64,000 bases of DNA from Halisarca cf. caerulea (Eukaryota; Porifera; Demospongiae; Chondrillida; Halisarcidae). Position 1 is the first letter of the stretch; every line of letters starts with the position of its first letter. The notes below the pieces were generated by a model. It was given only the letters and a program-made list of their open reading frames with translations. It had not been told where the DNA came from and made no database searches. Below, one piece after another: positions 1 through 64,000 of this stretch. The position numbers were made by a program, and so were the translations under genes. The DNA lies in contig CAUJGJ010000188.1 in assembly GCA_963170055.1 (NCBI GenBank), forward strand, positions 635,671 through 699,670. Reading direction: 5' to 3'.

Positions 1-3000
1 GTTCTCTTTGCGATACAAATTATTAAAACTTTGTAACATTTTAAACTTAACTATTTCATTTGTAATATCTTAGGAACTTTGCCAATTTTGTGCATTCCCT
101 AATTTTGAACTTTTGTTTCTAACGTTCTACTCGCAATACAAATTATTAAAACTTTGTAACATTTTAAACTTAACTATTTCATTTGTAATATCTTAGGAAC
201 TTTGCCAATTTTGTGCATTCCCTAATTTTAAACTTTTGTTTCTAACGTTCTACTCGCGATACAAATTATTAAAACTTTGTAACATTTTAAACTTAACTTT
301 TTCATTTGTAATATCTTAGGAACTTTGCCAATTTTGTACTTTTTCTAATTTTAAACTTATGTTTCTAACGTTCTCTTTGCGATACAAATTATTTAAACTT
401 TGTAACATTTTAAACTTAACTATTTCATTTATGATATCTTAGGAACTTTCCCTATTTTCTACTTTTCCTAATCTTAAACTTTATTTTCTAACGTTCTACT
501 CGCGATACAAATTATTATAATTTTGTAACATTTTAAACTTAACTATTTCATTTGCAATATCTTAGGAACTTTGCCAATTTTGTACTTTTCCTAATTTTAA
601 ACTTATGTTTCTAACGTTCTCTTTGCGATACAAATTATTAAAATTTTGTAACGTTTTAAACTTAACTATTTCATTTGTAATATCCTAGTAACTTTGCCTA
701 TTTAGTACTTTTCCTAAATTTAAACTTATGTTTCTAACGTTCTCTTTGCGATACAAATTATTAAAACTTTGTAACATTTTAAACTTATGTATTTCATTTG
801 TAATATCTTTTGAACTTTGCCAATTTTGTACTTTTCCTAATTTTTATTTTATGCTTCTAACGTTCTCTTTGCGATACAAATTATTAAAACTTTGTAACTT
901 TTTAAACTTAACTATTTCATATGTAATATCTTAGTAACTTTGCCAATTTAGTACTTTTCCTAATTTTAAACTTATGTTTCTAACGTTCTCTTTGCGAAAC
1001 AAATTATTAAAACTTTGTAACATTTTAAACTTAACTATTTTAATGTGATATCTGAGGAACTTTGCCAATTTTGTACTTTTCCTAATTTTAAACTTATGTT
1101 TCTTACGATACAAATTATTAAAATTTTGTAACATTTTAAACTTAATTATTTCATTTGTGATATCTTAGGAACTTTGCCAATTTAGTACTTTTCCTAATTT
1201 TAAACTTATATTTTTAACGTTCTACTTGCGATACAAATTCTTAAAACTTTGTAACATTTTAAACTTAACTATTTCATATGTAATATCTTAGTAACTTTGC
1301 CAATTTAGTACTTTTCCTAATTTTAAACTTATATTTCTAACGTTCTCTTTGCGATACAAATTATTAAAACTTTGTAACATTTTAAACTTAACTATTTCAT
1401 TTGTAATATCTTAGGAACTTTGCCAATTTTGTGCATTCCCTAATTTTGAACTTTTGTTTCTAACGTTCTACTCGCAATACAAATTATTAAAACTTTGTAA
1501 CATTTTAAACTTAACTATTTCATTTGTAATATCTTAGGAACTTTGCCAATTTTGTGCATTCCCTAATTTTAAACTTTTGTTTCTAACGTTCTACTCGCGA
1601 TACAAATTATTAAAACTTTGTAACATTTTAAACTTAACTTTTTCATTTGTAATATCTTAGGAACTTTGCCAATTTTGTACTTTTTCTAATTTTAAACTTA
1701 TGTTTCTAACGTTCTCTTTGCGATACAAATTATTAAAATTTTGTAACGTTTTAAACTTAACTATTTCATTTGTAATATCCTAGTAACTTTGCCTATTTAG
1801 TACTTTTCCTAAATTTAAACTTATGTTTCTAACGTTCTCTTTGCGATACAAATTATTAAAACTTTGTAACATTTTAAACTTATGTATTTCATTTGTAATA
1901 TCTTTTGAACTTTGCCAATTTTGTACTTTTCCTAATTTTTATTTTATGCTTCTAACGTTCTCTTTGCGATACAAATTATTAAAACTTTGTAACTTTTTAA
2001 ACTTAACTATTTCATATGTAATATCTTAGTAACTTTGCCAATTTAGTACTTTTCCTAATTTTAAACTTATGTTTCTAACGTTCTCTTTGCGAAACAAATT
2101 ATTAAAACTTTGTAACATTTTAAACTTAACTATTTTAATGTGATATCTGAGGAACTTTGCCAATTTTGTACTTTTCCTAATTTTAAACTTATGTTTCTAT
2201 CGTTCTCTTTGTGATACAAATTATTTAAACTTTGTAACATTTTAAACTTAACTATTTCATTTATGATATCTTAGGAACTTTGCCAATTTTGTACTTTTCC
2301 TAATCTTAAACTTTTGTTTCTAACGTTTTACTCGCGATACAAATTCTTAAAACTTTGTAACATTTTAAACTTAACTATTTCAATTGTAATATCTTAGGAA
2401 CTTTGCCAATTTTGTACTTTCCCTAATTTTAAACTTATGTTTCTAACGTTCTCTTTGCGATACAAACTATTAAAATTTTGTAATAGTTTAAACTTAACTA
2501 TTTCATTGTTGATATCTTAGTAACTTTGCCAATTTTGTACTTTTCCTAATCTTAAACTTTTGTTTCTAACGTTCTACTCGCGATACAAATTATTAAAACT
2601 TTGTAACATTTTAAACTTAACTATTTCATTTGTAATATCTTAGGAACTTTGCCAATTTTGTACTTTTCCTAATTTTAAACTTATGTTTCTAACGTTCTCT
2701 TTGCGATACAAATTATTAAAATTTTGTAACATTTTAAACTTAATTATTTCATTGTTGATATCTTAGTAACTTTGCCAATTTTGTACTTTTCCTAATCTTA
2801 AACTTTTGTTTCTAACGTTCTACTCGCGATACAAATTATTAAAACTTTGTAACATTTTAAACTTAACTATTTCATTTGTAATATCTTAGGAACTTTGCCA
2901 ATTTTGTACTTTTCCTAATTTTAAACTTATGTTTCTAACGTTCTCTTTGCGATACAAACTATTAAAACTTTGTAACATTTTAAACTTAACTATTTCATTT

Positions 3001-6000
3001 ATGATATCTTAGGAACTTTGCCAATTTAGTACTTTTCCTAATTTTAAACTTATGTTTCTAACGTTCTCTTTGCGATACAAATTATTAAAATTTTGTAACA
3101 TTTTAAATTTAACTATCTCATTGTTAATATTTTAGAAACTTTGCCAATTTTGTACTTTCCCTAATTTTAAACTTATGTTTCTAACGTTCTCTTTGCGATA
3201 CAAATTATTTAAACTTTGTAACATTTTAAACTTAACTATTTCAATTGTAATATCTTAGGAACTTTGCCAATTTTGTACTTTCCCTAATTTTAAACTTATG
3301 TTTCTAACGTTCTCTTTGCGATACAAACTATTAAAATTTTGTAATAGTTTAAACTTAACTATTTCATTGTTGATATCTTAGTAACTTTGCCAATTTTGTA
3401 CTTTTCCTAATCTTAAACTTTTGTTTCTAACGTTCTACTCGCGATACAAATTATTAAAACTTTGTAACATTTTAAACTTAACTATTTCATTTGTAATATC
3501 TTAGGAACTTTGCCAATTTTGTACTTTTCCTAATTTTAAACTTATGTTTCTAACGTTCTCTTTGCGATACAAATTATTAAAATTTTGTAACATTTTAAAC
3601 TTAATTATTTCATTGTTGATATCTTAGTAACTTTGCCAATTTTGTACTTTTCCTAATCTTAAACTTTTGTTTCTAACGTTCTACTCGCGATACAAATTAT
3701 TAAAACTTTGTAACATTTTAAACTTAACTATTTCATTTGTAATATCTTAGGAACTTTGCCAATTTTGTACTTTTCCTAATTTTAAACTTATGTTTCTAAC
3801 GTTCTCTTTGCGATACAAACTATTAAAACTTTGTAACATTTTAAACTTAACTATTTCATTTATGATATCTTAGGAACTTTGCCAATTTAGTACTTTTCCT
3901 AATTTTAAACTTATGTTTCTAACGTTCTCTTTGCGATACAAATTATTAAAATTTTGTAACATTTTAAATTTAACTATCTCATTGTTAATATTTTAGAAAC
4001 TTTGCCAATTTTGTACTTTCCCTAATTTTAAACTTATGTTTCTAACGTTCTCTTTGCGATACAAATTATTTAAACTTTGTAACATTTTAAACTTAAGTAT
4101 TTCATTTATGATATCTTAGGAACTTTGCCAATTTAATACTTTCCTAATTTTAAACTTATGTTTCTAACGTTTTACTCGCGGTACAAATTATTACAACTTT
4201 GTAACATTTTAAACTTAACTATTTCATTGTTAATATCTTAGGAACTTTGCCAATTTTGTACTTTTCCTAATTTTAAACTATATGTTTCTAACGTTCTCTT
4301 TGCGATACAAATTATTTAAACTTTGTAACATTCTAAACTTAACTATTTCATTTGTAATATCTTAGGAACTTTGCCAATTTTGTGCATTCCCTAATTTTAA
4401 ACTTTTGTTTCTAACGTTCTACTCGCGATACAAATTATTAAAACTTTGTAACATTTTAAACTTAACTTTTTCATTTGTAATATCTTTTGAACTTTGCCAA
4501 TTTTGTACTTTTCCTAATTTTTATTTTATGCTTCTAACGTTCTCTTTGCGATACAAATTATTAAAACTTTGTAACTTTTTAAACTTAACTATTTCATATG
4601 TAATATCTTAGTAACTTTGCCAATTTAGTACTTTTCCTAATTTTAAACTTATGTTTCTAACGTTCTCTTTGCGAAACAAATTATTAAAACTTTGTAACAT
4701 TTTAAACTTAACTATTTTAATGTGATATCTGAGGAACTTTGCCAATTTTGTACTTTTCCTAATTTTAAACTTATGTTTCTATCGTTCTCTTTGTGATACA
4801 AATTATTTAAACTTTGTAACATTTTAAACTTAACTATTTCATTTATGATATCTTAGGAACTTTGCCAATTTTGTACTTTTCCTAATCTTAAACTTTTCTT
4901 TGTAACGTTTTACTCGCGATACAAATTCTTAAAACTTTGTAACATTTTAAACTTAACTATTTCAATTGTAATATCTTAGGAACTTTGCCAATTTTGTACT
5001 TTCCCTAATTTTAAACTTATGTTTCTAACGTTCTCTTTGCGATACAAACTATTAAAATTTTGTAATAGTTTAAACTTAACTATTTCATTGTTGATATCTT
5101 AGTAACTTTGCCAATTTTGTACTTTTCCTAATCTTAAACTTTTGTTTCTAACGTTCTACTCGCGATACAAATTATTAAAACTTTGTAACATTTTAAACTT
5201 AACTATTTCATTTGTAATATCTTAGGAACTTTGCCAATTTTGTACTTTTCCTAATTTTAAACTTATGTTTCTAACGTTCTCTTTGCGATACAAATTATTA
5301 AAATTTTGTAACATTTTAAACTTAATTATTTCATTGTTGATATCTTAGTAACTTTGCCAATTTTGTACTTTTCCTAATCTTAAACTTTTGTTTCTAACGT
5401 TCTACTCGCGATACAAATTATTAAAACTTTGTAACATTTTAAACTTAACTATTTCATTTGTAATATCTTAGGAACTTTGCCAATTTTGTACTTTTCCTAA
5501 TTTTAAACTTATGTTTCTAACGTTCTCTTTGCGATACAAACTATTAAAACTTTGTAACATTTTAAACTTAACTATTTCATTTATGATATCTTAGGAACTT
5601 TGCCAATTTAGTACTTTTCCTAATTTTAAACTTATGTTTCTAACGTTCTCTTTGCGATACAAATTATTAAAATTTTGTAACATTTTAAATTTAACTATCT
5701 CATTGTTAATATTTTAGAAACTTTGCCAATTTTGTACTTTCCCTAATTTTAAACTTATGTTTCTAACGTTCTCTTTGCGATACAAATTATTTAAACTTTG
5801 TAACATTTTAAACTTAAGTATTTCATTTATGATATCTTAGGAACTTTGCCAATTTAATACTTTCCTAATTTTAAACTTATGTTTCTAACGTTTTACTCGC
5901 GGTACAAATTATTACAACTTTGTAACATTTTAAACTTAACTATTTCATTGTTAATATCTTAGGAACTTTGCCAATTTTGTACTTTTCCTAATTTTAAACT

Positions 6001-8588
6001 ATATGTTTCTAACGTTCTCTTTGCGATACAAATTATTTAAACTTTGTAACATTCTAAACTTAACTATTTCATTTGTAATATCTTAGGAACTTTGCCAATT
6101 TTGTGCATTCCCTAATTTTAAACTTTTGTTTCTAACGTTCTACTCGCGATACAAATTATTAAAACTTTGTAACATTTTAAACTTAACTTTTTCATTTGTA
6201 ATATCTTTTGAACTTTGCCAATTTTGTACTTTTCCTAATTTTTATTTTATGCTTCTAACGTTCTCTTTGCGATACAAATTATTAAAACTTTGTAACTTTT
6301 TAAACTTAACTATTTCATATGTAATATCTTAGTAACTTTGCCAATTTAGTACTTTTCCTAATTTTAAACTTATGTTTCTAACGTTCTCTTTGCGAAACAA
6401 ATTATTAAAACTTTGTAACATTTTAAACTTAACTATTTTAATGTGATATCTGAGGAACTTTGCCAATTTTGTACTTTTCCTAATTTTAAACTTATGTTTC
6501 TTACGATACAAATTATTAAAATTTTGTAACATTTTAAACTTAATTATTTCATTTGTGATATCTTAGGAACTTTGCCAATTTAGTACTTTTCCTAATTTTA
6601 AACTTATATTTCTAACGTTCTACTTGCGATACAAATTATTAAAACTTTGTAACATTTTAAACTTAACTATTTCATATGTAATATCTTAGTAACTTTGCCA
6701 ATTTAGTACTTTTCCTAATTTTAAACTTATGTTTCTAACGTTCTCTTTGCGATACAAACTATTAAAACTTTGTAACATTTTAAACTTAACTATTTCATTT
6801 ATGATATCTTAGGAACTTTGCCAATTTAATACTTTCCTAATTTTAAACTTATGTTTCTAACGTTTTACTCGCGGTACAAATTATTACAACTTTGTAACAT
6901 TTTAAACTTAACTATTTCATTGTTAATATCTTAGGAACTTTGCCAATTTTGTACTTTTCCTAATTTTAAACTATATGTTTCTAACGTTCTCTTTGCGATA
7001 CAAATTATTTAAACTTTGTAACATTCTAAACTTAACTATTTCATTTGTAATATCTTAGGAACTTTGCCAATTTTGTGCATTCCCTAATTTTAAACTTTTG
7101 TTTCTAACGTTCTACTCGCGATACAAATTATTAAAACTTTGTAACATTTTAAACTTAACTTTTTCATTTGTAATATCTTAGGAACTTTGCCAATTTTGTA
7201 CTTTTCCTAATTTTAAACTTATGTTTCTAACGTTCTCTTTGCGATACAAATTATTAAAACTTTGTAACATTTTAAACTTATGTATTTCATTTGTAATATC
7301 TTTTGAACTTTGCCAATTTTGTACTTTTCCTAATTTTTATTTTATGCTTCTAACGTTCTCTTTGCGATACAAATTATTAAAACTTTGTAACTTTTTAAAC
7401 TTAACTATTTCATATGTAATATCTTAGTAACTTTGCCAATTTAGTACTTTTCCTAATTTTAAACTTATGTTTCTAACGTTCTCTTTGCGAAACAAATTAT
7501 TAAAACTTTGTAACATTTTAAACTTAACTATTTTAATGTGATATCTGAGGAACTTTGCCAATTTTGTACTTTTCCTAATTTTAAACTTATGTTTCTTACG
7601 ATACAAATTATTAAAATTTTGTAACATTTTAAACTTAATTATTTCATTTGTGATATCTTAGGAACTTTGCCAATTTAGTACTTTTCCTAATTTTAAACTT
7701 ATATTTTTAACGTTCTACTTGCGATACAAATTATTAAAACTTTGTAACATTTTAAACTTAACTATTTCATATGTAATATCTTAGTAACTTTGCCAATTTA
7801 GTACTTTTCCTAATTTTAAACTTATATTTCTAACGTTCTCTTTGCGATACAAATTATTAAAACTTTGTAACATTTTAAACTTAACTATTTCATTTGTAAT
7901 ATCTTAGGAACTTTGCCAATTTTGTGCATTCCCTAATTTTGAACTTTTGTTTCTAACGTTCTACTCGCAATACAAATTATTAAAACTTTGTAACATTTTA
8001 AACTTAACTATTTCATTTGTAATATCTTAGGAACTTTGCCAATTTTGTGCATTCCCTAATTTTAAACTTTTGTTTCTAACGTTCTACTCGCGATACAAAT
8101 TATTAAAACTTTGTAACATTTTAAACTTAACTATTTCATTGTTAATATCTTAGTAACTTTGCCAATTTAGTACTTTTCCTAATTTTAAACTTATGTTTCT
8201 AACGCTCTCTTTGCTAGACAAATTATTAAACCTTTGTAACATTTTAATCTTAACTATTTCATTTGTAATATCTTAGTAACTTTGCCAATTTTGTACTTTT
8301 CATAATTTTAAACTTATGTTTCTAACGCTCTCTTTGCGATGCAAATTATTAAAACTTTGTAAAAATTTAAACTTAACTATTTCATTTGTATTATCTTAGG
8401 AACTTTGCCAATTTTGTATATTGCCTAATTTTAAACTTGTTTCTAACGTTCTCTTTGCGATACAAATTATTAAAACTTTGTAACATTTTAAACTTAACTA
8501 TTTCATTTGTAATATCTTAGGAACTTTCCCAATTTTTTAATTTTCTAATTTTAAATTTATGTTTCTGACGTTCTCTTTGCAATACAAG
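1..8588. repeat. Satellite array, 123-bp unit with higher-order blocks
   Basis: About 70 tandem copies of an AT-rich unit of 123 bp; the landmark AACGTTCT recurs at 121, 244, 367 and 490. The array runs off the left edge and ends near 8588. Copies vary by point changes (TACTCGCG versus CTCTTTGCG, GTGCATTCCC versus GTACTTTTCC) and by one short unit lacking about 12 bp (near 1100, 6500 and 7595). Variants recur at fixed distances: 861 bp (7 units, for example 2521 to 3382), 1721 bp (14 units, 3382 to 5103; 4405 to 6126) and 1095 bp (728 to 1823; 6126 to 7221), which shows block duplication. The many 67-68 aa open frames here are by-products of the repeat and I do not call them genes. Confidence 0.97.
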
Positions 8589-11500
8589 TATAATTTAGCT
8601 AATTTCAGCTAATCAATTTAGCAAATTTAAGCAATTTAGCTAATTCTCAGCTAATTTCTTTTCTTTTTGCAATTCTTGCAATTTCGTGCTATTCTTGAAT
8701 TCTTATGCAAGTTTCATGCATTAACTACCTCAGCAAACCTATAGCTGTGGTGATTTCTTGAATAAATCATCCGTGTAAGAAATAAAATTTAACTAATTTC
8801 TTTTCTAAGTTATATATTTGCAATGCTTGCAATTTCATGCTATTCTTGAATTCTTATGCAAGTTTCATGCATTAACAACCTCAGTAAACTTATAGCTGCA
8901 GTGATTTCTTAAATAAATTATCAGTGTAAGAAATAAAAGTTAGCTTATTTCTTTTCTAAGTTATTTTCAGTTCTTGTAATTTCGTGCTATTCTTGAATTC
9001 TTATGCAAGTTTAATGCATTAACTACCTAAGTAAACTTATAGCTGCGGTGATTCCTCAAGTAAATCATCCGTGAAAGAAATAGAATTTAGCTAATTTCTT
9101 TTCTAAGTTATTTGCAATTCTTGCAATTTCATGCTATTCTTAAATTCTTATGCAAGTTTCGTGCATTAACAATTTCAGTAAACTTATAGCTGTGGTGATT
9201 CCTCAAATAAATCATCCGTGCAAGAAATAAAAATTAACTAATTTCTTTTCTAAGTTATTTGCAATTCTTGCAATTTCGTGCTATTCTTGAATTCTTATGC
9301 AAGTTTCATGCATTAACAACCTCAGTAAACTTATAGCTGCGGTGATTTCTTAAATAAATTATTCGTGTAAGAAATAAAAATTAGCAAATTTCATTTCTTA
9401 GTTATTTCCAATGCTTGCAATTTCGTGCTATTCTTGAATTCTTATGCAAGTTTCATGCATTAAGTACCTCAGTAAACTTATAGCTGCGGTGATTTCTTAA
9501 ATAAATTATTCGTGTAAGAAATAAAAATTAGCTAATTTCATAAAATGAATTAAATTAAATTAAATTAATTTATTAAATTAATTAAATAAATTATTCGTGT
9601 AAGAAATAAAAATTAGCAAATTTCATTTCTTAGTTATTTGCAATGCTTGCAATTTCGTGCTATTCTTGAATTCTTATGCAAGTTTCATGCATTAAGTACC
9701 TCAGTAAACTTATAGCTGCGGTTTTTTCTTAAATAAATTATCAGTGTAAGAAATATAAATAAGCTAATTTCATAAAATGAATTAAATTAAATTAAATTAA
9801 TTTATTAAATTAATTAAATAAATTATTCGTGTAAGAAATAAAAATTAGCAAATTTCATTTCCAAGTTATTTGCAATGCTTGCAATTTCGTGCTATTCTTG
9901 AATTCTTATGCAAGTTTCATGCATTAAGTACCTCAGTAAACTTTTAGCTGCAGTTTTTTCTTGAATAAATTATCAGTGTAAGAAATAAAAATTAGCTAAT
10001 TTCTTTTCTAAGTTATTTGCACTTTTTGCAATTTCGTGCTATTCTTGAATTCTTATGCAAGATTCATGCATTAACTACCTCAGTAAACTTATAGCTGCGG
10101 TTATTTCTTAAATAAATTATCAGTGGAAGAAATAAAAATTAGCTAATTCCTTTTCTTAGTTATTTGCAATTTTTGCAATTTCGTGCTATTCTTGAATTCT
10201 TATGCAAGTTTCATGCATTAACAACCTCAGTAAACTTATAGCTGCGGTGATTTCTTAAATAAATTATCAGTGTAAGAAATAAAAATTAACTAATTTCTTT
10301 TCTTAGTTATTTGCAATTCTTGCAATTTCGTGCTATTCTTGAATTCTTATACAAGTTTCATGCATTAACAACCTCAGTAAACTTATAGCTGCGGTGATTT
10401 CTTAAATAAATTATCAGTGTAAGAAATAAAAATTAACTAATTTCTTTTCTTAGTTATTTGCAATTCTTGCAATTTCGTGCTATTCTTTAATTCTTATGAA
10501 AGTCTCATGCATTAACAACCTCAGTAAACTTATAGCTGCGGTGATTTCTTAAATAAATTATCCGTGTAAGAAATGAAAATTAGCTAATTTCTTTTCTAAG
10601 TTATCTGTAATTCTTGCAATTTCGTGCTATTCTTTAATTCTTATGCAAGTTTCATGCATTAACTACCTCAGTACACTTATAGCTGCGGTGATTTCTTAAA
10701 TAAATTATTCTTGTAAGAAATAAAAATTATCTAATTTTTTTCTAAGTTATTTGAAGTTCTTGCAATTTCATTCTATTCTTGAACTCTTATGCAACAACCT
10801 CAGTAAACTTATAGCTGCGGTGATTTCTTCAATAAATTATCGGCGTAAGAAATAAAAATTAGCTAATTTCTTTTCTCAGTTATTTGCAATTATTGCAATT
10901 TCGTGCTATTCTTGAATTCTTATACAAGTTTCATGCATTAACAACCTCAGTAAACTTATAGCTGCGGTGATTTCTTAAATAAATTATCTGTGTAAGAAAT
11001 AAAAATTAGCTAATTTCTTTTCTACGTTATTTGCAATTCTTGCTATTTCATGCTATTCTTTAATTCTTATGCAAGTTTCATGCATTAACTACCTCAGTAA
11101 ACTTATAGCTGTGGTGATTTCTTAAATAAATTATCAGGGTAAGAAAGAAAAATTACCTAATTTCTTTTCTAAGTTATTTGCAAATCTTGCAATTTCGTGC
11201 TATTCTTGAATTCTTATGCAAGTTTCATGCATTAACAACCTCAGTAAACTTATAGCTGCGGTGATTTCTTAAAAAAATTATCCGTGTAAGAAATAAGAAT
11301 TAGCTTATTTCTTTTCTAAGGTATTTGCAGTTCTTGCAATTTGGTGCTATTCTTGAATTTTTATGCAAGTTTAATGCATTAACTACCTCAGTAAACTTAT
11401 AGCTGCGGTGATTTTTTAAATAAATTATCAGTGTAAGAAATAAAAATTAACTAATTTCAATTTCGTGCTATTCTTGAATTCTTATGCAAGTTTCATGCAT

Positions 11501-11775
11501 TAACTACCTCAGTAAACTTATAGCTGCAGTGATTTCTCAAATAAATTATCAGTGCAAGAAAGAAAAATTAACTAATTTCTTTTCTTAGTTATTTGCAATT
11601 CTTGCAATTTCGTGCTATTCTTGAATTCTTATGCAAGTTTCATGCATTAACAACCTCAGTAAACTTATAGCTGCGATGATTTCTTAAATAAATTATCCGT
11701 GCAAGAAATAAAAATTAGCTAATTTCTTTTCTAAGTTATTTGCAATTCTTGCAATTTCGTGCTACTCTTTAATTC
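8589..11775. repeat. Second satellite array, 147-bp unit
   Basis: About 21 tandem copies of a unit unrelated to the 123-bp satellite. The landmark TCTTATGCAAG lies at 8852, 8999, 9146, 9293 and 9440, an exact 147-bp step. Two neighbouring units are 232 bp (9440 to 9672 to 9904) because each holds the same extra 85 bp rich in AATTAAATT (about 9540-9624 and 9772-9856). The array begins within a few bases of the end of the first satellite and ends about 60 bp before an exon of the next gene. No coding potential. Confidence 0.96.
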
Positions 11776-11836
11776 CTATTACACAAAATTGGTATGTTAT
11801 ACTATTTTATACTAAGGATTAATTTGTCCATTTCAG

Positions 11837-12763
11837 TCACATGTATCATCTTTTGTAGGAGCTATCTACTTCTCACTTGGAAATATCGATCCTGCACTTC
11901 GCTCTCGCTTAGAAGCTATAAATCTTGTCTGCTTATTTCGTTACTCCCTGTTTGATGCTTACAGTATGGATGATATTTTGCGTCCACTTGTTGAAGACCT
12001 CAACAAACTTCAGGAGGTATGTATTATGTTCTGAATGACAAGGCTTAGCATATATAGTCGTTACAATATTGTCAAAGAACGTCATGCCCATGCATGCATT
12101 ATGTGCATGTATGGAACTTTTTAAATCAATGACATATATACAGTATACCATAATTTTGTAGACGGAAGGTTACACTTTTGTAATCAACGGAAAAAATTTA
12201 CAGCTAAAAGAGGCACTGCTTTGTGTAGTTGGTGACACTCCTGCTTTGTCTTTAATTGGTGGATTCAAGGAAGGTGTTGGGTTTGCTGAGAAGAAGTGCA
12301 GACATTGTATGGCCAATAAGGATCAAATTCAAACTAAGGTACATAACATCTCTAGTTAGATTGCCTGTCAATTAATGGATCCTGCATGTGACCCATGCAT
12401 GAATGATGCAGTGCTGTAATTACCGTTTTTTTTCTGTTAAGTTAACTTAAAATTCTTTCTATATGGCAATTGAATGCATGCACCAGTTTACGGAAGAAGA
12501 ATTCACAATGAGAACTTTAGAAGAGCACCTGTGGCGGTGTAGATACATAGAGCGGCCTGGGATTCATAAGAATGAGAAACAACATTTCTCAAAGGTCCAT
12601 GGAATTAAAAGAGAAAGCTATTTGCTGGATGTACCAGACTTTGATGTGACTAAACAGCTCCCGCAAGACATCATGCATGTCCTTTTTGAAGGGTTGTACC
12701 ACCTTCAGATAAAGCTCTTTCTAAGTTATCTTTTGTTTGATCTAAAGGTGATTTGCATGTACC

Positions 12764-12857
<94 letters not shown>

Positions 12858-13827
12858 TACATGTATATATGTAACACAATCTGTATAATACTATAATATG
12901 TATTTAATTTATGAAATTTGCATGTATTAATTGTTATGTCTATCACTGCATGCAGTAACTTGTATAATAATAGTTTTCTCATCCTAATACCATAATTATA
13001 TTTATGTATGCATGCATGCAGGTACTTACACTGGAAGACTTTAACAGGAAGTTGAACACTTTCACCTATGCTTACTTTGAAGACAAGCCACATAACCTAA
13101 CATCTGCCTCGCTCACCAATGGAATCTTTGGTCAAACTGGTGAATATGCATGCTTGCATGTAGTCAGATTTTAGGAATATGTCTGCATGCACATTCATTT
13201 TTGATCTTCTATGCATGTAGCTCATGAAATGTGGCAACTCTTTCATGTCATCCCATTTTTGGTTGGAGATTGTGTGTGTGAAACTGATGAACATCTAAGA
13301 TGTTATCTGCTTTTACAAGAAATTGGAAGTATATTGTGTGCAGATGTGACAACAGACGATCCCCCTGCATATTTAATACTTATTATTCAAGATTATCTAA
13401 CAACACTAAAAGGGTTGTATCCGTCTCTTAGTCTGCCTCCCAAGGCACACTTTTTAGTACATTGTCCTTCTATGATGAAAAGGCAAGCCTCAATGCATGC
13501 ATGCATGCATGCATGTGTATTATAATGGACTAATTAGCAAGATTTATGCATTTTGTTTTGCTCAGATTTGGTCCTTTATGTTATTTGTGGAGTATGAGGT
13601 TTGAAGGGAAGCATTACAAATTCAAGCAGCTGTGCAAGAAAACAAGCTACAAGAATTTACTGTATACTTTGACTCACCAGCATCAATGCCGTGTGACATA
13701 CAGCCTTCACTGTAGTGACACATTTTCTAAATTATGCACAACTGTTGGGTCACAATGTAAGTTGCTTATAGTTATTGTGCATGTGCATAACATATTTTAA
13801 TTCTAATAATTTTATACGGCATGCATG

Positions 13828-13903
<76 letters not shown>

Positions 13904-14016
13904 TCTAAAGACTGTACTCTTTCGACAGTTTAATTCTTTGTGTATCTTAGGCAGTAGTACCATTCAGACTTTTTTTTTTTTTATTTTTTTTTCTTGTAGT
14001 GTAGTTTGGTGGAGTG

Positions 14017-14100
<84 letters not shown>

Positions 14101-14829
14101 CCCAAGGAAGAATTCCAAGGCATAGTCATCTCAACAGATTAGTTAGAGATGCACTTTCCAACGCACAAATTCCTGCCATTTTGGAGCCCCAGGGTTTGTC
14201 GCGTACTGATGGAAAGAGACCTGATGGTCTGACGATCACCCCTTGGTCATAGTCATAGTCATAGTCATTATTATGGTAACCCCTTCAGCCAAAAGGCTGG
14301 TATAAATGGGGGACTTGGTCAAATGGTCACCCGCTTGTGTGGGATGTAACTTGTTGGGACACCTTTGCTCCATCCCACATAGTATATTCTGCTACCGGGG
14401 CCGGAGTACTGGCTGATGTGGCAGGTCATCGCAAGAAAGTGACCTATGAGGAGATCAGTCAGTCTCATATCTTTGTACCGTTAGCTTTTGAGACATCAGG
14501 GTCCATGGGAAAGGATGCTGTCACCTTTCTCCATCAGCTGGCATCACGAATGAGATCCATATCTCATGATCCCCTGGAGTATTTAAAATTGTGCCAGAAA
14601 GTTAGTATATTCAAAACTATAACTGTGCATCAATCTTAGGTTGTAGTCAGTCTTTAGTTTAATTGTATTTAGTTGTATTTTGTTTGTTTGCTTTCTCGTC
14701 TTTACTCTCATGTATATGTAGTCAGTCTTTAGTTTGATTGTATTTCTTTTGTTTTCTTGTCTTTCCTTCTCACCATGTGTACATTATCATTGGAATAATA
14801 ATAATAATAAAATTAAAAAAAAAATAAAA

Positions 14830-14883
<54 letters not shown>

Positions 14884-15636
14884 CTATATATATATACATA
14901 TAACTATTTTATTCCTGCATGGCAGTCCCATTTTAATCTGATGTATACTTATACGTACATACATGCAGATGTTGGTTGTTCTCTTCGAGATGTACCATAT
15001 GCGTCAGAGCTGGAAGAATTGATTCATTCTGTAGGGACTACAGTATGTCCTACATCAGAGATTTTGAGGTTTGTACTGAACAACTGCATGAATCATTCAT
15101 GCAGATATTTACCATCGAGTGTTAATTGCATAAGACTTGTTGCTCTTATTATTATTTAAATTGGTAATTTGTGTTTAACTTAATTCTTTTGCATGTATGG
15201 TGTCACTTATACATCAAGCCATAATTATAATTATTAGATTTTTACTTGTATTTTGCGTTGCATTGAATAATATCATGTCAAACATTTGTGTACACGCATG
15301 ATATTGAAGTAACAAGTTTGTCTTTTCTACTTCATTCACATGCACAGATACAGTGTTGCAAGCATCATGTGTACACATTTCCGGTCACAAAAATGCTACC
15401 TTTTCATGAAGGCAGATGAAGTTAGTTCTTTACCTGAATTTGCAAAGTTGCATGACATCATCACGGTCCAGGATTCCAGTGATGTTATATTTGTTGTTTC
15501 CCTTTTGAGAACTATTCGCTTTGACCAAAAGTTTGGTGCTTATGAAGTTGAACCCATCCATGAAGCATATGCTTGCTTTTATGTTGTTTCACTCAAGTGC
15601 CATTATTTGTTCAACTGTATATTAAAATATTGCTAA
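11837..15636 (+). CDS. Transposase-like multi-exon gene, 5' part missing
   Basis: Eight exons join in frame: 11837-12016, 12162-12338, 12487-12747, 13022-13139, 13221-13482, 13566-13756, 14969-15068 and 15348-15636 (stop). The exon 5 donor is GC (AAAG|GCAAGC), the others GT-AG. The product resembles a large family of uncharacterised, transposon-derived proteins of fish, cnidarians and sponges. Landmarks are [16 protein letters not shown] followed by a CRHC zinc motif, [19 protein letters not shown] (IMH..EG signature), and [11 protein letters not shown]. The family usually has about 250 more residues upstream. Here the first visible exon starts at a splice acceptor 60 bp after the 147-bp satellite, so the 5' exons are lost or lie left of the arrays. 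Introns contain long (AT)n tracts and a LINE tail. No stop interrupts the exons, so the gene may have been recently functional. The transposon superfamily (CACTA/Tnp2-like or KDZ-like) is not settled. Confidence 0.72.
12766..12857. repeat. (AT)n microsatellite in intron
   Basis: About 90 bp of alternating A and T just inside the third intron of the transposase-like gene. Similar tracts sit at about 13829-13898, 14022-14098, 14839-14874, 18462-18512 and 18524-18552. All are intronic, and three of them flank or border the LINE tail. Confidence 0.95.
14100..14812 (+). mobile_element. 5'-truncated LINE: C-terminal module and 3' tail
   Basis: The frame opening at 14101 reads [13 protein letters not shown], then [18 protein letters not shown], and resumes at 14322 with [15 protein letters not shown] and [16 protein letters not shown] before a stop at 14639. 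This is the well-known C-terminal block of non-LTR reverse transcriptases of marine invertebrates, where RPDG and VWDVT look like a PD-(D/E)XK-type endonuclease core. A 3' UTR follows and ends in (AAT)n at 14793-14812. All upstream RT sequence is missing, so it is a dead 5'-truncated copy inside intron 6 of the transposase-like gene, between two (AT)n tracts. A 64-bp insertion splits the frame at 14250. Confidence 0.78.
14250..14313. mobile_element. 64-bp SINE/MITE-like insertion in the LINE
   Basis: A 64-bp insert is flanked by the perfect 8-bp direct repeat CTTGGTCA (14242-14249 and 14314-14321). Removing it and one repeat restores the LINE frame. It begins with three TAGTCA units and contains a small stem CAGCC-AAAA-GGCTG. 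It is too short to encode anything. The class (SINE tail or minimal MITE) is not clear. Confidence 0.7.
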
Positions 15637-15927
15637 CAAATGTTACGTAAAATCCAAGTATGACTTAAGTGGTTACTTTTAATATTATATAGCTGCAATG
15701 ATATTGATTTTATGTGCATGACTGTACATGTATTGCTGCAGTGTGCCTATCTGATATGCATAGTGTAATTGTGTTACAATATTACAGTTTTGTCATTATA
15801 CTGAACTATATAAGTCAGACTCAATCTGTATGTTGTCATGATGTTGAGAGCATGCACCTGCTCACTTTGAGTTGATATTAATTAAGCTGCCTTTTATTAA
15901 CAGGCAGATAAATTTAATATTATATTA
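15637..15927. other. Intergenic spacer
   Basis: AT-rich sequence after the stop of the transposase-like gene. I see no gene and no repeat apart from short T and A runs; it probably holds the 3' UTR. Confidence 0.5.
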
Positions 15928-16102
15928 CAGTGCATTCTCGTTAATCCGCCACAATTCGTTTTGAAGAATATTGGTGGATTAATGAGTTTTGGCGGATTAT
16001 CCAAATCAATTTGCAGTATTTTGTCATAATTCATGCACAAAATTGATGGCGGATAAAAGGGTTTGGCGGATAAAGCGGTGGCGGATTAACGAGAATTCAC
16101 TG
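15928..16102. mobile_element. pogo/Tigger-type MITE
   Basis: 175 bp with terminal inverted repeats starting CAGTGCATTCTCGTTAATCC on the left and CAGTGAATTCTCGTTAATCC read from the right, one mismatch, flanked by TA on both sides. CAGTG termini with a TA duplication and the CTCGTTAATCCG motif are typical of pogo/Tigger derivatives. Internally it repeats GGCGGATTA and GGCGGATAAA motifs. There is no ORF. Confidence 0.85.
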
Positions 16103-16620
16103 TATATAGGTATTATAATATAATTATAGACTATTCAAGTCTTCTAATTTAAAATTTATAAATTCAAGTGATCAGAAGCATGGACTTGTTTTCAGCTCAC
16201 AAGGTTGTATGTATCTGAACTTTAGACTGCAAGCCAAGCTAGTTTAAAGTCAAAAATCTTATTCCAAGAATGTTAATCTAAATGCAGGAAGGTTAAGTTC
16301 CTATATCTTATACTCTCTTACTTAGATAAAGTAGCTTGAAATGTGACACACATACCTTGGAATTAGCTACTACTCACATCTTATAACAAGATGAAGTGAA
16401 TGTTTTAGTCTCAAAATGAAATATTACTTCATGACCGATATAAATTTAAGATATGTGTCTACTATAAAGCACTGTGGACCAATTTTAAGTTTAGATTGCT
16501 TGTACTTAGTTGTAATCTAGCTAAAATCAAGACTTTGTTTGTCCAGTGTACTCTTTTGACATTGCAACCATGATTGAGAACTGAACCCCATTCATTTGAA
16601 GTGTTCGAACATAACACGTT

Positions 16621-17254
16621 TTGGCGACGAGGATGTCCGCTGTATTTGGTCAAGTTGGGGAGTACAAGGATGAGGAAGACTGGCTATCATATGTGGAGCG
16701 ACTTGAACATTTTTTCAAAGCAAATAAGATTGAAAGTAAGCAATGGCTGTCTGTGTTCCTGTCGACGATTGGAGCGCCCACGTACAAAGTTTTAAAGAGT
16801 GTAGTAGCACCCAAGAAACCTGACGATAAAGACCTGGGTACCCTTGCTGAGGCCCTACAAGGATATTTTAGCCCCAAGCCTTCGCAGACGATGCAGAGAT
16901 TTAAGTTCCATAGAAGGAATCGCCTTCCAGGAGAATCGATCACCGAATATGTTGCCCATCTGCGTAGCTTGTTGGGAAAAGCGAGTTCGGGACCTTTTGG
17001 GACGACATGCTGCGAGACTGGTTGGTTTGCGGGATTGAAGATTCAGCTATTCAAAAAAGATTGTTGTCCGAACGTACATTAGATTTCCAGAAAGCTTTGG
17101 ATATCGCCGCGTCAATGGAAACCGCCAGTCGGGATGTCAAGAGCATGGGTGTTGATTCCGTTCGTCAGCCCATATCAGTACACAAGATGTCATCGCGCCG
17201 AGTTCCTCTTCCGAAAAGTTCATCGACTTCAGCTTGTTATCGCTGCAACGGGAA
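16621..17254 (+). pseudogene. Broken Ty3/Gypsy gag fragment
   Basis: From the ATG at 16633 the frame encodes a retrotransposon gag (VERLEHFFKANKI, then a capsid-like block with VAPKKPDDKDL and GYFSPKPS). The frame shifts near 16975, continues as MLRDWLVCGIEDSAIQ, and stops matching inside the CCHC zinc knuckle (CYRCNGK at about 17235-17255), where a GC-rich periodic array begins. The start is preceded by TTTTGGCGACGAGGATG, a common primer-site/leader context in Gypsy elements, and by AACATAACA, a possible LTR end. No protease, RT or integrase follows, so this is a remnant. It is unrelated in sequence to the Gypsy element at 50249. Confidence 0.8.
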
Positions 17255-17276
17255 GGTATGGTGGCCGAGAAGGACA

Positions 17277-17420
17277 CTTCACGACGTCGCTCCGATTTCG
17301 CTGCGAAGTCGCTCCGACGTCGGAGCGACTTCGCCCGAATTCGGAGCGACTTCGTAGCGAAGTCGGAGCGATTTTGCCCAAAGTCGCTCCGATTTCGCTC
17401 CGAAGTCGCTGCGATTTTAC
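17277..17420. repeat. 11-bp periodic GAAGTCGCTCC array with inverted halves
   Basis: Modules of 11 bp of the form GAAGTCGCTCC or GATTTCGCTCC run in one direction, switch to the reverse complement (GGAGCGACTTC) about 17320, and switch back near 17375. The result is a strongly self-complementary GC-rich block in an AT-rich neighbourhood. It abuts the truncated gag zinc knuckle. The same module length and GAAG head recur in the TIR elements at 48612, 50619 and 62921. A short (CGTG)n tract follows at about 17441-17465. Confidence 0.85.
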
Positions 17421-17945
17421 GTGTGCATGTATCCTGTGTGTGCGTGCGTGCGTGCGTGCGTGTGTGCTAGCCAAAAATGTATTTAATATTACAATACAAT
17501 CATAATACTAGGGATAATCAATCAATCAAATAAATCAATATTTTTTATAGATTATATTTATAAGTATGCTGTGCTTAGTATACTATAATATATAAATGGA
17601 GTCCAATGAAGAGCTGCACACCATGTAAGAAGTTAATAAGAAACAATTTTTAGTATAACATATTGCATGTGCGCGGACGAGTGTGCTATGATGAATGATA
17701 ACAATGGTGATCATTATAAAAACTGCACAGTTATACCGTAGCTTCAAATCAAATTTAAATTAAATCAATCATATGAAGTTAACAATTAGTATAGTATAGG
17801 ATGATGATAGTGATGAGGATGACGATATAGTGATGTATACATAACACACCAGCCTATATAATTTACTTTAACCATGTAACAAGTTCGTGCATACATTCTT
17901 CATTAAGTAAAGCAAATTTCTTGCCGAACATGACTCGAACAGGCA
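17421..17945. other. AT-rich spacer
   Basis: No gene recognised. It contains a (TGCG)n tract and AT-rich sequence up to the first supported exon of the integrase-core gene. Confidence 0.5.
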
Positions 17946-19672
<1,727 letters not shown>

Positions 19673-20443
19673 CTAATTCTTACATGCTCATCATGTTAGT
19701 AATAATTATAAGACATGAACATTACAAACTGCATGGTCTTGTGGTAGACATTTTTTGTTTATAACAATATTGGTCACATGATTTGGTGTAAATAGTCAGA
19801 TTATAATCAAAAATTATAATTAAAAATACAATATATGAGAGAGCTTTAATATATCAGCCTATATAGAAACATTTTAGTAATCTTCAAATAAGAGTGATCA
19901 GTGAGTAATTTTGATTGAATGAATTGCTTATACTATACACGTATACATGAAATGTTACACAGTACTGTAAAGTAACAGTGTAAAAAGCTTGTATATATAG
20001 CTTAATTATGTGACACTGCAAATTTATAGTTTATACTAGTGTTCAAAGTGATCCTAATCAAATTGAAAAGTGTGGGTGTTGCTTCAAAACCTACAAAAGG
20101 CACTTCACGCTGACAATCGGAGCTCACTGGCGAAAGATGAGACCTCTGGACCCTTTGTGGCAACCTGTAGCTCAGTTCAAAAAAACGACGAGAAGAATAA
20201 GAATATTCTTAAAATGGTACTGGTGTTGCATAGCCTAAATTTTCGTCTAAAATTTCAAACTTCTTTAAAGAAATTGGCCTACGAATGGTTTTACCTACTT
20301 CATCTTATAGCTAGTGTGTCAAAAGGCACCAATATCACTTCTAAATGCTACTAACTGTACTGCATCGTTAGTTTTCAGACAAAAACAAAGTTTGTGTTAA
20401 TCTATGGTGGTCATGTTTTTCGGTATCAATCCTACATATAATA
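19673..20443. other. Intergenic AT-rich DNA
   Basis: I find no supported gene. A GC-richer stretch at 20070-20354 has an open frame (from 20070) without recognisable motifs. Confidence 0.45.
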
Positions 20444-21422
20444 GGAGTGTATAAAAGCCATTAAAAAATGGTTAAAGCATGTAGGATTGACACAGGACCG
20501 TGTAAAAGGCCTTATCAAAAAAGGATTCTCCAAAAACACTTGGAACAAGGGTGAATTGTATTACAGGTACAGGGCTAGATGGGCAAAGGGCAAGACAGGC
20601 ATAGAGCTAGACGAGCATTGGGCTACACATACATGAGGCTAGATGGGTATAGGGCTAGACAAAGTTCAATTGGACTGAGTGTACACTGTACAAATACACA
20701 CACATCCCTTATGCGCAGCACATTATATGTATATGCTGCGGGATGTAGGAATTTGCACAGTGTACACTAAATCAACATCACAGGGTATTTATTTCAGCCC
20801 TCGGTTATAATGGTAAAATGGCCGTCGCGAAACTTGACCATGCAATTTTCATAACATATTATGCCTCTAATACAAATTGGGCTATGCAATACACTTCATG
20901 AAAGTAAACAAGTATAAAAGGAAAAACCGCACAAACAAGGGTGTATACAAACCATATAAAAATCGTAAAAGGATGCAGGATTGACACAGGATTGTGCAAA
21001 AAGGCATTATCAAAAAACAATTCTCCAAAAACACTTGGAACAAGGGTGAGTTGCAAAACCAGTACAGGGCTAGGTGGGCAAAGGGCAAGACAGGTACATA
21101 CAAGTACATCTCATATGTGCAGCACATTATACTGTAACAGTACATATGTGCTGCGGGATGAAGGAATTTGCACAGTGTGCACTCAGTCCAACTAAACTCT
21201 GTCTAGCCATATACCTGTCTAACCTCATGTATGTGTAGCCCTATGCTCATCTAGCCCTATACCTGTCTTGCCCTTTGCCCACCTAGCCCTGTACCGGTTT
21301 TGCAACTTATCCTTGTTCCAAGTGTTTTTGGAAAATCATTTTTTGTTAATGCCTTTTTGCACTATCCTGTGTCAATCCTACGTACATCCCTTCACCATTT
21401 TTAAATGGTTATGAATACAAGA
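20444..21422. repeat. Foldback repeat cluster with GGGCTAGA modules
   Basis: Three related segments are present. A (20444-20770) is forward. B-left (20937-21085) is forward and shorter. B-right (about 21190-21422) is inverted. B-left and B-right form a hairpin-like element of about 485 bp. Shared marks are TAGGATTGACACAGG, CCAAAAACACTTGGAACAAGG and a run of imperfect GGGCTAGATGGGCA modules of about 20 bp. The loop has a smaller palindrome around CAGCACATTATACTG...CATATGTGCTG. A matches B-right along its whole length, so A is the left half of a second copy. No ORF is supported. Confidence 0.82.
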
Positions 21423-22110
21423 ACCTCAATCCACATAGCAACTATACATGTAACAACTATACACTTGATGTAATGGTTGCATCCGTGTGACAAACTAGGG
21501 GAAAAGGCAGTCAAAGGCCAATGATTGGTCTATACACAACTATTTTCACATTAGCACTAGTACTCTTGATATAACAATCATAATACAACCTCTTCACTTG
21601 ATATAAGGGTTGCACCCACCACCCATTTTCTTATTTCTCCAAAATACACCTATTTGTAATTCCAAGGACCTTAGGTGATCAGAAGTCTTGGGAAATTGTT
21701 CAAGCAAGAAACATTACTTTAGGTAACTGTATCTCCTGAAATATCACATACTAACAACAGAGAAGGTTTGTAGTTGTAGTTGACCATACTATAGAAACTG
21801 AAAGAACCATCAAAACCTACACTAGTTTTAGTTGGAGCTTTTAAAAGAGCAGAAATTTAGTGGTTGTGTCTTTACACAGTGAAATCCTCTCTTCCTACTG
21901 TATTTGCCACTAAGATGGCTTTCTATAGTATGGTCAACCGAGTTTACCTTACAACTAAAAACTTGTTCGTCAATAACCTAGACCTGCTAGCCAACCAGTA
22001 TTTTACGTTAACCTAGGCATTCGGTGATGTCTGCTTAATACCATCTAACAGTTTCAGATTTTCCTTGATAAATCCCATGATGGGAGGTTTCCAAAGAACA
22101 TCCATTACTG
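21423..22110. repeat. Non-coding stretch with a dispersed repeat copy
   Basis: No gene. At 21645-21760 lies the first of three copies of a dispersed repeat with GGTGATCA, AAATTGTT, AAGMAAGAAA and GGTAACTG..TCTCCTRAAATAT landmarks; the others are at about 22765-22880 and 24240-24350. Confidence 0.6.
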
Positions 22111-22594
22111 GCCCAGTGTTGTGGCCATTACAGAGGTATTGTAATCAACTACCATTGCAATTATCTTGAGTATTACAACAGTCCAATTACCATTACCACT
22201 GCAGATCTTCACTAAGGCAGGCACTCAATAACCATAACAACTACATTTCTATATTTACTATTGCAAAAACTAATTACAGATTTGTTCTGAGATGCGTGCA
22301 AAGGTTACTTACTACACCTTGCCAAAATTCATATTTGTAGTGACATTTTGCCACTCCGAGTTAAACTAACAAAAATCTACCTCTTTAGGGGGAGAAATAT
22401 ATACAACAGATATAAAGATATACATCACAGCAGTTGTATGGTAATTGTGTAATTTGATTCAAATAGTATAGAAGAATACCAATTACCAATACTACTCTGG
22501 GACTGAAACAGCTCCATTACTACACTACCAATACCAGCAAATGTATGCCTAATTACAGTTAATTTCAATTACTACCTTTACCACAACACTGGAC
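22111..22594. mobile_element. MITE with CCAGTGTTGTGG termini
   Basis: 484 bp bounded by GCCCAGTGTTGTGG on the left and CCACAACACTGGAC on the right (inverted, one mismatch), with the direct repeat TTACTG outside both ends (22105-22110 and 22595-22600). CAGTGTTG termini recall hAT elements, which make 8-bp duplications; only 6 bp can be seen here. The interior is rich in ATTACCA and has no ORF. Confidence 0.72.
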
Positions 22595-23606
22595 TTACTG
22601 CTACTGCCCAGTCTACTGATGAATGCATGGTGGAACTCCCATGCAGAAAAGGCCTATATAGCACATTGTCAAAACAGCAATGCTTTGTTTCAGGTTAATG
22701 TGGTTAGTACATTTTACCTGTTTCAATGAAGTAAAGAAGTAAAGAATTATTTTTTAAATGGTATTTTTGCAATTCTATGGTGATCACAATTCTTTAGATA
22801 TTGTTAAAGCTAGAAATGTCATTCAAGGTAACTGAATCTCCTAAAATATCTCAAAACATAAATATCTCAACAAGTAAAGGAGTAAACTAGAAGTGCTCAT
22901 TGACCACATGCATAAACCGTGCAGCCCTGCATGCGGCCTCGATATTGCTATATGTGGGCACTTCAGAATCAATAGTTACATACTGTTTATAGTTATACAG
23001 AGGCAATGCAATCATGCATGCATGCATTTGAAAGAATACGTACGTAGCTGTGAGAATGAATATCAATATATAATATGCATAACAAGTTTTTGAGGGTGCA
23101 TGTCATTGGTATATTGTATATTAGCAGCCTGGCATGCTGACATGTCCTTCAGCCTCTTCTCCTCCTCTCAGGTGCCTCTGACTGCATGCTGCAGTTTAGT
23201 CTTTTTAGCCATGTCAATCTGAGATAATCTATTGATTTAGAAACGTTTGCATGTGGGTAATACTAAAAGCCTACTGAGTGTACGTCCCAATTATCATTGT
23301 AATAATACCTTACCTTCCTTCTTCGATAGCTTCCATGGTTTCTCCGAGTTTCAGAGAAGGACGTCTGATCCTTTTGGGCGTTTTATTGCAGCTACTCGTC
23401 TGCGCTAGCTTACGTACATGGCAAAGCGTGGCAACAAAATGGCGAACCTTGCCTACAGGTGTAAATCTGACCTACGTCTCATTTTGAAAGGACGAATTTA
23501 TTCGAACGATATAAGAGAAATTTTGTATATGAATTTTTAGTAGTTTGGCTGGTAAATGAACTCAGCGTATCGATCACAATCAGGGCAAAAGGGATATATA
23601 TATATA
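22595..23606. other. Non-coding region with weak exon signals on minus strand
   Basis: It contains the second dispersed-repeat copy (22765-22880) and a TGCATGCATGCA run at about 23014. On the minus strand near 23465-23310 there is an ATG in a good context followed by MEAIEEG and a GTAAGG donor, which could be a first exon, but I find no convincing continuation. No confident gene. Confidence 0.35.
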
Positions 23607-23722
23607 TGAAAACCCAACTGATTGCTTTACCCCTGCTGTGCATGAGCGCACGGGGTAAATATATATTATGAAAACCCAACTGATTGCTTTACCCCTGCTG
23701 CGCATGTGCGCACGGGGTAATT
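23607..23722. repeat. Two-copy tandem repeat, 61 bp
   Basis: ATGAAAACCCAACTGATTGC begins at 23607 and again at 23668. Each unit ends in GCGCACGGGGTAA. Two substitutions separate the copies. Confidence 0.85.
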
Positions 23723-23824
23723 ATTGCAGTGGACATTGATCCCGCAGAAATTATGCAATCTAATCCCAACCTTAACTCTATTATGCAATTTTGCAAATGT
23801 TATGCAACATTCTAACATAGTGGT

Positions 23825-24173
23825 TGCAACCCAAGCTCCCGGCCGGTATGGGCACATGGCCAAAGTTGGCAAACCGCTCAGTATGGGCACATGGCAATAC
23901 GCGGAAGGCAGGGAAAAAAAGCGAAAAAGGCTGCCGGTCGTCGGCGCCGGAACGCGAGGGATAAAACGGAAACCGAGAAAGGGCATCCTGGGGTCGAATC
24001 GGCGGTGCAGCGGCCGTGGCACTCGACTCCCACGCACAAGCCCCCGGTTCGGCGCCGGTCAGCAGCAGCCTTTTTCGCTTTTTTTCCCTGCCTTCCGCGT
24101 ATTGCCATGTGCCCATACTGAGCGGTCTGCCAACTTTGGCCATGTGCCCATACCAGCCGGGAGCTTGGGTTGC
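23825..24173. mobile_element. Long-TIR foldback element (MULE-like)
   Basis: About 349 bp with inverted arms of about 120 bp. GCAACCCAAGCTCCCGGC starts the left arm and its complement ends the right arm; the arms include GGTATGGGCACATGGCC and GCGGAAGGCAGGG. The centre is GC-rich. The direct repeat ATAGTG sits near both ends (23817-23822 and 24174-24179); read as 9 bp, ATAGTGGTT versus ATAGTGTGT. Long GC-rich arms and a duplication of about 9 bp fit Mutator-like elements, but no transposase is present. Open frames across it on both strands are by-products of the palindrome. Confidence 0.72.
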
Positions 24174-24454
24174 ATAGTGTGTATTGATGGCGCAATACTG
24201 CAGGATGAAGACCAATTGTGAAATTATTATTACTCCATGATATCTTCTGCAATTGTAAGGTGATCATAATTCTTTTGAAATTGTTAAAAAGCTAGAAATG
24301 TAACTTGTGGTAACTGTAACTCCTGAAATATTAAGAAATATAATATCTCATGCAATACGAAAACTTAATTATTTCTCAAAATTTATACCACACCAATAGA
24401 AGATGACAGTGATATTTATACTATGCAAATGGAAGAAGATTATGAAAAACTTGG

Positions 24455-27400
24455 TTAAGTTCTCAGTTCTCTTTCAAGTTTCTGTACTTGGTCAGCTCTT
24501 CCAAGGAGTGCATATACATGGCTCAATATGTGCATGGTTCTAATAGACTCTATGTGGTCATTGCTACGGCGATGGCTTTCAAGACATTCTTCCAACAGCT
24601 TCCTAGCAAAGTGCAAATCACCACAATGAAGATTAGCAAGTCCCAGATCACTCATAGTAATTGAAATGTTAAATAAAGTTGTATTGCTTTCACTTAGTGG
24701 AATCAACCGATGCAAATGCAACGCTTGAGCAAAAATTTCTTTGCTTTCAGACCAGTCCTTCAATGCAGTTAGAACAACACCCAGGAGAGATAAAGTATCA
24801 GCCAAAATTGTTAAGTGAGCACTATTATCAAAACGCTGAGGTATTTTCTGAAGAATTTGCAATGTTGATTCCAAACGTGATCTCGCCCTTTGTAGTTGAT
24901 TATTTCTATAAAGTGTGATGGCTTCATTTTTTAAACTTTCCGCAACAGTCAGATGATAGTGACCATTCAGTTCCTGAAACATTTCAACAGCTCTTCTACA
25001 AAGATTAGCTGAATTGAATGTGTCTTGCTCTCGCAGTGCCACTCCAAGAAATGAAAGACCTCTAGCTTGATCAGATAATGAGATGGTTGGAGTACTCAGT
25101 TGCCCTTTCTCAACAATATGATAAATATGCGGGACGAGAGCTTGAATATAACAAGGAACTTTAGAGTGCATTTTAGCACTCCTCATAATTGATTCCAAGA
25201 TGACATGATGACATGAAACTAACTGAAGGTACTGGTCTCGAGACATTCGCAGTTTAGGACGTGAAAATTCTCTCAAAGTTAATATACCTGGTTTCCCACC
25301 CAAATAGCCGCATTGAACACCAGGGAGATTGCTAAAGCCGCCTTCATTATACTGATTAGACAAAGAAAACCAGCTTTTCTGCAATGGTCTTTCACTATAC
25401 CCATCACCTTGGTTAGAATTAAGAGAATAATTCTGAAGAAAGAGGTGGAGTGCTTTATGGATATGAACACTAGGTACTGTAGACCCACATGTCATACCTA
25501 AAGAAAACAGAGGAACAGAAGGCAACCCTATGCCACAATCAGTAGACTCGTGTGACAATATTGCTTGTGACTTTTCAGGTACACGATGAAGGCTAATTTT
25601 GCTTCCATCTCTTTCTAGTCTCCAGTATGCCTCGACTAAATCCAAAGGCAATGGAAAATCCGGATTACATTGAGCTAGCATTTCAAGGATAATGCGCAGT
25701 TGTGGGTATTTATCAACACAGTTCTGAATGCTGACCTGCATTAGATGCCCTAGCCAAGACTCACTGTCTTCATTTTGAAACAATGAGATATCTGGCACAC
25801 TAGAAAGATTAGTCAACAATGCTAGTGCCCATGGCATGGTTGTCACACTGTCCATAAACTGAAGTACATACTCTTCTGTTATGTCACTGTTTGCAGCTAC
25901 AAGTTCCAATCCTTCTTCTTTTGTGAACCTGAATCACACAGGAAGATATCATGCACTAATCAGTGATAACAATTACGTGCATTGGTACACCAAAATACAT
26001 ACATCTATCCAATCCATTTTTTCTAGTTAAGGGCATTAATTTCAACGGGTCTCAAATTTGGCTAATTTAGCGGCCTTCGAAGAAATCATTAAATGAGTTC
26101 CCTTTAAAATTAGTGGTTGCTAAAAATTGGATTTGCTCATGTTAATTTATGCAACAGATTACTGTGTAAATGGTAAATTTTGGCAATTACAAAATGCTAA
26201 ATTTAGTTCCTGCTAAAAATAGTGTCTTTAAAGTACGGTAGGCATCAAAAAAAAGTTTCCGTATCATTATCGTAAAATGGTCAACTTACGATTACATTCC
26301 GATATGATTACGATTTTGTTGATAAATCACGAAGGCCGAATTACGGTGCTAAAGCAGAGAAATCACGGACATCCCAGATCAGATTACGCTAGCGATATGC
26401 AACGAAACTAAACTGAAGTGAATCAGGACGCTGCACTCGCAAAATCATCACATCGAATTACCTAAGTATTTCTCGAACTTCGATCCCCATACCCTTCGTG
26501 TAAACAAGCTTGATTAGCACTTGGAACACAGCTATAACCGTGCAGTGTCTCCGCGGGTTGAACTGCATACGATTTTTATTATCTTGGAGATCGAATTACC
26601 GTCACGAAGGATGGTCGTTGGGTTGGAGATGGTGAGCTAGCCTATGCGATGATCGGATCTTTGAGATCCTGAGGAATGGATGGACCTCAGTAAAAAGGAT
26701 CACTTCTGGTCTAGATCTGCTGATCGGATTATGATTTACATTTGACTGCAGATCAAATTACCCTCACGACGATGATCAAGGGCGATGGTCCCCGCTTCAA
26801 GATCACGAGCTAGTCTATGATGGTCACAGCTTCAAAATCGTCGGATAGGATGAACCCGGGTGATCGAATTACGATTTCTATAAGCTTTGAGATCAAATTA
26901 CGGTAATAAATGGCATCCACATGAAATTACGATTTTCACTACGCACACCATAACTATGATTACGATTACAGTACGTTACTTAACGATTACACTATGGAAA
27001 CTTTTTTTGATGTCTACTGTATCTAATGATGATTCAAAGTTTTTGCAATACAGCGAAAACCTTTACAAAATCACTGAACAACTGCACACACACTAACAAA
27101 TGTGATGGGATCTCAGAAGAACCCCCTTTCCTAGGAAACTTAGAGATTTTTGGTTGAGAAGTATGTACCTCTATTCTGTGTCTGGAACCTAGCTGATAAC
27201 ACAATCCTCCATCTAAAAACACTAATAAGTAAACCAAAAGTTGCATATACTTTCAGTTTGAAACAATTTTGTATGTATGCTCACATGTATCAGGGAGAAG
27301 AACCCCTTGTGACAAATTTCTGCCTACAGGCCTGAAACCTTCCCATATTTTGCAGCAACAAAACAGATTCTTTTGTGGTCATCATCGCTGGACAGTTTTT

Positions 27401-29425
27401 GAAAGTACACCATACATGTGCATTCTGGGTTCTAACTCTTCCTCGTGACTATCATCGTAGTTATCTCTTTCTTGGCGAGGTTCTGGTTCATCTGTTATTC
27501 ATTGGGGCTCACAACTGTCCAGTTACATATGTTCCACAATACGGCTTTGTAGCGAGTTAGGTTCTTGTGATGTCATCAATATGGCTACCCTCTCGGCACA
27601 TTTTGGTCATATTATGGTAAATATCTCATGAACGAAAGTGATTTGAATGTTTATACTTCAGATAATTGTACTACCGTATATACTCTAAAAATTCGTCACA
27701 CCTAGTTTCACAAAAATTTTGTCTGACAATAGAATAAGAGAACATTCAATGAAAAATTGGAGATGCCAAATATTTCAGATCACTTTATTGCACAATTTTT
27801 ATAACATGGCGTCGGAGTTCGTAGCTAAACTTCTATCTGCCGCTCGTGGCCACCGTTGATGTCTTCCAGTTTAATGGGCTCACAATCAGGGGTTGAAGGG
27901 GTATTACGGCGAAAGAGGTGAACATGGCAACCTTGGTGGACTGGGTCATCTATCTCGTAATGTTTTTGAAGGGTCAATTCTAAAATGATTCCACAAAGAA
28001 CAAAGAAACTGCCAAGATATGTGGAAGAAATTCCAACGCTATGACGGAATCTTAGGTAAACAAGAATATGATGTACTGCTAGAATATAAAACTAATACTT
28101 GGAGACAAAACTTTTCAACAATAATTAGTATAATCTGGGACACAAGCCTTGTGTTGACAAACTAATAACATGCCAAATCTTAGAGAATATATGGCAAATT
28201 GTACATCTCTTTCATTTCATTTGAACCTAACTTGTATTTTGATGCAGTGCCACTTTAATGATTGTCCAAACATACCACAATGTAAGTATGTACATAACAC
28301 ATTCTGTACAAGTATAAAATGCAAATTGATAAAGAAATAACAAAAAAACAACACTTACCCATTGTGTAGACTCATTTTATGCACTCCTGAAGGGCTCAGT
28401 TTGCCATCGGTTGACAATATTAGCACACAGCAAGATACACTACTCAAAATTGAATCTACATAGTCAGCCATGTCATTTCCCACATTGTCCAAAATAAGCA
28501 ATCCTGCTGGCTTGGACAATCTTGCAGATAGAGCCCTACACAGGGCAACAATTCTCATTGGCATGGTCAGCTCCTCAAATCGTTTGTTATCTGAGAACTG
28601 GTCGAGGTATTGTAAATCAAAGCCATAAAGCAACAATGCATTCATTATCGAAAGCTGCATTGTTTCCAGACTGAAAGCATTCAAGGTAATTACAAAACTA
28701 CTCCCCTTAGTGAAAACCCCATGTGCAGATTGTGCAAAGTCCAGAGCATACTGGCGAGCAAGTTCTGTTTTCCCACAGCCCTCTGGGCCAGTGATCAAGA
28801 CACAAGGTGCTTTGGAGACATGAATCAATTTCTTAAATTTCATCCGTAATTCGCTGACTAAATGACTTCTCCACACCACATGTCCAAAAAATGAGTTTGG
28901 CCATAAGTATACACATTTAGGCTTCTTTTTTAGCCTAGACTTGTACTTTTCAAAAGCCTCAAATACAATGCCAGCAGAAAGCAGTACACCAACAAAAATC
29001 AGGGAGACCTTGACAAAAGGATCATTTTGTACAAAAGATCGAGCTCTCCCAATAAATGAGAGCTGACGGGGTTGCTGTACCCGTGACGGTAAACAAATTT
29101 CTTTTGCAGTTAGGACTCTATGACAGCGCATTCTGTGATAGCCAGTCAACAGGCATGTTCTGCATGGAGAGATAACATATAAGATACTAGCAATTATGAA
29201 CACAAATAATTCATTTTGCACAATCAAAATCCAAATGTATGGCTGGAAATTACTTTGCACAGCTTGTTATAGCAGCACAAACTTCCATACGGTAAAGCAG
29301 ACCAAGTTGGAACATGCAGTGACTTAGAATACCTAGAATATACAACATCCATGTGAAGTCATCAATGGGTGGACTTCCTGAGGCTATTAAATTCCTCAGA
29401 AAGTATTTCTTTGGTAAACACTAGG
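24455..29425 (-). CDS. Membrane-anchored STAND/NB-ARC NTPase with TPR-like repeats
   Basis: Three exons join cleanly on the minus strand: about 29425-29254, 29159-28359 and 25928-24455 (stop). Phases match at both junctions. The N-terminal part is hydrophobic (WMLYILGILSHCMFQLGLLY), and a second membrane segment, SLIFVGVLLSAGIVFEAF, precedes the ATPase. The ATPase shows a P-loop (GPEGCGKTELA) and Walker B (AGLLILDNV), followed by NB-ARC-like helices. The C-terminal 250 residues are helical repeats (ALREQDTFNSANLCRRAVEMF, LTALKDWSESKEIFAQALHL, NLHCGDLHFARKLLEECL) of TPR type. The layout, P-loop switch plus repeats, is that of STAND sensors. The membrane anchor in front is unusual; location (plasma, ER or mitochondrial membrane) cannot be told. 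The start codon is uncertain and more 5' exons may exist. The 2.4-kb intron holds a 784-bp MITE. No stops or frameshifts. Confidence 0.8.
26236..27019. mobile_element. CGGTA-TIR MITE, copy A (784 bp)
   Basis: Ends are CGGTAGGCATCAAAAAAAAG on the left and, read from the right, CAGTAGACATCAAAAAAAGT, with TA on both sides. The interior repeats TTACGATT and GATCNAATTACG motifs. An inverted, internally deleted copy lies at 31605-32764. It sits in the large intron of the STAND gene and has no ORF. Confidence 0.85.
27020..27824. other. Intronic DNA of the STAND gene
   Basis: No confident gene. An acidic open stretch on the minus strand near 27520-27400 (DEPEPRQERDNYDDSHEEEL) follows a possible acceptor but is closed quickly in all frames. 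Confidence 0.4.
27825..28078 (-). CDS. Possible terminal exon with a membrane segment
   Basis: After a good acceptor (TATTCTAG at 28086-28079) a clean frame of about 84 codons runs to a stop at 27825. It includes the hydrophobic stretch YLGSFFVLCGIILEL and a polar tail (RRNTPSTPDCEPIKLEDINGG). It lies in the intron of the STAND gene on the same strand, but its entry phase (1) does not match the STAND donor at 28359 (phase 2). So it is not simply a skipped exon of that chain; it could end another transcript. I do not recognise the family. Confidence 0.35.
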
Positions 29426-30109
29426 TCAATATACGTATAACATACTGTATAGACCACTGTCTTTGCCCTGATGACTACACTTGTGACCCAAGGTGGAAAC
29501 TGATACTGAGACAGCGCTTGTTAGCTAACAACACAATGCTATCAGCATCTTAAAAACTTGCATGTTTTCCAACTTAAGCAATATATCGACCACTGAGTTA
29601 CATTTGCTTGCCAGTTGAGAGACCTGACAGTGGTTAGTCACTTCAAACGTTTGTATTATGTATGCTCCAATGGCGATTTGGCACAAAAATAGCATCGGAA
29701 TAGTCTGAAGACTTCCGTTGCCAACAATATCAACAGATAACTATAAAAGGTCTGACTTGTTTCACTTAAAAGGCTGATCTCCCTACTGCAATCTTAGGCA
29801 GTGATTGAAACGCGATATCCACAAATATCTTTCCAAATTTGTCCGTTTACTCACATTTACCCTAAATGATTAACACCAAAACTCTATCATTATCTATGCC
29901 AACTAGGTTTTTTTTAATCAATAATAACAATAGACACACATGCACACTGGCTAATACTGATTAGCAAGATAATATATACTTGTATCATGATGCGTGGGTG
30001 TATCCTTTGATGTGGCTGGGTGTGTAATTCACTAACCCACCTCATTGAGAATTCCTGAGGTGTATATTCTTTTCAGTAAGTGCAGTTCATTTTTTGGCCT
30101 TCTTTATTG
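29426..30109. other. Intergenic region
   Basis: No supported gene. It may contain the promoter and 5' leader of the minus-strand STAND gene, but no element can be named. Confidence 0.4.
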
Positions 30110-30546
30110 TTCTACCACAATGTGAACAGAGACGGCTGATCATTTCCTATCAGAATTCACTATTGCCTTCAATTCAGATGAGTTTTCAGTCCATCCCTGA
30201 GCTGAGTACGGCTCCTTGCGACCTGAACACGTCCACCCAACTATCAGTTAGGAATTCGCATTAACAGACAGTTGGATGGAGGCAGTTAGATTGGCAGACA
30301 GTTGGCCAAAGGCATTTGGATCAGTAAACGGGTAAATGGAAGCATTTTGATCAGCAAATGGCGGGATAAAGGCATTCTGGTCAGTGAACAGCTGGCTGTA
30401 GGCGATCATATTAACTGATCACTGGGTGGAAGTGGTCAGGTCGTAAGCGGCCCTATCAGCTAAGGAATGGACTAGGACTGAAGGTAATCGCAAAATAACT
30501 CTGATAGGAAAGGATCAGCCATCTCCCCATTCGCAACACGGTAGAA
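30110..30546. mobile_element. MITE with internal 33-bp tandem units
   Basis: Diverged inverted arms of about 75 bp carry TTCTACC, GGCTGATC and TTTCCTATCAGA at both ends (left from about 30110, right ending about 30546). The interior has three to four imperfect units of about 33 bp built on GGCATTYTGRTCAGYRAA. Target duplication not resolved. No ORF. Confidence 0.65.
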
Positions 30547-31604
30547 ATAAGTAGGAAAAGAATGGATATGACATCCTCAGGCTACACCTTCGGATGTCCA
30601 GCATCATGGTACAAGATAGTTAAAAAGGGGTTGCAATTGTGCAATCGATTTCGAGCATCGGCCATGTTGGAGGACAACTAGGTGTGATGTGCGTATTTGC
30701 GCATATGTTTTTGCAATAGCGAAGTCCATTAGAAAGCCACTTTTGCCGGGCTACAGAGATACTCTGACTGATTCCAAGTTGAAAGAAAGGTATGATGACA
30801 AGACTAAGGTCCTTAATGGGAAGGATCCTTACAAGATGCCGCCAGACGAGTGGAAAGACGACTTGGACTTCTGGCCAGCAGTAACATACATACACCTTGG
30901 ATTCTATTTGCTGCATTCTCCAAGTCCATACACCAAAGAAGATTTAATGAACTACAAAATGTTGGAATCATACCAGTGACTTGTCGCTGGTTGAGTTAGA
31001 GATATTATTATCTTTACTGAAGGTGAATTGCCGGTGGTCTCTGCAAAGGTTAGCCACCGGCAGTCCGGTTTAGCTGTACAGTAGTAGTGTTGTCATGCCC
31101 TCACCAACGTATCTTTTACTTCACTGAAGGTTTATCACTCTCAGAGGCTCAGGGACAAACCATTGCTTCCCTGGTTTGTAGCTAGTACATCAGGCAAGAT
31201 CATGTCAGCGCATTGCAATTGTATGGCAGGGCTAGGAGAGACTTGCAGCCATGTTGCCTCCTTTCTTTGGGCTGTGAAAGCAGGAATTCCACTACGGGAT
31301 TCCATGACAGTAACCCAGAAAAAAGCGTATTGGGTTATACCTCCTTCTGTCAAAGAAGTACCATATGCTCCACTGCATCAAATTCGGTTCATTGGCAAAG
31401 CAACTTCATTGGAAGCACTGAAACAGACACCCTTCATTTAGCCTGCAAAATCAAACAACCACATGCCATCTTCTACATCTAACCTATCACTGCCACCATC
31501 TTCTACATCTAACCTATCACCGCCGCCATCTTCTACATCTCAAGTAGCACAGCCGCCATCTTCTACACTGCTGCCATTTCAACTATCACCATCGCCATCT
31601 TCTA

Positions 31605-32764
31605 CGGTAGACATCAAAAAAAGATCCGATCACCGTATAGGCTAGCTCACCATCTCCAACCCAACGACCATCCTTCGATCTCCAAGATAATAAAAATCGT
31701 ATACAGTTCGACCCGCAGAGATACTGCACGGCTAGCTGTGTTCCAAGTGCTAATCAAGCTTGTTTACACGAAAGGTATGGGGATTGAAGTTTGAGAAATA
31801 CGTAGGTAATTCGATCTGATGATTTTGCGAGCGCAGCGTCCTGATTCACTTCAGTTTAGTTTCGTTGCATATCGCTAGCACAATTCGATCTGGGATGTCC
31901 GTAATTTCTCTGCTTTAGCACCGTAATTTGGCCTGTCACAGGAATTTTGGTCCGGGTGAATTTTTGGTCTGGCGGACCATATTTTTCGGAAAATTTGGTC
32001 CGGCAGGACCATTCTTTCCTATGAATTTTGGTCCGGCTAAACGAATTTTGGTCAGGGCTTTATAAACGTTTGCTTCGAAGAAGATTCAAGCTTAAACTTA
32101 AACCTAAAGAATTCTTCCGATCATAGGTGTCATCCCAAGAAAACATGACAAGTTTAAGATGCCAACTTTGGCCGAATGTGTCATTTTTTCCCGCCGATGG
32201 ATTCGAAAGAGAAAGAAGGTGGCGCCAAGCCGGACTTGGTTGAGCAGGCCGTAACTTATGTTTTAAAGAAGAGCTATCCAGAGAACTGCACTGAGAACGA
32301 GAAGAGAGTTATCAGAAAGAAATCGAAGAAGTTTGTTGTGAAAGAGTGCAATTTTAAATGACCTGGACTCCCGAACCGTGTGCGGCAAGACTCAGTCCTG
32401 ATATTTGCTCCCCCGGTAAATCTCCAAGTTTTTAGTCATTAAGTTGTATTATATTATAAGAATCTGCATAGATGTGAGTATTTAGCGAGTGATTGTCGTG
32501 CCGATCGCTAGAAGGAGCTACAATTTGGAAGATAAGCAACCCAGACCAAAATTCTTGTATCTGGACCATTTCTTCCAGTAAATTTGGTCCGACCAGACCA
32601 AATTTAATGATGAAAATTTGGTCCGCCCAGACCAAAATTACCCTGACCATTTTTCCGGTGACAGGCCTTCATGATTTATCAACAAAATCGTAATCATATC
32701 AGAACATAATCATAAGTTGATCATTTTACGATTACGATATGGAAACATTTTTTGACGCCTACCA
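31605..32764. mobile_element. CGGTA-TIR MITE, copy B, holding a Ginger element
   Basis: Inverted relative of copy A at 26236: CGGTAGACATCAAAAAAA on the left, and TTTTTTGACGCCTACCA on the right, with TA outside each end. About 330 bp present in copy A are missing after the left terminus. A 730-bp Ginger-like element is nested at 31934-32663. The host of copy B is the Ser/Pro linker of the SWIM-YqaJ gene. Confidence 0.83.
31934..32663 (+). mobile_element. Non-autonomous Ginger-type transposon
   Basis: The ends are TGTCACAGGAA and TTCCGGTGACA (inverted, one mismatch), with the 4-bp direct repeat GGCC at 31930-31933 and 32664-32667. TGTNR termini and a 4-bp duplication are hallmarks of Ginger elements, DNA transposons with a Gypsy-like integrase. 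An ORF at 32197-32361 begins MDSKEKEGGAKPDLVEQAV and contains KKSYPENCTENEKRVIRKKS. It resembles the start of GIN/Gypsy integrase proteins just before the zinc-binding domain. The rest of the integrase is missing. The subterminal regions repeat the motif TTTGGTCYGG many times. Confidence 0.72.
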
Positions 32765-32807
32765 TATATCTAACATATCACTGCCGCCATCTTCCACTTC
32801 TAAACTA

Positions 32808-33972
32808 CACAGGCTCATTATAGTGTGTCACGCAAAATGGCTACCGCTTCGAAGTGGCTAAAATATTAGCGCATTTTTAGCTCAAGACAATACATATTCT
32901 TACTTTTTAAAATCGCTGTGTGTTTTATTGTTATTTATCGAAATATTGGTGTACAGTTGAAGCATATACTTTGTTTCAAAAAGGAAAATTAGCTTTGAAA
33001 AAGGTACACTTTTTGCAGCAAATGGCAAAGTCCGGACATGTACATGGTCTCTAAGAGCCACAAGATTGGTATCAAATGAAAGAGTGGAATAAGTTATTCG
33101 TGAGCGGAAACATTATAACTCGAAATGAGATAATTATAAGGGAAAATGTAGTTTATTGGCTATAAAAATGTGAAAATTAGGCTTTAAAATGGTTATATAA
33201 TCGGCGTACCTGGTTATATCTTCTCTGCTCACACTATGAATGTACACAATAGTACTTTGAAACGTTCGATATCTTCTTTCGATGATATAAGTATCATCTA
33301 CACGTCCGGATCACACGGTCTTTACGAGAGAGGCTTCAAAGTGGCCATTTAATGGTGACGTCAGTAACTATGAGCAATTATGTCATCTGTATACTTGCTT
33401 TTGGCTCTCACGCCGCATGGAGTCCTTCTGATCGGATGCCATTCTAACTTCTATTGGACAGTTATTATTTTCTCAGTGAAGGAAATCCGTTTATAAAGCT
33501 TCAGTTCTGATCAATTTACAATGGATTCGTAAAGCGAATCGGTGAGTTAAACCTCGATCATTTTTGTTTTGAAAGCCCCTTTAAGTTAGTTTATTGCTTT
33601 TGTGTACCTTCCGAATCTTCCCAAAATGTGCCACACATGTTACTTCAGTGTTGATAATTCTTTAGAATAAGCTTAAAGTTTGTTCGCAAGTACAACATTC
33701 CCGTATATTGTGACCTTTTTACAAATCTCGCATCTGCGAAGCTTACTTCTATGTATATGACTCGAATTTCTTGTATTTTTACAATGAAAAAGTTTTTTTT
33801 ATTTTTTGGTTTGCAAAATATACGTATTTCTACTGAGCGCTATGTAATGACACATTACCATGTTTACAGATGAACAAAAGTGACGTAGGCAGAAAAGTGA
33901 CAAATTCTTGAGATTCCTGAACTTTGTCACCTAAAATCCCCATTCCCTGAGACCAACTATAATGCCCCTGTG
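32808..33972. mobile_element. CACAGG-TIR element with TA duplication (1165 bp)
   Basis: Left end CACAGGCTCATTATAGT; the right end read inverted is CACAGGGGCATTATAGT. TA flanks both ends. It interrupts the linker of the SWIM-YqaJ gene, whose TCTACATCT repeats resume at 33975. No coding region recognised. The superfamily is unknown, perhaps Tc1/mariner-like given the TA target. Confidence 0.75.
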
Positions 33973-36267
33973 TATCACCGCCGCCATCTTCTACATCTAG
34001 CCTATCACCGCTGCCGTCTTCTACATATCAACTATCAACACCAGTACAACCAACTACCCACACACAAGCATATACACCACAGGCATCCACAGACCAGCCC
34101 CTTTCAATGGCACCGAGCAATTCAACAATGCCACTAAATCTAAGTTTAGAAACCTTTTAGGATGATTTATCCAGGTGCTCGAGCAAGCCAGCTATTCTTG
34201 CGCTAATGCCCAAATATTCGACCAGATATGTCCCCAGGTCATCCTCTCCCAATTTCCCTGTCCTGGATGAACTTTACAAACAAGAACAACTGGAGTTGTC
34301 ATTTCATGAACTTTTACAGCTGTCGGAGGAGATGGAAATTACAGTCAGCCCACAACAAGCTGTTACTACAGAGAAAGCAACCAGAGGGCAATCTGGATCG
34401 AAGCTTTGGTACAGAATGAGAGCAGGGAGGGTGACTGCCTCAAGGTTGAAAGCTGTTTGTCGAACTGACCCCGCAATGCCATCAATGAGCCTGATCATGT
34501 CAGTCTGCCATCCAGAGTTATCCAAGTTCAGTACAACAGCAACACAGTGGTGATGTGAAGACGAGCAGGTTGCACGCAGCAAGTATGCAAGTATGTCTGA
34601 GGGTACACCTGAGTTTTCAGTGTGCAACTGCGGACTTTTCATTAGTACTATGTATCCTTTCATGGGTGCCTCTCCTGATGGATTGGTCAGCTGCAAGTGT
34701 TGTGGAGATGGAGTGCGTGAGATCAAGGTAAGGTATTGTGTATACTGATCTCTATAATTCTTGTTTTATGTGCAAGTATTCAACTTGTTTCCTATATGCC
34801 CATGTTGCAGTGCCCTTATTGTCACCGTGATGACACCATCGAGCAATCCTCAGAAAGCAAAACATTTTGCCCAGAGAAGACTAATGATTCTTTCTGCCTC
34901 AAGAAGACACATCCTTATTATTACCAAGTGTGTACTATGTATATGACTCATATACTTACTCTACACGTAGAGTTTGCAATTATATAACCGTAACGCATTA
35001 GACAAAGTGCTACACATATATTGCATACGTATGTACTGTTTTTTCTCACAGGTTCAGTCACAACTCTTCTGTACAGGAAGAGATTATTGTGATTTTGTTG
35101 TTTGGACGGAGGAGAATATCTACGTACAAAGAATCCTGCCTGATGAAAGTTTCTGGCAGGAGTGTGTCAGCAAAGCTCCGCATCTTTTTCGAACTGCATG
35201 CCTGCCTGAACTACTGGGAAAGTGGTTCTAACGGCCCCCCAAATCTGAATTGAGGGAATACATCGGATACAGATTGCTCAGCTGAATCGAGGGAAAGTAT
35301 ATCGGATACAGATTGCCCAGCTGAACACGTGTACTGCTTCTGCTGTAGACCCGAGGAAGGATCTATGGTGGCATGTGACAATTTATCATGTCCATATAAG
35401 TGATTCCACTTTAGTTGCCTCCGCTTGAAGATAGCTCCAGTAGGCAAGTCATGGTTTTGCCCAAGCTGCCAAACAACCAGCAAAGGCAAAAAGAAGAAGG
35501 CATAATCACATGCAGTGTTGTTTGAATAGTTATCAATGCATACACAAATTAGTCAAAAGGAACCACTGAATCACATATCTTTACTAAGGCATAACACACA
35601 ATAATTACTTTATCTAATAATGGGACACCATCCTCACGGGCTGTTAGGAAGTCCACTGGCTATGTTCCATGTAGAAATGTGTATTTTTGTCTAAGAACAC
35701 CAATGACCCGCTCAACGTGAATTCTCACATTGGCGATTCTCTGTGTTTGCTCCACTTCAATCCCTGTGAGTTTTTCCCCCTTGTGAATGACGGGATGCTG
35801 ACTTGGGCACAGTACAATCCCATAGATTCCTGAATGTCAAATCCTTTGTCAGCAAGTATGGTGTCACCTGGCAATAAATAGTTCAACAAGCCTCAATTCT
35901 CTGTGAGGTGCTTGTCGCTCACTCTCCCTCCCCAACCACTGGAAATGTAGCACATTGTACCTTGTGGGGTAATTCCGATTAGGTACTTGGCAGTATTGTG
36001 GTGTTTATACGAAGAACACGTTTGTGCTCTGGCCAACAAATTAGATGGTCTCTCTGTAAATATTTCAAATAAGTCTATAATAACTGCACAATTTGGACAG
36101 TGTTTTCGAAAATCCATAGGCATGGTCTGTTTCAAAACTTCCCGCTGTGGCGAATGAATTAGGGGTTTTAAAGTGGTATACATGTCAATCGTGTTGTAAA
36201 AAAGTACGGCTGACAGTAGACTTATGCACTGCAAATCTGTAACCTAGATCCAGGCATGGCAGGTTAA

Positions 36268-38207
36268 AGGGCCACTGACAAGTTCATACAAATTGAACTC
36301 AAATGATAGATATGACTACCTAATAACCAGTAATTGGCAAAAGAGTGACTCCACATCTTCTGTTTGTGAGAAAATTGTAAACTTCCGGTTGACGCCTTGT
36401 TTGAAGTCGCCATTTCGGAAGTGACATGTAAAATAGTTCCGTGTGACTACTGGACGAGAATGTATCGGTTGAAAGCGAGGTAATCGAAGGGCTATAATGG
36501 CTAAACGAAATCAATGCCTAAGACTTGCGTAGCAGTGTTGTGTTCTAGAAGGACAAGTGATGGGTACAGCCTACATTTGTTCCTAAAGGAAACAGCATTG
36601 AGTAATAAATGAACGAGACCCATTCACGTACACAGCGCCTAGTGGGATAGACCTACGGAACATGTAGCCTCTATTCCACAAAGGATTGCAACAGGCAGGA
36701 GGTTCAAATGAGGATAAATCTTAGGCCTATGCAGCAAGAAGCTAGTTCTTGAAGCATGGCTTGGTCTCAGCACTGTTTTCCTAAGCAGGTGATCGATGAG
36801 AAATCTTGCTCTATAGTGTAGTACTCAGCTTCCATTAACGGTGAATGGCCACCCAGGGAGAAATCTCCGCTTCCAAGATGACCTAGATTGTATATCTCCA
36901 TTAATACAGATTGCTCCTTGCATGGCACTGCATAATTCTTTGAAGCTTCCACCTGGTGTACATCTCAAGTGGATGAATGAGGTCCACCTGAACCGAAGCA
37001 ATCCTCAAAAGTAGCAATTACTTCATGAAGTGTTATTGCTGCTTTCAAGGATTGCTTCAGTTTAGATGGACCTCATTCATCCCACCCGTCCTTTGTAGCG
37101 AGCAAATGTAATGGGCCTAACAAGTTGGAGGCCATCAAAAGACACTCTTTGCACAACCATTAACTGTCCAGTTTATGGAGGTTTTGTAATATACACATGT
37201 CAATGTGAGGGGTCACACGGGGCAGAGCAGTGGTGTCTATTGGCTGCACATTTTAGAGGCGTCCTTTAATAAAGGTTTCACTGTCAGTAGTCACTGTAAT
37301 TTCAAAATTTGTACATCAAAGGACACAACTTAAGTACATCATGGTTATGTACATGCTTGGATACATGGAAGGACACTTAAAACATGCGTGTGTTGTCTAG
37401 GATCTGATGGTCCATGAAAATTTGAGCTAATCTTTGTGACAATACAAAATGTCAAGTTTACTTGCATATGCTTTCCAAGATAGTAACAGCACCCTATATC
37501 ATGCATGCAGAGGTCTGCAACATCCACAGAATCTGTTTCAGGCATACCCCAAAAACCCTGGGTGGTCTGGGATACTGTGTCTCTGAATCCACCTCAGACA
37601 ATTTTTCATTTATAGGATCAATCTCCTTGCAACAGGTGCTTCTAACATAGCTTCTACGAGCAGTTGGAACAGGACTGAGGTGTAAACCTGCAACAACTTG
37701 CGGGTTATAGTATAAAGTGTGTTAAATACACTGTTGCACAGGCACACAAGCTATCTTTTTCTATTTTTAACCATTCGTTATTTCCCAGTCGATGTTTGAA
37801 TTTATCGTCCAAACCCAAAAGGTTTGACCACTGACAAAAAGGTCAAACTGATAAGTCTTCACTGAAGCTTGTCATTCACTTTGGCATCAACCGCCTTTGT
37901 CCTTGGATGTATATTTACTCGCGGAAGAACCCCGTGTTCATTGAATGACAAGGACGAGCATTATAGCTCAAATTCTTCTTTGTAACATAGTTTTCTCCCA
38001 ACACGGTCCTGTTTGTGACGTCAAACTATTATGCAACGCTTTTTTCATGTTTACAGAAGTCGCCCACGTATTAATTGGATTTTAAGCACCTTTCAAAGGC
38101 TATAACTCCCCCACCATGTGTACAACAACACTAAAATGGGTATTATTGGACATAGTTTTTCAACCTCCTTAACATATCAAAAGTTTTCCCAACATGCCAG
38201 TGGCCCT
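36268..38207 (+). mobile_element. Kolobok-like element with TTAA target
   Basis: The ends are AGGGCCACTGACAAG and, inverted from the right, AGGGCCACTGGCAT, each abutting TTAA (36264-36267 and 38208-38211). TTAA with AGGG termini fits Kolobok. A plus-strand ATG at 36514 opens a THAP-like zinc finger frame (MPKTCVAVLCSRRTSDGYSL) that hits stops at about 36607 and 36641. Nothing recognisable of the catalytic domain remains. It sits inside the DDE domain of the ISL2EU-like transposase. Confidence 0.8.
36514..36720 (+). pseudogene. THAP domain remnant inside the Kolobok-like element
   Basis: The frame begins MPKTCVAVLCSRRTSDGYSL, continues HLFLKETALSNK, meets TGA where the family has Trp, and resumes with TRPIHVHSA before a second stop and WDRPTEHVASIPQRIATGRR. 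The paired Cys and the spacing match the start of THAP zinc fingers, which bind the transposon ends. Premature stops make it non-functional. Confidence 0.65.
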
Positions 38208-38295
38208 TTAAGCCACAACCGCATGAGCATTATGATCAGTTGCTGAAACTGTGTAAAACTCCGTGACTCAGTGCTAAATTTGTTTTTAAGGTATG

Positions 38296-38577
38296 CAGTG
38301 TTCTCGGCAGCCCTTTTAAGCAGGGCGGGCCACCCTTCTTAAATTTTGGCTTAAACCATTTTTTTTCTTTTAGTAGAGTCATTACTTCTCTGTTCAGGTA
38401 TACTTTGAGTCAATAGATTAGGTACAACTGACACTGTGCATATCATATACTTTACATACTTTGAGCGAATTTCCCCCATTACAATAAGTGAAACCATCAT
38501 ATGGCAGCTGTGCATTGCCCTACTACTGGCTTACGCAAATGCCACCCTCTTTCATTTTTTCTCTGGTGACCACCCTG
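38296..38577. mobile_element. Mini-hAT, deletion derivative of the 57586 hAT family
   Basis: 282 bp. The left 140 bp (CAGTGTTCTCGGCAGCCC, TTTAAGCAGGGCGGGC) and the right 90 bp (GGCAGCTGTGCATTGCCC, CTCTGGTGACCACCCTG) match the two ends of the full hAT element at 57586-60231, with the whole gene deleted. The flanking duplication is no longer clear. It sits in the minus-strand THAP-DDE pseudogene. Confidence 0.82.
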
Positions 38578-39323
38578 GGTACGTAAATAATACAAGTAAA
38601 AGTTCCCAAGAAGGTAAACCCGAGTAGTAGAGTACCTTCTCATCATTGTCCACAAAAGCTGCTTCGTTAAATCTGCTTGCCTCTAAATATTTTGATGCCT
38701 TGGACAATTGTCCACGCACAATCTGTAAATCGAGCTTTATTTCGTCCAGTTCTGCCTTCACTCTCTTGATTTCCACTTCTGGCAATGGTTTTGATTAAAA
38801 CTGAATGGACGAAGGCTCCACAGCATCACTGTTCAGCTGGTTTGAACCAGGCTCGGCCTGGGCGACTTTCATTGTGACTTTCCTTCTCTTCGAATTTCGA
38901 TCTAGCAATCGATTGTACCTACCGTCGTCGCTCTCCTCTTTCTCCTTGTGACCCAGCTTCAGGGATGGCACCCAATCTGGATCGGTTGGCAGATATAATG
39001 GTGATGGCTTTCCGCTCAAGAAATGGTCAGAGCACACTCAGATGTGTGACAATTGCCACTGGTTTCAAGGCCCTTCCTTCGCAATGCTGACAACCATTCA
39101 CGGCACCGTCTGCCGCTCAATTCTTCAGTTTGCAGACCTACCCTCGTTCCAACCGCCGGTACCCAGTAGAATCTCTTATCTTTAGCCGTGTTTACACGTG
39201 CTTTAAACCCACTCCTAAGTGCGATTAGTTTAAGCGCACTTAGGAGCTTTGTTGCATTTACACACGACACGCCAAAGCAGGATTAATTGCATGTGAAATG
39301 AGTTTTCTCTGCGGTTTAGAAAA

Positions 39324-40276
39324 ATGGATGTTCATCACATACTCACCTATGTTTTGTTGCTTATTTTCCGCTCGAGCGCTGCTCGTTCTCGTATGGTACT
39401 ACTGAGAAAGATTGTAGCTGTAAAGGAATGTCAATTTAGGACTTTATGGAGATTGCAATTTCATCGTTTCTATTTTGTGGTGTTTCTAAGTGCAGTTACC
39501 TTAGTGCATTTGACGGTGGATAGAAGTCTGTGGAGATACGAGAGAAGCAGCACCTGGTGGGCCAGAATAGTCAATCAAAGCTTCAATGAAAGGGATTGGC
39601 TTGATAATTTCAGGATGTCCAGAGAGATGTTCGCATATCCATAGACACTCTAAACTACGTAACCGGGACTGGAATCATGAAAATTGCAACGTGACCATGA
39701 CTGTTAAGACTTCCAGATAAAAAATGGCGAAATGGAAGTGGAATAAATGAGAAAACATGGTGATTTTAGCTACTTTGACTTCTGGAAATTACATTAAAGA
39801 GCTTTTCGAGTGCTTCTGAATAAATCAAGCTGATTATGTAGGTTGAAATCTTCGAATCGTCTTCTCCACTAAGGATTTTGTAAGCTAAATAATGCCGTAT
39901 ACCACAAAAACGGTAGTATCCTAAGGTAAATATGTCCATGCAGTGCACGCAGCGTTACATTAGCTACAATTTGAAGGAGGAATGGAATCAATCGAGTGAA
40001 AACTGACGAAGATACAGTGGCCACAGTGAGATAATGTCATTTGGGGTAAAAAATCGTAACTTTTTACCCTGAAGGATTTGAGACTTCTAACTTCTATTAT
40101 CTAAGCATGCTGTGTACTTCACAACATTTGTGAAGTGCACAAGGAGCAGTTTGATGAGACTTGGCGAGAAGAACTTGAGTCAGGTCCTACTGCTCCAGGC
40201 CCTATTCACAGTTCTGGTGGAAACACCAGTGCAGAGAACATAAGAACTGCTCTCTGCAACTACATAAACTCATAAT
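39324..40276 (+). pseudogene. HARBI1-like transposase, middle deleted
   Basis: The first part (to about 39644) ends STWWARIVNQSFNERDWLDN, FRMSREMFAYP, the characteristic N-terminal motif of HARBI1-type nucleases. The catalytic DDE core is absent. The C-terminal part reappears at about 40105-40276 with CVLHNICEVHKEQFDE and ENIRTALCNYINS before a stop. The 450 bp between them match nothing recognisable. It cannot be active. Confidence 0.75.
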
Positions 40277-40475
40277 AATTAACGTGACATTTAGTGTTAG
40301 AATTGTGTGAAAATTACCGGTGAAATAATAGTGTCTGTGTAATAATAGTGCCATAGTGTCTGTACTAGAAAACTCTAATAATAATTACTATTATTAGAAT
40401 TTACTCTCAGTGTTCATCATGCATGCCTACGTATGTTGTGTGTGCCCATCTCTGGTAAGGTCATTGGTGCATAGC

Positions 40476-41406
40476 CAGTGTTTTAGCCAGCAGCCAAAAA
40501 TAGGGGGGGGGGGGGGGGACCTACAGTCTATCATGTAAGTGGATCAATGTGGAATAGGGATGTGCATTGCAGCTATGGTGAGGCTCTGCAGCTACTTTGC
40601 TGAGCTTGCTAGTCTTCTAAGCAAGTGTAAACAATTACTAATTTACACCCAATCAAATTTCCTGTCACTTATCACCTTGTATCTTCCCCTTACATGGAAT
40701 TTAACGCAGTTGAATGGGGTTAATGCCAGTATCTGTAGCCCGGCGGCGCTTGTCCTATAGCTGGGTAAAAGCTGGTGGCAGGACCAGCATGAGAGTGCGC
40801 ATGCGCAGTTGAAGATATGCGTACAGCGCGGGACTGTATCTGGGATCATGATTGCGGGAATAAAGCCCCTTTGCTCGGTTGTATCTGCTGTTTTTTTTTC
40901 TTTTTTTTTCTTTTCTCCGCCTTTTGGCGTGAAAGGGGTGGGGTAGGTGTTGACCCCCAGGGGCAAAGTAGGAATTATGTATGCAGCTTCATGTCAAGGG
41001 GAAGCTACTGTGAACTCTGACACCGGATGTCAGGAAATAAATTAACGGGTTGGGCTGCAAAGCACCTGGGGGGTGGCCCTGCACCCCCCCTTAAGTCCAA
41101 AAGAGGGGTTCACTAATTAAGTGATCACCCTGGTAGAAAACTATATACTATTAGGTTAGAGTATGACATTGTGATGTACAGAAGATTGTTAGGGAATATA
41201 TAATATTAAGGTAGGTTGACCCATCTTATAAGGGCGGAAGATGCAAGGCATTAACCAAGCTCACAGCCCTGATTCTAACAAAGGTGCATAGTTTTAATAG
41301 GAGGGTGGACAGCTTCCAAAGGAGGGCGGATAGCTTCTAAAGGAGGGTGCATACATTGTATAGGAGGGCAGTCCCGCCCTCCTATGATGCTTTGGCTAAA
41401 ACACTG
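40476..41406. mobile_element. hAT-like MITE in the Harbinger Myb gene
   Basis: 931 bp with perfect inverted ends CAGTGTTTTAGCCA. The flanks share ATAGC next to both ends but an 8-bp duplication is not clear. The interior has a G17 homopolymer (about 40503), a T-rich run and repeats of GGAGGGYGGATAGCTTC. It lies over the last codons of the Myb-like gene (reading WAISVLAKA through the TIR). Confidence 0.75.
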
Positions 41407-42390
41407 ATAGCCCATTCCAATCCCTCCTGTAACTGATGGAATTGGTGATGGTTGTGGTACCAGTGGAGGGGGTAGTACAATGATGGTGAATGTGGTGATT
41501 GGGGAACCATCATCTGACCCAAAATCTGCAGCAGTCTTAATTCATGCTCCCTGTCATCTTTGCACATCTTCTCCAAGAACTCCATCTTCTCTTTCTCCAT
41601 TTCCTCAATAACTGCCATCATCTGTGCTTCCATTTCTATCTGATGGTCTAAGAATTTCTGTGTGACTCCACCCAGAGCTTTATCTAAAGCATTGAGTCAT
41701 GGTCGTTTACTTCTGGAGGCTGTTTGAGAGTTTGGTGGTCTTGTCTGCCCAGCCACAGAAAATATTGGTTCTTCTGTTGGATCATCGGTTGGTATGTCAT
41801 CTGGTTGTATGTCCAGGAGGTCCTGTACCCCTGGGGTGGGTTGTGGAGAGAAAACTGTATCAAAAAGATCAGGACTGCGGTGTCCTCCTGCAGAATGTTC
41901 TTCAGACTGAGCAGATGTGGGTGTAGTTACAGTAGGTGTAGATGTCAATGTAGTGGTGGATGTACGCGAGTGTGAAGTTGATGCTAGTGTACTAGAGTCT
42001 GACTCTATTGTTGCAGTTGACATGGTTGCAGAAGACTGAGAAGTTGGTGGAGAGGTAGTATCTATAATGTTTCTGGGTCTAGTGGAAGGCTTATCTGCGA
42101 GAACAGTGTCGATGAGGTCGTAATTAGGCCAGTTAGATCACAATTTCCACTTCTATTATGGCCATTCTTCAGGTCCTTATAGTACTGCTTGAGATTTTTC
42201 ATCTTATCTTTGCATATCTTCCAGGTTCTGTGGAAGCCAGCAATACGTAGGCGCTCAGAAATGTTACCCCAAATATCAGCCGTCCAGCCGTGACTGTACA
42301 GTTCTATCAGACCAGATTCAAATCAAAGCCAGAATTTCTTTGTGCATCCAAGATTGTCCTCTAGAAGAAGCCATGTTTGTAGATATCCGC
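41382..42390 (-). pseudogene. Myb/SANT-like DNA-binding protein of Harbinger
   Basis: On the minus strand the frame from about 42300 reads HGWTADIWGNISERLRIAGF, HRTWKICKDKMKNLKQYYKD, LKNGHNRSG, the trihelix Myb/SANT-like domain of Harbinger accessory proteins. A Ser/Thr-rich linker follows (42023-41697), then a stop, and a coiled tail from 41633 (EMEAQMMAVIEEMEKEKMEF, CKDDREHELRLLQILGQMM). Upstream sequence near 42390-42310 has a stop. In active elements this protein carries the nuclease into the nucleus and to the ends. Confidence 0.72.
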
Positions 42391-42774
42391 CGATTTCCCG
42401 TGGTCTTCAAGCACGCTTAACCTCTTTACACGATGAGCTTGCTTACCTAAAACTGATCAAACTCGTTTCCAAACCACCTCCTGATCAGGTTTACACAAAA
42501 TTCACTTCTAAGCCCGATTAAACCATTTACACATACGAGTTTAATCGCATCTAAATCTAAACGCGTTTATAAGCGCCCTTAACAGTGCCCGTGTAAACAC
42601 ATCTATAGTCTCGGTTAGATCGGTTGGTACAACCCACAACAGCACAAAAGTTCACCATAGTCGTTTCTCTCTCAGAAGAAAACACATTAGCCTACGTTCA
42701 CACATACATTTACACGTGAGGTTGTCCTCCAACATGGCCGCCCCACTTATAGACTCTGCCCACTGCAACACCTC

Positions 42775-43757
42775 TATACAATTAGTCTCATTCCTACCCC
42801 CACTTCCGGCCGCCATTTTATTCTGGCCGGGAAAAGTGGGTCTGGCAAGAACCATGGGTAAAACCTGGCTTTTCGGCTGTCGCATCCCACGAAAAAGTCA
42901 CATGACATTCTAGTCGCGAACCTTGTACAGCTGGCGCACATTTGGGACGATTTATTACGATAGGATACAATGAGAGCTAGCGTGCAACATCTTACTTAAA
43001 TAAGCCATAGATATTCTAACCTACGTATGCAACCGTGTAGGTTAAAGTATCTATGATTAGGCAGAACTGCTTTTATTAACCTCGATGGGAATAGGGGAGA
43101 TCGGCGGAATGAAATTAATACATCACTCCCTCGTGCATTTTGTGTCGCTCTCCTGTGAATAATATCTACAACAGAAGAGTCACCCACCCACAAAGTGAAG
43201 ATAACGCTGATCTTCAAAGATTTCTATTAGATATTGTATGCCCGACTGGATGGCGTTTTCCTTCTTACAGAACTGTAAGCTGCGTTTGCCGATCTCCGTG
43301 TTTTCGGAATTTAAGCAAGGATTAAAGTATCATACAGCTCTTTTTCCTCCTCCAGTCGGTAAAGAGATAAAAATATCGTGACCAGAAACAAACTGCTTGA
43401 CAGTGTTACACTGTTTGCACTCCAGCGAAGAATGGCCATGAGCAGTAGTCGCCTTAATAATAACTTTTCCGATGTAGTTCCAATCAAACCATTTTTTCCA
43501 GTCACAGTATAAAGATTCTACTTCTTCGCTCCAGCTTCTTTCGCACTCAAAATGAAGGCTGATGCACATGACATAAGATGTGATAGGTACAATTCAGCAA
43601 TCTGATTGGTTTGCATGGTTGCGTGCAAACCAATCAGATTGCTTTATCGTAAGCCAGGTTTTACCCACCACTGTTGCCAGACCCACTTTTCCAGGCAAGA
43701 ATAAAATGGCGGCCGGAAGTGGGACTGGGAAAGAGACTATTATACAATGGGAACGGA
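42775..43757. repeat. Inverted repeat pair, about 105-bp arms
   Basis: CCCCACTTCCGGCCGCCATTTTATTCT, AAAGTGGGTCTGGCAA and GGGTAAAACCTGGCTT near 42775-42885 recur in inverted orientation at about 43650-43757. The 765 bp between the arms contain a fragment of a helicase-like gene. It may be a foldback element or two copies of one dispersed repeat; ends not resolved. Confidence 0.65.
43330..43569 (-). pseudogene. RecQ-like helicase fragment
   Basis: The frame reads KQCNTVKQFVSGHDIFISLP followed by TGGGK, the motif I (Walker A) region of RecQ-like DEAD helicases, then stops. Upstream residues resemble the lead-in to that motif. Nothing of motifs II to VI follows, so it is a short captured or decayed piece. 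Confidence 0.45.
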
Positions 43758-43879
43758 AGGTTTAGTGATTCAAACCTTCGGGCTCCGCCCTCAAGCTCAG
43801 GTGTGTAAATCACTAAACTTCTCATTCTCATAGTATAACCTATACATAAACTTCTAAGATAGGTGATATACAACTAGTA

Positions 43880-44052
43880 CAGTAAAATCTCACTAATTAG
43901 AACTTTGATTTTCCTGTAAAAAAAATCTAATTATCCATAAGTTCTAATTGACCAACCACATATGTACTCAATACATTAGGAACGGTACATTCATTGTTTG
44001 AATTAAGCCAGATATTCTAATTATCATGATTTTAAGTATTGAGATTTTACTA
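43880..44052. mobile_element. Small MITE with CAGTAAAATCTCA termini
   Basis: 173 bp. Left end CAGTAAAATCTCACTAATTAG, right end inverted TAGTAAAATCTCAATACT, with TA outside both. CAGTA ends and a TA target suggest a pogo/Tigger derivative. Confidence 0.75.
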
Positions 44053-44299
44053 TAACTGAATAGACTTGCTATTTTTAACATTATATTCAGACTCCCGGAG
44101 CTACGGGGCCCAGTTCAGCCAGAATGTTGGCTGAACCGAATCACTCAATCAAAGGTCCCAATATTGTGAAAATCTAGGAGGAAAAGACAGATAGAAACTT
44201 AACCTGGAAAACTTCGAGAAAAGGATATGGGTCATAGCTCGATCTAGTCACAGCTGACAGTCACCGTGCATCTGCGCATGCGCAAAATCTACAGTTACG

Positions 44300-45932
44300 T
44301 AGGCCTAGATAAGAAAAATGGCGCTCTCTGAGGAATAATTACGTGGACCGTTTCGGTTTGTAGAATTGGGTTGTTTTTTGCTAAGTAAGTGACTTTTTGA
44401 TATTATGTGTATCATGGGTTCAATGTTACTTATGTACACATATATATACATTGCCTGTCAGTTCGTAAAATTCTACATAACTCGATACTATCGAGTAATG
44501 AAGCGGTTTTGTCTATGGTGAAGCTATAGACTCTTAATACCTATGGTGAAACAGTGTGGGCTGTGCTAATAGCGTACTTTAATGATTTACATACTGACAA
44601 TGTACGTACACTGGGGTATGCTTGAGTAGGGTAGTCGAGGGAGATGTGAAACCATAGACTCTTAATACGGTGAAACATAGCAATAGTGAAAAGTTCTTTT
44701 TAACATACGTAGATACTTTAGCCTAGGTTAAAGTATCTATGCTGATAATACTGAATTTTGCATCAGTAGCCAGAGATTGTTGATGGTGTATTCTACTGGC
44801 GCATTTGTTTCTCTGAGATTCGTTATTGGGTTGGACATTGTGAATGTTTATGTTTGCAATACTGTGTAGAACACATGAAGATGTTCAGTAAGCCTAGTCT
44901 AGGCTTACTGAACATCTTTGTGTGTTGTGACAATCGCATATGTCAAAATATTATAGCTGTACTTTCTGCTTTTATTCTACTTTGAAGCTTAATCTAATCT
45001 TAGGCTGAATTATAGGAGCTTGCTTCTTGAATCTAATAGGAATATATGTATGACAATATCCTGTTACTATTAGACCAACAATCGTACCCTTTCTGGTCAG
45101 CTATATTCGAATAAATTTATAATTTGAAGTTTTGGTATATTCTGGAAATTCTTTTGACGTACGAATCAGATGTCCTGGTCCATCATGCTTATTTGATTTC
45201 TATATGATGAAATTTCTCTGAACTTCAATAAGTTAGAATATACATGTACGTATATGGTACTTTGCTTATGCTATGTATTGTAATTCTCTACAGCAGAATT
45301 TTGTTTTTGGGGAGGGGCACAGGGTATTCCCCCTTACCCCCTTGAAATTATAACCTACGTACATACGTAGCTGTAGCACACATGCTCAATTGCAACGGAC
45401 TGATCCGTGTACTGTGTTCAGAAACTGCTTCCAAGTGGCCTGAAACAGCCTCAGATACCACTTGATGAGGCCTAAAAGTTAAAATTTTTCTTTGGGGGGG
45501 AGGGGGGGGGGAGCATCTCCTCACACGCACACACACACCACAGTATAGACTGCTATGATTCCACATACATATATACATATCCACCCACCTACCCACCCCC
45601 ATTGCATCATTATATTTTTGATAATGACTCTTGACCCACTCTTGATCATTACTCGGAAAGAAACCATGTACGTACGTACGTACATACAATTAGCATTTTT
45701 TTTGTATATTATTGTCCTTACAGGTCTCTAGTGTTCGACCATGGTGCTGTCAGCAAAACAAAGAGATGAATTGTATGCTTCATGTAACCTGTTTGCCTTT
45801 GAAGTTGTGCAGTTGGTAGTATGACTAGCATCTTGTATTATTGTCTCCAACAGGCATCATGCAATTGCTGACTATCTGAATTCACAAGGATTCAGTGAAA
45901 CACTTGCAAGTTTCAAGAAGGAAGCTAATATG
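44300..45932 (+). CDS. PAFAH1B1: LIS1 (PAFAH1B1), 5' end with first two coding exons
   Basis: Exon 45724-45772 holds the ATG at 45741 in a strong context (GACCATGG) and encodes MVLSAKQRDEL. Exon 45854-45932 continues HHAIADYLNSQGFSETLASF, KKEANM and ends at a GTATTC donor. This is the LisH dimerisation domain of LIS1, the dynein regulator, and the intron inside the DEL codon is at the same place as in vertebrates. A likely non-coding first exon ends at the GTAAGT at 44383, and a good acceptor (CTTACAG) lies at 45723. No further LIS1 exon (coiled coil, WD40 repeats) appears in the remaining 18 kb. Either intron 3 is very long and full of transposons, or the gene is cut here. Confidence 0.88.
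44703..44743. repeat. Hairpin sharing AGGTTAAAGTATCTATG with 43010-43056
   Basis: CATACGTAGATACTTTAGCC pairs with the following AGGTTAAAGTATCTATG. A similar hairpin with the same right arm lies at about 43010-43056. They look like two copies of a tiny foldback repeat. Confidence 0.7.
44870..44926. repeat. Near-perfect palindrome
   Basis: Arms of 20 bp (AAGATGTTCAGTAAGCCTAG and its complement) meet around a single T at 44898, and pairing resumes farther out as ACACA/TGTGT. It lies in the presumed first intron of LIS1. Confidence 0.9.
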
Positions 45933-46744
45933 GTATTCATGATTAGTGTATTTTATGTAGTTTTGTGTGCATCTCTTTTCCTCCTTATTATTTGGGAATA
46001 CTTCAAAAAGTTGGAAAATTATCAATAGGGAGACTTTACAATTTCACGCAAAATCTACCGTTTCATAGTTATAATTTGTGAATACTACTAGTTGTAATCA
46101 ATTTCTGATAAATTCTGCCAGGCTTTTTCAGACATGGCAGACGTACGTTATGTTAATTGATAAAGAAAAATGTTGTTTTTTCCCTTCCTGTGGAACTGGA
46201 TTATCCATGAATACATTGTGAAGAGTTTACCATTGGCATTTGTGGAAGTAATCTAACCAGTAATGTTTCATCACTGAAGTGCATAAAGAAAGAATATTTG
46301 GTGATTATTTTACCAAGCAAAGACTTATCCAAATTTTCTTTCATAGGGTGGTTTTGTTTGGGCAGATTTCAAAGAAGGTGTCATCCTGAAGGATTTAATG
46401 CAGACGAGTTCCAAATTTGTTGTGATGCCTGCGAATCTTCAAAACAGAATTCAAGAATGATTTTCCTATCATCTCTTGTAGACCATTTCCCTCACAGCTA
46501 CAATCCATTTTATAAAGAAAATTTTGTAATGTCTTTTTTTACCACGAAAATTGCCATACAGTATTTTAACAATTTGGTTCATAATTTTCATATACACAGG
46601 ACCTGGTTAATCATTGCGTACTCTACTAGTGTTGTGAAGCAATACGTACCTCATTTCAATGCTTCGTACTTCTTTAAAGAGATGGGCTTAGAAAGCTTTT
46701 GAACTGCTTTGCCTAGTAGCTAGTATGTCAAACTACACCAGAGG
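45933..46744. other. LIS1 intron 3 start, no further exon seen
   Basis: An open frame on plus at 46298-46702 has no recognisable motif or splice structure and I do not call it a gene. Confidence 0.45.
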
Positions 46745-46990
46745 GTCAGGATAAGATGTCACTAAATGTATTTTATTCCACCCATATAGAGGAGAGACTT
46801 AGTGAGGGAGATCACTAAATCTCTCCTATTTTAGTTGTGGGATGGGTCACTAAATGGCACACTAAACCTCTCCCCTATATAGAGGGAAGATTTAGGGATG
46901 AGGGTCACTAAATCTTCCCTCTATTACAGGGGAAGATTTAGTAAGGGAGGTCACTAAATTTTTCCTACTGCCTCTTAGGATAGGTAAGAC
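46745..46990. repeat. Palindromic repeat of GGGAAGATTTAGTGA modules, copy 1
   Basis: Alternating direct and inverted modules GGGAAGATTTAGTGA and TCACTAAATCTTCCC form nested stems. An inverted copy lies at about 60795-60960; both carry TTTAGTTGTGGGATGGGTCAC at one end and CCTCTTARGATAGGTAA at the other. Confidence 0.85.
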
Positions 46991-47660
46991 TAGCAGCAGA
47001 TCCCCATAGGGGTTCAGGCCACCAGCTTGGCAGCTGTAAGATGCGTCCTCAATATCTGTACAGTGGAACACAGCACAGAGCACTACATCCCTGTGATGCT
47101 TTCCCATGCTTTGGCCGTTCTGTATGGAGGCAAATGGCATAGATCGTCAACCAAGTGGTTGGTCACTATGCCTAATGAGCCGATGACCACTGTGACAATT
47201 ACCACGGAGTAGCCAGGAAACTGCCTTCGAAGGTCTGCACTAAGAAGGCCATACCTGGACACATTCTCTCCGCACTGCTCTGTTTATATAGAGTCCCAGG
47301 CCACTGCCATGTCAAAAATGTACAGCTTCCTGGTCTCTTTATATATCCTGCAAAAATGAGGATGCCAGGGCAATGGGCAACAACCTCAATGTCCATGGGG
47401 ATTGGCACATCCCACAAAACCTTAGCGCGCTCATTTTCGGCTACTGGACTGGACTCACTTCCACCATCTCAGCAGCACCTCAAACCCATAATGCCTATAG
47501 ATGTTGTAGTACACGACCTGCAAAGCCTTATTGTGCCTCTCCATGTAGAGATTTAATCCCTTCTTCTGGCACTAGTTAAGGATGTGCTTGATGCTCTCAA
47601 TTCCCTCACCACAGTGACGGCAGTGTGTTATGCCTGCCTGTTTCATGCTATTGGCCTTAA

Positions 47661-48467
47661 CCTCTTAAGGTCCGTTAGCCTATTTAGTGGCTGTAAACTC
47701 TAAATACCATTAAGTCCCGCGAGTTGCCTATATTGTGCAATCACAAAGAAATTTATATGGCTAGATAGAGTGAAGGAAGCTTAATAAACTGCCAATTTTT
47801 AATGCCATACACTTAGGTATAAACAGTACAGAAAGCTCTGAAGATTGTACTAAAAACGCAAGTGATCACACAATTATGCAAACAGTTTACAAAGATATAC
47901 AAACAAATAAAATGGCTGCTTGAAGATCCGTAATATTCATTGGTTGTGTAGTCTGTTTTTTCGGCTGAATAGGAGCTACCTGCAGTAAATCCTTAAACAG
48001 TCCACTGGACGAAAGAGAAATACGCGATTCTGGACAGCAAGATTCGCAATAAAGTTCGTCCGACGTGTCTCCATGTAGATTTTGCACTGTTATTGTTTTT
48101 AGTGTAACGATTTGCATTGTAACGATTTTCTAGGCATATAATAGTATGCAGTAGAATATATAAAGACAATTGTGACCATTTTCTATGCAAAGCAGGCCGA
48201 AAAAAGGTGTTACGTAGCTATAATGCTACTATTCCAACTGGTGAGTAAGTGTGTGAGTAAAATGCGTACGAATTTCACCTTATTGGTTAGCGAAAGGAAG
48301 CTTTTTGCTGGAGAATATCTTAGAGATAAGATATAACCGAAGTATAACGTTTGGCAACGTTCACGCTCTTTGTAAATACAAAAAATCCTTTCACAAAGCT
48401 TGCGCCACTTTTTAGGCTAACGGGCCTTAAGGGGTAAACGGTGACATAAAACGCGGGCGTTAAAAGG
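47661..48467. mobile_element. piggyBac-like MITE with TTAA target
   Basis: 807 bp flanked by TTAA (47657-47660 and 48468-48471). The left end begins CCTCTTAAGG and the right end, inverted, CCTTTTAACG. A subterminal inverted motif (AAGGYCCGTTAGCCTA) is offset by about 35 bp between the ends. CCY termini with TTAA suggest piggyBac. No transposase ORF. Confidence 0.75.
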
Positions 48468-48611
48468 TTAAACGATCTTGTGTAAAGGCAGTTGTCCTGA
48501 GCAGCAATGATGAAGCTTCCGGTTGTGCTTTGAAGCTGACCTTTACACATCCACCGAAACAACAAATCAACATTGAGAAATGTGTTTGTGTGCACATCAC
48601 TTACAGACTTA

Positions 48612-49363
48612 CGGTACTTCTCATAGAAAACCGTCCAGCACGCCGTCAGTCATTCAGTCAGTCGATCAGCACTCAGTCAAGAGTCAATTGTCAGTTTCCA
48701 ACGGCATCATTTCATGATGCGTAATAAAACGTCACGGTTGTTACGCAATGCCAATAGTCAAGGAAGAAAGAAATGGTGAGAAAAAGTGTATTCAAACCAC
48801 GGTATGCACAGAAATTATGTTCGATTGCGCAGAATAAACTTCACGTGAACTTTATTGAAGTTTTGAACGATTTTTGCTGAAGCTTTGAACGATTTTCGCT
48901 GAAGTTTCGAGCGTACTTCGCTGAAGCTTCAAGGCCACCATATTAAGATTTTGTGCGAACTTAACTGAAACTTTGAACAAACTTCACTGAAACTTCAAGC
49001 GAACGTCATTAATACTTTCAAGGAACAAGCAAGACTGCGGAGCTACTGCTATCCACATCCGAGGGATACATCGCATTTCCAAAGTGATATCCCTCCAAGT
49101 AGTTACAACGGACTTGCCCCAATCCAACGATCGAAGAAGACGCTTCAAATATTTCAGGAGATAAATTACCAATGGAGGCGGACAACTAGACTTTTTTCTC
49201 AAATTTGAAGAGTCTTTAGAGAAAAAGAGAGTGGATGTTTCGATCTCTTGCGAAACGTCACTGCCAGTCACACAGTCGTTCAATCGTTGCTCGAATGGTC
49301 AGTCAATCAGTCAGTCATGTGGTCATCGGCCGTAAACTGGACGGTTTTCTATGAGAAGTACCG
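48612..49363. mobile_element. CGGTACTTCT-TIR element, copy 1 (752 bp)
   Basis: Perfect inverted ends starting CGGTACTTCTCATAGAAAAC, TA on both sides. The interior has a half built from modules of 10-12 bp (GAAGCTTTGAAC, GATTTTCGCT; 22-bp double period) at about 48850-49015. Copy 2, in the opposite orientation, is at 62921-63651. No ORF of a transposase. Confidence 0.88.
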
Positions 49364-50618
49364 TATGTGAGTAGCTCTGAATTACAACTGAGACATCTGG
49401 GCCTTCTGAAGCTTCCGAAGGATCCTCATCGGACCCGATGGAGGGCTAGCTGTCCACTCCACATCATGTCCAGTCTCACACAGGATCTTGCTTGCTGTTG
49501 GAACCAAGCTGAAAGAACTCTTTTCACCCACGGAAGCAAGTGCTTGTGCACCACCTCCATGAGCAGATCCCGGACGACCCAAGATATACGAGGTGACTCA
49601 CGATCTTCTGCTTCCAGACAAGCAGGAGGCTCTGGGGCCCCCTACCCCCCTGTGAGCAAGGAAGATACAGCCTCTCCAGGGAGGCGTTTAGATGGTGAAA
49701 CTGATACCTGTGCAAAATCTTCTGTGTGAGAATGTCCAGGCCCTCCAGCTCCTTCTTAGTCCACTTCACTGTCACAAAGCAATATCTCAAAAGAGACACC
49801 ACCAGGGCAGGGCGTTGGTGGCTTTGATCTTGTTCTTGGAGTTAAGTTGCGACTTCCATATCCTATGGAGCCTCTTCCTATACTCGCAAGTAACATGATC
49901 CTTCACCAGCTTGTCATCCGTTTCAAACAACTGGTCAATTCCGAGATACCTGTACACATACTGGGGTGACAAACACTGCATTGAATCAGAGATATTGAAT
50001 CTGCCTTTGGTTGCCCACAAAACCTGTTGTGCGTAGTCTCCTAATGTAAAGCTTTCAAGGGTCTCGAAGCCTACCACTCCTTCTAAAGCGACCAATTGCA
50101 ATAATAGATGTTGGGCTGGCAATGAAAACTTAAAAGTTATCTTGTTAGTCGCCAAAAGACATTTGTATAGACAGCAAATCAGATTCAAGATAGAGAATTT
50201 TACTTTTCTATCTCAAATCTGATTGGGCACGTACATTGCACATAAGAATGTAACGAATCGACCTGAAACACATTATTCATTTAGTCACTTCATGTTTGTG
50301 TCATTCTGATTGATTTTAACGAACTATTGTTTTCATGTAATAGTAGGAGGTCAATGTCTTGTCTTGTGTTGTATCTGTCAGGTTCATGTGTATGATACGG
50401 TACAAGAAATAAAAAGGTTGACGTTTTACGGCCGTAGTATGGCCGTACTTGGCACCGTAATAGGACCGTACTAAGAAAAAATTACGGCCGTAACAAAAAA
50501 TTACGGACTTGACCGTAATACGATATGCGCCCCGAATTTAACGCCTAGGTGAAGGTTAAGATCAGCGAATTTGGTCAATGCTTCTTTCTGTGCTTCCAAG
50601 TATGGTTTACTCCGACTA

Positions 50619-50889
50619 CGGTAGGCACGGAAAATATGTTACCATGCGAAGAGTACAGTTCTAACGAAGTTCGTTCGAAGTTAGGGCAAAGTTCGCTCGA
50701 AGTAAGAGCGAAGTTCGTTCGAAGTTAGAACGAAATTTCACGTATTTCGGTAAATGTTTGCACGAAGTTCGAAGCGAAGTTCCACGTACTTCGGTAGAAG
50801 TTTGCACGAAATTCGTTCGAAGTTCGCTCGAAGTTTTTTTTGCGAAGTTCGCTTCGAAATGCATGGTAACATATTTTCCGTGCCTACCG
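50619..50889. mobile_element. Nested 271-bp TIR element with 11-bp phased array
   Basis: Perfect 29-bp inverted ends starting CGGTAGGCACGGAAAATATG, with TA on both sides. Between them run about 15 modules of 11 bp (GAAGTTCGTTC, GAAGTTAGGGC, AAAGTTCGCTC and so on). It splits the HTH frame of the surrounding Tc1/mariner-like element. Confidence 0.9.
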
Positions 50890-50891
50890 TA

Positions 50892-51198
50892 CGTCAAACA
50901 AAGGATCGTTTACTACCGACGCCTTGGAGAATCCTACGAGGCAATCGTGCGACATCTGGAGGATGAAGGCCACAAGGTAACAAAAGCCGGAGCTCACAAG
51001 TTTTGGAAATGCTTTGAAGAAATAGAAACCATTCAGCGAAAGCCGGGGAGCGGAAGGAAGGCCAAGTTCTGTCTCAAAGCTGAAGAGATGGCCGCGGACG
51101 AGGAGACAACGAGAGAAGAGTTGAAGCGCGTTCTGCAAAAAAACGGCATTCAGGTTTGTGCCAGGACCGCTGTGGAGTGGAGGAAGAAGCCTTTTTAA
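50892..51198 (+). pseudogene. Tc1/mariner-type transposase N-terminal HTH fragment
   Basis: The frame reads VKQRIVYYRRLGESYEAIVR, HLEDEGHKVTKAGAHKFWKC and FEEIETIQRKPGSGRKA, a paired-like helix-turn-helix ending in the GSGR linker of Tc1/mariner transposases. A second HTH-like part follows (EETTREELKRVLQKNGIQVC) and the frame stops at 51198 before any DDE domain. The 5' part of the frame is separated by the nested element at 50619-50889; the frame is open on both sides of it. Such a truncated protein could bind ends but not cut them. Confidence 0.72.
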
Positions 51199-51491
51199 CG
51201 CCCGTAATTTTGATGAAATACCGTAGTAAATCGAAAAACGGGTCCGTAGTACGGTCCGTTTTAGGACCGTACTTAGAAAAACGGTACGGCCGTAAAACGT
51301 CAACTTTTTTACTTCTTGTACCGTATGTTTGTCTTGTGTGGAAACTTGGTATATATTTAAGCTGTCTGTAAAGTGACTCTCTAGTCTCTGTAAGAGTTTG
51401 CTGTGTATGCTGCTATTGTGAAGAATTAATCAAAGTCCAATGTGTTGAAGTGTCGTGTCACGAGTTCGACAACCCGCCAAGGCGTTACAGT

Positions 51492-51509
51492 TGGAGGTCC
51501 CACCGAGAT
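51492..51509 (+). other. Primer binding site, tRNA-Gln type
   Basis: TGGAGGTCCCACCGAGAT is complementary to the 3' end of animal tRNA-Gln (..ATCTCGGTGGGACCT plus CCA), two bases after the LTR. Confidence 0.8.
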
Positions 51510-51522
51510 CGCAAGAGATCTC

Positions 51523-54500
51523 ATGCAAGCTGACTGGATCAAGTTAAGGACGACTTCAAAGGATCGAGATCACAAGAACCTCACATTATCTCGGGATCCT
51601 AGATCCTACATCACACCGGATAGAATGGATGTCAAGGACAGCGAGCGAGGTAGCGGGACAGCAGAGACCACAGTTCTACCGCTGAGTTCGAAAAGGATCA
51701 CACGTACGCACCTTCGGCGCATAGCAGAGGCCATGACCCTGCCTGCGGACGCTCCGAGCAGTGAACTTCGGACGCTCATCGAGGGAAGACTAATTGCTGA
51801 AGACAGAAACCCTCTCAGCGTACAAGTTAACCTTACGAAGGAGGAGGGACGATCAGGTGTACTGTTAAAGCTAAATGACGTCAACGGGACTTTCCTTTCC
51901 GCGGAGTCTTGCGAGGAAGAGGAACCGAATGCAACACCGGAAGTCCGCGAAATGGTTAGTAATAAGAGCCAATTTTCCCCCATACCCACATGGTCTGAGT
52001 GCAGCAGTGGAGATGGAAGCGTGGATGAACTTATACAGCAGCTAGGAGTAGTGCAACAGGAGAGGCAACAGCTGAGGCAGGCAGTAGAAACTTTGCAGAC
52101 CAGAGTGACAGAGCTAGACCAGAAAGTGTGCCAGTTATGGGAGAGCAACTGTGAGCAGAACAGGCAGCATGACCTGGTGGTAGAGAGTAAAGATGCACAG
52201 ATTGAAGACCTCAGAAGGAAAGTAACACTGTTAGAGAACCGTTTGCATTCTGTGTTGTGTCCTAATGTGCAGTTACAGTGTTACAATGTCACAGAACCCA
52301 CCAATGTTGCCCACATGCCACCTGTCACCAGTGTTGTGCCGTCTGTACCATTACATACTGCGCCGTTATACCAACCTGTTGCAACAGTCGCTCAAACGAA
52401 CCCGCAAACTTTACGTCGTCGTGGTACAGCCCCACCAGTCGATCAGTTTACTGGAGAGAATCCATCCATACGTTTCGAAGACTGGGTACCAGGGTTAGAA
52501 AGAGCAGCACAATGGAATGACTGGAATTCAAATGAGATGGTGATGCAACTAGCAGGACACCTGCGGGGAAAAGCGCTGGTGGAGTGGGATTTACTCCGCC
52601 CCCAGGACAAACAAGATTACATGAGTGCTAAGGAGGCACTACAGGCTCGCCTCGACAGTGGGAGTAAAACACTGGCAGCACATGATTTCAGACATGTCCA
52701 ACAGAAAATGCAAGAGTCAGTGTCGGATTTTATCACTCATTTGGAACGAATGTTCCAGATTGCATATGGCAGAGACAATATGTCTGTAGAGACACGTGAA
52801 GCATTGCTACACAGCCAACTTCAGGAAGGTCTCTCCTATTACATTATGAGCTCACCGGCAGTAGCAGGTGCGCAGACATACAAAGAATTATGTCTGTCAG
52901 CCAAGAATGAAGAGAAACGGCAGTCTACTCTAAAAAGGAGGCAAGAGTACCTGAAAGGATCTAAGCCTACCACAGCCATACCGGTCAGTAAACCAATGCC
53001 ACAGTCAAAGCAGACAAAGGTGTCACCCACAGGTGCAACACCCCAGTTCAAGCAGCAAGGTCCATGCTACATATGCAACAAACCTGGTCACATAACACGG
53101 AACTGCCGCCAGAGAGCTCAGACTCATGAGAGTCGCGGTTTCTTGAGCTCAACTAGTATACCCAGGAAGGCAGATCAAAAGCAAATTACCAGCCAACCCA
53201 CTAGTAAGGTAGGAGTGCCGGCAGAACTCCTTGAAGCACTTGATTCTGACTCCTCATCAGAGAGTGTGAACCGAGTGGAGGTGCAAGATCAAGGAAGCCA
53301 ACCACGATGTGCCAGAGTATTCATACAGGGAGTACCTGTTATTGGCATAATTGATAGTGGGGCTGATATTTCCATTATAGGTGGAAAGCTTTTCCGACAA
53401 GTGGCAGCAAAGGCAAAGCTGAAGAAGCGCCAGTTAAAACTGCCAGATAAGACACCCAAAACCTATGATGGGAAGGAGTTCCACTTAGACGGGCGAATGG
53501 ATCTCGAAGTTGCTTTTGCAGACAAAGTCTTAAAGACTCCCCTGTATATCAAGATGGATGCAACTGACCAATTGCTTCTATCAGAAGGAGTCTGTAGGCA
53601 GTTGGGAATTATAGAATACCACCCAGACGTAGAGATTTGGCGTGGTGGGAAAAGGAATAAGAAAGTGTCTGGTAGTAAGCCCAGAACAGAGTCGCATGTT
53701 CCAACTGTGCGAATCAGACTGCTGAATTCGGTCCGCATTTTACCACAGCATGCTGCATCTGTTCAGGTACAGTTGGATCCATGTATGCTGCCCACTGATA
53801 CCAGTACTGTCTTGGTTGAAGCCGAGCCTACCCTTCACACTGAGTTAGGGATAGAGCTATTGGATTCTCTTATTGAGCCAACAACTGATGGAGTTGCAAG
53901 CCTGTTCATGGTCAATTCAACAGGTTTCACTCAAACGGTGGACCAAGACACTGAAGTGGGGTTTGCCCATTGCATTGAGATTACAAAACCCACTAGTGAA
54001 AATGCAGATGAGTCTAATCTTGCATCAGTCTTTGTTATTTCAGCAGAGAAAAGTGAGGAGCGAATTCAGAAGCTCTGGGATATCTTGGATAACCCAAATC
54101 TGCCTGAACCAGAGAGTGAAGGACTAAAAGACCTTCTTTCCTCTCATCACCAAACCTTTTCACTTGAGGAGGGAGAGAGAGGACAAACGGATTTGGTAGA
54201 GATGGTAATAAACACAGAGGGTGTTGATCCAATCAAACAACACCCAAGGCGTGTACCATTTTCTGTCAGAAGGGAGGTTGCCAGGCAGGTGGATAAGATG
54301 TTACAGGAAGGTGTCATTTCTCCTTCGGAAAGCCCATGGTCATCACCTGTAGTTATGGTTCGGAAGAAAGATGGAACACATAGATTCTGTGTTGACTACA
54401 GAAAGTTAAATTCAGTGACAAAGCGTGACCAGTTTCCTTTGCCACATATAGATGACCTCCTCGATCAGTTGGGGAAAGCCAAGTACTTTTCAACATTGGA

Positions 54501-57050
54501 TTTGGCTGCAGGCTATTGGCAAATTCAAGTCCATGGGGAATTTCAAGAGAAGACTGCCTTCTCGACACCACAAGGTTTATTCGAGTTTAAGGTGATGCCT
54601 TTTGGTTTGACAAATGCTCCTGCTGTATTTCAGTGACTCATGCAAAGAGTTCTGGCAAAGTTGAATCCTCCAGAGGGCCCAGATTTTGTCACTGTGTACA
54701 TAGATGACATCATGGTCTTCTCAAGGTCCTTGCAGGACCACTTCGCTCATCTGGAGATAGTGCTACAACAGTTAGCAGAGACAGGCCTCAAACTCAAACC
54801 GCAGAAGTGCCATTTTTTCAGACAGGAAGTGGAGTACCTAGGTCACATTATTACACCAAAGGGTTTGAAGGCAAATCCAAAGATAACCCGAGCTGTGGAA
54901 GATTTTCCAGTCCCACAGAATGTGCAACAGGTGAAGCAATTCCTAGGTCTCAGTTCCTTTTACAGGCGCTATGTGAATAACTTTGCTCAAGTCGCTCAAC
55001 CTTTGCACTCCCTCACCAGAAAGAATCAGGCATTTGAGTGGAATGATGATTGCCAAAACTCATTCGATGTTTTGAGGAAGAAGCTGGTGGAAGCCCCAAT
55101 TCTTGCCTACCCCTCTTTCACCCAACCCTTCATATTGGAGACTGATGCAAGTCACAAAGGCTTGGGGGCAATCATTTCACAGAAGCAGGAGGATGACCTG
55201 GTACACCCCGTGGCCTATGCCAGCCGAGGTCTTTCTCCACAAGAACAGCACTATGGCATTACAGAGCTGGAAACACTCGCAGTAGTGTGGGCCATGGGAC
55301 ATTTTCGTCATTACCTGTATGGAAATTCAGTTACTGTCTACACAGATCATTCTGCTATCAAAGCAATTCTGGGGAATGCTAACCCAACAGGGAAGCATGC
55401 TAGATGGTGGACCAAGGTCTATGGGAGTGGTGTCAGTGATGTCCACATTGTTCATCGGTCAGGAAGAACGAATTGCAATGCAGATGCTTTATCTAGAAAC
55501 CCCGCCAGTGGTATTGAGCATGTGCCACTTGATGAAAGACTGGGAGAAGGAGAGTTACAAGTTGCTACAGTGCGAAGCTGTGAAAAGCAACAGCCCAGCA
55601 ACATCACATCTCTGTTGAGTACCACTCCAGAGATTAGTGCTTGTGAAATTGAAGAGACTCTTTCAATCCTTCAGAGGAAGGACTCCGAGTTGAACCCCAT
55701 CATTGTCTTCCTGGAGCATGGTAAGCTACCAGAGGACCAAGAAACAGCCAAGGCGCTTGTTGCAAACTCAGCTCAGTTTCAGCTAGTAGATGGCATTCTC
55801 TATCAGATTGACGCAGGCAGAGGTCACAGGAAACGAGCTGTGGCACCTCGAGAAATCCAGGAGAGGATAATCCGAGAGTGCCATGGGGTCAACTGAGTGG
55901 GCACTTCGCTACTAAAAGAGTGTACAGAACACTTGCTGCAAGTTGGTGGTGGCGTGGAATGTTAGCAGATGTTGAGAGATACATCAAGAATTGTCCAGAT
56001 TGTGCTTATGTAAGTGGAGGAGGAAGGAAACACCAACCCCCTTTGCACCCCATACCAGTTCAAAGGCCTTTTCAAATCTTTGGAATAGACATTATGGAAC
56101 TCCCAAAAACAAGACGAGGTAATCAGTACGTAGTTGTGTTGCAAGACTTTTTCACCAAGTGGCCAATGGTCTTCCCGGTTCCAGACCAAACCACTAAGAG
56201 ACTAGTCAAGCTGCTAGTAGAGGAGGTAGTTCCTGTTTTTGGAGTTCCAGAGGCAATTCTGTCTGACAGAGGAGCAAATCTACTGTCCTATTTGATGCTT
56301 GATGTTTGTGAGTTGCTAGGTATTACTAAATTGAACACAACATCATATCACCCTCAGTGTGATGGATTAGTTGAAAAATTTAATCGAACACTGAAAACAG
56401 CCATCCGGAAACATGTTGCAAAATTTGGTTCCCAGTGGGACACCTACTTGTCAGGAATCTTGTGGGCCTATCGCAATTCACCACACGATAGTACAGGAGA
56501 AAAGCCATCATTTCTGTTGTTTGGCTTGGATTGTAGATCTCCAACCGAAGCGGCATTGTTCCCAGCAGAGACACCCTTGCCAACTCAACTGGGAGACTAT
56601 AGGGAACAGCTTGTGGTCACACTAGCAAGTGGTCGAGCAATAGCATCACAAAGCATACAGAAGTCTCAGCACAGATACAAGAGGCAGTTTGACAAACATA
56701 GTACCCTTGTGAAGTACAAGAAAGGTGATTGGGTCCTTGTACGTCTCCCACATGAAGAAACGGGGAGAAACAGGAAGCTATCACGTCCGTGGCATGGTCC
56801 ATACAGGGTTGTTGATGTTAATGACCCGGATCTCACAGTTTCCAAAGTCTACTTCCCTCAGAATGGGGTCATCCAAGTTCACCAGTCAAGGGTAACACCC
56901 TGTCCAACGGAGTTCCCCAGTGGAGCCTATTGGTATGGAGGAAATCAGAGCAGTCCTGAGAATTATCCTAAGTGGCTTCAAACATTTCGAGTCCAACGTG
57001 AGGAAGAGCCTGTGAAGCCAACGTACAACCTGCACTTTAGACAGAATTAG
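51523..57050 (+). pseudogene. Gypsy gag-pol with one stop and one frameshift
   Basis: A single gag-pol frame runs from an ATG at 51523 or 51625. In order: a coiled region (QLGVVQQERQQLRQAVETLQ), gag capsid (RFEDWVPGLERAAQWNDWNS), a CCHC knuckle at 53065 (CYICNKPGHITRNC), protease (IIDSGADISIIGG, 53350), RT (FCVDYRKLNSVTKRDQFPLP at 54385; YIDD at about 54700), RNase H (ETDASHKGLGAII), and integrase. The integrase shows a zinc region with HFATKR..CPDCA, D in FGIDIMEL, D in LSDRGANLL and E in DGLVEKFNRT. The TGA at 54634 interrupts the RT where the family has a codon one base away, and a one-base shift near 55885 separates RNase H from integrase. No env follows. I do not give a repaired protein. 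Confidence 0.92.
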
Positions 57051-57086
57051 CTGCTCGGGACGAGCAAACCTGGAAGAGCCGGGTGA

Positions 57087-57399
57087 TGTAACGAATCGAC
57101 CTGAAACACATTATTCATTTAGTCACTTCATGTTTGTGTCATTCTGATTGATTTTAACGAACTATTGTTTTCATGTAATAGTAGGAGGTCAATGTCTTGT
57201 CTTGTGTTGTATCTGTCAGGTTCATGTGTATGATATGTTTGTCTTGTGTGGAAACTTGGTATATATTTAAGCTGTCTGTAAAGTGACTCTCTAGTCTCTG
57301 TAAGAGTTTGCTGTGTATGCTGCTATTGTGAAGAATTAATCAAAGTCCAATGTGTTGAAGTGTCGTGTCATGAGTTCGACAACCCGCCAAGGCGTTACA
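57087..57399 (+). repeat. 3' LTR, uninterrupted
   Basis: 313 bp from TGTAACGAATCG to GGCGTTACA, followed by the AGAA duplication. It preserves the empty site of the element found in the 5' LTR. Confidence 0.94.
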
Positions 57400-57585
57400 A
57401 GAACATGCATAATTGTATGTGTGTGCAAATCGGTGACACTGTCCCTCTAATTTGTCATGCAACCAGTGAGCAATGTCCAGAAAGAGAACTGCAGCTAAAT
57501 GCAGTTCTTCTAATGATTACAATAATGCGCTATTTGTCACTAAAGCCGAAATCGATTTATTCCTGCCATTTCCTATGGTTAAAAG

Positions 57586-60231
57586 CAGTGTTCTCACCAG
57601 CCGCTTTAAGCAGGGCGCACTGCCCTGCTTAATTTTTAGTTTAGATAACTTTTTTTGCTTAGAAGTATCCCTTCCTTCTTTGTTCAGACTCTTCAGTAAA
57701 TATATTAGTTAAAACTGACACCGTGCAGATCGATCCACGACGATTCGCCATTTTAAGAAACGCTAATAGATGACGTCACAGATACGGTTACGTAAGGACT
57801 CTGAGCGCTGCTGGGCGAACTCCAGGCAAATTTCCCGCGTCGTAAGATCGTTCCAAACGAAGAAGACTAACCATGCGCTACTAATCTGTTTTTGGTGAAG
57901 AATGAGTGGAAAATCTAAAAGAGGTGCTTCCACAGAGAATGCATCTCTTTCAAAGCACCCGGCAGTCTGGATTCAACCCTGAATGGGGTTGTGATTTTCC
58001 ATTTGTTATATACTCTGAGGATCAAAGTGACGAAGCAGGTATGTTTTGTTCATTGTGTCAGAAGTGGAACAAGGTAGCATGTAACCGAACTGGTGTCTGG
58101 ATCACTAAGCCATGTACGTCATTGAGGAGGGACTCCATTCTTGATCATAGCCGTAGTAAGGGACACAATGATGCTATTCGGGCTGAAAAGGATGCTGTTC
58201 AAGCAAAACTCCGAGGAGGTATTGTTCAAGCCTTTACAAATGTACAAAGTGCACAGAAAAAAGCTGTGATTGGTGCACTGAAGTGTATGTATTGGTTGGC
58301 CAAACAAGAAATTGCACATACAACCAACTTTGAATCACTTCTAAATCTGGCAGTTTCCTTGGGCAGTGCATACCTAAAGGACCTTCACCAGGGAGGAAAT
58401 GCAAAATATACATCACACGAGTCTATGTTTGAATTTGTGAAGGTTCTGTCATCATGCATTGAGCAAGATGTTCTGTCTGAAATTCATCAGGCCAAATATG
58501 TTGGGCTTTTGTGCGATGAGACTACAGATGTCAGCATAACAAAGCAGTTAATCATTTATTGCCGATATGTAATGGCTGGAGAGGTGAACATGCGATATTG
58601 GAAAATAAAAGATTTGCCCAATGGAACGGCAGAAACAGTTGAGAATGCATTGGTATCTGCTTGTCAAGAAGCTGATATTCCATTGACAAAAGTAATGGGC
58701 TTTGGTAGTGATGGTGCATCTGTTATGGTAGGCAGCAAAACGGGCCGGAGTTGCAGTGCGACTAAAAAGACACAACCCAGCAATGATACGTATCTGTACA
58801 CTGTGTTGCCCATCGTTTAGCACTGGCTTCTGCTCAGGCTGCTGATAGTGTTCCGTACTTGAAAAAGTTTAAGAATCATCTAACACAGATTTTCAGATAT
58901 TATCACTATAGCTCTGTTCGTTCTGCATCTCTTACTAGCATGCAAACACTTCTAGATGATCCAGTTCTGAAGCTCAAAGCAGCAAGTGACACTCGGTGGT
59001 TGTCTCATGATCAAGCAGTGTCAACAATTCGGAAGATATTGCCATCTTTGGTTGCTCACATGGAGCAAGAGGCCGAGACAAAGGGAGATGCAGTAGCACT
59101 GGGGCTAGTCTCAGCCATCAAAACATACTACTTTGTTGCATCAATCTATCTTTTCAGTGATATCTTGCCTCACCTCAGTGCACTAAGCTGTTCATTCCAG
59201 GAACGTGACATTGATTATTCCCAAATCACAACCCATATTTAATACAATTTCTGTTATAGAAAATCTCAAAATGCATGATGACCTAATATGCGTAAACTTC
59301 CCAGCATTTTCAAAGAAGAACTAGCAGAATGCTGTATCTTAGTAAAGGACAAAGATGAAGATACTTTTCGAAAGAATGTCAGGGAAGCTTACATAGATTC
59401 GGTGGTAGTGAACCTGAGGTGCAGATTCCCTGATGTAAAGATTATTTCTGCATTCAGTCTATTTGATCCACGGCAGGTACCAGAACCATCAACTGATCAG
59501 TTCCAAACGTATGGAGAGCAACAGCTACGCGTTTTAGAGGAGCACTTTGGCAGAGGCTACCTTGACCATTCCTTGCTTGAGCAAGAGTGGATCTACTTGA
59601 AGCAGCTACTGGTAGAAGGCTTTGATAATCACTCTACAAGGGAGGTTATGGAGACAATTCTAACAGATTCGTCTTTAGCTACCATTCTTCCCCAAATGCG
59701 TGAGCTGGCAAGCATTGCTTCATCCATTCCAGTTTCTACCGCAGAATGTGAGCGTGGCTTCTCGTCTGTAAAGAGGATCAAAACTGAACTCCGCAACAGA
59801 CTGAAAACAGAAACTTTGGATTTTCTTCTAAGAATTTCAACTGAAGGGTCAGACATTGAAAAATTCGATTTTGAAAAGGCTGCAGCACTCTGGGGTTCTA
59901 TGAGAAAAAGACGCCTTAAGTAGTCACTGTGCTATTACGTACGTATAACGTTCAAGAACTGATTTCGAATTGATTCATTTTGTACACAAAATAATAGCAA
60001 TTATAAAGCACTGCTTACTCTTATTTTATTGCTTTTACATTTTGATTGTATTATACAGTCATTAAGTCATTATTATTGGTACACTAATAAATAATATAAA
60101 TATATGCAGTAATAATACTAGTAAATTAATATACATGTACAACTGAATCAGGATATGGCAGCTGTGCATTACCCAACTATTGGCTTTCACATATGCCACC
60201 CTCCTTAATTTTTTTTCTGGTGACTACACTG
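57586..60231 (+). mobile_element. hAT transposon with perfect 8-bp duplication
   Basis: 2646 bp. Left end CAGTGTTCTCACCAG, right end inverted CAGTGTAGTCACCAG, and GTTAAAAG duplicated at 57578-57585 and 60232-60239. One transposase gene, broken by frameshifts. The mini-copy at 38296 derives from the same family. Confidence 0.93.
57902..59923 (+). pseudogene. hAT transposase (ZNF862/KIAA1586-like), frameshifted
   Basis: From the ATG at 57902 the frame starts MSGKSKRGASTEN, shifts near 57962, and continues QSGFNPEWGCDFPFVIYSED. A TTF/BED-like zinc finger follows (MFCSLCQKW...HSRSKGH). The catalytic region has LLCDETTDVSITKQLIIYCR and MGFGSDGASVMVG. Two shifts occur near 58740-58800, one near 59230, and several stops around 59240-59285. 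The C-terminal dimerisation domain is intact (STAECERGFSSVKRIKTELR, NRLKTETLDFLLRIS). Closest known relatives are the ZNF862/ZBED-type hAT proteins of animals. The flanking duplication is perfect while the gene is dead, so the copy probably moved by transposase supplied in trans or decayed quickly. Confidence 0.88.
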
Positions 60232-60432
60232 GTTAAAAGTGCTTCCAAGATGCACAGCCGTATCCCTTTCATGTAAACAACCAACAAGATGCTATCAATA
60301 ATGTGTTCTGACATCATGACCACAATAAGACATGATGCTCAAGAGGCAGAAGTTTGGGGTCGCCGTATAACTCAAATAATGATAGCAAGAAAGTTTAAAT
60401 ACTTGTTTTAAGCTTTTCGAAGTACAGTACTG

Positions 60433-60794
60433 ATTAAGAGTAACTAACCTTGCCATACACGTGTCGATGCATGTACTCATGTTGCACGTGCGAGCCTCAT
60501 GCAAGTGATAATTATTATCGCATTTAAATGGATGAAAACCATAGATCCTTTATCTATGGCAGAACAGGCCCTATTAAGCGAAATAATCCAGCAATGTCTT
60601 CAAAGCTCAAACAACTTTCTAAATCTTTACGAGAAAGAATTGTCCGCCTTTGGTAAGAAAGAGTCCAATTTTAAATTCCTGGAACATTCTTACTTTGCCA
60701 CTTTATCAAATTTGGCCTATGTAATGTATTGTATTTGTATTGATTGTGTTGTTGCAAATCAGGACCTTGCTACATATCATATAGATACACACAG
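60433..60794. other. Non-coding or unrecognised stretch
   Basis: An open frame at 60499-60876 (MAEQALLSEIIQQCLQSSNN within it) shows no family I know. No splice signals support it. Confidence 0.35.
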
Positions 60795-60960
60795 ATTACC
60801 TATCTTAAGAGGTGGTAGGAAAGATTTAGTGACCCCCATCACTAAATCCTCCCCCTGTAATAGAGGGAAGATTTAGTGACCCCCATCACTAAATCTTCCC
60901 TCTATATAGGGGAGAGGTTTAGTGTGCCATTTAGTGACCCATCCCACAACTAAAATAACA
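60795..60960. repeat. Palindromic GGGAAGATTTAGTGA repeat, copy 2 (inverted)
   Basis: Inverted relative of 46745-46990 with the same module order and ends. It is more regular: the module GATTTAGTGACCCCCATCAC appears twice without change. Confidence 0.85.
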
Positions 60961-62524
60961 CCAGAAAATGCTTGTGAATGCTTTTAACTTACCATACCCT
61001 TAGTTTTTGGGTGAAATTGACTTTGTGCTAATGTAAGACGACCATGATTTTTTGAGATCAATCCTTGTATATCAGGAAAACTACCTTATCACCTGATGAT
61101 ATCATACTTCAAATGGACTGCCTGGACAATAAATTAATTTGTTGCTGTCCTTGCAATTGGGTAACATTACTTACTGTCACCTTTAAACACCTAAACACCC
61201 ATGTGTTTCCCACCAAGGTCACGTCTATCAATCATGTGTAAACTGCCATGGACAACAACAATTATGGTCTAAAGGTAGTAACAACTACTCCTGAAGCTAG
61301 AGAGAAGATTCATTCTACAGAACACAATGCACAAAAAGCCTCCAAGTGCGGTAAAAGAAATAATGAAGATGAAGTAAAACAAGCATAGCGTGCTTCTATG
61401 GACGCCCTTTTTACGGACTGTTTACGTACGTGCCTGAATTTTTTTCTTATGGAAGATTTGCGGGCAAATAAATGGGTACGCGCACATGAGTAAAAATCTA
61501 CAGGAACAAAATCGACATGAAGTGAAATTTCTTTTAAAATTCAAGCGTTCAAATCAAGGTATCATCATCTAAAGGAATGAATGTCTCCCAAAATGTTTAT
61601 CGTAAGCCCGTAGGCAAGTGTGTACGTTCCCATTTTGTTGTCACCAGATGTCTGGACATGATTGACCCTCAGAACAAAAATGGTATACACTGTTCACCAG
61701 ACCCATTCTCACTGACCAAATGACGTCATTATAAAAAATGGAGGTGAGAATAGGGTCTGTGCAACACGAGACTAGTAAAGTGTTTGAGTACGAATTAGAA
61801 ATTTACAATGTTTTTATGATCATAGGCTACAGTAGAGTTTTCTTTCATTAGTTAGATAGCTAAAGATTTCTTCGCGTTGAGTTTTCGTCAGTAATGAACG
61901 ATATACAATGCAGAAGGAGCTCGTCAGCTAAGCAAACAACTTCGCCCCTTTCGCAGAGCTGTCTGAAGCCGTCTAAAGACCTAATCTAAGCTTTTTGTGG
62001 ACTGGGATCCTTATCATTGTAATCGAGTTCAAGAAACCCAAATCCACACCATACGTTCGTAGGATAACAACGGTGAAATCAACGGTAACTTGCAACTATT
62101 GTACTACGCTTTCTCCATAGGATCAATAAAAGGCTTCGTAGAAGGTTTCTCTAAGAGAATAAGGTAAGAGTAATGTCCTATAAGTCCTTTGATCTACGTA
62201 TTTCCAGCCAACATCCTGAACTTGCAATGATATACGGTCAACGAAAGTTCTCAATGAATTCATCATAATCCGAAGTCCTTTGTGCATTTGTATTTCAAGT
62301 ACGGGTGACAAGGTGACTCCTCCTTTTCAAACAAAGGATATGTTAGCGTCTTGTAGTGCTCGTACTTGGCAGAAAGAATAGATTTAAGACCAAATACCTC
62401 GAAAGCCAATGTAGTGAACGATAACAAGTTTGTAAAAAAAAAAAAATTAACACAAATGAAAAAGGGTGAAAGGGGATCTGACATCGAAATTTTCGACGTC
62501 CTTTTAATGTTACTAAACGATGAA
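60961..62524. other. Unrecognised region with one hairpin
   Basis: No supported gene. At 61696-61762 CAGACCCATTCTCAC pairs with GTGAGAATAGGGTCTG across a loop of about 35 bp. Minus-strand open frames at 62123-62311 and 62263-62613 have no recognisable domain. Confidence 0.4.
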
Positions 62525-62815
62525 ATGTACTTTAAAAAGCTTAAAACAACTATTCTAACTTTCTTGTGATCATCGTTCAAGTTATACAGCAACCTCAAAC
62601 TTCCACCTCTCAAGCGCCATGTTTTATTGCGGTCATGACGTCAGAAAACATCATTGGTAGCATCCTGCTTGTTGTTTGTATAGAAGGGATACTGTTGTGC
62701 AACTTGGAAGCACATTTTAACAGTAGAGAATGGCACAAATAAGACAATTTTGGTTTTACAAACAGCGCATTATTGCAATCATTAGAAGAAGCGATTTGAG
62801 CGTACCTTTGTGTTT
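62525..62815. repeat. Two-copy dispersed repeat, copy 2 (no hAT)
   Basis: Inverted copy of 57478-57585 plus 60240-60432. The single GTTAAAAT at the corresponding site shows the state before hAT insertion. Confidence 0.75.
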
Positions 62816-62920
62816 GTGCCATTAATCAGCCTAAATGTACTGCTCTTTGTGGTCATAAACACAATAATATTCAACTATTTTCACAAAAGAGCATTTTTTG
62901 TGCATTGTTGATCACATATA

Positions 62921-63651
62921 CGGTACTTCTGATAGAAAACCGTCCAGTTTACGGGCGATGACCGCGTAACCAACTGACTTCCTGACCGTTCGAGCAACAA
63001 TTGAACGACCGTGTGACTGGCAGTGACGTTTCGCAAGAGATCGAAACACCCACCCTCTTTTTCTCTAAAGACTCTTCAAATTTGAGAAAATAGTCTGAGT
63101 CGTCCGCCTCCATTGGCAATTTATCTCCTGAAATATTCGAAGCGTCTTCTTCGATCGTTGGATTGGGGCGAGTCCGTTTTAACTACTTGGAGGGATATCA
63201 CTTTGGTAAATGCGATGTATCCCTCAAATGCAAATAGCAGTAGCTCCGCAGTCTTGCTTGTTCCTTGAAAGTATTAGTGACGTTCGCTTGAAGTTTCAGT
63301 GAAGTTCATTCGAAGTTTCAGTTAAGTTTGCACAAAATTCTAATGTGGTGGCCTCGAAGTTTTAGCGAAGTTTGCTCGAAGCTTTTGCGAAAATCGTTCA
63401 AAGCTTCAATAAAGTTCACGCGAAGTTTATTCTGCGCAATCAAACATAATTTCTGTGCATACCGTGATTTGAATGCACCATTTCTCACCATTTCTTTCTT
63501 CCTCGACTATTGGCATTGCGTAACAACCGTGACGTTTTATTACGCATCACGAAATGACGCCGTTCAAACTGACAATTGACTCCTGACTGAGTGCTGATCG
63601 ACTGACTGAACGACTGACACCATGCTGGACGGTTTTCTATGGGAAGTACTG
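62921..63651. mobile_element. CGGTACTTCT-TIR element, copy 2 (731 bp)
   Basis: Ends CGGTACTTCTGATAGAAAAC and, inverted from the right, CAGTACTTCCCATAGAAAAC, with TA outside each end. It is the reverse-oriented relative of 48612-49363, including the GAAG module half at about 63270-63430. Confidence 0.87.
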
Positions 63652-64000
63652 TACTTTCAAGCAGTTATTCTTGGTGATAGCACTGCCCAAAGCTTCAGTA
63701 GATATGATCAAAGTAGGTTTTGAACCCATATCAACTAGATTAATACATAGTCATACTGCTGCCTCAGTTGAAGTGCTCATCACATAGCTTGTATACCAGA
63801 CTGTCCAGCAATTCGCATTGTTTACTTGAAGCACTCACTCTTGACTTTGAAAAGAATTATGTCTCCTTGTACTGTCATACTGTGTTCACATTGCATAAGA
63901 TGCGAAAGCTCAGTTCTTACATTTATTTGTGTATTCCACTGAAAGGAAAGTGGTACAGATTGCCTTTAAAACTATTTTGACTATCTGTGCCATCTCCACT
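63652..64000. other. Right-edge spacer
   Basis: No supported feature. An open frame at 63768-63980 lacks any motif. Confidence 0.4.

Follow-up and report, generated by a model that had tools for sequence, protein, structure and literature searches.

The window (the whole 64-kb stretch of DNA analysed here) contains a dead, decayed ISL2EU transposon of the PHIS superfamily that carries nine inserted elements, with insertion three deep. We regard it as almost certain that the ISL2EU element inserted here and decayed and that separate, unrelated transposons later landed in it. The outer element measures 12,152 bp with its inserts and about 4.17 kb after subtraction, by coordinate, of 7,968 bp for the five inserts of the first layer and of about 17 bp for target duplications, which confirms the 4.1 kb given in an earlier note on this DNA; a scripted version with slightly different Harbinger limits, in which target duplications were kept, gave 7,966 bp of inserts and a remainder of 4,186 bp. 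Within the 64-kb window, neither Rfam at the gathering threshold nor ARAGORN returned a match, and a protein search with the host gene yielded the window's own protein and one unnamed protein.

Table 1. Coordinates of the outer transposon, its gene remnants and its inserts in the window.
Feature	Position	Strand	Remarks
Outer ISL2EU-type DNA transposon, whole	30624..42775	.	homology to sister C64:123412-126698
Left 20-bp inner part of terminal inverted repeat (subterminal)	30659..30678	+	paired with 42721..42740
Gene 1 remnant, first part	30719..31603	+	N-terminal and SWIM-like region; Pro/Ser-rich linker starts
Insert 1, TA-flanked MITE	31605..32764	.	ends CGGTAGACATCAAAAAA / reverse complement of TGGTAGGCGTCAAAAAA; carries insert 2
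Insert 2, non-autonomous Ginger-like element within insert 1	31934..32663	.	TGTCAC..GTGACA; 4-bp duplication GGCC
Insert 3, CMC/CACTA-like, non-autonomous	32808..33972	.	CACAGG..CTGTG; 2-bp TSD (TA here)
Gene 1 remnant, second part	33975..35505	+	linker end, YqaJ nuclease, PHD-like finger
Gene 2 remnant, C-terminal part of DDE transposase	35560..36267	-	DDE_Tnp_4 2.5e-18
Insert 4, Kolobok-like	36268..38207	.	begins AGGGCCACTG; TSD TTAA
Gene 2 remnant, second part of THAP, linker, HTH start	38208..39183	-	sister ORF continuous
Insert 5, mini-hAT	38296..38577	.	CAGTGTTCTC..CACCCTG; 6-bp duplication GGTATG/GGTACG
Insert 6, PIF/Harbinger-type	39184..42604	.	remnant of a Myb/SANT-like ORF; host of inserts 7 and 8
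Insert 7 (inside insert 6), left part of longer element	39640..40091	.	begins CATAGACACTCTAAACTACG
Insert 8 (inside insert 6), hAT MITE	40476..41406	.	CAGTGTTTTAGCC..GGCTAAAACACTG; 5-bp TSD ATAGC; carries insert 9
Insert 9 (inside insert 8), 557-bp element	40694..41250	.	no terminal inverted repeats; flanks TTAC/TTAA
Gene 2 remnant, first THAP finger codons	42605..42658	-	MVNFCAVVGCTNRSNRDY
Right 20-bp inner part of terminal inverted repeat (subterminal)	42721..42740	-	paired with 30659..30678

The outer element and its sister copy

Two convergent gene remnants, a YqaJ nuclease gene on the forward strand (gene 1) and a THAP/DDE transposase gene on the reverse strand (gene 2), lie between perfect 20-bp inverted repeats; the earlier note had likewise placed two convergent genes within these ends. 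The 19-bp core of the repeat occurs twice in the window when up to three mismatches are allowed, whereas 100 shuffles gave 0.01 occurrences on average. The repeats are real, but they are not the outermost ends for which they had been taken: homology to a second copy of the transposon, C64, extends 35 bp beyond them on both sides, where the true ends lie. AGACCCNTTGCA is common to related ends at other loci. An ISL2EU element is expected to duplicate AT as its target; this one is flanked by AA on the left (30622-30623) and AT on the right (42776-42777), and C64 by AT on both sides; AT also stands outside three further related ends, although the search pattern by which these were found already contained the T. 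The terminal letters are AAAGGGG.. and AGAGGTG.. in the window copy and AGACCC.. at related ends.

Gene 1 begins with an N-terminal and SWIM-like region, the latter with no Pfam match of its own. Stops interrupt this first part, and the window copy has a change at what is probably the start codon in the sister. Among its 112 homologous proteins, some have YqaJ attached and a few belong to named relatives (Amphimedon, Saccoglossus, Pholidichthys, Priapulus and Hydra). A linker rich in Pro and Ser, encoded by 30-bp repeats, leads to the nuclease domain that is expected of the second ORF of an ISL2EU element: Pfam YqaJ matches in two pieces (1.2e-4 and 1.0e-4; 22.8 and 23.1 bits, the cut-off being 22), and Viral_alk_exo also matches this second part (7.7e-6). 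The following finger, read with X at a stop, matches PHD at 6.9e-5 and 23.2 bits, just under the cut-off of 24; the C64 open frame corresponding to this region has no Pfam match.

Gene 2 has the THAP, HTH and DDE domains of an ISL2EU transposase, with THAP and DDE recognised in the window copy and HTH in C64. A sequence search of the DDE piece against PDB returned nothing at E 0.01. One open frame of 259 residues in C64 contains HTH_Tnp_4 (6.4e-17, residues 128-179) and runs across the sites of both the Kolobok-like element and the mini-hAT. In the window copy the Kolobok-like element breaks the HTH, at residue 144 of the sister frame, and the frame of the outer transposase resumes at its TTAA as the earlier note had read it; the mini-hAT lies inside the gene 2 stretch at 38208-39183. 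The THAP finger codons directly flank the Harbinger, again as proposed: NRDY and KDKR, joined across the insertion site, give a Pfam THAP match of 5.7e-9, and nine of 11 other matched loci align across the join in one piece.

C64 lies in the same 194-Mb genome, is shorter than the window copy and 88-93% identical to it by segment. Its 20-bp repeats and the 35 bp outside them correspond to those of the window copy and again enclose what is left of the two genes, with zero inserts. The subterminal position of the repeats, and the outer 35 bp being identical at only 16 of 35 positions between left and right (16 is reached by 263 of 20,000 shuffles), might suggest that the repeats stem from a different element and that the two genes belong to two transposons side by side. 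We consider this highly improbable and reject it, as C64 repeats the whole arrangement and one of the loci contiguous at the THAP join (C369:1196911-1197195) has its THAP start 37 bp inside an end motif of the ISL2EU type. That all inserts lie within one pair of perfect repeats could also be read as one large composite element moving as a unit. To this we give next to no credence: each insert has relatives in the genome, most have a target duplication of their own, and C64 does without any of them. Separate insertion is supported by the insert-free sister with the same ends and both gene remnants. C64 thereby also answers the check set in the earlier note, which asked whether the two genes ever occur within one pair of these ends and whether the inserted intervals belong to the element itself.

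Nine insertions in three levels

Relatives of each of the nine inserts occur at other places in the genome, and this includes every insert that the earlier note had listed. It listed seven, having missed those at 39640-40091 and 40694-41250, and two layers; the second of these elements lies inside the hAT MITE inside the Harbinger, which makes three levels. Of the nine joints, five (those of inserts 2, 4, 5, 8 and 9) have an empty site that we saw directly. Among the five sites of the first layer, C64 has deletions at three, those of the Harbinger, the MITE and the CMC-like element; the limits of the latter two were set by family ends and target duplications.

Insert 1, a candidate Tc1/mariner-type MITE, has TA on both sides. 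Its left part recurs in 38 other copies among 40 scored of 93 candidates, one of them in the window at 26234-26662. For insert 3, 40 of 390 candidates were scored; of 19 other copies retrieved, 18 have a 2-bp duplication of varied sequence, which together with the CAC.. ends agrees with the short free-sequence duplications (2-4 bp) of CMC/CACTA elements. Insert 4 matches 30 pieces of the genome, itself included, and C64 has a single TTAA at its site. The TTAA duplication fits Kolobok; piggyBac also uses TTAA, and we presume a Kolobok-like element from the letters of its inverted repeat. The duplication at insert 5 (40 of 333 candidates scored) is 6 bp with one mismatch here and a single GGTATG in C64, within the 5-8 bp of hAT elements (PMC4482050).

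Insert 6 carries a Myb/SANT-like ORF remnant (Myb_DNA-bind_4, 1.6e-10) as is typical of PIF/Harbinger elements, and three other copies (on C369, C412 and C89) were found among 40 scored of 261 candidates. Its flanks, TTT and ATA, form no clean 3-bp duplication of the expected TWA; other copies are flanked by ATT (L075) and AAA (L077), and the right end of L076 is unreadable. Owing to these imperfect flanks and the deletion in C64, the empty site of the Harbinger rests on THAP homology only. Of its transposase only an N-terminal stretch without a Pfam match was seen, putatively similar to that of Harbinger.

Insert 2 is absent from 36 of the 38 MITE copies, where the left and right MITE parts adjoin; in 29 of these 36 the two parts overlap by 5 nt where they meet. 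The empty site can be read in the MITE copy in the window, where GGCC is single; it is duplicated here. Ginger elements are cut-and-paste elements with an integrase-like transposase, and the TGTCAC..GTGACA termini we take to be Ginger ends. The 4-bp duplication lies within the 4-5 bp of Ginger, and a longer relative (L081), translated with X in place of one stop, contains Integrase_H2C2 (7e-14); of the gene region concerned, insert 2 retains no more than the first part. As the ends are TG..CA we had considered a solo LTR, but in our judgement the subterminal inverted repeats and the relative with its integrase zinc finger are more in keeping with Ginger.

The right part of insert 7 was probably deleted along with about 750 bp of the Harbinger, and every empty site seen for it comes with an accompanying deletion. 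Insert 8 is missing from all three fetched Harbinger copies. It resembles hAT MITEs with 5-bp target duplications, which form a known group, in its CAGTG..CACTG ends, which are of the CA..TG type and form identical 13-bp inverted repeats in this copy, and in the 5-bp duplications of four of four copies read (AATAG, CATAC and GTAAT in the other three). L078-L080, the three copies of insert 8 that were retrieved, lack insert 9, whose copy L083 is flanked by TTAA on both sides. The final 312 bp of insert 9 (40939-41250, TG..CA) match alone at some loci (on C301, at C40:3597839 and on C226) and stand, at other loci, directly upstream of a full unit. This pattern of fixed ends, TTAA-like flanks and no terminal inverted repeats mixes features of TTAA transposons and miniature LTR elements; there is a slim chance that it represents an undescribed kind of mobile element.

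Order and age of the insertions

The insertions and their nesting are observed, and the longest chain leads from the ISL2EU element through the Harbinger and the hAT MITE with its 5-bp duplication to the TTAA-flanked element. In the reading that we favour, an ISL2EU transposon inserted at this locus and decayed, and unrelated elements later entered it one after another: gene 1 took the TA-type MITE and the CMC-like element, and gene 2 the Kolobok-like element, the mini-hAT and the Harbinger. Later the Ginger-like element entered the MITE, two elements entered the Harbinger (the hAT MITE and another that is truncated today), and the TTAA-flanked element entered the hAT MITE. No intact transposase was seen in the inserted elements, and they were presumably mobilised by enzymes made elsewhere.

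The earlier note considered the nest a readable record of the order in which families were active. The nesting is indeed readable, but it yields a partial order in which the five inserts of the first layer have no rank relative to one another. Dating the layers by divergence, which the earlier note had advised, fails here: the terminal branch of the Kolobok-like insert (0.053-0.063) exceeds the host's own change (about 0.04), which nesting forbids if both are true ages. We dropped divergence as a means of ordering the first layer.

Nine inserts in the window copy and none in C64, together with the repeat-rich rest of the window, raise the question whether transposons land preferentially in the ISL2EU sequence or at this locus, which adjoins satellite arrays. 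We consider this unlikely. Only two copies are compared, C64 being the shorter, and the first-layer inserts use different targets (TA, 2 bp of free sequence, TTAA, 6 bp and 3 bp). In addition, the window copy has 33 and C64 23 private changes at 826 sites, and from these counts the chance that all five first-layer inserts fall in the window copy is about 0.07.

Comparison with known systems

Transposon nests and the chronology read from them are already established: TRANScendence (PMC5657132, where TEnest is also cited) derives chronologies from interruption matrices. Like TRANScendence, we read the order of family activity from who interrupts whom, whereas our data, unlike its matrices, are single events at one locus with only nine direct ordered pairs. 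The nest is a real and readable but ordinary record of transposons landing on one another, and it changes no view of how such elements work. With nine insertions, three levels and five empty sites seen, it could serve as a benchmark for annotation software. It also cautions that an insert, judged by within-family divergence, can seem older than the element that hosts it.

ISL2EU elements form a group of PHIS (PIF/Harbinger-ISL2EU-Spy) with two ORFs, a THAP, HTH and DDE transposase and a YqaJ protein, and PHIS elements were recorded as absent from sponges in a 2015 survey (PMC4482050). The element described here differs in several details. Its ends (AGACCC/AAAGGGG) lack the GG with which ISL2EU inverted repeats usually begin, and we did not treat this as excluding ISL2EU, since the source says 'usually' (PMC4482050). 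The target in C64 reads T|AT|A rather than A|AT|T, and the length of about 4.2 kb compares with a published ISL2EU mean of about 4.8 kb (PMC4482050). Gene 1 adds SWIM-like and PHD-like fingers, terms that are absent from the main texts of PMC4482050 and PMC9179366. In its two ORFs, and in the AT flanks of its sister copy, the outer element is like the ISL2EU transposons described (PMC4482050).

Ends, genes and second copy of the outer element

The perfect 20-bp inverted repeat 30659-30678 / 42721-42740, proposed in the earlier note, is present in the window, and its 19-bp core finds two matches there at up to three mismatches (mean 0.01 in 100 shuffles). In the 194.5-Mb assembly of 454 contigs, the left end as query retrieved two further loci, the right end one (on contig C64), and segment 34161-36262 gave 11 matches including itself, two of which lie at the same loci on C64 and on contig C40. 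The minus strand of C64, 123412-126698, carries a sister copy of the outer element. Its main aligned pieces correspond to window positions 30620-31490, 34349-36267, 38208-38295, 38578-38924 and 42699-42779 and are 88-93% identical, collinear and on a single strand; therefore these repeats enclose remnants of both genes at a second locus as well, in line with the claim that one pair of inverted ends encloses two genes. At C40 there is a short derivative in which 30656-31138, 35157-35479 and 42669-42763 are joined.

The 20-bp repeats are not the outer ends for which they had been taken: homology between window and C64 extends 35 bp beyond them on each side. Compared with each other, the outermost 35 bp on the two sides of the window copy agree at 16/35 positions, a value reached by 263 of 20,000 shuffles. 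The element is flanked by AT/AT in C64 and by AA (left) and AT (right) in the window. Related ends at three loci (L014, L032, L033) have AGACCCNTTGCA in common, with AT outside, an agreement that is not independent since the search pattern already contained TAGACCC. Left of the nest, 30129-30525 is a short MITE-like stretch between 29-bp inverted repeats (90% complementary). Another element, 42783-43739, lies 7 bp from the right end, with 89-bp inverted repeats (42783-42871 / 43651-43739) that are 88% alike.

Gene 1 (plus strand) encodes a YqaJ domain, matched in two pieces (1.2e-4 and 1.0e-4), a Pro/Ser-rich linker encoded by 30-bp repeats, and a C-x-C-x7-C-x-H region that we take to be SWIM-like. 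A Pfam scan of this region gave no match. It has 112 homologous proteins, of which three were re-scanned for domains; several carry YqaJ on the same chain, and an Amphimedon homologue is labelled a SWIM-type protein by its source. A PHD-like finger reached 6.9e-5 and 23.2 bits, just short of the 24-bit cut-off, in a frame read with X at a stop; the corresponding C64 open frame had no Pfam match. Gene 2 (minus strand) yields an HTH (6.4e-17, in the C64 sister), a DDE domain (2.5e-18, in the window copy) and, once the sequence is joined over the Harbinger, a THAP match (5.7e-9), as anticipated from THAP codons on both sides of that insert. All three domains occur together in at least 11 relatives of the sister transposase among 120 matches listed of 1041, the query having seven wrong leading letters. 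The element in the window is dead: the sister's likely gene 1 start codon is changed here and both genes contain stops and frame breaks. The sister is also damaged.

Inserted elements

Elements inserted in the outer element
Element	Position	Placement	Flanks or duplication
MITE	31605-32764	first layer	TA
Ginger-like	31934-32663	inside MITE	GGCC both sides
CMC-like	32808-33972	first layer	2-bp duplication in other copies
Kolobok-like	36268-38207	first layer	TTAA
mini-hAT	38296-38577	first layer	GGTATG / GGTACG
Harbinger	39184-42604	first layer, in THAP codons	TTT/ATA
Insert 7	39640-40091	inside Harbinger; left part of longer element	
hAT MITE	40476-41406	inside Harbinger	ATAGC both sides
Insert 9	40694-41250	inside hAT MITE	TTAC/TTAA

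The elements previously listed are all present. Insert 7 and insert 9 were missing from that list, and insert 9 adds a third level to the two layers described, so that the nest exceeds its earlier description by two elements and one level.

For the MITE, 40 of 93 candidates were scored; besides the MITE itself and a single Ginger-like match, they comprise 38 other copies carrying its left part (from ~31621). In 36 of the 38 the right part (from ~32664) adjoins the left with no Ginger-like element between them, with an overlap at the joint of 5 nt in 29/36, 3-4 nt in six and a gap in one. The window's other MITE copy (26234-26662) has the Ginger-like insertion site once, and a longer relative of the Ginger-like element (locus L081) contains Integrase_H2C2 (7e-14). 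Among other copies of the CMC-like element fetched (40 of 390 candidates scored), 18/19 show the duplication, varied in sequence.

The Kolobok-like search returned 30 matching pieces including itself. At its site, codon 144 of the sister ORF and within the HTH (residues 128-179), C64 has one TTAA and an uninterrupted ORF, which bears out a transposase frame resuming at the TTAA. For the mini-hAT, 40 of 333 candidates were scored; its site has a single GGTATG in C64 against two flanks in the window.

The joined THAP match supports a Harbinger site within THAP codons. The 3-bp flanks of the Harbinger form no clean duplication. The join was matched at 11 other loci, nine aligned in one piece across it and two only past it. 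The best, an open frame at C369:1196911-1197195, aligns to residues 1-93 out of 94, and its start lies 37 bp inward of an end motif of ISL2EU type; some of the remaining loci may be unrelated THAP genes.

Three other Harbinger copies were found among the 40 scored of 261 candidates, all with an empty hAT MITE site. Three other hAT MITE copies have their own 5-bp duplications, and the three fetched lack insert 9. The first 39-44 bp of insert 7 recur inverted ~360-560 bp onward at three other loci. Harbinger copies have ~740-765 bp of Harbinger sequence at this stretch, and therefore a single deletion probably took the rest of both the insert 7 element and the Harbinger stretch. Insert 9 lacks terminal inverted repeats and is flanked by TTAA-like sequence. 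Among the 40 scored of 261 candidates, the stretch from 40939 to its end matches separately at six places, in three cases immediately upstream of a full unit; a fourth full unit has a shorter piece upstream.

Elsewhere in the window, 1-8587 and 8666-11779 are adjoining tandem arrays with 123-bp (~70 copies) and 147-bp units. From its frames, 50248-57399 reads as a Gypsy-like element that looks recent (end repeats 99.4-100% alike), its left end repeat split by ~926 bp (50398-51323). An inverted ~760-bp repeat pair (48610-49369 / 62915-63653) is 89% identical. A 492-aa open frame (24458-25933, minus) matches, besides the window's own protein, only one unnamed protein, at 50% identity.

Order and age

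The family order that the nest was said to record is readable in part. Nine pairs are ordered directly by nesting, in which the outer element precedes five inserts, the MITE the Ginger-like element, the Harbinger two inserts and the hAT MITE one; nothing fixes the mutual order of the five first-layer inserts. K2P distances are 0.059-0.095 by segment for the outer element against its sister, 0.036 for CMC-like (majority of 19 copies), 0.068 for Kolobok-like (majority of 16), 0.106 for Ginger-like, and 0.064 and 0.138 for the MITE against the window copy. Along the chain Harbinger (0.068-0.147, three copies), hAT MITE (0.019-0.069) and insert 9 (0.044, one fetched copy), distances are compatible with the nesting without settling the order; insert 7 gives 0.056 (one fetched copy). 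The CMC-like terminal branch (0.0315) is the second longest in a tree of 20 rows including this copy (median 0.0115). Dating by divergence, as suggested earlier, fails: the Kolobok-like branch (0.063 over the first 600 bp, 15 rows; 0.053 over the first 900 bp, 11 rows) exceeds the host's private changes (33/826 sites, ~0.04, with C40 as outgroup), so the insert looks older than its host. This is impossible as an age, and terminal branches are only upper bounds.

Relation to known elements

By term counts, neither SWIM nor PHD fingers are mentioned in the main text of either ISL2EU paper, PMC4482050 or PMC9179366, the single PHD in the latter being a doctoral programme; the statement is confined to these two papers. 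According to the former, ISL2EU elements make AT duplications, encode a THAP-HTH-DDE transposase and a YqaJ protein, average ~4840 bp and occur in animals only; the latter concurs on the two genes. The nest itself is well supported as real and is an ordinary one: nested transposons, and family order read from interruptions, are already established in PMC5657132.
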